From: Siphonodentalium dalli
Taxonomy: Eukaryota > Mollusca > Scaphopoda > Gadilida > Siphonodentaliidae
Direction of reading: 5' to 3'
Assembly: GCA_032622095.1 (NCBI GenBank)
Contig: CP136067.1
Span: 80,688,705-80,752,704, forward strand
DNA: 64,000 nucleotides
Below are positions 1 to 64,000 of this stretch, in pieces; positions within the stretch are counted from its first letter, which is position 1; every line of letters begins with the position of its first letter. The position numbers and the translations under genes are program-made. Below the pieces are notes generated by a model that was not told the origin of the DNA, searched no databases, and saw only the letters and a program-made list of their open reading frames with translations.

Positions 1-1214
1 ATACACAAAACAATATAGTCACATTGTGAAACTGGTGATCAATTTTCATTTGACTCAACATAATTATGCAACAGATTGCAGGCTGCATATTAGCAGTGGC
101 ATTACAAACCAGTGTGCACATACTTTTGTCAAGTACTGTATCTAGAAGCATAACTATATCGACTATATTGCATGAATTAGATTACTGATTGTTTCGGTGA
201 ATGTCTCGTCCTCCTATAGTAGCACTTGGTGGCCGTATAGTGATATTACTATCAACGTTCGAGTAAAATAACACAATATTCTCCATAGGGTTCAATGTCA
301 AAACCCTTTTGATCAAAACGGTAGCCAGTGAGAATAGTCTAGTCACATAACCTTTTCCTCAAGCTGGGCCTGAATTTCATAAATAGTATTTTTGAGAAAT
401 TTCAATTCAGATATAATCGTACGCAAAATGGTGCCATTTATCCAAAAATACAAGAATCTCCATAGAGTTCAATGTTAAATGTTGATTGCAACTGTAGCCA
501 GTAAGAACCCACTGATCATATCCAAATTTTCAGATATATCTTTGAGGTTCATTTCTAGCAGTATTTTTGACAACATTTCAAATCGCACCGATCATAATAC
601 GCCAAATTTTACCATCTATCATTTTGGTGAAAACAATGATACGCTCTTTAAATTATGTTGACCCCATTTTAGGCAGACACTCCAAAATTTACGAATGGTG
701 ACAAGTCATCCTGAAAATAGACCTACTAAGCATACCAATCTGTTTTAAGATAGCTTTTAGCAAGCAAAAATGTGATATGACGTAAGAAATCTGACTATTT
801 GTCAAACGTGTCACTAAATATCATTTTGGGGGAGGGATAAGTTTGTGCCCTGTATTCGCGCTGCGTACGCCACAGCGCCATAATATGACAACCATCCAAT
901 AGCAGATATGCCACGGATCACAAAAATATATACATATGGTGACAACAATCGACAAGTTTTTGTTAAATGGAGTTGAAACAGACACATTTAGCTGAATCAG
1001 CGAAAAGAAATACATTCACGATTAGCGAAATATGTCACAGCTCAATTTCTCAAACGTCAATCGATTTTCTGGCAACTTTTTATCATTTTCAATACCGCTC
1101 ACATAACTGCCATCCATATCAAATGACGAAAAAGATTAATTGAATACAGCTTAAGAATCTTAGACTGATGAACATCACAGGAACTAACCCGAAAAATGCA
1201 TAAAAATAAGGTTG
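1..1214. other. No gene seen; diverged tandem duplication inside
   Basis: AT-rich sequence with no ORF I can support. Two diverged tandem copies of a unit of about 185 bp lie at roughly 265-640: the phrase CTCCATAG(G/A)GTTCAATGT recurs, followed by similar text (GTAGCCAGT(G/A)AGAA). The rest holds nothing recognisable. Confidence 0.5.
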
Positions 1215-1222
1215 GGTAGCAT

Positions 1223-2783
1223 CAGGGGGGGGGTCTGCAAAAAAATTGCACATATAGGGCCCAAAAAGATTTTTGCCAAAAAAATATGTTTTTCCTCCAA
1301 AATTTTGGGGACCCACCCCCCGTTTCTCATATTTTTATCAAAATTTCAGAGGTTTTTTTTTAGCCGTTCTTCAATAACTGTGTTAACTGCCTTACTAATT
1401 GGTTAACACAGATCAGAAAAACGAAAAATATACTGTATTTCCATGTGTTTCCTGGTGTTTTCAGTATCTAACAACAATATTAATTAAGCATTGTGTAGCC
1501 TAGGTACACTATATGTCACAAATTGCCCTAGACCCCATTATAGCCTTAATATAACGAGTGTGTTGTGTCTGACAGAGAACACTGGCCAGTGTAAATAGTG
1601 GTAAACAGGTCAGGGGTTCCACAATTATATGTGCATGATCAAAGAACTCTTTAGTCTTATCCAACGGGATGGGGTGGGGAGGGGAATTGATTTTTGGTTA
1701 TGTATACACATAGATATATGGTTATTATACTGCCCGATATTAGTCGGCGGGTATATAGTTGACGTCTCGAGCCGTCTGTCCGTACAAACATTTTGAATTT
1801 TAACTCAAGAGTCAGTTGTCATATTTGATGCCCTATGGCATGGTGACGGACCAGAAATGGGGTACGAATATGCATAATATCGCGGGTTGTGACCACCAAT
1901 GCCTACCAGAGTTATGGGCCCTGTTCGACTTGATGTGGTTTGGTATGGTGATAGACCAGAATGAAGAATTGAATGTCATTTTTCAATGCATCTGAATGCA
2001 TCACATTATTTCAGTTCATCTATTTGTAAGTGATAACAGTATACAATTAGTATTTTAGTTTCGTCTTGTTGAGCAGTAAAGCTCCCAGATGAATTTCGGA
2101 AATTCAATGAGAATAGCGTCACCTTCATTTGGGATTGTCTGAGCAGTAAACAGTAATGTCATTCATCATAACCAATTCAGTTTTATTTGGATAATTGTTG
2201 CAAATTAACATTACTTGCAATCATTCAAGATGAGAAATAACCAGAAGGAATGAATTTGATTACATGCCAGAACAAGACAGTATTTCAGACATTAGAAATT
2301 TATGAGATACCCTTTTCAATTTCATGTTATGCAACAATCAGGTTAATGATATCTACTAGTAGTCATCATTGAGTATTCACCATGTAGTATCCAATTTGTG
2401 ATAAGAGTTTTTTTGTTTTATTACTTTTATTCAGATAATACAACTGGGTAACATATTAATTTTGTTACTAAATATTTCTTCCGTTGATCATAAGTTTCCT
2501 GAACGTTAATACGGTGGTCCACTGTGAAGTGGTCCGGGATACTGTGAAATCCAGAATGTTGCTAAATCTGAGGATAAAGAGTCACTTTAGCTGCCTATAT
2601 AGCCATTTACCAACAAGCATGGTACTAACATGCTTACAAACAACATTACATGGTCAGTACTTGTAAATTGTTTGAAAAAAAAAACATTTTGGAAAAAAAT
2701 TACAAGCACATTTTTTTCCGCCTCTGGACCACCCACCCACCCCGACCCTATATACGGAATTTTTTTGCAGACCCCCCCCCCCT
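1223..2783. mobile_element. Non-autonomous hAT-type element with 8-bp TSD
   Basis: The left end reads CAGGGGGGGGGTCTGC and the right end is its inverse (GCAGACCCCC...CCT), followed inward by related A-rich text and ATATAGGG. GGTAGCAT flanks both sides (1215-1222 and 2784-2791), an exact 8-bp TSD. An 8-bp TSD plus a CAGGG-type terminus is the hAT signature. No transposase is visible in the 1.56 kb interior, so this is probably non-autonomous. The terminal G/C runs make the exact end uncertain by one base. Confidence 0.7.
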
Positions 2784-2791
2784 GGTAGCAT

Positions 2792-3699
2792 GAGGAAAAT
2801 TACCCCCTATATTGACCCCGCAACAAACGGATCCCGAAATTAGAATAGTTGGGCTACATAGATATGGTGGTCGCTGAAATTCCTATTTCAGGTGACACCT
2901 CGGGTAATGAGAGCCCATACTAATATGTTATACAGACATAATATGATGAGGATGCTGGCCCCTATGACCCCTGAATCGAAACAGATTACCATAGTTCATA
3001 TAAAGAAAGTAAGTAGCCCTCAATCAAATGGTTTCACACATTACAATGTTTTACAAGTAGCTTGGAGTCCAAAATTCAATCAACCATGACAATATGAACA
3101 AATGGGAAAATAAGGTTCCTGGAAATATTAACAACATCTACCATCTTGATTTTCAAAACAAGGCATCACCTACAATAGTCATGTAAATTTATCTGCCCGT
3201 TACCTACTGCATAGATAAATCATATTGGCTATAAGCCATTATTTTAATTTCAAATTGAAAGCATGTGTCTGACGGGTTAATATATTTTTCAAAAATCAAT
3301 TAATCAGTCAATACCAAAATCATTAGAAGTGAATAGTGTGCAAAGATAACCATGTATAAGAGATATGAGGAAGAGTCCATGTACATTATAGCAAGAGTCT
3401 CATACTGCCATCAATCAATTTGACAGATAGGATTAAACAATTTGCCAGCCAGTAGGCAGTTTATCTTTACCTTCATCTAACCACCCCTAGAGGTCTGAAC
3501 GATATGTCATCACTCAATTAATAGCATATTTCACTTGGAATGACATCTATTAAACGTACTCTCTTATACTATGGATATTTGATGTTGGTAATTTATTGAT
3601 ATCATTATATTACATGCAACTATTGCAATAAAATCTTATTTAAAAAAAAAATTATTATAAAAGTTAACAAAAAAGTTATAATAACTTTTTTTTTGTTAA
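2792..3699. other. No gene seen
   Basis: AT-rich sequence with no supported coding region. A small inverted A/T tract (AAAGTTAACAAAAAAGTTATAATAACTTTTTTTTTGTTAA) spans about 3660-3700; otherwise nothing recognisable. Confidence 0.4.
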
Positions 3700-3714
3700 A
3701 TTGAGCAAGGAGTT

Positions 3715-3990
3715 AAATCTAAAAAAAATCTAAATTTTTTTTTCTTTCGAAAAAGGGGTCATAACTCCTTTAAAATAAATCGGATCAAACCCATATTCGA
3801 ACTCGATCTGTATTTTGGCCTGAGAAACCCATAAACAAAATATGGTTCCGATCAGGTAGAAAATGTTTGAGTTATCGCATTACACGTAAAGTGTCTACGG
3901 ATGGATGGACAGACAGAGACAGACAAAAGACGAGTGGTCAATCCGGACTTCAACACTATGTGTACCATAATATGGTATGTTACACATAAA
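3715..3990 (+). repeat. Dispersed mollusc-type repeat copy
   Basis: Contains the phrases GGTCATAACTCC, CCCATATTCGAACTCGATCTG and GAGTTATCG, and a GGATGGATGGACAGACAGAG tail. The same phrases recur at 37500-38160, 40250-40380, 40720-40930, 41860-42030 and 46590-46970, so this is a family copy and not unique sequence. Confidence 0.6.
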
Positions 3991-4326
3991 AAATGGCATT
4001 TTGAACTTATTATCTGAACATTTCCCTTCAATTAATAAGATAGATAAGAAAAGATAATATAAATTTTATTTGAAAGTTGGAGGTAAAAAACATTACACAA
4101 ACACAAGCTCTGAAGAGCTGTCGTCCATTTAGTGAAAAAAGAGTCAAAGCCAGCCAATCTGATTACAATTCATGCTCCAAATTTGGGTCACAACAACAAC
4201 TTCACTTCAAACTTGTTCTTGAAACAACTAAATAACAATATCACTATAAAACATACTCTCTGCTTCTCTCCTGTAACACATTTATTTTAATTCACTAAGA
4301 ACAAAAATATATTTTAATAGCTGAAG

Positions 4327-4640
4327 TTAAAGATGCATAATCCCAATTAACGCTCCTAAATTACTATTTCTTTGGCTTCGGGTCTCGAAAAATATTGTGG
4401 ATGAAGATGGATAACTCTAAAATCAAGTGGTAATATGGCCAAATTTTGTGATACTAAAGTGATAATACGGCCATATTTCGTTGAACAAAATGTTGATAAA
4501 TAACCCGTTTTGGGAAATTTGATACCATAGTTGACAGTGGTTAGTATTATTTTGTTGCAATTAATCGATTCTGATAACTAAAGCATATTTTGAAGAAATG
4601 TTGTTGTTGTTGTTGTATCTTGATGATATGATAATATTCT
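4327..4640 (-). repeat. Partial copy of a TTAA MITE, inverted
   Basis: Matches the reverse complement of the element at 34994-35446 over much of its length (shared GATACCATAGTTGACAGTGG, GTTGCAATTAATCGATTC and a TTG repeat at 4598-4616). Only one terminus (AAGTTAAAG) is seen here, so the copy is truncated or decayed. Confidence 0.55.
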
Positions 4641-4900
4641 AAACACTGCATAGGGATTTGTTCACTGATGAAGAATGTTTGACCATGAAGACTACAGAAA
4701 CAATAACAGAAGATGTAAGATCAGATTGTTTGGCTTCGATGAACAGATAACATGAACACAAGTCTGGCAATAAAGAGACAGCTTCCATTTGAATGTCAGA
4801 TTAGTCAAAACTAGTGTCACACTTGGTTTTAAACTCATTCAAATTAGATGTTATTGGGCTAAGTCTATTTTAGTAGGGTAATTAATTGATTGATTGGGGT

Positions 4901-5538
4901 TTAACCCATTGAGTGCCAGGTCGATTTTTGTATCAACACATATACCCTGTGCCAATGCATTCTCTTATATATGCGAGTCGACCATAGGTCGCCTCGCATA
5001 TATAAGAGAATGCATTGGCCTAACAATTTTTTTTTTTTTTTTTTTTTTTTTACAATTTTAATAATTTATTCTTGTATTCTTTAACCCTTTACCCAACAGA
5101 AGGGCCCTGTGCCAATGCATTCTCTTATATATGCGAGTCGACCATAGGTCGCCTCGCATATATAAGAGAATGCATTGGCTTAACACATTAAAAATTATAA
5201 AATTGTTAAAGAATGTAAGAATAAATGGTAAAAAGTGTTAAAAAAAGATTTTTTTTAGGCCAATGCATTCTCTTATATATGCGAGGCGACCTATGGTCGA
5301 CTCGCATATATAAGAGAATGCATTGGCACAGGGCTAACTGTAACTATCACAATGTGGTCAAGGAGCCGGTTCCAATGATATCCATATTTGTATGGTTCTA
5401 TTGAGACAGACCGAAGATATTTTAGGCTGTTGAAGCTTAATTTGGCCGGTTTTGGCCGGTTTGTTGGGTAAAGGGTTAACAGACTTATTTTGTAGGTTTA
5501 GGGCCGATGAGATCGGCCCCTGGCACTCAAAGAGTTAA
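4901..5538. mobile_element. TTAA-bounded outer element with hairpin and nested insert
   Basis: Bounded by TTAA (4901-4904 and 5535-5538). The left terminus reads CCCATTGAGTGCC and the right end inverts to CTCTTTGAGTGCC. It holds one long hairpin (about 4948-5018), a run of about 30 T, and the separate TTAA element at 5081-5479. Related termini (CAGTGCCAAGTC) occur in the palindrome at 50384-50490. TTAA target use and a CCC(T/A)TT start resemble piggyBac-type MITEs; no transposase is present. Confidence 0.65.
5081..5479. mobile_element. 399-bp TTAA MITE with two long hairpins
   Basis: TTAA on both sides and inverted termini CCCTTTACCCAACA / TGTTGGGTAAAGGG. Inside are two hairpins of about 75 bp each (about 5110-5180 and 5259-5334) with arms beginning GCCAATGCATTCTCTTATAT, then a shared 3' part (GGTTTTGGCCGGTTTGTTGG). 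It is nearly identical to 15991-16390, implying recent spread. CCCTTT next to TTAA suggests piggyBac-like mobilisation. Confidence 0.75.
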
Positions 5539-5539
5539 C

Positions 5540-5760
5540 CCATTGACAAGTAGTTCACATTGGAAATGTTAAGATAATATGTTCAACAAAATCATCCTGC
5601 ACTTGAATAATCTTATTGTCGTGTCTATTGTCTGCTTATATTTCCTGATCTACACTCCAGATGAACAATAGACCATTCCAATATATACTTTTATAACTTG
5701 GTGGGAGAATCCATTTAGTTAAGAAAGTGTCAACATCATTTCATCAACTGGGCCAAATCC
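5540..5760. repeat. Fragment of 'D' family MITE
   Basis: Shares phrases with 34487-34983, 49568-49810 and 52220-52462: AATAGACCATTCCAATATATACTTTTATAACT, then GGGAGAATCCATTTAGT. In those copies the same text sits beside AACCCTTTCTATAC termini. Decayed copy. Confidence 0.5.
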
Positions 5761-6072
5761 GATGCTTAATTGTATGAGTGCTTATCATGCGAGCATTGTT
5801 ATATTATTCTTGCTATAGCTAAAAATATTACTTCTCTGACAAATTTCTTAACCCTTTGAACCCGTAACACCGATATTTAGGTGCAAACGAACCGTGACTA
5901 TATCCCGTAACACCGATATTTCGGTGCAGCGACGACATGATTCGGTAGCAAATTTACATATAGTATAACGAGCGTCAGACCCACTGATTTATATTTAAAT
6001 TGCTCCCACATATGTCAGCGGCGCCCATGGTGCGTATGGAATTGTTGACCGCTAGTATCGGGTAGAAATATA

Positions 6073-6084
6073 TGCGCATGCGCA
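6073..6084. promoter_or_regulatory. NRF1-type palindrome TGCGCATGCGCA
   Basis: Exact match to the NRF1 consensus YGCGCAYGCGCR, lying inside a TTAA element. Activity is inference; a 12-bp match can occur by chance, but a second perfect match lies 200 bp away in the diverged tandem unit. Confidence 0.35.
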
Positions 6085-6285
6085 TAGCATATAATCTACA
6101 AAAACATACGATATTTTAAGCGAACTGTGCCGCTATATTTACGGCATATAATTTCGTGTTCCCCGTGTGTGTACAGAACAGTCATAATTTAAACACACAA
6201 TTTCAGTTTAAATTACCCTCGCGTATATTAACCAGTGTTCTGCTACATATGGGGAAGGGTCTATCGCATATGAAGTTGATTTATT

Positions 6286-6297
6286 CGCGCATGCGCA
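6286..6297. promoter_or_regulatory. NRF1-type site CGCGCATGCGCA
   Basis: Second exact match to YGCGCAYGCGCR in the same TTAA element. A one-mismatch relative (CACGCATGCGCA) is at 15854-15865 in another element. Confidence 0.35.
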
Positions 6298-7204
6298 GAC
6301 TAGCGCAATGACAAATAAATGGTTTATAACGTACTTATACACGACATACCCACTAATATATATATATTTAAATTGGCCTATTGAAGTCAGCGCTGGCAAA
6401 GGTGTCTATATGGATTGGCTGCCCGCTAGAAACGGCTAGGAAAATATGCGCATGGGCGCAGGCTATAATTCATTTTAAAAAATGCGTTTAAGTGAAATGT
6501 GGCGCTATATATGACATTTTGTTGCATGTTTCACATGTTAGTACAGTAGACACAATCTAGACAGCTTACTTGAACAATGGGGCCACGATATGTTACGGGA
6601 AATTACGTTGTTTCTGGTCTCTGTAATATCAGTCTCTGTTGTGCCACATGCAGCAAAAAGTCTATTGCATATCAAATTGACTTACTCGCGCATGGTCAGG
6701 TATATCTTAATTTCACATTAGCATATTGGTTGCATCGAAACACAATTCGCTGATGTATAAACGTTATAAGCTAGAATTCGTTTATCCTGCAAATGTCGGG
6801 TAGTTGCCTAACTTTCCTAGTAACCGTTTCTAAGGCGAGATCGGGTGGCAAAGTCTCCCGATCTTACAATAATCAGTGGTCCGTGCATGCATAGGCCTAT
6901 ATATCATGCCTGCACAGTTTCAGGTAGGTGTCCACTTTCAACATAACCAACACCATCCGACTAGACACTGTCTAAATTAAGGCAAAACATACCACTGAGT
7001 GGTTAGTGCAATTATGTCATTCGAGCAGTTGTGGTATTTGCTTAGCAACCGTTGCTACCCTTAAATGGGATATTTGGTTCACTATTCTGGTCGGGTATAT
7101 CTCAAATTTCACGTTAGGGTAGTACCTGCATCAAAAAACCCAATCACTGAGGTTGAATTACGACGCTATAAGCTATATTTACATTTTCCAGTCAATTCCG
7201 GGTA

Positions 7205-7217
7205 GTTGCCTAGCAAC
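7205..7217. promoter_or_regulatory. RFX X-box-like palindrome GTTGCCTAGCAAC
   Basis: Perfect palindromic match to the RFX X-box form (GTNRCC-RGYAAC) within the TTAA element 5848-7430. Related text (GCAACGGTTGCTAGGCAAA) occurs near 14850 and 15200 in another TTAA element. A regulatory role is only inferred. Confidence 0.35.
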
Positions 7218-7527
7218 CGTTACCAATGAGTTGCCGCGAGGCAAAGTCTCGCGATCTTATAATGATCGCTGATCCATGGGGGACAAACCTGTAAAGTTTC
7301 AGACCGGTGTCGCAATTTGAACACAATCAACACCATGCTACTAGACACTGTCTAATTTAAGCGGACATACCACTGGTAGCCCCGGGTCAGGGTGTCGATC
7401 ACTGTGGGGCGCCAGGGTTCAAAGGGTTAATGTTCTATCTGATAAATAAATTCGGCAACAAATAAACCATTAATAAATACCATGACTAGTACTCAATGAT
7501 GAGTTAACATTGTGTTAGTTACTTTTC

Positions 7528-7735
7528 CCCTTCTGTTCAATTTCTATATCCCATATTTTGCAGAAGATAAAATGCATAATCAAGAGACCTCATTCTGCTT
7601 AGGCCTCAACCGCTGTGGTAGACCTAGGGTAAGATTGAAGTTCCCCAGTTCAATTTGGTGATGTTCACCTATTTGTTACCTCGATTATGCAATTTATCTT
7701 CTGCAAATTAGAGGATATAGAAACTCAACAGAAGG
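7528..7735. repeat. Imperfect inverted repeat (hairpin)
   Basis: The left arm (CCTTCTGTTCAATTTCTATA, then TTTGCAGAAGATAAAATGCA) is inverted at about 7680-7735. Loop about 90 bp. Foldback-type MITE or relic. Confidence 0.55.
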
Positions 7736-7789
7736 AAAAAATTAGCTAAAAGCAATGTTAAATTGAGACTATAGATACTTCCCAGAAGA

Positions 7790-7935
7790 TGAGGCCTAAG
7801 CAGAATGAGGTACGCAGAGGGTGAATTTGGTGACACTAGCCCACTGTGAGGGGTAACATCACTAAATTCACCCTCTGGGGACATCATTCTGCAATTGTCA
7901 GACACACTAAGTTCAGACTTGGAGACTGTTTGTTG
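7790..7935. repeat. Hairpin MITE related to 50721-50873
   Basis: Inverted arms carrying GCAGAATGAGGT, CAGAGGGTGAATTTGGTGA and their complements around a short loop (CCACTGTGAGGGG). The same hairpin occurs, better preserved, at 50721-50873. Confidence 0.6.
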
Positions 7936-8018
7936 AACTTTACTGAACATTCCCTCTAAAATGACTGAATAGGATTCCTACGTCTTCTGCATCTGTATTT
8001 TCATTACACCACTCCAAA

Positions 8019-8257
8019 TTAAAGGCCCATTTAAATTCTTGAGTCGCCGATTCTTGTTTTTTTTTATAGTGCCTTGATATACGGTTTTAATATCAATCTA
8101 TGACATAAAATATGATTAAGTTACTATAATTCATCACCATTTGGATCATCTGTGTCTCAGAAGGTGCCCATAGAGTAATAGAAAATAGCTGAAATAATAT
8201 AAACATTTCCCCTGTTTCGCTTCCAGAATGCAACAGAATTCAAAAGTGGGCTTTTAA
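8019..8257. mobile_element. 239-bp TTAA MITE (AGGCCCA family)
   Basis: TTAA at both ends, with termini AAGGCCCATTT and, inverted, AAAGCCCACTTTT. The interior matches the reverse complement of the right half of 9106-9563 (shared GTGTCTCAGA, TGCCCA, CAGAATGCAACAGAATTC), so the two are the same family in opposite orientation. Confidence 0.65.
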
Positions 8258-8289
8258 TAATACACAATTCGAATGTATAGTGTTATATA

Positions 8290-8410
8290 ACTGAATTTGA
8301 TAGGATCACATCAGTTGCAGATTGCTGACTCTGTGCCATACTAAGCGTATGTCATGTTACGTGATGGCTTTGTATGGCAGAGTCATCAATCTGCACCTGA
8401 TGATCCTATC
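8290..8410. repeat. Inverted repeat
   Basis: Arms GATAGGATCACATCAGTTGC and its near complement (GCACCTGATGATCCTATC) flank a 30-40 bp loop; ATTGCTGACTCTGTGCCATAC pairs with GTATGGCAGAGTCATCAAT. Confidence 0.6.
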
Positions 8411-9105
8411 GAAACATTTTGTCATTTTTTCAACTTGTTGGCAGGCAATTTCCAAAAATGTCTGAATTCTAATTTTGGCATAAAATAAAAAAACTTTTTG
8501 GGGGTATGTTCTCAAACTTTTAAAAATTCAATCAAAGGATTCAGCTTCCACATCAAAATTTATGTCATGAGAATGAGGAGCAATTTGTCTGTGATAAATT
8601 GGGATCTGGTCATTATTATATTTAGCTTCTTCTTTAATATGACTAGCAGATATCATCCCCTTTCTCTTTGTCATCCATACACATATGTACCACCTTCATT
8701 ATGTGGGAAAATTAAATGACATAATTATAGGTGTAATAGATATTATTTCTTTCACTATACCTAAGTTGACAAACAAAGGTTTTATAGTCCGTCAGCCAGT
8801 CCTCCATTCTGAATTGTCATTCCGGAGGGCTAGGTGTGATTTTCGCTGACCCTGTTAGATGTGTCATCTGGTCAGACACCCGCTTACCTATAATGGTTAA
8901 CCCATAAAACTAAACAGTCATTAAGAGACGACAAAATGGATTTTAATACATTTGGTTGGTTATTAAAATGTTTTATTTTCTTTTTTTTATCTTTTTAAGC
9001 ACCAAGAACTGTTAGAATTAATTATTTCCCAAAACAAGCGAATCACCTAAATAGCTCATTGGTTTTGCTCTATGGATGGAAGCTTCATGTGTGTATAATG
9101 TTGAG

Positions 9106-9563
9106 TTAAAGGCCCACTTAATTTTCGAACCCCCCAGATTACTTTATATAAAATATATGCCATATTATATACCATTTGAAAGAGGAAGCTCCAAAACATT
9201 GTAATATCAACTTATCCGGTGTAATAAACTGTGGACATGTTGTTTTTGTTGAGTTTTGTCATCAAGATTGAAGTAAAAATCAGTATTATTTTCAATGCAG
9301 GGGGAATAACTATATATTAAAGATAGAGTTCTTCCCCTTCCATTGAAAAAGTTTGAATTCTGTTGCATTCTGGGTGTCAGAGGGGGGTAGTGTTCAGCAG
9401 TTTTCTATTTCTCTGTGGGCATCTTCTGAGACACAGATGTTTCAAATAGTGATGAATTATAGTATTTTAATCATATTTTATGGCATAGATTGTTATTAAA
9501 ACCGTATATCAAGTCACTATAATTTTTTTTTATCGGAGACTCGAAAATTAAGTGGGCCTTTAA
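9106..9563. mobile_element. 458-bp TTAA MITE with perfect 23-bp inverted ends
   Basis: TTAA AGGCCCACTTAATTTTCGA at the left and the exact inverse at the right (ends at 9563). No ORF. Perfect termini indicate a recent copy; the relative at 8019-8257 is shorter and diverged. Confidence 0.75.
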
Positions 9564-9776
9564 ATTGACATCATACCCCAATATTTTACAATAAAAAATA
9601 AAACAGCCACAAAATGTTTATATGCAGCCTGGTCCACTCAAAAGTGAGCAATCAACTAGAAATAGATCACAGAGTTAAACACATGGTGGTCAGCTGGTGA
9701 TTTGGTTATAGACCTGGTATCATCAGTGATACTGAAGCAGGATATTTGTGGCATTCTTCCAGTGAACAAAATGACA

Positions 9777-10726
9777 TTAACCCTTTCATGTCGGGAGCTG
9801 CGCTGATGCAGCTCTAAAGATCCTGTGCCAGTGCATTCACTTATGTATGCGAGTCTCCCATACGGAGCCTTGGATATATATAATAGAATGCACAGACTTA
9901 CAAGGTCAAGGTTTATATTGTTAGGCCAATGTGTTTTCTTATATATGTGAGGCTCCCTATGGGGGACTCACATATATAAGAGAATGCATTGGCACAGGGT
10001 TTTTGCAAAATTTCAGGAAGCTCCAGGGTTAAACCTTAACAGGCAAAGCAATTTTTTATTGGCGCTGAATTCTGTTTGTTTCCCACCTGGGCTGAATTTG
10101 TCAAGTTCACATGTTTCCGATGATAACTGTACCTGGGATCTCAAAAAGTTGATTTCGGTACCCAGGTTCTCCCAAATCGGTACCTAAATACAAGTAGATA
10201 TTAAAAGGTTTTTTTATGGATTGAGATTTCCCCCAGCGGCAATAGGGGTGGGTACCATTCCCCCAACTCCTAGTGGAAACCCTGATGAAGCATAGAGGAT
10301 ATGGATCGAGATTTCAGAATTTCCTCGATATTTGTATGGTCGCAATGAACTATACTATGTATTCGCTGACAAATGATACTATCTTGTGATCATTATGAGC
10401 CAAACAGTAGAAATTTTTATTAAAATGTATGGTGTAATGCACTCATCAAATTATTCAACACATGATGGGACAATATTTCTAAATGCAGGCTTTGATATTG
10501 TCTGTGATGTTACCATATTGTGACAATTTATATCAATGAAAAAATAATACCTCTTTTGATATTCGTGAACAGTGAATGATGAAATTATAAAATGCATGAC
10601 ATGAAATTTCACGAAAAATTCTTATTTTTTGTTTTATAGCGGGACAAATTATTTTCGGCAGGCCTCTGGCAGTTTGGTCTGGAAACAACATGGGTGGCTA
10701 TGGCCGGTAAGGTCAGGAAAGGGTTA
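9777..10726. mobile_element. TTAA-type element with double hairpin ('B' family)
   Basis: Left TTAACCCTTTCATG; right end inverts to CTAACCCTTTCCTG. Near the left are two hairpins, the second well preserved (about 9932-9994, arms ending in GAATGCATTGGCACAGGG). The phrase GGGAGCTG(C/T)GCTG after the terminus and CAGGAAGCTCC after the hairpins recur at 36829-37096 and 49803-50062. The right boundary is uncertain. Confidence 0.5.
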
Positions 10727-11333
10727 GTTGTCTCTTTGGTAGAGTTCACGTGTCGACTGGGTGAGATTTGGAGATCCTGGGTACTCTAATCATCGTTTTG
10801 AGATACCAAACTCAACATTATGTAGATCCTGGGTGCCGTGGCGAACTTGACCAAATAAGCCCCACGTTAGTTTTATGATATTCACCAGCTGGGTTTATAT
10901 ATAGCAGAGGTGGTTTATACCTGGCGAGGCTCACAGCTGTATGTATTTATCGATCAGATAGATATCACAGCATTATAGGATTATCCAATCAAGACAATCT
11001 GAATGAGGCGATCATAGATTGACCACTATTTTTGATAGCCGGTTACATAAAATCTTTTGCATAGCAGTAAATGCTTTCTTCATTTCAATTACGAACACTG
11101 TGAGAAAGGTTGCGGAAGGAATAAAACCACCGACGAAAGGAGCATGCAATTTTGTGTACTAACGTCCACATTCTGGAAAATAATGAGACGGGAAGTATCT
11201 ACCAATCCAATAATACAAGAAAAGATAGATTCAGTTTGAGTCGGCTATATGTGAGAAACATGCAGATTTTTATCTATTTTCTACCTATTTATCTTTTGAC
11301 AAATGGCAAATCTGATAGATTGAGTCAATCATA

Positions 11334-11609
11334 TTGATAATAGGGTGTGCTGTAAACACTAGCGAAGATAGCTTGTGCATTGAGCCGCTACAAATAAATT
11401 ACCCTGGTTATAAAATAAACGCAGCTGGTGAATATGAGCCCTCGTATCGTGGGGTGATATGGACCTTATTTTGTATGAGCTTTCCGGTTGATTTTGACCA
11501 ACATCGTCCTTTTATTCCTGAATGGTTTTTCAATTTAGTGCTAAAACAATATATTGGAGTGGGCTATGTTTCTTATGCTGGAATTCTCAGTAATATCTGC
11601 AGGTGTTAG
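11334..11609 (+). CDS. Unrecognised 91-codon ORF, weak
   Basis: Open frame of 91 codons with a mixed residue composition rich in aromatics (Trp, Phe, Tyr). I recognise no domain, signal peptide or membrane segment. No splice structure or promoter supports it, and it lies among MITE sequence. It may be chance; listed only because no other explanation covers this stretch. Confidence 0.12.
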   Translation: MIIGCAVNTSEDSLCIEPLQINYPGYKINAAGEYEPSYRGVIWTLFCMSFPVDFDQHRPFIPEWFFNLVLKQYIGVGYVSYAGILSNICRC

Positions 11610-11616
11610 GTAAACC

Positions 11617-12265
11617 CTAACCCTTTCGGTGCTAAATGGATTTTCCCACTCAGTCATAAAAGTAGTAATTGGAATGGTCTATTATTCATCAGGAAAAACT
11701 AGAAGTGGGCTGTCCCAATGAGTCAAAGGATACCCCCGCCCCATGGCAGCCAGACTTACAAAGTTGCGGACACAACACGCATCTTCCTATATAACCCCAA
11801 TAACTCGTTACAGTTGGTATAATAAGACAGATACAAGTACAGAATGAGTTCTATTTATTGGAGGGAAAGGTTCAGATAATAGGTTCAACAAGCGACATAT
11901 TGTCATTTGTTGAACTTATAGTCTGAACATTTCCTAAGGGATAACTATTCATCAGTATTTAGTATAGAATGGGTTAACACACTTTCTTTATTAAATACTC
12001 ATTGATTAGTAGTTCCCTTAGGAAATGTTCAGTTATTAAGTTCCAACAAATGGCTATATTTTCCATCCAAGAGATATGAATCCTTGTGCACTTGTATTAT
12101 CTGTATGTCGTCTGCTTATATTTCTTGAATATCCCTCCATATGAATAGTAGACCTTTCCAGTGTACACTTTTACAACTGAATGGGAGAGTCCATTTAGTA
12201 AATAAAGGTGTGACATCCACAAGATAGCTACTAATCAGTGAGCATTCAGTTATCAAAGGGTTGAA
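11617..12265. repeat. Two adjoining 'D' family MITE copies
   Basis: First copy: CTAACCCTTTCGGTGCTAAATGGA to TTTAGTATAGAATGGGTTAA (about 11617-11977). Second, sharing that TTAA, runs to ATCAAAGGGTTG (about 12265). Inner palindromic text (TGTTGAACTTAT..CTGAACATTTCC) recurs at 31150, 34640, 49730 and 52370. TTAA-type MITEs without coding capacity. Confidence 0.55.
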
Positions 12266-12434
12266 GCAGAACCGAGTAGACTTGGTCCAGAAGCATTCAA
12301 ACTGGGGCTGCCCCTCTAACAACATGAAAATCCCTCATCATTCAATTTCAGTCACAAAACATACCTCATCAAATTGAAGCTCATGATAGAATATGTATGG
12401 TCCAAGTAATGGAAGATAAACCCAAATATACCAT

Positions 12435-14379
12435 CTAAAAAAAAGAGTCTCTATCTTTAGTAGAAGACATCATCCGATGCATGTTAACAAATCCTAACAG
12501 CCGATCTGGAATGACCTTGCCATAAATGACAAAATAGTCTGCAAGCTTGTCAGCAGCTAAGCATTGCAGGGATTTAGGAAATAGGTTTCTATACCTGTCG
12601 GCAATGTTGTCAGGCAATAGTTCATTGAATGTCTTACCAGCATCACTGCGCATACAAGGATGAGCACCATGCTTCAGCATCATATCAATGCATTCTACAT
12701 CGCCATCTGTATGCAGCATCCTATGAGATACCGTTTCCAGCAAAGGAGGTTTCGTCCCGGAGACATCAGAGAAATTGACTTCCTGTCCAGATGCAAGAAG
12801 TATCCTTAGGATTTGATTGTTTATCAACCCATGGATGCCACATTTGGCTGCCTTGTTGAGCAAACTTCTTCCATCATCATATCTAGGTTTCAAAATTCTG
12901 AGTGTGCCTACAAATGCTTGGATTATTGGATGTGAAATTTCAACCTCAAGGTCAAATAGTTTAGCAATGACCTCGAGGCCTTCTTGAACAATATTGCAAA
13001 CGACATTGTCCTGTGGTTTGTTATTATCATCAGGGTTACTTATCACCTTCAGCATGTCAGTAATTTGATCGAGAAGGTCAAGGCCTTCATCCCTCGTGTT
13101 GCCCCTGATACTGAAATCAAGCTTTAAGCTGCTTATAATCCTCAATCCGTACTTCTTAATCGGTGCTGGACATTGAGCCACTACTTTCAATGCATATCGC
13201 TCAATTTCATATGACTGTGATGATCTGAAACTCAAGTGACGGACACGCATCCCTATTTCCATCAGTGCTCTGAGAAAATTGACGCTCGGACCAAGTATTC
13301 GCTCAAGAATTAGAAGACGTTGCATATAATGTTGACCAGGTTCGGCTAGCACACGCTCCAGTTCACCAATCGTTTGCGGTTCTCTCGCATGCTGAAACAC
13401 AGGGTTAGTCCTCTCGGGTAATGTTTTTAAGATTGGCTTATCCTTGTTGCGATACCTGATTGACATTGCTTGCCGCCAGTAGTGACATCTTGGTCCCTTG
13501 ACTTTCTGATGCTTTGAATTTTCTTCAATGCACGCTCCAAGAACTTCGTATGCATGAATGACTCTAACTCCCTTCTCTCCTAATCGCTTCAGAAGATATT
13601 CCACCATGCTCTTATTTGCACGAGAAGCTGCTCGCATCAAGATGTCACTATTATCCTTCTCATCACGAACATACTTAGCACCCTTTTTGAGCAACAAATC
13701 CATGACCTCCTTCACCCCATGTGCAGCAGCATGATGAATAGCAGTGTCGCCAAATCTGTCCTTGACCTCCACATCAGCTCCATGGCTGATAAGATACCTG
13801 CACATCTCGGGATGTCGCACAGCAGACATTAAGCATGTTTTATACCGGTTTCCTCTGTCCATGTTTCGACGAGATCCAAGATCATGCAACATGTTGATAG
13901 GAAAGCCGACAACTTCATACATGTATCGAAGAAGCTTGAGGTTACCTTTCTCACAGGCAGAGTAAATGGGAGATTCGTATTTGCCATCAACAGTGTTGTG
14001 AATATCAGCTCCAAGATTTATCAAAGCTATGGCAGCCATTGTATGCCCATCATCGACAGCGAGTGAAAGTGGCGTTCCACAGAAAACGTCGTCCTGCATA
14101 TCCTGTTCCAAATTGGCTCCGCAATCCTCAACAAAATATTCAATCATGCGCACAGTTTCCCCATACTGCTGAGCCCAAACAGCCCGACACAAAGGGGTCA
14201 TTCCAAGCGGATCGTCAACTGCCATGATAAACACCCTCTCTGGTTTCTCGAAGGAGCTCATTAAGGTTACAATTTCATCATGAGCTTGTTCACACAGATG
14301 TCCAGAAATAGTCTCTAGGATGTCCCTGACATTACCGCACCACTTCTGCTTATTCAGCTTACAAATGTCAGTTGTTACC
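12435..14379 (-). CDS. FEM1-like ankyrin-repeat protein (large exon)
   Basis: FEM1 proteins are substrate receptors of CUL2-RING ubiquitin ligases that read C-terminal degrons; this one is assigned by its order of domains. The exon encodes 647 residues. At least five ankyrin units occupy the first part (DPLGMTPLCRAV, GTPLSLAVDDGH, YKTCLMSAVRHPEMCRYLI, FGDTAIHHAAAHGVKEVMDL). The FEM1 middle segment follows (AYEVLGACIEEN..HYWRQAMSIRYR, then LLILERILGPS). A second ankyrin block precedes the typical end SLQCLAADKLADYFVIYGKV. The length fits FEM1A/B/C (about 620-670). The frame is open upstream to an ATG at 14459, but TTATTGTCTGTTCCAG ends at 14380, an excellent acceptor, so I start the exon at 14379; any upstream exon is not found. 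It is diverged from vertebrate FEM1s in the middle region. Stop at 12435-12437. Confidence 0.85.
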
Positions 14380-14395
14380 CTGGAACAGACAATAA
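14380..14395 (-). promoter_or_regulatory. Splice acceptor of the FEM1-like exon
   Basis: On the minus strand the polypyrimidine-like tract and AG read TTATTGTCTGTTCCAG, directly before coding text for VTTDICKLNKQ. It lies only 60-80 bp from the hAT insertion at 14464, so any intron upstream now contains the nested TE block. Confidence 0.6.
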
Positions 14396-14641
14396 TCATC
14401 ATTAAATGGAATTGGCTCGTTTGAACCACCAAATTATCTAATTGTTTTATGGTGCCCATATTCTAGAGTCCTGCGAATATTCGATATTCGATTCGATAGT
14501 CAAATTCGATTCTAAATTGCAAATCGAAATTTAGAACTTACACTGATGGAAAAGATAGGCTGTTTACGGGCAGGTCTACACGTCGATCTTAGCCATTTAA
14601 TTACAGAAAATGATATTTAAAAAAATATAATATATATTTCC

Positions 14642-15732
14642 TTAACTCTTTCACCACTGGATTTCCATGGGGAAATTCCACCAAACCCTGGATTAATTAC
14701 TGATAATTCTCTGAAATGCGTCTCAGTGCTAGTACCATGCGATAAAATTGAGATAGATGTTGTACAAACAGGAAACTTGGCCCATATATACATTGGACCA
14801 TACTCATCGTTTTCGGGTATGATCACACGCATGGCATGACCATCCTTGGCAACGGTTGCTAGGCAAATCACCCATACCATGTAAATTGGTATATAATGTA
14901 ACAGAAATATGGGATAGCAATCACATTTCATACCGAATAGTACATTGTAAATATCTGGAATGAGCTAAGAGCATTTTTCGTATCATGTTTGGTTAGCAAC
15001 GGTTGCTATGTGTAAGATTCTTAGCTATAAAAGGTACCAATTAACCCTCTGTTATCAGAATGAGACGTGCGTAAATTCGTTATTTTTTCATCGAAATAAC
15101 AAGCATGGAACTTGATATACATGTATATATACATATGGGTCCATTGTCTGTGGGAATTATTCTAGTTCTACAATCATCTCAGCTTGGTTCAACCCTAACA
15201 ACCGTTGCTAGGCAAATATTGGATGTCTTGAAATGTAGCTATACTATTGATTTTATGGTCATTAAGCCATATAACACATGCAAATAAATTTCTCTCTCCA
15301 ACAACATTGAGACACTTACATATAAATTATAAGCCGATCCAGGCGCTTCCCATCTGTGTCAATTTATAACTGTTCCTGGGCAGGTCGGCCCCCGGGCCTT
15401 TAAAATACCCCAAATTAACGTCGTTAAACGGTGTCCCCATATAACGGATATGACCCCAATTTTTTTTTAAATCTAAAAAAATGACAGTTCTGCTCTGTTT
15501 CTGGATTTTCCTGCCGTAATTTTTCGCAGCACCTCCAGTGGGAGTACAATATTGATTCCAATAAGAATCATCGTGGTATATACATTGATCCTTCTTGAAT
15601 ATAAAGTTTATAATATTTAGTTATAAAGTAGGGAAGTGAGAATGGTTAAGCCAGCCCGCTGTAGCGGGCCACCGGGGTGAACGTAAATGACGTCGTGCCC
15701 GCTACAGCGGGCCGCCGGGTTGAAAGAGTTAA
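14642..15732. mobile_element. TTAA element A of a three-element chain
   Basis: TTAA on both sides; termini CTCTTTCACCAC and, inverted, CTCTTTCAACCC. The interior has no supported ORF. It contains repeated GCAACGGTTGCTAGGCAAAT-type text and CCCGCTACAGCGGGC palindromes near the right end. Its right TTAA (15729-15732) is also the left TTAA of element B. Confidence 0.7.
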
Positions 15733-15994
15733 AGAAAGCCTGAACACTGAACTATATGGATAGATGTCCTGCGTTTGTAAAACCATAGTAGAAAAGGGGT
15801 TAACTTTTTGTGTGTGGTCGCCTACGGTACCTCGCGGTCTTGCTCGGATTAGTCACGCATGCGCAGTCCCAATATAACCGACTGAATCCGCCAGTTTATT
15901 TTCAACTCAATCAGGAGATTGGCGAGTTGCGGGGTTGGGAATGGCACCGCCATGGGAGGGCCCTATGATAGTTCAGTGTTCAGGCTTTCTTTAA
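15729..15994. mobile_element. TTAA element B: miniature derivative of the 4.6-kb element
   Basis: Bounded by TTAA; inverted ends AGAAAGCCTGAACACTGAAC. About 165 bp of its interior (from about 15738 to 15902) is identical, inverted, to the right subterminal part of the large element at 16418-21062, including GGTCGCCTACGGTACCTCGC. It is an internally deleted copy of that family, probably very young. Confidence 0.75.
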
Positions 15995-16390
15995 CCCTTT
16001 ACCAAACAGAACGGCCCTGTGCCAATGCATTCTCTTATATATGCGAGTCGACCATAGGTCGCCTCGCATATATAAGAGAATGCATTGGCTTAACACATTA
16101 CAAATTATAAAATTGTTAAAGAATGTAAGAAAAAATGGTAAAAAGTGTTAAAAAAAGTTTTTTTTTAGGCCAATGCATTCTCTTATATATTCGAGGCGAC
16201 CTATGGTCGACTCGCATATATAAGAGAATGCATTGGCACAGGGCATAACTGTAACTATCACAATGTGGTCAAGGAGCCGGTTCCAATGATATCCATATTT
16301 GTATGGTTCTATTGAGACAGACCGAAGATATTTTAGGCTGTTGAAGCTTTATTTGGCCGGTTTTGGCCGGTTTGTTGGGTAAATGGTTAA
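15991..16390. mobile_element. TTAA element C: second double-hairpin MITE
   Basis: TTAA-flanked 400-bp copy, nearly identical to 5081-5479. Hairpins at about 16019-16089 and 16168-16243. The right end TGTTGGGTAAATGG TTAA is one base changed from the other copy. It abuts element B through the shared TTAA. Confidence 0.75.
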
Positions 16391-16600
16391 GGAAATATAT
16401 ATTATATTTTTAAAAATATCATATTTCCGCTAAAGGAAGCCGTTCACACTGAACTATATGGATTAGAATGCAAGCCCAGGAGGAGGCACGAGCAATAAAG
16501 TTAATAGCCAAATTTTGGAGGGAATGCACTCTTCTAAAACAGATTGTACCTAAATATGAACTCTTTAATGAATCTGTTATGATTAGGTACGTGAAATAAC

Positions 16601-16894
16601 TCATATAATTAGAGTGCTATATTGCCCAAACATGTACCTCCCCCCCTTGTTTTTGGAAGCAACATCCCAGGTGGTGCCATTCAATTCAGAATTGCGAGCG
16701 AACCGAGCAATTCTCTGTTCTTCATCCGTCAGTTCTAAGAATCCAGCCGATTTTGAGACTAACTCCCTCTCCGCCTTAGCGACATAACGACCTGCACTGG
16801 AGGAGGCCCACTCCAAAGATGGCAAGACAACCAACATTAAGAGTTTAACTAACTGCTGTTCACCAATGCAAATGGCAGATAACCTGATGCCCAA
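16601..16894 (-). CDS. Unrecognised 97-codon ORF in 4.6-kb element
   Basis: Lies near the left terminus of the element. The predicted protein has a charged segment (AGRYVAKAERELVSKS, then ELTDEEQRIARFARN) and ends in text encoded by a G run (KNKGG). The DNA at that G run (CCAAAAACAAGGGGGGGAGG) resembles the related element near 23710, suggesting a shared functional or splice site there. No known domain is seen; probably a fragment of an element-encoded protein. Confidence 0.25.
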   Translation of the reverse strand: MGIRLSAICIGEQQLVKLLMLVVLPSLEWASSSAGRYVAKAERELVSKSAGFLELTDEEQRIARFARNSELNGTTWDVASKNKGGRYMFGQYSTLII

Positions 16895-16897
16895 TCT

Positions 16898-17107
16898 ATG
16901 GTACAGGTATCAAATGGAGAGCCCACCAGCCCCAATGGGTTATACAACTATAAGCGAGTCAAGCCATCGGATCAGAGGGAGCCCCCACCATCGCATGCTG
17001 CAGGTGGTCATGCCCAAGCTATTATCCTGGCCAAGCTGGAGGGTGGGGAGAGGTCATTTTTCTCCGATCCCTTCACGGAGGAGTGGCAGGCAAGGCCGTG
17101 TCGTTAA
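16898..17107 (+). CDS. Unrecognised 69-codon ORF in 4.6-kb element
   Basis: Open frame with a Pro/Gly-rich N-part and the phrase ILAKLEGGERSFFSDPFTEE. It sits in the GC-rich part of the element, and a second frame continues the reading for a while, so it may be a broken piece of a longer gene. No family is recognised. Confidence 0.2.
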   Translation: MVQVSNGEPTSPNGLYNYKRVKPSDQREPPPSHAAGGHAQAIILAKLEGGERSFFSDPFTEEWQARPCR

Positions 17108-17392
17108 TTCGATCGTGACCAGGGGGACTCGGCGCTTTACCTCATGGGTACGGCCCCTGCCCTACGCTTAAGCTGCCTAAGGCCATCCAGCCGGTGTCGA
17201 TACGTACGCACTCGATTATTTGGCAGCTTTAGCGCCCAGAACCGCTAGCGTCTGGTGGGGGCCAAATGGCCTGGAGGTCCCAAGTACCCCTGCAGCTCCA
17301 CCAGACGTATCCCCACGAATTGGTTGAACCAACGAATTGATACGTCACCGGAGGAGCGTGAACTGGTCCTGCCCTTAGAACAGTTATCACAC

Positions 17393-17890
17393 GTTCACAT
17401 GTCCCTGAGGTACCTATGTATCACAATATACACATTGCGTATATATATATATATAAAATGATATAATATATATATCCGGGGGATATACATATTAAGTTTT
17501 CCTCATGAGATCATGTCAGAAGGCCCTTCCAAAGCTGCGCCCATCAATCTAATGGGCGGAGCCAGATCACAGTCCCTGTCATGATCCAACGTATCACTAA
17601 ATATAGATATACAACCCCACAGAGAACATGTCTCATGTCTCTGAGGTACCTATGTATCACCGTTTCACAAGATATCATTGCAGAAACCCGGTGACACAAA
17701 TCTTTCGCATATATAGATATATAAAATGATATAATAGATATATCATGGTGATATATAAGTCATCATGAGATCATGTCAGAAGACCCTACTAAAGCTGCGC
17801 CCAACAATCCAATGGTCGGAGCCAGAGCAGAGATCCCTGGCACAATCCAATGTATCATTAAAGATATATAGCCCCTCAGAGAACATGGCC
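17393..17890 (+). repeat. Two-copy tandem repeat, about 245 bp unit
   Basis: Units share CTGAGGTACCTATGTATCAC, ATAAAATGATATAATA, TCATGAGATCATGTCAGAAG and CAGAGAACATG. Inside the 4.6-kb element. The copies differ by small indels and an expanded TA run in the first. Confidence 0.7.
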
Positions 17891-19674
17891 GAACACCGCA
17901 GGTGACCAGAGCATCCGATGAGAAAGCAAACCGCTACTCTCAGGTGCCAAAACAATAGTGTCGGTACGAGTATTAATTTCGGAGAAATTTCCCAACGAGC
18001 ACCATCCTTTGGAATGGAGACAGACAGCAAAATGTGCAATCACAAGTATTATGTTCAGCCTAAATCCACACACATTACTATTATTAGGCCATCACGACCA
18101 CTAGGCACCTGAGAGCAGTCCGCGTTCCCAGCGGAATACCCACCGCGATCCGATTCTAAGAAATGAAGGTGCGCCTTCTACAACCGAAATCAGTTCAAAT
18201 GATGTAAAATGTAGTCAGATGATGAACACAGGTAAATTTTCACGGTCACCATACGGAATATTCAGGTCTGAGCCTCTGCCCCCCCAAACATGCAGCAGAA
18301 CGACCTAGGTGTGTGATAGGTCGGTTAGTGTGAAGCATGCAGCAAACTAGGGGAAGACCCGCTCTAAAAATGGCTCCCCTAGGAAGGAAAGGAATGAAAT
18401 TATCATCCTCCTAGTAAAGGATACACATCCCTTTATAATGTTGTTTTATTTTAATTTGAAGAGCCAAGATAGAGAGGAACTCCCCCGACCTAAGTGGTCC
18501 CGCTTATGGCATGTTTAAGGAAGAGAGGACAGCATAGACCGAAATGCGCAGTTGGCAGCATGGCTTCAGGCCCTTATGATCGGGCATCTGTGCCATGGGG
18601 ATGGGATGCCACTCGAACGGGGTGGTCCCCTGCCTGCGTCTTAGGAAAGGTCGGTAATGCTGGTCAATGAGCTTCCTCGAAAGCTTAGCTGGACAGCGCA
18701 AACGTCTTCGCCTGTTTTATTGTCTATGTGCCAGATAATCAAATTGATATGGGCAATAGAAGTATGAAGAGCCATGCTGATGGCCTCTTGTCGGAAAGGC
18801 TATTGGCAGTGGGACACATGGCAATATAAATGCTTTCCATGTAAATATGCTTCATTCGTGTGTGAAGTATATTCGCCATATCAACGGTATGAAAGGTCGG
18901 GACACGTATATATTTTAAAATTCATTGAGACTCCAACTAGTCCATGAATACCTTCAAAATACCTACCATGCCATTTATGAACAATACATGCTGTATTGGA
19001 TGTACAGCCTGTTCTTGTACCAAGCTCACATTTGATATGGTTACTTGTCATAAATAATGTCTCCCCCCACCTTCCTCGTCTTGGAATACCACTGCTATTA
19101 TATCGTTATTCATTGGGGAACGTCATCCAGGCCACGGTCGCCAGTTATTGCCAGTGGGCCAGTTACCTGGAGGGGTCAAGTCACCACGACTCTAAATACC
19201 TGTCAGGCTGGAATCATTCACATAATTGAATCAAGAAGGGGAAAGGTTGTTCAAACCAAAGTATCTTCAAATATAATTTTAGATAGTGAAACCATGAGTA
19301 AACACCGTCAGAGTGACGATAAGCCTCTTGCCTTACTCTAGAGAATGCAAACCGGAGCACCCATGATTTGTAATTTTGTGTCCCAATTAGAGCCATATCC
19401 AGAATCGTAGTAATCCAGACCCCCCCCCCCCACCCCCCCGCTTCTTTTCGGTAAACCTACACAGGAAGGAAAGCAATTATGTTTGTATTCCGGAAGGAGA
19501 CACCATTTTGTCGAGATACAACCCAGCAATTTTGAAAGGATGGGTTAATTTTTGGATACAATTCAGAATAACTAAAATCTGGAATTGAGACAATAGTGAA
19601 ACTGTCATCACGATTAATTTTAGTGTCATGCTTGCAATCATTAAATGCTAGCAGTTATAAATTTTGACAGTGAA

Positions 19675-20440
19675 GTTGAAGCACTGTACGAGAATCGAAT
19701 CATGTACTCAACAGAATTCTGACTCCTGTCAGATGTCAATCCCTGTCTGAAATTAATGACACTAACGAATCTTAGTATGACAACAGTCATTATTTTTCTG
19801 ATATTGATAAACTGTAGTCTGATAAATTCAAGCGTCGACCAACACATCTAAATCATAGGAGACATGTGTGACAGTATTAAAACAGAAAACACAAAGTATT
19901 TTTGTGAAAGCATGTTGTTTAGATGAGATCTAGCGACTCCAGTAGTGTTCTGTAACATGCACACACCTAGGTGTGTACATGTGCAGCGTAGTGCACCCAC
20001 GACAACATACCTGAACAAGTGTTGTAATGGGGAAAATCGGCATTTGCATTCGGATTTTATTCAGTAATCTCAAATGGGACTTGTTAGCCTGACAAACTTG
20101 GTATCGGACCGAGTTCTGATTTCTGTCAGAATACCCTGACCAGGGTGCAATCCCCGGTCCGCTAGCACATGGCTGAGATTGTTACATTGAAGGTGATGCT
20201 CCGTTACGAGAATCAAACCATGAACATAATTATAACACTTGTCCAATATCAATCTCTGTCAATTTATTAAAGTAATAATGACACTACTGTTTTTACATTG
20301 AATTGATAAACCCAGATGTAAATTGTAATCAACTTTTAAGTTCAAATGTGACCAACACATCTGGATCAGTTGTATTGAGCCATAAAACAACAAAGTATTA
20401 TGAGAAAGAATGTAGTTCATAACATTATGATAAATAGCGT
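19675..20440 (+). repeat. Diverged tandem duplication in 4.6-kb element
   Basis: Copies start near 19675 and 20190. Shared phrases include ACGAGAATC(G/A)AA(T/A)CATG, AATGACACTA, GACCAACACATCT and ACAAAGTATT. Diverged, spaced about 510 bp. Confidence 0.5.
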
Positions 20441-21327
20441 CAGTAGCGATGGTAATTATTGCTAAATAAATGTCCACGCGTAAATAAATTCCCACGAAAT
20501 TAGGAGACTTCCGGTAACAAACACGTGGCATTTTTTATATCTGACAAATTATATCATACCTTATAGGTTCTATAATAATTACATAGATGAATTGTTCACA
20601 ATAGTCTATGCGCCTCGTAAGGCCTTGAAATGGCGGCTGATTATGGCAAAATGTCGATTTTCAGATTCGAAAAATATTAAGTCCGCTGCCTATTCGAAAA
20701 CACGGAACAATTGTATGTTTTGAAGCGAAACGGTCCGTGAATTCGAAACAATAATTCTAAAAACTAACGCGTAGGCGACCAGTAATTATTGTATCGATAA
20801 ATTGAATTTGTTGTCTAGTTGTTAAACGACAAATTCGGAACAATACTCCCTTTAGACTTCTCTCTTTGGTAGCAGAAAATAAACTGGCGGATTCAGTCGG
20901 TTATATTGGGACTGCGCATGCGTGACTAATCCGAGCAAGACCGCGAGGTACCGTAGGCGACCACACACAAAAAGTTAACCCCTTTTCTACTATGGTTTTA
21001 CAAACGCAGGACATCTATCCATATAGTTCAGTGTGAACGGCTTCCTTTAGCGGAAATATGATGTATGTATGTACCTTATAATTCCCATTGTACATCGCGA
21101 TTATATATATTAAATATAAGTATAGACAGCAATTAGCCACTATAGGACAACTAAATACGTCTGAATTCAACCTTTGAACATGGTCCCCAAAAGCTCGGAG
21201 ATCGCCGATGGACCGACGACGCGCGTAAATTATAATAGCTACGAGACTGATCAACCGCTAGCGTTATCCGCAGTCTATCCGTCTCAGATTCCGCGTAATG
21301 TAATATAGCTCAGAATTTAAACAACAC

Positions 21328-21624
21328 GTGTTCCCGGCATCGAAAACTGCATTTTGGCGGTGTTTTCTTTTGAAGTTTACTTTCGATTTCGGAGCGTTCT
21401 TCGACATTAATTTCTTGACAAAACATCATCCGTTATTCATGTTTATTTTAAACATGATAAAGCTGCAGGCTTACACATGTGATGAATGCAACATGGTGTA
21501 TAAATCGCAAGCATCTGGGACAACGACCCATCTATGGAATAATCTGTCCAAGAAGCATCCAGCACTACATAAACAGGCTACACTGCGACTGTTGTTGCAT
21601 CTTCAAGTTTATAACAACAGGTGA
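21328..21624 (+). CDS. BED-zinc-finger-like ORF of the hAT remnant
   Basis: The C-terminal half of this 98-codon frame reads YTCDECNMVYKSQ, then GTTTHLWNNLSKKHP, matching the BED finger layout (CxxC, then LxxH-L-x3-H) typical of the N-terminus of hAT transposases. The first zinc-binding His of the LxxH part is Asn here (LWNN), so the finger is probably damaged. No catalytic hAT domain follows before the right terminus at 21983. A donor-like AACAACAG|GTGATT sits at the stop. It is therefore a remnant or a captured exon. Confidence 0.5.
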   Translation: MFPASKTAFWRCFLLKFTFDFGAFFDINFLTKHHPLFMFILNMIKLQAYTCDECNMVYKSQASGTTTHLWNNLSKKHPALHKQATLRLLLHLQVYNNR

Positions 21625-21991
21625 TTCCGAATGTTGATTTGCAATTTTGCATGCACATGCAATCTGTACAAATTTTGCGTGATTTTAGTTCCAATAATCC
21701 GTTTAGTGGTTATATATTAATCGTCGTGACGGCCGCATGGACGTTTTAATCATTTATCAATTGAAGTTAATAGTATAGCAAATGATGGTTCATCGCCACA
21801 TAAGTTATGATGGAACTTCGTGCATGTAGTTCATGGAACGTTTCACAAATCGTCTAATCGTTGACAAAACATGCCCAATTGAGAATACAACATACAGATA
21901 TGATTCGAATCGATATTTGATTCGATTTCCTGAATTTGATTCGATATTCGATTCGATCAAAATCTCCAATTCGCAGGACCCTACCATATTC

Positions 21992-23111
21992 AGAATGAGC
22001 AATGGGTGATGCCACAGTGTCCTGGGTCCACAAACAAGGTACCCTGCCTTGCTCACCGGAAGTTTATATTATGCTAATGTGAACAGACAGTCTGCCGTAG
22101 GAGCAGTTTTAGCCAGTCAAAAATAAAAATAGTGTAAATAAAATTGTAGAGAATCCTGAATCTCATGAATTACTTACACATTGGTGTACACATACAAAAC
22201 ACAACATGCGCAACTTTAAATCCCACATGCAGTCGTGGCCAGGTTATTTTGTTTATATAATCATCGGAGTTGCCGTTGTTGTCAGCGAGAGGTATCGGAT
22301 TCCTCCGAGATCGCAGCGGGCGCACGAATTACTATATTTTACAGATTCCAGCGTTATCATAATAGCTACGTTGTTATTTGCATGGCTGATATTTTAGTAT
22401 TATATATGCATATCACAAAATTCCCCGGACTATGTATATGTTATATCAATCGTCAAAATTGGGAGGTGTCCGAAAATTCAAATTGGCCGCGTTCCCGTTG
22501 TATAAATGTAGCATGTCTGTCATCAATGGGAAGTAACAAACTTATCCGAAAATGGCCGAATTCCCGCGATATCTTTCTGATGCCATGCCGTTTGTTATGT
22601 CGCCGCCTATATATATATGGTGTCGAACCTGGAACTTTTCGCTGTACAATCCGCAAACGTCCCCGTGTTATTTCATGAGTTAATTCATAAATATTGTCAG
22701 AACGGAGGATGGCCTGATGGTCGTGACGAACCACAAAGCCTTTCTATCCGTCAAAAATAATATAAATTATAAGGACACATATCAATACATATCTAAGTGG
22801 AATATATCTGACCGAATTTATTGATATAGTGCTGAAAAGCATGCTTTCTTATAATGTGATGTGCAATCTTCATGCAAAAAAGATCCCTTTTGTCTCCAAA
22901 GTGGTAATTTCAATGACTTGAATTAGTCAAGCTGAGGCTTGTAAAGCTTATTCAAACATTCATGGGCCTAAGTTAATCCCCAGCACCAGTTAGGAATGTG
23001 ACAATAGCCAGAATTATAAGGTATAATTGCAACTCTAAACAGCAGCCGGGATTTTAAATAAATATAGAACATCTTCCTTTTTCCACTTTGTGCACTGCAA
23101 AAAATGGTCTA
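21992..23111. other. No gene seen; CpG-rich patch and dispersed repeat
   Basis: Locally CpG-rich from about 22230 to 22680 (CGAGATCGCAGCGGGCGCAC, TTCCCGCGATATC), with overlapping short frames on both strands that look compositional. It could be a promoter region, unproven. From about 22880 to 23050 a dispersed repeat relates to 41470-41665 (TTTTGTC, ...AATTTC(A/G)ATGACTT..., TAGGAATGTGACAA). Confidence 0.35.
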
Positions 23112-23486
23112 AATATAACATTTTCAATAGAAAATACATATTCCCTAATAAGATACTTACACACTGAACTACATGGTATATTCATCTTTATTCACAAGAA
23201 AGGATTCTATGAGATCCGTTTAAAATTTATTATTTTGGTACGAAATAGCTTGAGTACCTTTTGAATCATTATTATTCTGACGTAGCAGGTCAAAGGTCAT
23301 TTGTCCACTCGTTATGTATATAAGCAAGTGGACCCACAGTAATCGGCCTCTTTTTATCCTCTTACAAGATTCGAGGGGTGTGACCGAGCAGCGGGGAGGG
23401 AAAATCCCAATTTGGGAGGGACATGGGAGTTCAGTGTGTAAGTATCTTATTAGGGAATATGTATTTTCTATTGAAAATGTTATATT
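23112..23486. mobile_element. 375-bp MITE derived from the 4.5-kb element
   Basis: Inverted arms of over 60 bp (AATATAACATTTTCAATAGA ... ATTCCCTAATAAGATACTTA ... CACACTGAACT). The interior (about 23180-23365) is almost identical, inverted, to the right subterminal region of 23482-27996, with about one mismatch. Its right end overlaps the left end of that large element by a few bases. Confidence 0.7.
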
Positions 23487-24621
23487 CCCGTCAAAGATAC
23501 GTTACACACTGAACTACATGGTAGAATCAACTCATAGGAGGAGGCTGCGAGGAATGAGATACTATTGTATTTTAGTTGAGAATAATTCTTTTGAACCTGC
23601 TGAGTTTTTTTAGCAACAAATGGATCAAAAGGTACTGATTTGCAGATTTGATTGATGCAACCAGGTAGAGTGGTGAAAGTGGGAGAATAAGCCCAATGGC
23701 TGAAACTCTGCACCTCCCCCCCCCCTTTGGTTCTGAAGTCAGACAAACCGGTAATTGTGAAATCTCATATGCAGGTACATGCATGTGCCACCTCCTCCCT
23801 GGAGTAAGCGGGTTATATGCAGAAAGCATAGGTCACCCAGCTCCATGGTATGTGACTGAACGAACCAAGCTATCCCGACGTTTCGACACCAGAGGAAGGA
23901 AATCTATTGTTACCTGAATGGTCAATCTGGATGTAACACGAGGAAGTAGCAACTGTAAAGACGATTAGAAACATACCCCCAACTCATGTATGGTGAAGAA
24001 AACCCACAGTTAAATAGCCACTGCATCATGCTTGTAAGGTCTGCGACCGACTGTCAGTAAATGTGCAACCCCAAATCGACAAACTGATCAAGGCGCAAAA
24101 TGAGTATTTTCTGACTGACCGTCAAATGACAGTATTTTACTTCAGTTAATAAATACACCAGACAGAGGCCATATTCCGTCAGTCAATGCCCCTGATCGGA
24201 ATTTACTTTAAGGCTGGAAACTGGGAACAAAAACCCCAGGTAACTAAGTCGATCAAGAGCGTTAAATGACTTGGAAAGTCCCAAATGTTTTCTGGTATCG
24301 AAACAATCGAGAAGAAAAAGTTCGGAGAGTCCTGAGTTGTAAACTACTTCCACAGCCGGTCAATCCAACAGTGTATGCAGTTACATGTACACATGATTGA
24401 AAGGAATACTTTGCAGTCTGCATGTAGCTTATTAGAAAATGTGTAGAAGGAGGAGACCCATCGTGATGGAACTACTCCAAAGTTCCAAACAATCTGAAAG
24501 AAAGAACAGGCCATGGATGATTAAGGTCTAAAAACAACCAGAATGTCGATAACAAGAAGATTGTATCTTCTTGTTAGTCACTGATTGTTCTTAACAGACG
24601 AAGGGCCCGGGTCCATGAGTT

Positions 24622-25044
24622 GTGTGTAGCTCACCTCATCCACCAAGGCGAAAGTACACAGCAATGCCCAAAGCAACCGACCACCCAACCACAGCAGAAC
24701 CACGGGCAACCCTCCAGGACCCAACCGGAAACACGGCCCGCCGCCACCCATCGGAAAGCTCTCGTCGAGAGCCCCCCGATAAACAGCAACAAGCCACACC
24801 ACCGACCAAATCCCGAAAAACCACCCACAACTCAGCCGCGGCCAAGCGGCCAAACACCCCGAGCACCACTGTACACCCATTCGACATGCGGTCAAGGAGG
24901 TACGCCAGTAATGTGAACAGAAGGGCACATTTTACTGAAGACCAATCACATGTGTGTATGGTCGGACGGTTGTCTGCCGCTCAAACAGCGAGGACCCGGA
25001 CCCTAGTACCGCCCCGTGGGCAGAGACTCCGTCGCCAACAATGA
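24622..25044 (+). CDS. Pro/Thr/Arg-rich 140-codon ORF, doubtful
   Basis: Lies in the C/A-rich part of the 4.5-kb element. The product is low-complexity (runs of P, T, Q, R) and two other frames of the same stretch are equally open, so base composition alone may explain it. No domain seen. Confidence 0.15.
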   Translation: MCSSPHPPRRKYTAMPKATDHPTTAEPRATLQDPTGNTARRHPSESSRREPPDKQQQATPPTKSRKTTHNSAAAKRPNTPSTTVHPFDMRSRRYASNVNRRAHFTEDQSHVCMVGRLSAAQTARTRTLVPPRGQRLRRQQ

Positions 25045-25160
25045 TTGCCTCATGTGCGCCGTTAGACGAACAGCTCGTCTGTTGTGTAGTAATTCAAGAC
25101 AGCCTGTCAAAAAAGGAGCACTGAGTACAGTAACGCCCAACTCAATCAAGCAGGGCATCA

Positions 25161-25526
25161 ATGAGTTTTGTTGGCATGACGCAGGGTTCAAAGTCTGAAA
25201 TGCACCTGTTCCCATGGAACAGGTTATTACCCACCGTACCTGCCACCCCAGAAGATTGCGTGAGTTCATTTGTCTATATCGTAACCCGAGAAGCGAACCC
25301 AAACTGTAAAGCGATAATATTGAGCGAGAATAGATCTAATCCTGGTACTACAGGGAAAGCTCATTGGGATTGTCCTAAGGCTGTAGAGTCAAAAGATGAT
25401 GAATGTTCTACGCAAAGAGAAATATTCGCAGAAAAACCCAACCCAACACCGCAGAAGGCCCGAGTGATGCTCGCAAAAATCTTAGAAGGAATCCAAGGCT
25501 TGGCGTTATGCCCCATGGTACCGTAG
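25161..25526 (+). CDS. Unrecognised 121-codon ORF in 4.5-kb element
   Basis: Residue composition is ordinary for a protein, with phrases PATPEDCVSSFVYIVTREA and KARVMLAKILEGIQGLALC. The stretch is richer in G+C than the flanks. I recognise no family. It may be part of the element's own protein, broken by downstream stops. Confidence 0.2.
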   Translation: MSFVGMTQGSKSEMHLFPWNRLLPTVPATPEDCVSSFVYIVTREANPNCKAIILSENRSNPGTTGKAHWDCPKAVESKDDECSTQREIFAEKPNPTPQKARVMLAKILEGIQGLALCPMVP

Positions 25527-27996
25527 TAAGGGTGAAAGATGATCTGTGTACATTTACCCCTAGAAGAATTGAACGGTCACCCATAAACAAAGGACAATGC
25601 TAATCAGTGACAGGTGGAAAGGTAATAAGTTTGAGCCCAGGTAAAACCGCATGAAAAAACAAATTGAGTGTCTGTTAAAAGTCTCTGCCCCGGCCGAAGA
25701 CTGCGCTATGTTCACTGTTATAGACAGCACCCGAGATTACCCGGCATTAGACGGCGCGCTGTCTGGTGGCCCAGTGCTCGGTCCCCCCTCGAACCCCCCA
25801 GGACCCATATCCGAGGAGAGAAACTGCGTCTGCAACCCCTCGATGCCTTGCAATTAACTTAGTTCTTTGTGACAGACAAGAAAAAGCAGCAAGAGCTCTT
25901 CGAAATCCAAAGTGAGAATCAGGATTCGCGTTGGATGGCAAGTAGCCCTGTTAATTAGAAATGTAATCTAAATGTGGAATCGTCAGATCCAAGCAATGGA
26001 TTTTGTTATCTTTAGAGTAAAAAACTGAATAAACAGGACTGTGTAAGCCTTGGAAGAGACATCGAGGAGTGATTAATGAGCATGAGCAGACTGATTCCCC
26101 CCCAACGGGAGCCAGCTTAAACCCTGACAGGAAGCAGAATCATACAGTGTAGCCAGTAGGGCAGCGGCGACCTACTAGGTCACGACACGAATCCAAAAAC
26201 CTGACCAACAGGACGACACCACACTAGTGTTTCTAAATGCACACAATCTGCATTGAACTACATGTTGAATGGGCAGAGCAGTCAAATATACATAGAATGA
26301 ACCGAAACTTTTAGATGACACGAGCCCAAGATCTGAGATAGTACTCGATTCGTGTATCACCCCCCAAGACAGTGACTATAAAACGCTACCGCCCTTGTGG
26401 CTACACTAACTGGTAAAACTTGCCTCCCGCCAAATAGCAAGCATTTGAAGGTCATGCAGATTGCAGAGTCCCGGGAAATGGTCTTAACAGCAATTCCACC
26501 CAAGGGTAGACGCCAGGGAGCAACTTACTTGGAAATTTTGATTATCAAATAAATAGCCTCACATGGACATGATGAGATAGTATTTTGTTCTCAATCTCAA
26601 AGTTGACATAAAATTCATACCAAATTGCATGGCTATTATCCAAGTTTGGATGGCAAATTGTGATGCGATACCAGTTAAGTTGCTCCCTAGGGGGCTGACA
26701 GAATTTGTACATCGCACATGCTTGTGAAAGGGATGTGGGAGGACGAAAATCGGAGGTAGGATCCAGCAGGAGCGGTCAAGCATGGTTGGATCCGTGAACA
26801 CTGAACCTACCCTCGGAACAGTATGGCGCCTTTTGCCTAGTGACATTGGTGAAGTATGCGGCTGGGCCACCGCAAGGTCAGCATGGAACGAGGAATTGGA
26901 TTAGCCTGAACCTGCTTGACAATGGGGTTACTGAAACCGAGGCCACACGAGGAAGAAAATAGCCTGTGGTATGACCAGTTACATGTATAAGGATCAGGAA
27001 AGGGACCCAAAAATTTACCATGAAAGTAGGTGACTGATGCGTCACATTATTATTTGTGAAATTATGTCATATTGATCTGACAAAAAAGTTATTTTGTTGG
27101 CAAACAATCTCAATGTATTGTAAATTATTTCATAGTGAACTATGAGCCAAGCAAAACCACACAAGTGAGTTAATTCATAGATAAACGAAAAGGGACCCAG
27201 ACCTGATCCCTAATTTTGCTACATATGTCAACATGAAACAGATTTGTGAGTGACAATTTCAGAATTTCGACGTAAACAAAACGAATGTTGTCACGTGCCA
27301 ATTTCAACATAAACAAAGTTAGAAACCAATGTTGTCTCACTGGTTGAATGTTCTAATACTTACATTCTAAAACCACAAGAAACAGAGATAACATAACAAC
27401 TGTGCTGTATAGGCATTGTCCCAGAAAGTTCAACACGTGAACCGCTGCATATAAACAGACGAAGTGCAATTCCGAAATTAATTCCGAATTCTAAAGCACG
27501 TGTTCCGAAACCGGAAGTTGGGAAATTACCCACAATTTTCAACAGAACAATATAGTTTTTGTATTTTATTTGCGTTAAAACAAATAAAACAGGGAAATTG
27601 AATGAAATTGTCACTCTGATATTAATTTAATAATTATTGTGTCGTTTCCAAAATTGAACCGATGTCACAACAAGTTAAATAAAGTGGAACGGAATTGTTA
27701 AATGAAGCCGACAATAATATGTGGTTTCATTTCTCATAGCGTTAGTTTTTACTTCCCTTCGAATCTTGTCACAAGAGAAAAAGAGGCCGATTACTGTGGG
27801 TCCACTTGCTTATATACATAACGAGTGGACAAATGACCTTTGACCTGCTACGTCAGAATAATAATGATTCAAAAGGTACTTAAGCTATTTCGTACCAAAA
27901 TAATAAATTTTAAACGGATCTCATAGAATCCTTTCTTGTGAATAAAGATGAATATACCATGTAGTTCAGTGTGTAACGTATCTTTGACGGGAATAT

Positions 27997-28375
27997 TTGG
28001 GTTAGCAGAAACAAAGGTCTGATTCCTCAGTTTAGGCGCAGCATATACGAACCAACGTTTCTCAATAAATTTATTTGGGTGAATGACACCTGGAGGTAAT
28101 TCTCGTCAGTTGATTGAAGGACATCGTGTCAAGATTGGTATGATATGCAAGTTTCTTTGGTGGCTTTGAATAGAAGTAAAAGTACTATGAACTTAATACA
28201 CTGCACAACAGGGAGCCAATGTAATGCCCTCAGAGCAGGCGATATGTGGTCATATTTAGTTAAGCAGCTTAATTATGCACATGCTGGAGTTTTACTATCA
28301 GTTTCTGTTTCGGTCCACAGTAAAGGGAGTTACAATAATCCAATTTCGACATTATAAAGCATGGACCAACATAAA
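27997..28375 (-). pseudogene. LINE reverse-transcriptase relic
   Basis: The minus-strand translation gives the conserved C-terminal text of CR1/Jockey-like non-LTR reverse transcriptases in shifting frames: SKLDYCNSLYCGPKQKL, KLQHVHN, then KYDHISPALRALHWLPVV and, nearer the left, YAAPKLRNQTF (compare the usual SLDYCNSLL, YDHITPxLxxLHWLPV and AAPxLWN). Stops and at least one frameshift break it, and the N-terminal RT core is absent. The relic is cut at its left edge precisely where the 4.5-kb element ends. Confidence 0.75.
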
Positions 28376-28833
28376 GCCACATTCCCCAACAACCTACTAC
28401 CTATATAGAACTAAATTCAACCCAGACACTCTCCGTCAATCCATTTTGTAGCAGCCATCCAATACAGGTAAAGATGTGAATAATTCAATGCTCGCCATCA
28501 TATGAAGATTGCAGATCTTTGTCCAATGACAATTTAAATAGCTTCATCATTGACATGAAATAGGACCATAGTTAAAATTGACCACAACGACTGTGTAAAA
28601 TAGGTTCTGATTTCACAAATCACCAAGTAGTTTAGAGTGAAGTATTATATACAACTTGTTAACCATATACTCTTATATTTTCTGTGGATTCGCTATTTTC
28701 AACTTTTTGACTTAAGAGTATTTTTCGCTTTTTGTGCACATGTGGGCACTCGAAAAATAGTTATGCACCAATTTAAATACAAGTAAGGTGATCACCAGTA
28801 AGCTACCTGGCCATGCAAAATTTCAGTAAATCA

Positions 28834-29003
28834 TCACCTTTTTGGACATGCAGGTGCTTTATGGCCAAACTTCTCACATATCCAGCACCGTTTAGCTTCA
28901 CAATCTTCAATTTTGTGATCTCTTGATCCACATTGTTGACATGATCTTTCAAATCTTTTTAGTATTGCTGCTAGAGAATTTGGCATCCCTCTGCCTCGAG
29001 GAC
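28834..29003 (-). CDS. CCHC gene exon 2
   Basis: 170 bp including TGA (28834-28836). Second and third knuckles, preceded by GPRGRGMPNSLAAILKRFER. Confidence 0.6.
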
Positions 29004-30020
29004 CTATGTAGAAAGCAAGTATTGTGTCAGTTTCGAATTAGAACAAACTTTATTAATCACAATAATAATCAGTTATTCTGAATAAAATAGTGTGAGAGTA
29101 ACAATTTGCTCCTAGGAAATCAGACATGAGTGCAGATTGTAATTACAGAAAATGCACCTATACATAGTTTTCCAAACTTCAAATTCTGATGATATAAATA
29201 TTATACATCAGTGGAATCACAAGTATGATGCAGGCTTCTCAAAGTACCGACGGTTCCAGACCAATTGGTACTGGGATGGTTCCGTGTGTGGTACCGTGGC
29301 AACAGTACCGGTTCCGGTACTGAAAGTCTCAACTGATAATATTGTACAAGTTATATGTACAATATGCCAGGTACGAAATACAGGTTGATCTTACGGATGG
29401 AAGTAGATAACAATGTGGATTTAGAAGAATTTAAATAATCAATATTGCCAATCGATTGACCAATCATTTATTTTCAATTTAACAAACACTTCAAAAGTAT
29501 CATTTCAAGCAAAGATATATAACCCTAACTCTGGTAAAACTAATGGATATCCTTTCCCCCCACCCTGTGTTATCACCATGCCAAAGGACAACGAAATCCA
29601 CTAATAAAGAAATCCACAGCATAATGTTTGTTATGGACTCTGACACGTTTTACACAGCAAAGGGCCATAACTCTGGGAAATAATGTGTTGACAAAACTTG
29701 CACTATGTGGAGGTCCTTTTCACAATTGTGGTCTACCGGCATACCAAAGGACAACCAAATATGACTATCAATACTTGAGGTGCATTGTGAAAATATTTGT
29801 TACAGACGGACAGAGGTCTCTACTATATACCTCCGAATTCTCCTTTGGAGGGTCGGGGGCATAATAAGGGACACCTAAGCGAGATGTGAGTAATGAATAT
29901 AGAATCTAAAATCATACCAGGTTGTTTGTTGTGAGATTTCTTTTTTTTATATCGACATGTCCTTGCAAAATGACCTTTCTTCCCACAACTGTAACATGAG
30001 GCAGTTATCTGACTAGGCAT
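28834..30020 (-). CDS. Small CCHC zinc-knuckle protein, two exons
   Basis: Joining 30020-29918 and 29003-28834 gives about 90 aa. Exon 1 begins MPSQITASCYSCGKKGHFAR and holds one CCHC knuckle (CYSCGKKGHFARTC) followed by a Lys-rich stretch. Exon 2 holds two more: CQQCGSRDHKIEDC and CWICEKFGHKAPAC. The junction splits a Gly codon in phase 1, with donor CCTG|GTATGA and acceptor CTACATAG|GTCC. CCHC knuckles bind single-stranded nucleic acid, often RNA, so a nuclear or cytoplasmic RNA-binding role is inferred. I recognise no exact family; ZCCHC9-type proteins have similar spacing. The last codons (AAAAG|GTGATG) could also be a splice donor, so the gene may continue leftwards. It could also derive from a retroelement Gag. 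Confidence 0.6.
29620..29840 (+). repeat. Dispersed mollusc-type repeat copy
   Basis: AAGGGCCATAACTCTGGGAA, ACAAAACTTGCACTATGTGG, CATACCAAAGGACAAC, then GACGGACAGAGG. A related piece at 34347-34445 forms the right flank of the MULE element. Confidence 0.55.
29918..30020 (-). CDS. CCHC gene exon 1
   Basis: 103 bp: 34 codons plus one base. The start ATG is the complement of CAT at 30018-30020. First knuckle and basic tail. Confidence 0.6.
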
Positions 30021-31329
30021 ATTAATTTATGAATGGATTCCAAGATTTATATTCTTTCACTGAACCTGGAATTAGATAAAAGAAAATGATAATGAAATCA
30101 GTTATTCTGTGTCTAAAAGTAACTAATACATGTAGCTTGTTTGCTAATGGGAAGTGAGTTAATGATTTTGTCTGATGCAATTTGATAGTACATTTACACT
30201 GGACAATTTTGAATCACCAACAGTGCACACATACCATACTCAATATGACATCCATGCTGACAAATATGTAATATAGCAGAAACCACATTTTATGTTTATG
30301 AAACCCACTGTATGTTAGTATACTTCCGTTGATGCTGGCCTATTATTGGTTGTAATCCAACTAGCATTTAAATATAGTGTATCTCTTACTAACTTGCTTT
30401 TATAGTTTCCGGGGTATAAAATAATATATATGATTTGAAGACACCTGTCCGGAAACACATTAATATTGTTGTTATTTGATTTTTTTCGGGTATAAAATAT
30501 ACAATCTTTTGGGAAAGTTTTAGGGGCTATTTTTAGAACAGAAAGTTCAGACGATCTCACGGAACTTTTGTAGCATAGCAAGTAGGAGAACTCTATTTTG
30601 CTAAATGTGATATAGATCCAGATATTTTGATTGGCTGCCTTGAAGGATTAAACTACTTTCTTATGCCTTTATAACAAATAATTAATAGCATGTCCATATA
30701 TATAAGGTACGCGTCATCATAGCAGGAAAAAGAAATAACAAACTCTTTGCCAAAGCTTTTGGCTTTTATCAACGGTATAAAGCAGTTGTGGTCTACATAA
30801 TTAGAGGCTCAAGTCATTAATTTTGAGATACGTCGACTAAAGAGCTGTTAACGACTAGAGCCTCTAATTATGTAGACCACAACTTTGGCAAAGAGTTTGT
30901 TATTTATTGTTTATTCCTTCATAGACAAATAATATACCCAATCTTCAGTTTTGTTTTATTCATGTATGTTGTTGTAATTGCGGCCCGGAAGAGATCCTTA
31001 ACCATCTTTAAATATGAGGATACCAAGTCACTAATTTACCTTTTTATGAGGAAACTATAAGATCGTGCATCCCGTTGAACAGCCACATTGAAGTGTTAAA
31101 ACCCTTTCTATATTAAATAAGTGCTCATTGATGAGTAGTTATCCCATAGGAAAAACATTTATTGGATTATCAGAACATTTCCCACCAATGAATAGAATTC
31201 CTTCAGCACTTGTAATATCTGTCGTCTGCTTATATATCCTTATAATCCTTCCAAATCAATAACAGCATTGATATTGGACTTATAATGCAAACTGTCTGTA
31301 CTGAGTGAAAGTCCCACAAGGGCTTCTAG
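30021..31329. other. No gene seen; hairpin and MITE remnants
   Basis: AT-rich. It holds the inverted repeat at 30733-30907 and a 'D' family MITE remnant at about 31098-31285 (CCCTTTCTATATTAAATAAG, CTGAACATTTCC-like text, ATATCCTT). Otherwise no coding signal. Confidence 0.4.
30733..30907. repeat. Hairpin of two nested inverted segments
   Basis: Outer arms AATAACAAACTCTTTGCCAAAG and its inverse; inner arms GTTGTGGTCTACATAATTAG and its inverse. Near-perfect pairing implies a recent foldback MITE. Confidence 0.65.
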
Positions 31330-31856
31330 ACGTTTCGTACCATGGTCGTTTCGTACCTGGACGTTTCGTACCATCTGGTCGTTTCGTACCATATTTCTTG
31401 GTCGTTTCGTACCGCATTGTTTGGTCGTTTCGTACCATGTAGAAAATCAATTGGTCGTTTCGTACCATGTAGAAAAATCAATTGGTCGTTTCGTACCGTG
31501 TGTTGTACCATGTTGGGAATGGGGGAAAACAGTATTAATTTCATACTTTATTCTTTATTTTAAAATAACAATAACATATTAACATTAACAACATTATTTT
31601 ACACAACAATATGGGACGAACATGATATTTGATATTAACAATCAGCCGACTCGACAGCAATGACAACAACTGTTGGCGCAAACAGTTTTGAACATGCCTT
31701 CAACAGACCACTGGTGGAGATGCCGCCGTTTTCGTAGTTACTCCACAAGCAGAATAGTTGCGCCTGGTTCTCCCGATACTGGAGTCTTTGGTACCTTTTC
31801 ATCTTTTTTTCACCAACCAACTGGTCGGATGTGTTCGGCTGGCAGAAGTGGCAAAG

Positions 31857-31876
31857 CATAAAGCTTTCGCAGTTGC
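31857..31876 (-). promoter_or_regulatory. Splice acceptor for the broken MULE exon 4
   Basis: The minus strand reads TTTTTGTAG|GCAACTGCG, joining in frame to the exon 3 donor. Coding then stops after about 20 codons. Confidence 0.45.
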
Positions 31877-32104
31877 CTACAAAAATGAAAAGAAGATATA
31901 AACATAAATAAGAAAAAATTTCAGTTTGTTATATATTATTCTAATTATACCCTTATTTCTGCTAATTGAAATAATAGCATTATTCTACTTATATAATTGA
32001 AATAAAAATAAAATCATATAAGTTATATTTTGAAAAAATTCATTTAATCATACAATTCTATTATTTTATTCATACAATTCTATTCTATGAGAACAAATAT
32101 TTAC

Positions 32105-32316
32105 CTGTATTCGTCTCCTTTTTTGTTGTACAGTTCGATCAGCCCTTTCTTTTGAATCTGCCTATTCACGGCCTGGGTCCAGTGAAAATAACAACCACGT
32201 CTTTCCACCTCTGGTAGTAGCTTTTGTATGGACTTCCATGTTGCCTTTTCAAAGTCCATTGTCACTGTCTTCACCGCAAGTTCATCTGGTAGTAGTTTTA
32301 GCAGTGATTCGAAGAC
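32105..32316 (-). CDS. MULE transposase exon 3 (second catalytic Asp)
   Basis: 212 bp: acceptor TCATTTCAG|GTCTTC, donor TACAG|GTAAAT. Includes VTMDFEKATWKSI and the CxxH-like CYFHW. Confidence 0.7.
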
Positions 32317-32509
32317 CTGAAATGACAAAATATCATGTTGTAATATTTAAATGAAATAAATATCATGTTATAATTAAATGTCATATTGTAATATTTCCAA
32401 ATTATTTGTGAACAAACTCATTTTATTTAGTTACCTGAATTAAGTTAATTGTAGAAATTATATTTGAAACTATTATCTTGAAAACTCATAATGTATAAAT
32501 GATGCGTAC

Positions 32510-33519
32510 CGTATCATAATCTTTTGCCTTTCGACGACTCATCAGAACATATATCAGCGGAATCTGTTTTAAGTGTTTGCCTTTTCTGACGAAGGCGTGG
32601 ATGGTCATCAGTTGATGGAATGGCTGACGCACTATGCTGAATGTTCCATCGATGTACCAATTCTTTGACCTGGATAGAATTTCAAGCTGGGCGGATGTTG
32701 CGAAAATCTGATGCCTTTGGCCGTCGAAATGGATGTCGTCTTGAAGGAAGTCTTTTGGCAGAAATCCAGTGTCGGTGATGAAGTTGTTGTCGTGTGGTGG
32801 TTTCGGCTTCACCTTCTGTCGCCTTCGATTAGCTTGGCGGATCAAATTATCTGGCTTTGGCAGGTCGGCGCTGGGGTTCTTGTCGAACTCATCCCGCATT
32901 AAATCTTCAGCCAGAGTTGACGCAGGGACGAAAATCTGTTCCTTTCTGACGGCCAATTGTCGCAGACGCGCTGAAATCTCGATGCCGGTCACATTATCAG
33001 GTTGATGGTTATGGAGTTTTGGGCCTGCGGTGAAGACATCATCTTTCTCTGTGATGGTAGCTGGGCAGGCTCCAGTCTTTTGGCGATGAGAACACCACCA
33101 ATGTGTCGCCTTGCTGGTCTGTCTTTTCACGGTAAAGCTGAATCCGTCGCTGGACACTAGCTTTGGCTTGCCTCTTTTCGTTCCGTTGTCGATTCGTCTG
33201 AAAGTCGATGGTGAATCGTCGGTTTCCATCAGCTGTGTTTCTGGGAGCAGTATTGACGATTCATCGTGGTCGTGTGGTCGGTTGAAGGTTTCGTCGATGT
33301 CGAAGGTCGAATGGTTTATTCTGGTTGGAGGTGGAGTCGTCGTTGTCATTTCAATGTCGAAGTTTGCGATCGCCGTATCTTCTACCGTCTGCTCGACTGT
33401 CGTGGTTTGGCTGCATGCGGTGCAGACCCAATCTATTGGCGTCGCTGTCTTTATGGCATATCGGTAAACTTCTAGACTAACGCCGGTGCTGCATGTACGG
33501 TGCTGCCATCTGTGGCAAC
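32510..33519 (-). CDS. MULE transposase exon 2 (PHD end, FLYWCH, DDE start)
   Basis: 1010 bp: acceptor TCTTTCCAG|GTTGCC, donor GATACG|GTACGC. The frame is open from the acceptor well before the ATG at 33349, which is internal. Confidence 0.7.
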
Positions 33520-33777
33520 CTGGAAAGACAATTCAGTGTTATAACAAACTGGTATATATCTGTATTGATGAATTTCAATATTGGTTAAAGCAACATTTGA
33601 CTCGTCATAAATAATCATTTACATTAATATTCATACAGATTTGTTTTTAATTATTTAGTTAAGTTGATGTTTAAAATAAAAATGTATTTATAATATATAT
33701 ACATTTTACAGATTGTTTTTAAATATTAAGTAAGTTGATGTTCAAAATAAAATTGTATAATATATACGAGTACTAAC

Positions 33778-33859
33778 CTTCACATTGAAGACCGTGTTGA
33801 CGCGGACGAACCTCTCTGGAACAGTCTATACAATTAACGTCGGAGAGAAAGTCAGACAT
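33778..33859 (-). CDS. MULE transposase exon 1 (start of PHD finger)
   Basis: 82 bp from ATG (33857-33859), with donor TGTGAAG|GTTAGT. First four zinc ligands of the finger start here (CIDC and QCE). Confidence 0.65.
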
Positions 33860-34486
33860 GATTGTGAGATGAATGATGAAATGATGGGGGATCTCATGTT
33901 ACTTATAGGATTCCAACAAAAACAACTCACGAAAAGGTGTGATCAAGAAGCCAGGTGGTAATTAGTGGTAATCAGTAAGAGCTCACCTCTTGTTTATACA
34001 GCGTGATTAGTATTAACACTTGTTGTAAAAACATCTCATAAGATCTTTCCCGCAGTCAATCAGATGAATACTATTGTCAGCGTGATTGTTATTCACATTC
34101 GATGTAAGCAAATCTCATAAGATCTTTCGCCGCACATGAATAATTATACATAATATAAATATATATATAAAATACCGTGTTTTCCCCATTTCCAACACAT
34201 GGTACGAAACGACCAATTGATTTTCTACATGGTACGAAACGACCAAACAATGCGGTACGAAACGACCAAGAAATATGGTACGAAACGACCAGATGGTACG
34301 AAACGACCAAGTACGAAACGACCATGGTACGAAACGTCCTGTACCCCCAACAAGGGACATAACTCAGGGTAAGAATAAATAGACAAAACTTGTAATATGT
34401 GGCTATCCTTTCCCCCAGACTGGGCTATCACCATACCAAAGGACAGTGATTTCCGAAATGCATAGCCTTGGCAAATCCTGCAAATT

Positions 34487-34983
34487 AACCCCTTTAATAT
34501 TAATACATTCTATACTAAATGGATTCTCCTACTCAGTTATAAAAGTATACACTGAAATGGTCTATTTTTCATCTGGAGGGGTTTTCAGGAAAAATATCCA
34601 GACAACAGAAAATACAAGTGCAGAGGGATCCCTAATTATTGGAGGGAAATGTTTGGATAATAAGTTCAACAAACAACCTATGATTTATCATTTGAACATT
34701 TCATGAAGGAAATACTAGTCAATGAGTGTTTAGTAAAGAAAGAGTTAAATATTCGCTGATATGTAGTTCACATGGGAACAGTTCTGATAATAACTACAAC
34801 AAATGTCCATAGGCTGTTGTTGAATTCTTTATTTGAACTTTACCTCCAAATGTCTGGATAAGGAATCATAAGTCCCTAAACAATGTATTATCAAAACATC
34901 CTCATAACATACATAATAGACCATTCCAATGTATACTTTTATAAGTTAATTAGAGAAACCATTCAGTAATCAAGCGGTTAACA
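34487..34983. mobile_element. 'D' family TTAA MITE
   Basis: From TTAACCCCTTTAATATTAAT to CAAGCGGTTAA. The interior has the family's inverted text (TGGTCTATTTTTCATCTGGA, GGAAATGTTTGGATAATAAG and complementary forms). Confidence 0.5.
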
Positions 34984-34993
34984 GGGCTGGAAG

Positions 34994-35446
34994 TTAAAGG
35001 TACTTAATCCGATCAGTGGGTCCCCATATCATCAAGATACAACAACAACATTTCTTCAAAATATGCTTTTGTTGTCAGAATCGATTAATTGCAACAAAAT
35101 AATGCTAACCACTGTCAACTATGGTATCAAATTTCCCAAAACATGTTATTTATCAACATTTTGTTCAAAGAAATATGGCCGTATTATCACTTGAGTATTC
35201 AAAAAATTTGGCTGTATTACCACTTGTTTTAGAGTTAACCATCTTCATCCGCTATTTTGACCGAGACCATCCATTTGACGGCGTGTTTCAGGGCCACAAA
35301 CAATTGAAATAACAAACTTCAAAAATTGATATCTGATCACTCTGAGCTTTGATGGGTAGGTTCCTCAACTCGAATAAAATATTGTTTACCCCTGAAGCCA
35401 AAGAAATAGTAATTTAGGGGTGTTTAATCGGATTGAGTACCTTTAA
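34994..35446. mobile_element. 453-bp TTAA MITE (AGGTACTTAATCC family)
   Basis: TTAA AGGTACTTAATCCGAT at the left and GATTGAGTACCT TTAA at the right. No ORF. A partial inverted copy is at 4327-4640. It sits 60 bp beyond the AARSD1 stop codon. Confidence 0.7.
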
Positions 35447-35507
35447 ATGGTAGTTGTTGAGCCCAGGATATAAATCATGTAAGTCATTGATAGTAAAATA
35501 GAGTTAT

Positions 35508-35679
35508 TTATTCATCACATTTCTCAACATCTAATGTTTGTGATTCTGCTCGTTTTGTTTTCTCTTTGATGTATTCTCTGAGCAGTTTCTCAGCCTTCAC
35601 ACGCTGGGTCAGTTTATTGCATTTCCCCTTGAATCGACCTCTATTGATGAAACCCTTTCCTTCCATTTGACTCGCAATT
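35508..35679 (-). CDS. AARSD1 last exon
   Basis: 172 bp, 57 codons with the TAA at 35508-35510. Encodes EGKGFINRGRFKGKC and a charged C-tail. The stop overlaps an AATAAA (GAATAAATAAC), which might act as a poly(A) signal. Confidence 0.9.
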
Positions 35680-38600
35680 CTGAAAATGATCAAAATACGC
35701 AATGTACTATTATAATATGTCCTTTCTGGACATTTTTATCATATATAGGTAACAACAAAATGTGTGAAGTTGAAAACAATATCTCAGTTCTATATTTTAT
35801 ATAGACTCATTTTGGTTTGGTTTATTGGGATTTATCATCTGACGAACAATGGCTGAGATATCTGTGCGGAAAATAAAAAAAAACAAGTTTTCAAGATAAA
35901 CAAAGAAGGATAACTCTAGAATGGAAAAGGCGAACAATGTCATTTGCCCCTCTTGAACAGTCATGATGGTGAACGTCCAAACAAAATTTCATTAAGATCT
36001 GATGAATCATGTTTGAGATACCTCACTGCTATCAATGTAAATTAATCTATGTTAGATCCATTGTCTATTATATTATTAACATAGAAAATATTGGAAATGC
36101 CGTCAGATAAACACTGAAAACATTCAAATAAGTCATCAGCAATAATTTTGAAAAAGATGCCAGCTGCTTTCTAAATTGGCAATTCTCCAAAAACAACTCT
36201 GAAAATTTTCAGTTATATGTAGCTCACATTCTCAATGTCAGAAAACCCATTGGCTAGTACTGTGACAATCTCAAAGTACAAGAAAATTCAGTGTTGTTTT
36301 TATACAAACCTTGGACCAAGTTCATTGAGAAGTTCATCATCACCAGACAACAAGAACATTCCAGTTCCTTTATCATCACCGCAGGTTAGGAAGCAAATCA
36401 CATTCTAAAATATAGAGCCATTATTAAGATACAGTTTTGCTAAGGATTCATGCCATAAGGTAAGAGAAACAAGAGGTACATATCAGTGATCGAGATGTGG
36501 CATGATAAAATGTGGGCTCTCATGACTGGAGCTTCCTGAACTTTTGCGAAAACCCTGTGCCAATGTATTCTCTTATATAAGAGACCTTCCATATATAAGA
36601 GAATGCACTTGCTTACAAGGTCAATGTAAATAATGTTAGGCCAATGCATTCTCCTATATATACGAGGCTCCCTATGGAAGCCTAACTTTGATACAGCCCT
36701 CTTTATTCAGATTGATTGGCTTTGGCATTCGCTATGTCAACCCAGTTTGCTTCAGCAAATAGCTTCGGCATTGTTGATTGCCATAGCCAATTATGAGGAC
36801 TGTTGATATATCTGTGTTTTAGAGCCTAACCCTTTCTTGACGGGAGCTGTGCTGGTGCAGAATTAAAGTTCCTGTGCCAGTGAGTGCATTCTCTTATATA
36901 TGTGAGTCTCCCATTGGGAGCATCACATATATAAGAGAATGCACTGGCTTACAAGGTCAAAGTAAATATTGTTAAGCCAATGTATTCTCTTATATATGTG
37001 AGGCTCCCTATGAGAGACTCGCATATATAAGAGAATGCATTGGCACAGGGTTTTCGCAAAATTTCAGGGAGCTGTATTTATGGAAGAGTTAAATGGGAAA
37101 TAGTTTTCAACATGCAGCGCACACAGCTTTGGCTCACCACATTAAATGCCATCGTGCTTCAACAGTTGGATTCTTACAAAGTGCCCTAGTTGTGCTTTGC
37201 CAAACTATCATATTTAAAGTGATACATTTCATTGACAATAAAAATATATTCTGTTAAATTAAAAAAAAAATTATAGAAACAATTATCTGTGTCATATATA
37301 TAAACAGAGATTTGATAATTACCTGATCCATTTCATTGGCAATCATACTCAGTATATTGTCATCTGCTTCCTTCCTGCGAAAGAAAAAGGAAAAGTTATG
37401 CAGGTAAAGAACAATTAAGAAACAAATTAAGTGGTGTATAGATGACTTATTTCAACATTGACAGTCATGACCATTTAAACAAGAGCATCGCTAGGGCGTG
37501 GCAAAATACGCCCTTTAGCCATTTTGAATTGTACTACCGCAAAATAAAATAATAAGTTTAGCTTGCAAAGAATATCTGATATACCCCTAATTTCAATGCC
37601 AAAATGCGGTCAAATTCTAAGATTGAAAAATGTGTGTAATTTATCTGAAAATATTTGGACAGAACCTATATTCGAACTTGGTCTGTAGTTTTAGCTCAGA
37701 AACAGACATACCAGCTTCGGTTCAGATAACATAATCGAATCTGGAGTTATTGGTCGGAAACCAAAATTTCATGAAATCGGTCAAACTCTAAGTCGAAAAA
37801 GGGCCGTAACTCATGTAAAAATAATTGGACAGAACCCATATTCGAACTTGGCCTGTATCTTTAGCTGGGAAATACACATACCAACTTTGGTTCAGATCAA
37901 ATAATCCAAACTGGAGTTATCGGTCGGAAACCAAAAATGTTAACAGACGGTCAAATTCTAAGTCGAAAAAGGGCCGTAACTCATGTAAAAATAATTGGAC
38001 GGAACCCATATTCGAACTTGGCCTGTATCTTTAGCTGGGAAATACACATGTCAACTTTGGTTCAGATAAAATAATCCAAACTGAAGTTATCGATCGGAAA
38101 CCAAAAATGTTAACGGACGGACAGACAGACGGACGGACAGACTGACAACATAATAAGGTGTCAATGACATTGTAGCTCAACCTGGAAAGGTGTTAATTTT
38201 ATGCTGAGTCAACAATAGAATGAAAAAGAAGAAGGAAAGTTTCAGTAAAGGGATTGTGTTGTGTATATGAAATGGCTGCTGGTGGCCATGTTTTTTTTAC
38301 CAAATTTCAGGAAAAATTGATGGCTCCCATTTAGAGGTCACCCTGAAGATCCATATGAAGTTTGGTGATGATCGGTCGAGGGATGTGGTCTATAGGGTGT
38401 GCCAAAGGATTTAGTCATGTAAAAAATAAAATACAACATGGCTGGCTGCCAGTGGCCAAGTTTTTCATCGAAAATCGTTCAAATTCATTAAGTCCCATCT
38501 AAGTTCCAGAAATGAAGCAGTATATTCAAATCAAACTAATGGGTGCATTGAAAAGTGCACCTAAAAAAGCAAACATTGGTTTCTTTCCCAGACCAAAACA

Positions 38601-41600
38601 ATTTGATCAATATTACAACACTAGTTTCTTCAAAATGACAATATGAATATGCACTCTGAATGATAAAGATTGAAACCAACTGCACACATCTCAGTGAAGC
38701 TTTGAAACAGCCCTTTCTAATAATGACACATACCTGTGATAGATAAATATATTGTCATCATGATCCTTCATTTTGTAGTTTTGTACCTCAAGTATCACAA
38801 GATCCTTTAAAACATTGTAGGCAACCTGTGGGGAAAATAGCAACACTCCATAAACGAGAGGCCGATCAGGATCAGCAGATGTTTAACCCATAAGATGTTT
38901 AACCCATACCTTGGCGATAGCGATCAGCTATTTTCATAAATCCTTACACCAACCTTTTCAACAATTCACACCTTACTATTAAGTTCACAAGTGGCATAAA
39001 ACTTATTGGGCACCTTCCATATGAACATGGATGTGGCATTCAATTTCAACCTATTAGGTCACTCTAAAACAGATATGTCTTATAGAGTGATAAAGCTAAT
39101 TAAGCTCAGTCCGTAGTCAGGCAGAAGCACCATACATAGCAGTTAAAGATAAAATAGTTACAAAATTTAGTAAAATATGATTGATATTGATTGGATATAA
39201 AATATTTTAATGCAAAATTATGAGATAACTAGAGGTGAGATATGAGACTGGCCAGATTGAAGATACTAGAGTCATTCCATTGGATAGCATACGGCATGTC
39301 TATGGAATGGGTGGGTTAATTTTCTTCTAAGCTGATCATTGGAAAGTCTATAAACAGCAGAAATATGATTAAAGTTAGGGTTAGTATTTTCAAAACCATT
39401 CAATCGATACCAAAAGCTTTACAGGTGAAGAATGATTAACCTGGATGTGATTATAAGAGCGATTGGGTGAAAAATGTTTAGTTATCACATTGTGTCAACA
39501 AGATTGGTGGAGGATGTTAATATTTTAAAGCAAATAAACCAAATGACACTCTTTATGCAGGTTAGGTGTGTGTTATCATAAACCATGACATGAAATATAA
39601 ACACAATCAATGAAAAATATTTGAGTTATCAAATCAGATAGCAAGGGGTTAATCTTACCCACATTAATGAACTGATCAACACAATAAAAAGCATGTAATT
39701 GGATTTAGAAGCCCATACAATAAGTCAGTCTCAAGAATACAAGCAACGTTATTATTATCCTGAAGCCCAAATGCAATGGAGGGAATTTCAAAATAAGACA
39801 TTTCCTCTAATGATGAATATTCAATTGGTGGTTTTTAGAAATCCTTACTTAACCTGGCTCAAAGTGAAAGGTATAATTTAATATCTGCCTATCGGATGTC
39901 ATGTGTCTATGGAATGGTTTAATTTTAATCCCAAAATCCATGCAAGTGAAAAGTGGATCACCATAAACCTGGACATAGAATCAGAGAACGATCAAATGAA
40001 ACGCATCAAAACCATGTGTGGAGAGGGTTAATCATTTTCAATGACATCATATGATTGAAGTATGGAATGGGTGGGTTAATTTTTTTCTAAGATAAGATAC
40101 AGTGTCTAATGTCTGTGAACAAGTGCTGCTAGCTGGCCAAGTACTGGTCTATTATGTCTATAAACTTAGAATCTAATAATTCACTGCTCTGTGTGAATGT
40201 GATTTTCTCTTAAAATTCACAGTGTATTAATTACATTATCAGTTACTTGAATTATAAAGGACCATAACTCTGTTAAAATATATCAGATCAAACCCAAATT
40301 CTAATTTGATCTGTATTTTGGGGTGAGGACCACATGTACCAAATGTGGCCGCAATCAGATGAAAAATAACACATCGCAGCTTGGATGAATTATATTTAAA
40401 AACAAGAGTGGAAAGGGTCAACTAAACAATACCAAAATCCATACAGATGAAGAACGTGCTAAGAAAAACCTAGGTAAGAAATATGAGGCAGATCAGAAGA
40501 AAACTGTTTGACTTAGATGTATCAGATAGCATTTGTGTGCAGGGTTAATTATTTTCTAAACCGTTCAATACCAAAAACTATACAGTTGAGGGGTGTGTCA
40601 TCATAAACCTACATATAAAATATGAACACAATCCGACAAAAAATACTTAAGTTATGGCATCGGATAGAACATGACCATGTATGGCTGGAAAGTGTTAATC
40701 ATTTCTAAACTGATCAACCGATCGATACCAAAAACTATACAGGTGAGGGGTGTGTCATCATAAACATGCAAATAAAATTTGAAAAGGACCGACTAAAAAT
40801 GCTTGAGTAATCGTGTCGGATAGCAAGTGTCTACGGACGGACGGATGGACGGATGGAAGGACAAAACGTCAGATGGTTGATCTGGATGTCGGCATTATTG
40901 CATACCATACATGGTATGGGTATACATAAAAAGAATTTTATTGGAATCTCAATATTAAACTGCGACTGTTCTTTCAAGTAAAAGAGTTGATATCATATCA
41001 AAATTCAACTTATGAAGGACTCAAAATATTGAAAATCTCACATGTCAAATATTAGTCAAATCAGCAGTCAGATATTTTCTTGAGTTACAATGCAGACAAG
41101 CTCAAAATTTGTGGAACTTGACTAATTAAAGAATGTAATAATTCAGACCAAACTCGTTTTATATTATATAGTATCAATTCATCATATGATAACAATTCAG
41201 CTTTGATTATCTTCAATATTTTCATGTAGATATACCAACCTTTTCTGCCATCTTGTAGCCCTTCACAGCTTTCTCGGCCAATTCTGTATGTTGTTCCAGG
41301 GGTCCTCTGCAAATGAAAGATATATTTAAATGATATGGTTTGTTTGAACTTCCAAATTAATATATTAGTAATTTGTAAGGAGGGATATAAAAACATGCAT
41401 AATCAGAATTTTTTTTTTTTAAACATTCTTTCTTTATCAAAATTTCCTGTCCAATATTCATACAAAAACTGTAACAAAAAAGGCCCCTTTTTGTCCCCGA
41501 AGCTGCCCAAACTCAGAAGTGTTAATTTCGATGACTTCAGCAAATCATTATGAGGAATATAGTCCACATAATGTACCTCTATGCCTCTATGGACCTATGT

Positions 41601-44600
41601 TGATTCCTGGAATAGGGTAGGAATGTGACAAAGGCATGAATACTAGGTATACTAAAGGCTCCATACTGCCATGAGCTTTTGAAGATACTACTGACTGACT
41701 TATTCATAAAGGAAAGTGTCAATGGCACTGTAGCTCAACTTGGAAAGAGAATGAATGTCATACAGTAGTCAATGGAGCGAACAGGAATGCGGAAACAGTT
41801 TCCATATCAGATGCATAACAAGAGCATCACTAGGGAGTGGCAAAACAGGCCAGTGGTAATTCCAACAAAGGGCCATAACTGGTGAAAATTGGCAGGCAGA
41901 ACCCAAATTTGACCTGTATTTTGGGCTAGTAAATTCACATACTAAATTACATTCCATTCCATTCAGTTCAGACTTACTAAAGTTATCATCGGGAAACAAA
42001 CAAATCGAGACGGATGGACTATTAAGATAATACATCCCGTTTTTTAAAGTTAATTACCACTGTATTGTAGAAGCAAAGTTTGTCCCATTTGTGCTCATTG
42101 AGACTTTTTCCCACACTGTCATTATGTATACTCATCTACATCATTAGGCTTACTTCAATATGACAGTCATAGCTCTTTCCACTTCATGTAGTCGACTCAA
42201 GTATTGAAGAACTCTCTCTCCAACAACAAAATTCAAATTACATGTATTCTTTTTCTTTCCTTTCTCCACACTTAAGAGTTTGATACACTGAAAAGAGAAA
42301 TACAGTGAGAATCTGATATTGTTATATATAGACCTCTCACATAAACAAGCATACTAAAATTGTCTCCTTATTTGGTTATTAAATCGACCCACTGACAATA
42401 AAATTCCGTGTTGTGACCGATATAGCAACAGATTGTAAACAAAAACAAACGCGCACGTGGTTTTCAGACACACTGTAAAATGAAGCTCCATGGCGGCATT
42501 AGGGTGATGAGTTTATGACCGCATTATTAATGTACGTCAACTAACGACATGCCCAAATATACCGGCAAAATAATGCTACACAATATTTACACGAACGCAA
42601 TCGCAAAGAATACATCTGTCCCAAAACTTCCAACGGTGTCTGAAAAGAACGGACTGTAACAACCGGATGATATAGGCCTACGGTAATTTACCGAACGGAA
42701 GCCGGAGTGTATATTTACCGGAAGATCTAAAACAATTTTGCCAACATCCGGGAAATAGTGTCAACATGTCGTCCCAAACAAGTGCCAGCAGCGTGTTGGC
42801 ACTTAAGTTTTTTAAATGCATACACATGGCGCAAGGCAGAAACAAAATGACAAAGGTTCCCCACTGCAACACCTTTTTTCAAGTCTATGAAAAGAATCAC
42901 CCCAAAGGCCTTGACGCCCAATTATGTGGAAAGTTATTCTACACTGTTGTAAATATTGAAACTAGTTGTTTTATTGAATAATAATGAACATATGTACAAT
43001 TTGCACATGTAGATTAAATACAAGGCACTGAAATTCAGTACATACATTGTTAGCCTTCACAATAAGTTCATAAATGACATAATTATTAGAAAGATAGCAC
43101 AAATATGATATTTGAATTTCCCCGCGAAAAAATAAAGTGAAAAAAAAAAATAAAGTGAAAAGCCACCCCCCCCCCCCGCCCCTGTTTTTTTTATGGATGG
43201 GAGTGGAAACACACCTATTTTTCGCTTTGGCCTAAGTGAAAATGGTTTTAAAGCAACTTTTCCTTGCATCGTTTGTGGGGAAAAGAAGCAATTTATAATA
43301 TAATAATAACAGCACTACCTTTTGAAGCTATTTAATTTAAATATAATTTGTGCTCACCGTTAGGCCACGGTTTTTTTATTTTGTGGTTTACGGATTTTTT
43401 CTGCCATAATCAACTTGGGTAGGACGAAAACAAATAAAAAAATAAAAACTGAAAAATTTAGTATTAAAGAAGAATCAACAGAGAAACAAAGAACAGCGCG
43501 ATTTTATTGTATATTTATGTTAAATTAATGTTTTGTGTATATTCTTGTGTAATTGTTAATAAACTGCCTTTAATAATTTCACTAATTAAATCAGTCATAA
43601 ATCCCCAAGCCGGTAGATATATCTCAGGTTTGAAGTGAGTTATATAATAGGAACGAAGTGACTCAGGGACAAAGTGACATGTTCCCATATTAATCAAAGT
43701 ATTTTGTTTGCATTAGGCCTACATTTCTGCAGTATTAATATATAAAGAAAAGAAATGAGGTGCCCCATTTGCAGAAATACTTTTACAAACACATTTTTTA
43801 GCTTTAATTTCTCTCCACCTAGTCGAAAATCTACGGGATACTAAAGATAAATTCAATGTATAGTCAATTTTGAACTACTCCCCACCATGAAAACACATCC
43901 ACTGAAAAAGTGTGAAAAATAATTGGTTGTTTTTGGGGACAAAAGTAACAAAACACATGTCACAAGTTCGTTTTAATACAATGAAGGGATACATACATGT
44001 TTGTATGTCGGGTTTATCAATGGGACATTTAATTTCTACCCTTGATTTATTTTACAAACAAGCTGCCGCTTGTATAAATGTTAACGACGAACGATTTTGG
44101 ATTTACAGAAATATACTTCCAAGGTTTGGAAGGGAGGTAATTCACTATTAAATAAACGGGTATATAAAAACATGCACCGGAACATTTCCCCGGATTGTTT
44201 TCATTCGACAAATTGGAAAGGATGGGAGACTGTCACCAGGGGAGGGGTTGTACAAATATAATTTTGACAATCAATATGCGATTTATTCGTTCAATATTCG
44301 AGCCACTTTTTGGCGTACCTTTGAGATGGAAGGTTGGTGTGCGCTAAATAGTACGTAGCGCCACCGCTCGAGTGAAAATATTCCGTTTAAAAATAGATAT
44401 ATGGGAAAACCGGTTTACCAAAATAGAATTGGATGGCGTAAAAATGAGTTCCTATCGTCAATCTTTCAATAAAAATATGTACGTTTGGACCCAAATATGT
44501 GGGTCGGCGGAAAATATAAAATATTTTTTTTTTTTACAATTTATTTTTTAGGTCGGGGGGTTTTCCACTCGGTCAGCGGATCCGTAAACCACAAAATCAA

Positions 44601-47600
44601 AAAAACGTCGCCTTACTCAGCTTGTGTCATCAAACAACATGTTTTTTTTCATTACTCACAGTACACTGAAAAAACTTAAATATCCCCATGCATACAACTT
44701 TTTTATTCGTGATCAATCTGTTGGAAACATTTTAATCGGTACAAAATAATTGTACAACATATTTTTTATACCAGTGAGATCAAACAGACCTATTTACCAA
44801 TTCAAATTTCCAATTCTTTTTGTAATTGGTAACTATGTTCAAGAATGTGGTTAAACACGCATTGTATTGCATCTGCAAACTCAGTAAAAACAAGAGCATC
44901 GCTAGGGCGTGGCAAAATATGGGTGTATAAACATCAATCATACTTTATAGGGTAATTTTTGGCAAAATAAATCACATGAAATCTATCAACTAACTTTTAT
45001 AAACATCTGTTCGGGTAATAATGGCCATGTGCAACAGTGTGCAACAGTGTGCAACTGAAATTATACTCAGAGCTAGCCGATACAGAGGCAGAATGCTTCA
45101 TTGGCATGTGCTTCAGAAATAAAACATTATATTAAACCACGATCTTATACTTTTCAAAATGTTTTGGCCTAAGAAATGGGAAATTAACTTTGCATGGCCT
45201 TAGCTCTTATTATATGAGATAGCACAAACATGTATGGAAGGCATACCTGGAGTTGACTGAGATTAGCCATATGAGTTCCACAGCACAGATTTTCATCCAC
45301 ACCTTCTATTTCAATTAGACGTACTGGTCCAACATGGTCAGCAGGTAGTCCTCTCGATCTTGCCTGGAAACAGGCATTAATAGACCAATGATGATCAAAG
45401 AGATAAAATGCAGTAAGTTAATCAACAAATGAGAGATATGATTCTGATAATTTATCCCTTTGATTACTAAATACGATTTAAAGAGCAGTTCCCAGTTCAG
45501 ATAATAAGTTAAACAGTCTAACATTTCGCATCAATGAATAGAAACAAACCTTCTGCACTTGTCTAAGGCCAATATAAAAATATGCCTAAGAAATTGGAAT
45601 CTAAGCCCAATATAAAAAAAATGCCTAAGAAATTAAGTTAATTTCCCATTTCTTAGGCCATTTCCCTTCACGACCCTATTTTAGTTACCTCCAAATTATT
45701 TTTTTTGGTTTGGATATCTCTTTACATGTATATGTAAATTTTATTCTTGCCTTAACAATCAAATTAGATTACAATGACCCATTAGTCAGTCTATTTTGAT
45801 CAAATTGGACAATCTAAATCACCTTGTATCATATAAGTTAGGATACTGCTTCAATGTCTAGAAGACTAGAGCTGTCTATGAACTTTATGTTAGGAAGAAA
45901 GAATAAAATAAAAAAAAATAATTTGCCCTCCCGCCCCATTTCTATGAAAAAGTTGGCTGTAAATCTAGTAATTTATTTATATTGGCCTAATCTACATGTA
46001 TTTGTCTGGCTGTCGGCTGCTTATATTTGCTGAACATCCCTCAAGATGAATAATAGACCATTCCATAGTATACTCTTATTTGCCATCAAATGTGTAACAG
46101 CATAAACAGGGCGAGGAACCAAGGTCATAAAAAATGCTCAAAAAAGACATATCACATTGAAGTGAGTATTCATCGTTTTCTGCACAATATAAATAACTCA
46201 ATCAAAAAAGATATGTATCAATTTTTTCTAGCTCACTATGAATCCCGTCCCCATAAAAATATGACAATAAATAAGGTATGTGTTCATGTGACTTCGGTCA
46301 CCATTTTACGAGGTTGTGAAGTTTGAACAACAAAAGCTCCTTTAAAACAAGCCAGTTCGATAACCAGTTTTTGTGTTCTGCAAGATGAGTTGTTGCGATA
46401 GCTCATTAGTCCAATAGCTTGGGATAGCTCATTAGTCCAATAACTTGTTGATATCTTTGGAAAATATAGAAAACAAGAGCATCGCTAGGGTGTGGCAAAA
46501 TACGCACATTGTTTGTCCAAAAGGTAGTCATGAACAAAGGCCCAACTGATGTGATAGTGCAACGTTAACGCTCAAAATCAAATTTCATTCCATTCAGTTC
46601 AGACTTACCAAAGTTATCATCCGGAAACGAAAATTGAGTGAAAAGTCCAACAAAAAGGGCCATAACTCTGGAGAAAATTGTCGGGCAGAACCCGAAATCG
46701 ACCTGACCTGTATTTTGGGCTAGTAAACTGACATACTAAATTTCATTCCAATCAGTTAAGACTTACTCGTTATTATGACGAAATGAAAATTTAGTGGAAA
46801 TTCCAACAAAAATGGCCATAAGTCTGGTGAAAATTGGCAGCCAGAACCCAAATTCGAACTTTACCTGTATTTTGTTCTTGTAAACCCACATACCAAAGTT
46901 CATTACATTCAGTTCAGACTTAATAATGTTATCGTCCGGAAATGAAAAATGCTAACAGACCCATGTATTGAAATAATATGAAATGTATTGAATTTGTTTT
47001 TCTTTAACATATCTTCAAAGATATATGCTACATGACTTATGATATTGAGATGAATAGATCAAATTTTTAATATCAACCTTTATTAAACCTATCCAGTCCA
47101 GTGACTATTTGTAATTGGAAAAACAATTAAATATCCTACCTACCTACATGTACCTACTCATTCTTGAAATTTTGGGTACAGTCAGGGGAAACAAATATAT
47201 TTTTAAATGTGGCCTTATCACCTGGACAACAAAAGTTTCAGACGGACGGAAAGATGACCAGACTATGGATGGACTGACACTGCTCATTTCTATAGTCTCC
47301 TGAAACATTTTTTGAGGGACAACTAAAGATTCACCTTGATAACAGAGGGGTGGTCCTTATCGGTGTATATATGGGTGTGGACTTTCACGCAGTCTCGAAT
47401 CTTCTGATTACAAGCCGTTTCCAATTCAGATATCTGATCGTTGGTCATAGATCCAACATCAAGCTCAATGAAGGAAGTCTTTGAGCCTAAGTTCCTGGAA
47501 GAGAAGAAAAATGTTTCATAAATTTCACATGTCAGAAACACAAATTTCATATTCTATTATCATATGACTCTATTTTGGTTGATTTCCATGTGAAATACTA

Positions 47601-50600
47601 TGTTGACATGTCAACACAAATTATTGATTTTGCCACTGCTTCTCAACAAGCAAGAAATTGGTGTCACATTTGAGTTAAAACCCCCCAAAAAAATGTAGCT
47701 TTGAAGGTTTATTATAAGGGTGGGCATGATGGTATTATTATATGTGTGTCCGTAGGTTACCAGTATGGAAAGCTAGTATAAATACTTGAAAATCATATTT
47801 GCTAAAACAGAAACACAACACAAAATATCTCATGATGATTGACTGTCTTGGCTGGCAGATATTCAGACCGGTTATCTCTATCTCTCAATTATGAGTTATG
47901 AAATTGTGCAGAGCACTGTGTTCAAAATATAAAGAAAGCCTCCTCGCATCATGGTTGGTAATATGGAACAACATCAGTTGAAAATAAAATTTGCTGTCAT
48001 CGGGTTGCGGAAATGTAGAGTGATGCAACTTGAGGGGAAAGATCTATACTTTCATCCGATAGCTCAATTTGGTCATTCATAGTGGTGGTGGTTAATGAAA
48101 CCCAGGCCTGAAGTCTACGTCTCACCCATTGGAGATGACAAAAAAAAATTTCACCTGATTAGGGTTGAAACGATTAATCGACTAGTCGTAGACGACGCTG
48201 AAATGTCAGAACGTCGACTCTGAATTTTGCCGTCGACTAGTCGGAATATAGTGTATTAGTTTCATGTATAACGTTTTCAAGATCGATTCCGGCATAAACG
48301 GTGTTAACTGCGCGTAAGTTATGGTAAGTATAACGTTTGGTGGCACCCGGAATTGACAGTGTTACTAGTATAGACACACACGGACCGGTGACCCGACTAT
48401 TAATTGGACGAATGAAATTGACAACACAATGTCTCACTCGTCGTTTGAGGTCAAAGACATGATGGCAATGATTGACGCGGCTTTGTAGTTTGTCCGAGAC
48501 TGCTTTGATACAGACACTGTGTATATTTCCATTGATCTCGCACCGTCGGATTATGATGCGACGCTGGGTGCAGGTCGCTTAAGGTGACGTCATTTGTGCT
48601 ACCGTATATAAATGATACTGACATTAAGAACTGGCTATCGTATTCTACAACGTAGCCTATACTATAGGGCGTATTTAGTCGGAACATTAACATTTTATAG
48701 TGACACCGGTTTATTGGTGATCACGTGACTAAACGAAATAATCTTGAACGCTGATATTAAATTTAAAACCTGTATAAATGATTGTGTATCTAATCATTAT
48801 CCACCACATGTCTAATTATATAATTACATTCAGTGTGTTGGATAAATATCAAGATGTTTACAGTATTATTTCCCAAATAAATTGGTGTCCATGCAGGGAA
48901 ATGCGCAACGCAATAGAACACCATTGCATCAGTCATCAGTGTACGCCATGTACGATGAATTTTCCGTACAATGTTATGTTTGAAAGTTTTGATATCGGGT
49001 ACCGACTAGTCGACGCAACGCGACTTTTGGGCCTCGACTAGTCGACTCTGAAATTCACTAATCGTTTCAACACTACACCTGATCTTGTTCATTGTTGCTT
49101 GAGAGTGAGAAATTCAAGAGATTTTGTTCTTTTTCTGGAGAGAAAAGGTTCCTGATTTCAGTTCTAGAAGTAAGAAAATGGCATCTTTCAGGTAAAAAAT
49201 TAAAATTTTCATCCCATGGTTGGCCCTATCAGATCCTTGGACCCTAAATGGAGTTGATTGAAATATCAGCCCTATGATGATGGCTGTGACACAAAGGATT
49301 TAGAAAAAACCTTTTTGAGCTAAAAAGAGTATGTAACACTAAAATGACATGTACCATGATGTTGTGTTGTATCCGAACATGGAAGTCGCCAGAGCTGTAA
49401 TCAGGTGCTGCCCTGTAATGACAAAAGGAAAAAAATTAATGATACAGTAGTTAAGTATTTGTCTTATCATCACTGCCATCACTGAGTTTGATATCTCCTG
49501 CTGTCTGCTCATACATGGAAATGCAAAACTCTACAAAGTTGTGACCCTTGGTCAACGATACTTATTAACCTACAACCATTTCTTTACTGTTTACTCAATG
49601 GATTCTCCCACCCAGTTATAAAAGTATACATTTGGATTGGTCTATTATTCATTTGGAGGGATGATCAGGAAATATAAGTAGATGACAGACAGATTAACAG
49701 ATTATACAAGTTCAGAAGGATTTGTTGGTGGGAAATGTTCAGATAATAAGATCAACAAACGTCCTATGGCCATTTGTTGAACTAATTATCTGAAATTTTC
49801 TTTACCCTCTCATGATGGGCGCTGCGCTGGTATGACATTGAAGATTATGTGCCAGTGCATTCCCTTATATATGTGAGTCTCCTATAGGGAACCTCGCATA
49901 TATAAGAGAATGCACTGGCTTACAAGGTCAAGGTAAATACTGTTAGGACAATATATTTTTTTATATATGCAAGGCCCCCTATGGGAGACTTGCTTATATA
50001 AGAGAATGCATTTGGCACAGGGTTTTCGCTAAATTTCAGGACGCTCCAGTTGTGAAAGGGTCAAAGGAACTACATAGGCCATTTGTTGAACTTATTATCT
50101 GAATATTCCACACATATTTTATATGCTCGGAATGAAATATCGAAGTCATAGTATTACTTATTCTGGTTCGAGAAGAAAATGAGGCCAGAGAGTTCAGTCT
50201 GGCACAAACAGAATAAGTTAAAGTTTATGGCCAATTATCAGAAATCTTCCATGGAGGATCCATATGGGTTTATTGTCCAAATATGGGACGGGGTCGTCAA
50301 CAAAGTAGAAACAATGCTCATTTAAGCAGAAAGTTCAACCGAAGGCCTTCTTCAGTGCTTCATTCAATGAATTTTACATTATAAACCCTTTCAGTGCCAA
50401 GTCCGATTTTTGTATCAACCCATATTTCCTTGAAAAATGATCAAGGAAATATGGGTTGATACAAAAATCGGACTTGGCACTGAAAGGGTTAAGCTACAGT
50501 TTATTCCACACCAGTTTCCGTGAGGCACATGTATTCAACAGAATCACAGCCATTGAATACATACTGTTGTATATCACATACTGAATACAAGACAAAATAT

Positions 50601-53600
50601 ATCGTTCGAACGTTGTCGCCAAAAGTCATTGGACTTAGATGACGATAATGGTAAATACAGAACACAACTTTTTTATCATAATTTCCAATATTTTATTGAA
50701 CTTATAGTATATTAGTATAGTCAAGCCTTGAAATAGTGTGTCTGTCATTTGCAGAATGAGGTTCCCAGAGGGTAAATTTGGTGATGCTAGCCCGCTATGC
50801 GGGGTAGCATCACTAAATTCACCTTCTGGGGACCTCATTCTGCGAATGACAGACACACTATTTCAAGGCTTGAGTATTGTTATATTTCACTCAAGCTCTC
50901 CTCTCGTGCAATATATCCTTGCGACATCCGCAACTCATTTAATAAAACATTCTCGATTAAGATGCATGTTGAGTTCTGTCTATACATGTATATCACATAC
51001 CGTAAGACATATTAACAACTCATCTCTTCCATGTAAATTTAATTTGATATCACAAATTGAGTATAAACTAGAGGTGTGACTTTCCCAATGGGACTACGGA
51101 TACCCCCCTGTTTTTAAAATATTAAGATGTTTCACATGTCAGTAAACATTTAGTTAAAATAATAAAAGAACAGTTCCCATTGCAGGTGTACAACCATAAC
51201 TCTAATCTTAAACCTATTGACCGAAAAATGTAGGAATAAAAGCTTGGACAAAATTATGCATGTTGCGAAAAAAATTCTAAGTCGAAAAAGGGGAATAACT
51301 CCACCAAAAAATGTCGGACAGAAGTCATAATCGCAGGTGCACAAGTTCCCATGGTACTAAATATCTGTGCCATGTTTTAAAATAATTGACCTAAAAATGT
51401 GGGAATAAAAGCTCGGACAAAAGTATACATGTTGCGAAAAATTTCTAAGTCAAAAAAGGGGGATAACTCCACCAAAAAAGGTCCGACAGACGTCATAATC
51501 GCAGGTGAACAGGTTCCCATGGTGATTGATGTCTGTGCCAAGTTTCAAGGAAATTTATCAAAAAACGACAGAAAAACTCCAGACAAATTTGTGTCCATGG
51601 CTCGACGGACTGACGGACGACGGACAGACGGACGAGCTGACTCCAGTATACCCCCCCTAACTTCGTTGCGGGGGGGGGGGTATAATAATTTCGATCTAGC
51701 CATTTTCGGATAAAAATCACAAATGACAGTCTGACAGAAAGTTCAGACTGGCATAACAAGAACGATCTCAAATTTAAATGCTATTTCAAGTCGGTAGGAA
51801 ATCGTCTGTGCAGTGTTTTAATATAACTTCCCTTCAATTACATATACATAGTTTGGAGGTTCAAACAACCCATGTCCATAATACTTCCATTTATCTAACT
51901 TACCTGTATGTTGAGTCATGTGATCAAATCTTCTCGTCCAATCGACAACCAGTTTGACATCTTGTTTGGGCGACAATTCTGAGAGTGTGTAATGGATAGC
52001 ATCACCCGCCTTTCTAACTATTTTATAAACATCTATTCCGTTGATCTGCAAACAAGATGAGATATTTACATGATCCTGATAAACATTAGTACAATATCAC
52101 TCTTTATTTCTTACTTGGCCAGAGATACCTACTACAAAAAAAGAATATCAAACGAAACCATCAACAAGTTCGTGGTTTGTTACAAATTCACAGAAGGAAC
52201 AGAGAACTGTTGCACATATTGAACCCTTTCTATACTGAATGGATTCTCCCACACAGTTATTAAAGAATAAAAGTATCCATTGGAATGGTCTATTATTCAT
52301 CTGGAGGGGTATTTCGGAAAAATAAGCAGACAAGAGTGCAGAACAAGTCCTATTTATTGGAGGGAAATGTTCAGATAATAAGTTCAACAATTTTGAACTT
52401 ATTTCTAAACATTTGCTATGTGATAACTAAACATCAGTGAGTATTTAGTACAGAAAGGGTTAAAAATGTGCTACTCTTGTTTGATTTAAGTCATAATTTA
52501 ATTATACTCTTTCTTTGCTAATATAATGCCACAATTATCATTAAACTAAATTTGTCTATTAATATTACACATGTATTATTTAGTATCACTGTTGTTTTCA
52601 TGAATTGATTTGAATGACTATCAAGAAAGTGGTTCATGAGGAAATACATCATTAGGAAAGTCTGTTAGTATTATGTGGACTTACCGTTCCTCTGTCATCT
52701 GGCTAAAACATAAAAGTACAACAAAATCAGTCTAATATTTAATAAATTGAAGTACATTATACCTTATTTAATTCTGCTACACAAAATGGAAAGCTGTAAT
52801 GATGCATAATTAAAAACATTAGTTCAAGACTTGATTCAAGCTGATTGTAATCCAGAATAAAGGCGGATGACCTACCAATCCTAAACATTCAATAAAGCAG
52901 ACTTTTTAAAGTGTTATAGGACAGCTACTGTCGTCTTACCGATGTGTACATTTAGCTGAACATTTTAAATGGTCATGTTATAGATAATAAATAGAACATT
53001 TATGTATTTTGCCCTGTCAAACATCAAAATCCAGTAAAATTGCTTTCTCAAAATTTGCAATGCAGAACTCACATATGAGATAAAGAAATTATGCACTGTG
53101 AATTTGAAAATATTATGTTGCTTTCCAGACTAGAAATCACCAACTGATTCAACTGCAGAAAACGGTGTCAAAAATAACCAAATAATAATAGAGTAACACT
53201 TGTTTGATTGTAGTAACAATTGATGTCAAAAATTAGCTTTTTATGATGTCCACTCTGAAACGGGGTACAGTTGTGTATGATATATACTGTTCATGTGGAC
53301 AAAAATTGTCTTAATATAGCAAAGAGTAACCCTTCTTGCTGATAAATATACGACAATAATTCAGATCTTTCCCAATGTATGTTTTAGTCCATGGAACTAA
53401 TATGTCAAACAAACTGTCCACTCCGAAACACTCTTGAAACATGCTTTGCATCATGAAATTTATTAAGAAAATCTATACTTTTACTACATCTGTGTCCAGG
53501 TAGTGGGGGTATTCACACATTCACTACATCTTTACTCACCATAAAGGATCATGGAGCTCCCTAGCCACTTAAATTCAACAATAATGCAAAATGTCCACTC

Positions 53601-54445
53601 CGAAACACATGCATATAATTGGGTTAAAATTAAACGATTTCAAGAATATTGAAGGATATCAAGTACATATTTACTGTATGTGCTCCAGTTGACTTGTATA
53701 ATATAAAATATATCAAAGAAACGTATTATTTGTGGTTTGTCGGTTGGTGAGAAAAAGTGCTCAACTTGATTGTGAAATATCCCATATATAGAATGCACTA
53801 CAAGGTCAAGATAAATAGTGTTAGGCCAATGTACAATATATATACATTTTCCTCATGCTATGTTGAATATTTTTGATGTTCCCTCCAAAATGAGTTCACC
53901 CCCCCCCCCCCCCCCCCCACTTTCTTGCATCAAAGAAACTTGGAAATATTTTGACATTGGGAGGCATAAAATACAGAATTTGTTTCTAGAGAGGGTAATA
54001 TGGCATATTTTTCATCAACTATGACTTATTGAAAAATTGAATATGAACAAATAATTTTGAAAAAAATTATTTGTGGTTTGTCGGTTGGTGAGAAAAAGTG
54101 CTCAACTTGATTGTGAAATATCCCATATATAGAATGCACTACAAGGTCAAGATAAATAGTGTTAGGCCAATGTACAATATATATATACATTTTCCTCATG
54201 CTATGTTGAATATTTTTGATGTTCCCTCCAAAATGAGTTCACCCCCCCCCCCCCACTTTCTTGCATCCGACATTGCTGGGATAGACTGTCAGAAAGTTGC
54301 CAATAGTAACACTAACCTGCCCTCCGCCTTCAGGAAAAAGGATGGTGTCATCAAGTAGAACCTCATAACCATTCTTTTTCTCTTTTTTGCCATCGACAAG
54401 AACAGTGAATTCTGTCGGAGCACAGCTCTTAACCTTGGTTTCAAA
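35508..54445 (-). CDS. Alanyl-tRNA editing protein AARSD1 (12 exons, first exon missing)
   Basis: AARSD1 is a free-standing homologue of the AlaRS editing and C-terminal domains that hydrolyses Ser-tRNA(Ala) in the cytosol. Twelve exons found here join with every phase matching and give 411 residues. Human AARSD1 is about 412, and about 13 residues from exon 1 are missing here. Visible motifs: LFPEGGGQPDDRGT; the HxxxH metal site HTGQH across a junction; GRFxS-like text replaced by LGSKTSF; GLPADHVGPVRLIEIEGVDE; the second metal site CCGTH; the VEKGKKK segment; and the GRFKGKC C-terminus. So both zinc sites and the GGGQ loop are intact and the gene looks functional. Introns are 0.5 to 3.2 kb and loaded with MITEs. 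The 5' exon coding about MxFxCQ was not found upstream in the window. Confidence 0.93.
36310..36404 (-). CDS. AARSD1 exon (CFLTCGDDKG)
   Basis: 95 bp; acceptor ATATTTTAG, donor CCAAG|GTTTGT. Encodes NVICFLTCGDDKGTGMFLLS. Confidence 0.9.
36530..36700 (-). repeat. Partial double-hairpin MITE, inverted
   Basis: Begins with GCGAAAACCCTGTGCCAATG (inverse of the right end of the 'B' family) and contains two decayed hairpins. In an AARSD1 intron. Confidence 0.5.
36829..37096 (+). mobile_element. 'B' family double-hairpin MITE
   Basis: Left CTAACCCTTTCTTGACGGGA, two hairpins (about 36880-36950 and 36976-37047) with arms such as TATATAAGAGAATGCA, then ACAGGGTTTTCGCAAAATTT and GAAGAGTTAA at the right. 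Relatives at 9777 and 49803. Confidence 0.65.
37323..37374 (-). CDS. AARSD1 exon (KEADDNIL)
   Basis: 52 bp; acceptor TCTTTCGCAG, donor GATCAG|GTAATT. Encodes KEADDNILSMIANEMDQ, the family's HRKEGD..IIANE region. Confidence 0.9.
37476..38190 (+). repeat. Dispersed mollusc-type repeat, internal tandem copies
   Basis: Starts AACAAGAGCATCGCTAGGGC and contains three to four units of about 150 bp (AAGTCGAAAAAGGGCCGTAACTC, CCCATATTCGAACTTGGCCT), ending in GGACGGACAGACAGACGGAC. Same start at 41817, 44890 and 46473. Confidence 0.7.
38270..38570 (+). repeat. Dispersed repeat (ATGGCTGCTGGTGGCCA type)
   Basis: Two related units of about 150 bp: AAATGGCTGCTGGTGGCCAT and AACATGGCTGGCTGCCAGTGGCCAAG, plus GATGATCGGTCGAGG. 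A family I associate with mollusc genomes; not coding. Confidence 0.45.
38734..38825 (-). CDS. AARSD1 exon (VAYNVLKDL)
   Basis: 92 bp; acceptor TTCCCCACAG, donor CACAG|GTATGT. Encodes VAYNVLKDLVILEV through FIYH. Confidence 0.9.
40240..40935. repeat. Several decayed dispersed-repeat units
   Basis: ACCATAACTCTGTTAAAATA, CTGTATTTTGGGGTGAGG, then repeated ATACCAAAAACTATACAG(T/G)TGAGGGGTGTGTCATCATAAAC and a tail GGACGGACGGATGGACGGAT near 40838-40860. Intronic. Confidence 0.55.
41240..41306 (-). CDS. AARSD1 helical exon
   Basis: 67 bp; acceptor ATTTGCAG, donor GAAAAG|GTTGGT. Encodes GPLEQHTELAEKAVKGYKM; presumed coiled-coil part. Confidence 0.85.
41455..42035. repeat. Two dispersed repeats in AARSD1 intron
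   Basis: About 41470-41665 relates to 22880-23050. About 41817-42035 begins AACAAGAGCATCACTAGGGA and has GGGCCATAACTGGTGAAAAT; a member of the 37476 family. Confidence 0.5.
42154..42287 (-). CDS. AARSD1 exon (VEKGKKKN)
   Basis: 134 bp; acceptor CTCTTTTCAG, donor TTGAA|GTAAGC. Encodes CIKLLSVEKGKKKN through ERAMTVIL. Confidence 0.92.
42430..42790. other. CpG-rich intronic patch
   Basis: CG dinucleotides are frequent (ACGCGCACGTGG, GAACGCAATCGCAAAG, CGGAAGCCGGAG). A 72-codon frame starts at 42766 plus, but I recognise nothing in it. Could be an unmethylated internal promoter or an insertion; unproven. Confidence 0.25.
43359..44616. mobile_element. 1.26-kb element with 37-bp inverted ends
   Basis: Left GTTAGGCCACGG, T run, then ATTTTGTGGTTTACGGAT; the right end is the inverse at about 44579-44616. 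No TSD found and no transposase recognised. In an AARSD1 intron. Confidence 0.55.
44885..45240. other. Short repeat start, otherwise no signal
   Basis: AACAAGAGCATCGCTAGGGC at about 44889 is the start of the 37476 family; only a short piece remains. The rest is AT-rich intron. Confidence 0.4.
45247..45363 (-). CDS. AARSD1 exon with CCGTH metal site
   Basis: 117 bp, 39 codons; acceptor CCTGTTTCCAG, donor CTCCAG|GTATGC. Includes RGLPADHVGPVRLIEIEG and CCGTH. Confidence 0.93.
46473..46985 (+). repeat. Dispersed mollusc-type repeat, tandem units
   Basis: Starts AACAAGAGCATCGCTAGGGT. Three units share GGCCATAACTCTGG, CAGAACCC(G/A)AA, ATTCAGTTCAGACTTA and (A/C)TCCGGAAA(C/T)GAAAA. Confidence 0.65.
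47335..47494 (-). CDS. AARSD1 exon (NLGSKTSF to SVIK)
   Basis: 160 bp; acceptor TTCTCTTCCAG, donor ATCAAG|GTGAAT. Includes ELDVGSMTNDQI. Confidence 0.92.
48160..49075. mobile_element. Non-autonomous hAT in AARSD1 intron, exact TSD
   Basis: Ends TAGGGTTGAAACGATTAATC (left) and, inverted, TAGTGTTGAAACGATTAGTG. CACCTGAT flanks both sides exactly (48152-48159 and 49076-49083). The palindrome CGACTAGTCG occurs twice near each end, probable transposase-binding sites. No transposase in 916 bp. Confidence 0.85.
49355..49412 (-). CDS. AARSD1 exon completing HxxxH
   Basis: 58 bp; acceptor GTCATTACAG, donor ATCATG|GTACAT. Encodes GQHLITALATSMFGYNTTS plus part of Trp. Confidence 0.9.
49568..49810. mobile_element. 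'D' family MITE in AARSD1 intron
   Basis: AACCATTTCTTTACTGTTTACTCAATGGATTC, ATTGGTCTATTATTCATTTG, GGAAATGTTCAGATAATAAG, then GCCATTTGTTGAACT. Decayed. Confidence 0.5.
49803..50062 (+). mobile_element. 'B' family double-hairpin MITE (intronic)
   Basis: TTTACCCTCTCATGATGGGC at the left, hairpins at about 49850-49920 and 49948-50020, then ACAGGGTTTTCGCTAAATTT and GTGAAAGGG at the right. Confidence 0.6.
50384..50490. repeat. Perfect palindrome, 50-bp arms, 7-nt loop
   Basis: Arms start AACCCTTTCAGTGCCAAGTC and are perfectly complementary over 50 bp; loop AAAATGA (50434-50440). The outer sequence belongs to the TTAA family at 4901-5538. Lies in the AARSD1 intron. Confidence 0.9.
50721..50873. 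repeat. 153-bp near-perfect hairpin
   Basis: Arms of about 74 bp (TCAAGCCTTGAAATAGTGTG...) with few mismatches around a 3-4 base loop. Same family as the decayed hairpin at 7790-7935. Confidence 0.8.
51150..51685. repeat. Dispersed repeat, two tandem units with GACGGAC tail
   Basis: Units share GGAATAAAAGCT(T/C)GGACAAA, ATGTTGCGAAAAA, AACTCCACCAAAAAA and GTTCCCATGGT; tail GGACTGACGGACGACGGACA and a G run. Intronic. Confidence 0.65.
51904..52045 (-). CDS. AARSD1 exon with DWTRRFDHM
   Basis: 142 bp; acceptor TTTGCAG|ATCAAC, donor CATACAG|GTAAGT. Includes VDWTRRFDHMTQHT, the first half of HxxxH. Confidence 0.92.
52220..52462. mobile_element. 243-bp 'D' family MITE (intronic)
   Basis: AACCCTTTCTATACTGAATG at the left and CAGAAAGGGTTAA at the right; inner AATGGTCTATTATTCATCTG. 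TTAA at the right only; left flank TTGA. Confidence 0.6.
52685..52702 (-). CDS. AARSD1 18-nt microexon
   Basis: CCAGATGACAGAGGAACG encodes PDDRGT, exactly the residues that follow GGGQ in the family. Acceptor TTATGTTTTAG and donor GTAAGTCC frame it. Confidence 0.88.
53210..53620 (+). repeat. Thrice-repeated TGTCCACTC(C/T)GAAAC phrase
   Basis: GTCCACTCTGAAAC at about 53250, GTCCACTCCGAAAC at about 53417 and 53592, spaced 165-175 bp, with little other similarity visible. Intron of AARSD1; perhaps a decayed tandem array. Confidence 0.35.
53727..54268 (+). repeat. 341-bp-spaced duplication with poly-C tracts
   Basis: About 205 bp (TTATTTGTGGTTTGTCGGTT to TTTCTTGCATC) occurs at about 53727-53932 and again at about 54068-54268, nearly identical except for the length of the C run. 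The second copy ends 50 bp before the GGGQ exon, so intron length changed recently. Confidence 0.8.
54317..54445 (-). CDS. AARSD1 exon with GGGQ loop
   Basis: 129 bp, 43 codons, acceptor ACTTTCAG|TTTGAA and donor GGGCAG|GTTAGT. Encodes FETKVKSCAPTEF through LFPEGGGQ. Confidence 0.92.
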
Positions 54446-54460
54446 CTGAAAGTAAAGCAT

Positions 54461-57380
54461 GAGTAATCATTAACAATTGTTAGATAATCAGTGTCATTTA
54501 AATTGTTCGTAAGTTAAAATTATTCGCCAACCATGAAAGCAAATTACCATTACTTTTTTTTTATCTTTAAGGATCCGAGGACATCATGAATAATGGATAA
54601 TAAAATGTGATAAATATTACATGGCTTGTTGTTGACTATAGTCACTATACCAAATAGCGATCCTCAGGAGAGTAGTAATCCCGTCCTATGGGCAGGTGCT
54701 ATTGCTCCCCTCGTATCACAATTTTGGCAGTCAACACCAAGCCATACAATATCAATATTGTTCAGGCCAGATGTCATAGTATATGGTCAATAGATATTAA
54801 GCATATATATTTTTATGTAATTTCTTCTGTAATATGTGTATGTGTATTCAGGCGCTTAAATTATCTATCTATCTAAAACATTACCTTCCAATTGAGTTTG
54901 TTTTACCAACTTAAACCCAAACCAACCAAGAACAAGAAAAAAGTAGTAGTTGTTGTTTCCTCATAATCTTTATTTCAAAAGAAAACCGGACACAATATCC
55001 AGATTTTTAATTCGGATATACGCACATCTGTTTAATTATTTGGTAAGACCCTATTAAATACGGTTTAGTCCATGTACATTTATTACAACTTACAAGTAAA
55101 TATAACATGAAAACAAGAAACAGACCAGATGAAGGTGAGAAGTGAAAAAGTGGTGTTAGCTTTGCAGAGTTAATCTAGCTCATTAAATGTATCATTAGTC
55201 ATGATTAGGGGTGGATATTGACAACATATTTTGTATTGTAATATATTTTGACATTTCATGCCAGATTGCAAAAAGAATTGGACTTTCATACATATATAGT
55301 CCAGTGCCTTTATAAAATAATTACAACACAAATAAGTACATTTTCTGAGGGTAATTAGAATTGTAGATTACTTAAAAACCATATCGTTATTTTATTCAAG
55401 GCATACACGACAATGTCATTAGACATGTATGTCATTTTGGATAAATGTGCATTGCGATATACATGTACAAGTATACTGAAAATATTGAACACCCCTAAGC
55501 ATGACTTTCATCACTTACATCTTGATATTTTGCTTGTTTCTTTGCCCACAGGCGATATCTTCAATCTTCAGCATCTTTGATAAAACAACTTACAAAATTC
55601 AACTAAGCACGCCATCATATGTTTTAGTTCCATACACTTTTGTTCTAAGTTTATGGTATATCATTGTCGGAATTTGTACCGGTTGCAGATTTCATTCACT
55701 AATCTACATTATGTGAAATTGCCATTAATAGCTGCCAAGTATTTAATTTTATATAAATAACACACATACAGATTTGCTATTGTTTATTGACCTATGACCA
55801 GGGTTGACGCTGGAGCCAAATTTCTCTTTCCAATTTTTTTGCAAAATGAAATTTTTGTGCCAAATTTCAAAATGATTTGTCAAATTTAATTGGAAATTGA
55901 AGGAAATTGAATTATCATTTAGTTACATGTATATATAGTCCAAGTCTTCTCGTACTAAAACCGGCTAAGATATTGGGATGGAGGTGCCGGTCTTTAGTCC
56001 GAGTTCCAGGCCCATGCATTCTTATGACACGACTTAAGCGTTTCTGACCCGCTCAAATAAAACCACAATTATATGAAATAAAATATCACAATTGCGACAA
56101 TAAACGGATATTTTCTGCAGAAGACATGCTATTTGATCTGAAACCCACATCAGTTGTGAATTGAAAGCGGTAATTTAATGCGAAAAGAGACATTTACCGC
56201 AATGTTTACAAATTTTTAAAAGTATGCGAACTCAGTTGACCTCGCGAACTGTGTTCGGCATTTTCCGTTGAAAATATTCCGTAGATTTTCGACTGACCAC
56301 GCAAATTACGATGAATTCTCCATTGTAATCGTAATTATGTGTGTCAATAAATAAAAAATAAATAGATTAATTAAACATTGAAGATATAAATGTAATACAT
56401 TAAATAAATTACGGGGAATTACAACCCTCTCAAAGTTTAAAACAGTGTAAACACAACGACCATTAGAATAAATAATATGGTGCTACATTTCCCACATTTG
56501 GTGGACTTCAGCGAAATTAAGATATATACTAAGCAAACAGAGCAATATACTGCTCTTGTTAAGCACACAAAAAATCAAACAAAATTTGTATAAATTTTTA
56601 ACCTTAAGTTTGAAAAGTCCCACTAAAACGGAAGAACTATATTTCGAAACTGTGTGATTCGGTTCTCCGATTATTTTATCAACACAAAAGTCAAAATGCA
56701 CATGGATGAAAATCACACGCATGGCAAGTCAGACACAAGAGTTCTAATTTGCTCCAATTTTGACAAGTTGCTTGCGAAAATTGTCAACAAAACTACCTTT
56801 CTGATCCTCCATTATGTCATTAAGTTTTTAGTGCGGGAATTGTTCTCAAAGCACATTGGAAACTGGACTTTGCGACGATCGGGTTTCGCTATTTTGTTCG
56901 GAAAACCCCGCGCTATATATAGAAACGGAAACTAGAATACTCAGAACAAACACCGGACAATGCCGAAGTTCTTCGGAACCTGAGTTCGGCTTTCAGTTAA
57001 GTAAACAAACAGAAAAAACAGCGATGTTGGTGACGATCAACCGGAATATTATATGCGTAATTTAACATGAAAGTTAGATTATTATACACCATTATGACCA
57101 TAAGATGTCTCTCTTTCCGATGTATATAGCATCATGTATTGATTCATTAGGTAAATCGAGTAAAATACACCACAGATTCCCGCCACAGATCGTGGGCGTA
57201 ACTCGTGTGATAGGATTGGTATGCAAGCGGGCTTGGACTAAAACAGCAAATCGCCATCCCAATATCTTAGCTGGTTTTAGTACAAGAAGACTTGGACTAA
57301 TGTATATAATGTAAAAACTAACAACAGATACAGGTAAAATGAGCTAGTAAATAAAGCAAGCTAGTATTATTAACATACAT
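54461..57380. other. Presumed 5' side of AARSD1; no exon found
   Basis: Searched for the missing first exon (Met-x-Phe-x-Cys-Gln, phase 0 donor) without success. CpG-rich patches with a TATA-like CGCTATATATAGAAACGG at about 56909 occur near 56200-57000 but on unclear strand. Region is AT-rich; several short ORFs have no support. Confidence 0.4.
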
Positions 57381-57386
57381 ATCAAA

Positions 57387-58492
57387 CACACGGAGGAACC
57401 AATCCCGGAAAACAAGGATATCCCGGGAAAACAAGTATGGCCAACGCGGCAACAAGTAAAATTTGTGTTTTCCGTGGCGGTGAAATTGAGTTTTCGCAGC
57501 TAAAGTCCGTTTGTTAGGACAATGGAACGGTACGTATCACCTATCATTGATTTGTGAAGGGAGCTGGCAGTGGTTAAATGTCTGAGCAAACGATACACGC
57601 TGCTGCAGTGGTGCCACCAACTGGATACCCTTGGCCAAAATACCGGCATTGTTGACAAAACATCCATATTTTTTTTCAAAAATATACACTTATCGGTGGG
57701 TGCGATTGATCCGATTCGAAGCCAAACATCTCCCAAGCATTTTCACAAAATTTCAGTGCAAATGTCCCACAAATAAGCATTTTATTGAGCATAACGAGAA
57801 GGTGGTGCAACAATTATTTGACAACGCGGGTGACAAGGAAGTGCCAACGCGGAACACAAGATACGAATGTATTCAAATATGATGTTCGAAAATATGTCTG
57901 TGCAGCTATGTGGTACATATATCACTATTGTTGTTGATATATATGCCGTAAGATGCAAATCAAGTATCATAGGATTATTCAGCTATGGAAATGTACATAG
58001 TAGTTATATAGCTATGTGGTATATACAACACGTGTACGCTTTGTCAATAACCCCTCTAGATATATGCGACCAAGTTAAATATGTTAACTACTTTTATATT
58101 TACAGAACGAGATCGAATGCTTGGGAGATGTTTGACTTCGAATCGGCTCAATCGCACCCACCGATATGTGTATATTTTTGAAAAAAATGATGGATGTTTT
58201 GTCAACAATGCCGGTATTTTGGCCAAGGGTATCCAGTTGGTGGCACCACTACAGCGTGTATCGTTTGCTCAGACATTTAACCACTGCCAGCACCCTTCAC
58301 AATAACCAGTTCACTGGGTTAAATCAATGATAGGTGATATGTACCGTTCCATTGTCCTACCTAACAAACGGACTTTGGCGGTGAAAACTCAATTTCACCG
58401 CCACGGAAAACACAAATTTTACTTGTTGCCGCGTTGGCCATCCTTGTTTTCCCGGGATATCCTTGTTTTCCCGGGATCGATTCCTCTGTGTG
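57387..58492. mobile_element. 1.1-kb foldback element with 5-bp TSD
   Basis: Arms of about 355-375 bp (57387-57740 and 58118-58492) are inverted copies: CCCGGGAAAACAAG, GCCAACGCGGCAACAAGTAA, ACCGTTCCATTGTCC, CCACCAACTGGATACCC. The loop is about 377 bp. TCAAA flanks both sides. The right arm has a 20-bp insertion at about 58302. No ORF. Confidence 0.8.
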
Positions 58493-58544
58493 TCAAAGTA
58501 GCAAGTTCTTGAGAAGAAGGTGTTTTAAGATATACTATAGAGGG

Positions 58545-58865
58545 AACAAGTTATGTCCCTGGCTCCACCCCTATTTGATGTGGTGACCCCATTTTAACAA
58601 ATCTGAATATCAGTCACCCAAGGATGCTCCATACCAAATATAAGCTGAATAGCCTAGTTCTGATGTTTTAAGAATTACATGTACAGTGGATGGACAAGTT
58701 ATGTCCCTGGCTCTTTCTTATTTGACCCGGTGACCTCATTAGAAAATATATCCCAATGTGTCACCCAATGACCCTCCATAACAAATATAAGCTAAATAGC
58801 CCCTATGGTTCTTCAGAAGATGTTTTAAGAATTATTATGGATGGAAACAGTTATGTTGCATTTTG
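58545..58865 (+). repeat. Two-unit tandem repeat, about 150 bp
   Basis: AAGTTATGTCCCTGGCTC recurs, with CCGGTGACCTCATT/GTGGTGACCCCATT, CTCCATA(C/A)CAAATATAAGCT and ATGTTTTAAGAATTA. Dispersed-repeat type. Confidence 0.6.
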
Positions 58866-59695
58866 AGTTGGAACTATCCCGAGGCATGGTTCTTTTTGGA
58901 GCACAAATTCAGGGAAACACAGATCAATTTTTTACATTTCTTATTCATCTTTGTTAAATATAATATCTATCGTGCGAACATGCAAAACAGTATTCCTACC
59001 TTTACTAAAGTGAAAACAGAATTAAAAGATTATTATATAAATATAGAAAGATTGGCCTATTTCAGTTATACAAATATGAAGCTTTTAATGTAAGATGGAC
59101 AAACTGGCTTGGTCTAATATACTTATGCCAAGATGAATACTATTTATATACATATAAAATATGTAAACCGGAAGGAAAAGAAAATTAGAAGAAAAAAAAA
59201 CTCTGCCAGTGGTCAAGAACAAAAATATTATTTTGTAGCCATCCCAAAATGGCGGATGACACATTGCTATACAAGATATTATATGTACATGTATCCACTA
59301 CAACACTCTTTACTTCTATGTATCTGTCCATGACTCACTTTCTGTCTTATCCCTCCTATCTTTTTTTCTTATCTCCACACACCGACCCCTCCCCCACCTT
59401 TTTCTTTTTCTTTTATCTATTATTCTACTATTTTATTTTCTATAACTTTTTTTTTTCTCTCCCTTTATAATATTTTAGTTAAGTTATTTTCTTTTTACTA
59501 AATTTTTTTTCAATGAAATGTTTAATTGCCACTACACTTGTCGTCTGTAATGATGAGAGCATTTTGGGACATTAAAATATTTAAAAAATAAAATATATAA
59601 AAAGCTGTTGCGATTCGCATGTACGAAAATGTATACACATGTAGGTCATGCAATATTCTTCCCAAACGTGTATGATAACAAGTCGGGTAGCAGTC
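58866..59695. other. No gene seen; pyrimidine-rich tract
   Basis: A long T/C-rich tract at about 59355-59480 (on the plus strand) looks like simple sequence. Short frames have no support. Confidence 0.35.
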
Positions 59696-60542
59696 TAGGC
59701 CCCTGTGAATTTTCGACAGTTGTTTTGTTATTCGATTTGACGTCGACATTCAATTCAAATTTGATTCGACTTTCATACAATGAATAGTAATTTTGATTAC
59801 ATCAAAACAGTCAACATGAACGTAATGAATTTATCGGTAATATTTGAACATTAACAACTACTGCGAAGTATAAAAGTAGATCTATTCCCTCAAAAACAAA
59901 TAGAAATCCCTCAAAAAACATTTAAAGTTAACTTTAAGTATTCTAACCCTAATGTTTCACAACCATGAATATAACATTTTATAATCCATTCCGGGAACAA
60001 TCAATTGGAAATGGAAAGATACTTCGAAATTATGTTGAACAGTGCGCCACAATGGCACATGAGTGCGCCTATTAGTTGTATTTTCTTTTCATTATTTGAT
60101 TGTATTTGCTCAGTTTGAAAGTTGCAAAGTCGTTCGCGAAAGTTCAGGTCAAATCACTTCAATCAAACACCCATTTTATTTTTGAGAAAATCATGATAGC
60201 ATAATTGGGCAATGGTCCATCAACAAGTGTGGAATTTCATGACGCCAGTTAATTCATGATGAAAATTGACAAAATGGTATTTTCCAAATTGTTTGTAATA
60301 TTTTGAACAAATTATGTTTTTAATTGTTCATCCACCATTCACAAAAAAAGAGAAACAAAATGTTTTATTTAAATAGATAATTCTGATATACAGACGAAAA
60401 TAGGAAAAATATCTTTATCATAAAATTTACGCGACTAAGATTACGAAATATTCATTCGATATTTGATTTGTTTTCAAATTTTTCGAGAGCTATCCGATTC
60501 GAAATTCGATTCGACCAAAAACCCACTATTTGCAAGGGTCTA
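59696..60542. mobile_element. Candidate decayed hAT element
   Basis: Left TAGGCCCCTGTGAATTTTCG and inverted right TAGACCCTTGCAAATAGTGG resemble the ends of the hAT at 14464, with similar TTCGATTCG text inside. The flanking octamers do not match, so no TSD supports it. Confidence 0.4.
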
Positions 60543-61318
60543 TACAGCCCTCATAATTGACTATGGCAATCAGCAATGCCGAAGCCATTTTCTGAAGCAA
60601 ACTGGGCCACGGCAAAGGGTTGGCATAGCAGATTGCCAAAGCCAAACTATCTGAATTAAGAGGCCTGCCTGTAGCAGTCACGATTACAATGCAAACGGGT
60701 AAAGCATGACACTTCTATTTATAGACACTGCGAGTTTTAATTCACCCGCATCGACTATGATAGGACATTTATAATTAGTTATTTTATTGTTTTATGAGTA
60801 AAATTCTGCCTCGAAAGAATTATATTGTACAGCGTGCGCATGCATGACCTGATGGTAATGTCAAATGGGCATGGCGGAATCATTAAATTCTGGAACTAAC
60901 TGTTCGTAAATCAGATCTTTTGATCGATTCTCACACATTTTAAGAACAAAATAACTTATTTCTCTTCATAAGATTGAGCTTACAATATATTTCACTGGAT
61001 AAAATCAACACAGGTGTGTGGATAGTGAGAACCAAATGTCACTGTCTCAATTGAGTTCAACCTTTCGTTCCGTTTCCCATCAGTGAAAAAATGTATTTAG
61101 CTGGTAGCAGTCGTTCATTTTGTCACTTCGATTGACAATCTTTTAATATAATGATATAATACCTCCAAGTATTCTAGTTTACAGTGTTCTTCTATTATTA
61201 ATGTTGAGAAACTATTCTCTATGTCCCCAATTGCATACACCCAGTAAATCTATACAGAGCGACTTAACCACTGGAAGCAGCAATCTGCGAAAGTGGTCAT
61301 TCCAACTTGTGATCGGTG

Positions 61319-62683
61319 TAGAGCTGAAACGGTTGACCCATTCTTCTAACCGGTTAACCATTGGGGTTAGCTGGATTTTAACCGGTTAACCGCTAATTTC
61401 TAGCGGACTTCTCTCACACTAATTATGTCGACATTATGCCATGCTCCAGGGACAAAGCTAGGTGAGAAATAGTAGCTGAAATAAAGACCTTATTCAAGGC
61501 ATTTAACGATATTCAAAAACACGCATTCACTGTTCTTTTGCTGGCTCTTGTGATGGGGAGTGAGCAAGTGAAATTTGTGAATGGCAGGGGGATCGCTTAT
61601 TTGCCGTGATCAGCATATGTTTGGGCATTTGTAAAACGAGTAACAATAGTATGGGTATTGGTAAAACGAGTAACAAAACTATATATTAAAGATCTGTAAT
61701 ATAACATTATCATCATTGGTATATCCTCCAATGAATTATATATAAAGATAAGAAAGTAATAACTATAGAACAAAAAGGAAGGTCAGTTAGGTCAGACTCG
61801 CAGTCCTATTCAGTATTCGAGCTATTCGTCGGTATCATGATCGCGGACACTAGTGTTGGGAGATTATAGAATTTATGTTTCGGTTTTATTGGTAAAAAAA
61901 CCTCTGTTTCGGTTTTAGTATGCAATCATTTAACATATAGCAATTACTGCCAAATTGAGTGTCAATTAGTCCCACAGGCACAACCAGTTACAGAGTAGCA
62001 TGGAGCATCAATTTCCTTGATAAAAGGGAAGATCATTGAAGAAGTTAAAGATGTTTTGGGTTGCTTCAACTACGATGTCTGTTTGGTCACTCAATTGAAT
62101 TGATCATATTAGATCACAACAGGGAGGAAGAACGGGAAGAGAGAAGACATTGTGCAGCTTATCTCAATCTTCAAACTTTGTCGACTTACATAGTTTTTAT
62201 AAACCCCACTGTAAAACAGTTTTAGTATGTCGTGGTGTGATTCCAATTTGAATCCATGTTACTTCGTGCAGTATTAACTATTAAGTTACGAAAGCATGCA
62301 TTGCCACACAACGCCACTTTTACGTTGTCACTTTCTTGTGTGCATTCTGACTTGATACACAGTGACTGCACACGTGCTTTTGACGGAAGATCAGAGAAAA
62401 CTTCAAAGGGTCGGAATTGATTGAAGGTCGCCGACACTTCCAGACAGTTTGAGAATTGCTACTAAGTATCTGATACTACCGCGTGTACCAATTAAAGCTT
62501 ACATTGCACTCTACTATCGGTGACACAGGATTTAGTATTAGTTTTGCATCATTTAACCTAATATTTTGAGGATTATTTACGTTCACATTCAACTTACAAC
62601 AGGATGCGGTTACGTCCAGTTCATTTTTTTCTAACCGGTTACGGCGCTAACTGGATGCTAACCGGTTATCCGTTTCAGCTCTA
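61319..62683. mobile_element. hAT-type element, 1.37 kb, exact TSD
   Basis: Ends TAGAGCTGAAACGGTTGACC and, inverted, TAGAGCTGAAACGGATAACC, then AACCGGTTA subterminal palindromes. GATCGGTG flanks both sides (61311-61318 and 62684-62691). A minus-strand frame at 62222-62437 (71 codons) has a CGNAC..H-like stretch that might be a decayed BED finger, but I cannot confirm it. Confidence 0.85.
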
Positions 62684-63041
62684 GATCGGTGATGGAATAT
62701 GTATTACTTTGAGAAATAAAGCAGTCATTTGTAACTGTATTCATGTGTAAATATACTGGATTTAATATTGTTATTGATTGTGTAATTTATGAAAAATTAC
62801 ACAAAATAGAGAATGCTTTAAACATTGACAAACTCACCCAATTTCATTGCATTGTTTGGATCACCACTGATAAATTGTTGATTACAAACACCCTTACATT
62901 TTGTTTGTGGTTCATATTAAATATTCACCATACCATAATTACTGTGGGGGATTTGACATTCACAACTCTGGACATTTTGTTTCCACATAACAAAGTTAAT
63001 TTAGATGGAGTTAAACAACATCAAAAATAGACAAACTAAGG

Positions 63042-63514
63042 CTGATGGGGTCATTGTCACAAGGCTCTGGTCACATTCGTAGCCAGCATTTTAAATCGAT
63101 CACAAATGTAGCCAGCTTTTCTACGGCGATCACATTTGTAGCCAGCTTTTCATATTCATGCGAGCCTCAATAAACAAGATTAGATTAGTCTCATTTTTCT
63201 GAGTTGATGAATGAAAAACAACATAAATTTTAATTTGATATTAGTTCATCTAATAACCTGAGGTTTCCAATCAATGTCGTTAGATGCTCGAATTATATTC
63301 CAATATATTAGTTGATAACGAAGTAAGTTTTGGAGCATGATGTCGATATTTTAGTTACGAACGCGATGACGTCATATTTCGCGCCATATAAAGCATGGAA
63401 TTGGAAAAGCTGGCTACGAATGTGATCGCCGGCGAATAGCTGGCCTCATTTGTGATCGATTTAAAAAGCTGGCTACGAATGTGACCGGAGTCATGTGACA
63501 ATGACCCCATCGGC
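63042..63514. mobile_element. 473-bp MITE with 10-bp TSD
   Basis: Inverted ends of over 70 bp: GATGGGGTCATTGTCAC, then TGGTCACATTCGTAGCCAGC and ATCGATCACAAATG. The phrase CAAACTAAGG flanks both sides (63032-63041 and 63515-63524). A 10-bp TSD suggests a MULE-type origin, unproven. Confidence 0.8.
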
Positions 63515-63564
63515 CAAACTAAGGGCTGTAGTAACTCAGATAAAATAAATCATAACTGTAAAAG

Positions 63565-63640
63565 TTGAGGAGGGCTATAGCCCTCCTAGGAAAATCTAGG
63601 AGGGCTATTAATAGCCCTCCTGGATTTTCTAGACCGCCAG
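63565..63640. repeat. Tandem/inverted GAGGGCTA repeats
   Basis: GGAGGGCTATAGCCCTCCTA and AGGAGGGCTATTAATAGCCC lie side by side; each is self-complementary. Small palindromic cluster. Confidence 0.6.
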
Positions 63641-63695
63641 CCCTGAGTGGACCATCAAGAATCCAAACGGGTCTGTGAACATACATGTTCATCAT

Positions 63696-64000
63696 TAGGG
63701 GTGTAACGATACATCGATGTATCGCGATATGGCACTTGATAATACGAGTATCGATACACGTTGTTCATATCGTCACTAACGATACACCCACGATACACAG
63801 AACATATACACGCTGTATAAATTCTAGTGAATTATGTCAGTTGCTGTGAATCTCTGATGTCATGTTTACCTCGCAATTAAGTTCGTTTCCGGTTGTCGGA
63901 TATTATTAGACAATTGGCGCATTTGCCGTGTTTTCCTTTTATAGGCAACAGGAACTCGTGTATTTTTGTTGATATTACTCAATATATGGGGTATGGGGAA
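63696..64000. mobile_element. Left end of a hAT-type element (continues beyond window)
   Basis: TAGGGGTGTAACGATACATC followed by CGATGTATCGCGATA and ATCGATACAC palindromes, the common hAT terminus of metazoans. The right end is outside the window. Confidence 0.55.

Follow-up and report, generated by a model that had tools for sequence, protein, structure and literature searches.

The window (i.e., the whole 64-kb stretch of DNA analysed) contains two elements, E1 and E2, which share the same anatomy of termini, internal complementary region (ICR) and recombination core and which contain no recognisable coding. E1 is nested in a hAT transposon and itself contains two TTAA-flanked transposons, A and C. 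The most probable reading of the sequence (probability of about 0.8) is that E1 and E2 are non-autonomous DIRS1-like elements and that the hAT came first, then E1 into the hAT, then A and C into E1. It is less certain, and still favoured, that both are large DIRS1-type elements of recent mobility, entirely non-coding and with bodies unrelated to each other.

The data support an outer frame formed by a hAT insertion with an intact 8-bp duplication. The two copies of CCATATTC (14456-14463 and 21984-21991) are identical (8/8) and directly adjoin the inverted ends TAGAGTCCTGCGAAT (14464-14478, + strand) and TAGGGTCCTGCGAAT (21969-21983, − strand), which are 15 nt long and alike at 14 of 15 positions. 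The exact duplication around hAT ends announced in a preliminary description is thus borne out, and its order of events (hAT first, the others later) holds. With up to 2 mismatches allowed, the 15-mer end is found at two sites in the window, both being the hAT ends; shuffled sequences (n = 100) contain 0.13 occurrences on average and never 2. CCATATTC occurs 6 times in the window vs. 3.29 expected, and what counts is therefore that a copy stands immediately outside each hAT end; the chance of such a match at one fixed pair of ends is about 4^-8 (hand arithmetic). The length of the duplication and the short inverted ends are those of hAT elements, whose ends are given as 5-27 bp in the part of PMC3517528 concerned. 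In the same source, the target consensus of Buster-type hAT is nnnTAnnn, to which CCATATTC conforms, and the short inverted ends TAGRG... are also similar. For the present element, Buster is a candidate subfamily at most: no transposase catalytic domain was detected in the + frames of its right remnant, only a doubtful BED-like remnant.

What is left of the hAT is a left remnant (14464-14609, + strand) with a subterminal ATTCGATATTCGATTCGAT repeat and a right remnant (21063-21983, + strand), i.e., about 1.07 kb net. A family scan of the three + frames of 21063-21983 did not detect the hAT catalytic domain. The stretch 21457-21561 (+ strand) is a possible BED-zinc-finger remnant of the transposase, with a weak profile match (zf-BED, E 0.076, below cut-off), the best match being instead zf-C2H2_3 (E 0.045). 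The zf-BED match was not recovered by the whole-frame scan, which gave nothing at E ≤ 1, and the single match of the peptide to solved structures (E 1.7) is meaningless. Of the four ligand positions of the BED motif, one is occupied by neither His nor Cys. The hAT end pattern had 0 matches in the genome contigs scanned.

The insertion adjoins a FEM1-like coding exon (12435-14379, − strand). The preliminary description considered that an upstream intron had been split open. Its splice acceptor, TTATTGTCTGTTCCAG, is plausible from the sequence; the split itself is unproven, given that the open frame extends back to the duplication. Such an acceptor is not required, since, counted along the open frame, the FEM1 homology starts at residue 66-67 and in-frame Met codons (ATG) are present between this homology and the duplication.

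Inside the hAT, three pairs of inverted repeats are found: 14607-14656/16376-16425, 15731-15903/20875-21047 and 16411-16463/21017-21069. They are read as the termini and the ICR of one element, E1 (14610-21062; net 4970 bp after subtraction of A and C), because the same layout is found uninterrupted at 23112-27996 (E2). E1 is assigned to the − strand from the position of the ICR (taken to lie at the 3' end), and all its parts below are given on that strand, except the cores and the body. The core ATGAT is present at the left (14610-14614) and right (21058-21062) edges; the edges share just these 5 bp, with no ordinary target-site duplication. The ICR-proximal terminus comprises an outer part (14610-14645), including an AT-rich segment which resembles the right extension, and an inner part, i.e., the ITR (15733-15903). 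The opposite terminus, also an ITR, is localized at 20875-21062 and has 159 bases identical to the other arm; 168 of 171 aligned positions are alike. The right ICR (15968-16422) consists of 15968-15994 plus 16391-16422, with C in between, and the left ICR (16418-16463) is complementary to the right end at 46/46 positions. Both ICRs overlap on the junction ATCAT. The motif CACTGAACTAT is found at four places (both termini and both ICRs) and marks the ITR boundary. The ends are ATC/CAT-like and not of the usual NTT type.

E2 (23112-27996, − strand, 4885 bp) is localized 2 kb from the nested block, its termini and ICR being uninterrupted. It has the core AATAT at both edges, again with 5 bp shared and no ordinary target-site duplication, an ICR at 23428-23532 and ITRs at about 23138-23378 and 27755-27996 (233 of 240 aligned positions alike). 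Its ICR is complementary to the ends at 59/59 and 42/42 positions, the halves overlapping on AATAT; the ends fit ATT/ATT/AAT and TTACACACTGAACT, present in both termini and both ICRs (four places), marks the ITR boundary here too. In E1 as in E2, the ICR is the reverse complement of the right end plus the left end, overlapping on the core, an extension is present at the ICR-proximal end, and the parts of the three-part layout are in the same order with similar spacing. It must be noticed that single inverted repeats are not distinguished from chance by the shuffle null: 2 BLAST inverted-repeat rows of at least 45 nt at E ≤ 1e-6 were obtained from shuffled windows (n = 10), which are only partly mixed, so that leftover repeats are possible. 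What carries the argument is the three-part layout and its occurrence in two elements.

The preliminary description saw in the same inner parts a TTAA chain beside a separate 4.6-kb element. TTAA does bound the segments (14642-14645, 15729-15732, 15991-15994 and 16387-16390) and is present at every joint, and the 260-bp segment 15733-15990, which would be the middle one of three TTAA elements, is itself bounded by inverted repeats. Such a chain, with an independent 4.6-kb inverted-repeat element alongside, is nevertheless scarcely credible: the flanks outside A and C are still inverted copies of each other; these flanks and the ends of the 260-bp segment join into one 59-nt terminus, which, A and C being removed, is complementary to the right ICR at 57/59 positions; and E2 has the same parts without inserts. 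The «4.6-kb element» (16418-21062) consists of the E1 body together with a portion of the ICR and one of the two termini. Duplication models for this part alone were dropped by eye, TA/AT being too short with respect to chance and CTAA/TTAG being inverted and not direct.

A (14642-15732, insert of 1087 bp) and C (15991-16390, insert of 396 bp containing two hairpins, the arms of which have 33 nt) occupy homologous TTAA sites, A in the E1 terminus and C in the ICR copy of this terminus. C is an independent mobile unit, since a second copy is found at 5081-5479, with TTAA at both ends and different flanks (95.8% identity over 426 columns, i.e., slightly past the ends). TTAA targeting is of the piggyBac or Kolobok type, which makes these the candidate superfamilies. 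A and C resemble these transposons by TTAA at both ends, at two loci in the case of C, and by imperfect inverted ends. They differ from them in that no piggyBac or Kolobok transposase was found in the six frames of A. A match of A to DUF4481 (E 0.17) was taken as chance, and the hairpin pattern of C had 0 matches in the viral contigs scanned.

The E1 body (16464-20874) contains no family above cut-off. Reverse transcriptase, RNase H, methyltransferase and recombinase were not detected at E ≤ 1 in six frames of the E1 and E2 bodies; the Pfam scans covered the bodies only, and a DIRS protein of strong divergence may escape them. GAG was likewise not detected, and E1 and E2 are filed as non-autonomous relatives by their ends only, because the DIRS gene families (GAG, reverse transcriptase/RNase H/methyltransferase and tyrosine recombinase) were not detected in six frames of the bodies. 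In the E1 body, one frame matched Tachystatin_A (E 0.0017) but did not reach the cut-off of this family, and the match was considered fortuitous. The longest open frames have 127 (E1) and 141 (E2) codons, lengths reached by a share of 0.23 and 0.25, respectively, of 300 shuffles each. The 64-kb window yielded nothing in a tRNA scan or in an Rfam scan at the gathering threshold.

With 159 identical bases in the E1 arms and one mismatch in the first 199 bases of the E2 arms, both elements look young by ITR identity. Inverted arms are able to convert each other; such gene conversion could maintain the identity of the ITRs, the bodies then being possibly older than they appear. E1 and E2 might in this way be once-coding autonomous DIRS1-like elements with genes decayed beyond recognition, all the more as their net sizes match those of full-length coding elements in PMC3266345, as far as tabulated there. 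This is unlikely. The identity of terminus and ICR and of the ITRs is 97-100%, whereas decay of a simulated coding body to at most 141 codons is obtained only at 5% (share of 0.06) and 10% (0.235) change per arm, vs. 0/200 at each of the levels 0.5, 0.95, 2 and 3%. The bodies, with no reverse transcriptase, methyltransferase or recombinase match, also have no detectable likeness to each other beyond about 60 nt adjoining the ICR: the best forward score is 101, while 60 shuffles gave 83 on average and 114 at most. The 60-nt stretch alone scores 73, i.e., less than the shuffle mean, and is retained solely as a prolongation of the ICR match (together E 1.7e-12). In the peptide comparison the lowest E is 0.003 among the matches listed. 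A looser scoring was discarded, being in the linear regime (1790, the highest of 40 shuffles being 1769).

With E1 and E2 as non-autonomous DIRS1-like elements, the following history may be proposed: (i) a hAT transposon of about 1.07 kb net, with most of the transposase lost, would have inserted at CCATATTC, with the 8-bp duplication; (ii) E1 would later have recombined into the hAT at the short ATGAT core and produced no ordinary duplication, its mobilisation being presumably due to an autonomous DIRS element that acts in trans from outside the window; (iii) for this, the E1 RNA would be copied, the ends completed from the ICR to give a circle, and the circle inserted by a tyrosine recombinase; (iv) afterwards the TTAA-targeting A would have inserted into the terminus of E1, and C into the identical TTAA of the ICR copy. 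Of all this, the sequence itself shows the nesting, the anatomy of termini, ICR and core in two elements, their young look and the lack of recognisable coding; the action in trans, the circular form and the role of a recombinase are inferred.

The results suggest that DIRS-type elements are able to move without coding their own machinery. Provided that both elements have moved recently and are non-coding, the termini and the ICR would be the sole cis requirement, and the pair would show the cis needs of the DIRS machinery. Surveys by reverse transcriptase and recombinase domains would then miss part of the genomic DIRS load. The replication model proposed for DIRS elements, with ends rebuilt from the ICR, is described in a passage of PMC5633606 as «experimentally not fully proven». 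E1 and E2, whose ends differ mutually but agree with the ICR of the same element at nearly every base, are of immediate relevance to this model; the self-match would be natural evidence for the ICR templating the ends at each round, in elements unable to serve themselves, and a non-coding DIRS element would be a natural test substrate.

The comparison with known systems concerns first the DIRS1-like elements of PMC3266345, as tabulated there. The five from molluscs (LgDIRS1-3, AcaDIRS1-2) have 4680-5808 bp, a range including E1 (net 4970) and E2 (4885). Also alike are the summed ICRs (about 105 nt for E1 and 101 for E2, within 85-130), the left ICR (46 and 42 nt vs. 39-46), ITRs divided into a divergent outer part and a conserved inner one, a pair of overlapping ICRs beside one terminus with an ICR-proximal extension, and a short core at both edges without ordinary duplication. 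In this source the start/end trinucleotide is complementary to the junction, NTT being found in 23/28 elements, and a conserved motif marks the ITR boundary; at least 10 nt of conserved sequence in both ITRs and both ICRs was taken as a criterion for DIRS1-like elements. E1 and E2 have ITRs, ICR complementarity with junction overlap, the shared motif and no ordinary duplication; as to the trinucleotides, E2 conforms (ATT/ATT/AAT), and the ends of E1 are ATC/CAT-like. On the other hand, the right ICR is shorter (59 nt vs. 67-88), as is the extension (about 25 nt by eye vs. 46-49), the conserved ITR has 159 (E1) and about 199 nt (E2) vs. 31-36 in four mollusc elements and 141 in one, and the E1 core is ATGAT vs. 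ATT/AAT. Moreover, detection of the mollusc elements relied on domains of reverse transcriptase, methyltransferase and recombinase, none of which is seen in E1 or E2. Since no protein links E1 and E2 to DIRS and several part sizes differ, they might be some other, undescribed mobile element, with a circular form that carries an inverted copy of its own junction, and not a relative of DIRS. This is quite improbable with respect to the DIRS1 terminal features present in kind (ITR, ICR, junction overlap, boundary motif, ICR-side extension, no ordinary duplication), and to the ITR and extension sizes, which are within the ranges over all the elements tabulated in PMC3266345.

A literature search on non-coding DIRS elements found, in the partial texts it returned, no paper devoted to them. 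LARDs are large non-coding derivatives of LTR retrotransposons. E1 and E2 resemble them by a kilobase-long non-coding body between functional retrotransposon ends; they differ from LARDs (a name which occurs in the part of PMC8498967 concerned) in that these ends are DIRS-type inverted repeats plus an ICR, and not LTRs.

The element E2 (23112-27996, minus strand) is the key to the reading of the inverted pairs in E1 (14610-21062, minus strand), the DIRS-like element lying inside the outer hAT transposon. E2 contains the inverted pairs 23157-23378/27755-27976 (222 nt, 97%), 23112-23170/23428-23486 (59 nt, 100%) and 23482-23532/27946-27996 (51 nt, 94%). It repeats the layout of E1, with termini and internal complementary region (ICR) uninterrupted. 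The repeat search gave for E1 the pairs 15731-15903/20875-21047 (173 nt, 97%), 14607-14656/16376-16425 (50 nt, 86%) and 16411-16463/21017-21069 (53 nt, 94%). Each element contains, next to one of its termini, an internal segment that reads as the reverse complement of its joined right and left ends (cf. PMC8969392). The preliminary description had proposed a chain of TTAA transposons (14642-16390) and a separate element of 4.6 kb (16418-21062); this is abandoned, the three inverted pairs being the layout of one element, as seen uninterrupted in E2.

The termini and the ICR of E1 were compared after removal of the TTAA inserts A (14642-15732, 1087 bp) and C (15991-16390, 396 bp). The left terminus and its counterpart in the ICR then agree at 57/59 positions, beyond which similarity ends, and the right end agrees at 46/46; the values for E2 are 59/59 and 42/42. 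The two ICR halves overlap by ATGAT in E1 and by AATAT in E2, i.e., the same five bases (the core) that each element has at its two edges. E1 measures 4970 bp net and E2 4885 bp. The motif at the boundary of the inverted terminal repeat (ITR), CACTGAACTAT in E1 and TTACACACTGAACT in E2, is present in both termini and both ICRs. The 15-mer CACTGAACTAYATGG has 6 mismatch-free sites in the window, all within E1 and E2; two mismatches add 2 sites, at 460 (outside both elements) and 26251 (body of E2). An extension is found at the ICR-proximal end of E1 and E2 alike. It is this agreement of terminus, ICR and core, in two elements, that carries the DIRS-like reading.

A occupies a TTAA of the E1 terminus, and C the same TTAA in the ICR copy of that terminus. 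A and C differ; the ICR is thus unable to template that E1 end as before, so both presumably entered after E1 integration. C is an independent mobile unit, since a second copy (5081-5479; 95.8% over 426 columns, i.e., slightly past the ends) ends at TTAA in different flanks. This copy lies apparently within another TTAA element (4901-5542, with inverted ends of the GAGTGCCAGG type by eye), i.e., TTAA nested in TTAA. The long hairpin of C (GCCAATGCATTCTCTTATATATG...) is resembled at 9822-9999, 36521-37082 and 49848-50022 (about 65-91% identity). A contains, at 14841-15219, three GCAACGGTTGCTA-like motifs, which we take to resemble RFX X-boxes.

The outer element (remnants 14464-14609 and 21063-21983) is accepted as a hAT because of its ends and duplication; it measures about 1.07 kb net, and its transposase is mostly gone. 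The frame proposed earlier holds: the exact duplication CCATATTC (14456-14463 and 21984-21991) directly abuts the outer side of both inverted ends, TAGAGTCCTGCGAAT at 14464-14478 and its inverted partner at 21969-21983, and this 15-mer has only these 2 sites in the window at up to 2 mismatches (vs. 0.13 expected). The duplication matches nnnTAnnn, the target consensus of Buster-type hAT elements in PMC3517528. Subterminal ATTCGATATTCGATTCGAT repeats were found by repeat search close to both ends. In the right remnant, zf-BED gave E 0.076, under its cut-off, behind another zinc-finger family (E 0.045). A BED-like finger may be present there; it was not recovered when the remnant was scanned whole in three plus frames, and solved structures gave no support. 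No hAT catalytic domain was found in the three plus frames of this remnant.

Next to the hAT lies a FEM1-like frame on the minus strand (12435-14462); it contains ankyrin repeats, and its similarity to FEM-1 homolog C (E 1e-41) begins at residue 66-67. A good acceptor-like sequence runs up to 14380. Despite it, there are in-frame Met codons between the duplication and the FEM1 homology, thus the hAT insertion may be either intronic or just upstream of the FEM1-like start, and the split intron of the preliminary description is one of two possible readings.

The hAT inserted first, in agreement with the preliminary description, in which hAT preceded everything inside. E1 then entered it at ATGAT, presumably in circular form and by means of a tyrosine recombinase provided in trans; A and C followed. 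The anatomy is observed here, and the machinery in trans is taken from the DIRS model. That replication model is experimentally not fully proven, according to PMC5633606.

The bodies of E1 and E2 were scanned for protein families in six frames each (stops as X, E<=1; no DIRS protein as positive control). Neither body gave a match to a reverse transcriptase, RNase H, methyltransferase or recombinase at this threshold; the sole family match is Tachystatin_A in E1, under cut-off. The longest open stretches (127 codons in E1, 141 in E2) do not stand out against shuffled sequence: of 300 shuffles per body, a share of 0.23 and 0.25, respectively, reached such a length. The ITR arms of E1 have their first mismatch at offset 159 from the boundary motif, and those of E2 have 1 mismatch within the first 199; 0/158 mismatches gives a 95% upper bound of 1.9% pairwise. 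Decay of a 1300-codon body was simulated (200 runs per level of change per arm): 0/200 fell to <=141 codons at each of 0.5, 0.95, 2 and 3%, and the share was 0.06 at 5% and 0.235 at 10%. From near-identical ITRs and simulations, the bodies were therefore most likely non-coding already at integration, the main caveat being gene conversion between arms. The two bodies have no detectable similarity beyond about 60 nt adjoining the ICR. The E2 body has a strong excess of A over T (AT skew up to 0.21), and within the E1 body a stretch of about 190 nt is duplicated (17435-17630 and 17703-17887, 81% identical).

Elsewhere in the window, a 348-codon open frame (32486-33532, minus strand) matches the FLYWCH zinc finger (E 1.8e-5) and is presumably a Mutator-like transposase remnant. 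Long self-inverted stretches (57386-58493, 63040-63515 and 34513-34968) are probably other inverted-repeat elements. Two tandem arrays, 37607-38120 and 51216-51545, have units of 170 and 168 bp, with ACGGACAGACGGA-type short repeats at or just past their right ends. The tandem repeats may point to a molluscan host.

The DIRS literature was drawn on through extracts of PMC3266345, PMC2685390, PMC5633606, PMC9210276, PMC8498967 and PMC8969392. Among the matches listed in the open-licence literature (without Repbase), no title or abstract opening had non-autonomous or non-coding DIRS as its subject, and the extracts of PMC8498967, PMC5633606, PMC9210276 and PMC8969392 describe no non-coding DIRS element. 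The five mollusc DIRS1-like elements in the tabulated part of PMC3266345 have 4680-5808 bp, a left ICR of 39-46 nt, a right ICR of 67-88 nt, an extension of 46-49 nt and a conserved ITR of 31-36 nt in 4 (141 in 1). Compared with these, (i) total size and left ICR (46 in E1, 42 in E2) fit; (ii) the right ICR (59 nt) and the extension (about 25 nt by eye) are shorter in E1 and E2; (iii) the conserved ITR is longer, i.e., 159 in E1 and about 199 in E2. Nevertheless, every part size of E1 and E2 is inside the ranges of the whole set in that paper (9-36 and 31-304 for the ITR parts, 9-75 for the extension, 85-130 for the two ICRs together), and CACTGAACTAT and TTACACACTGAACT agree with the conserved ITR-boundary motif described there.
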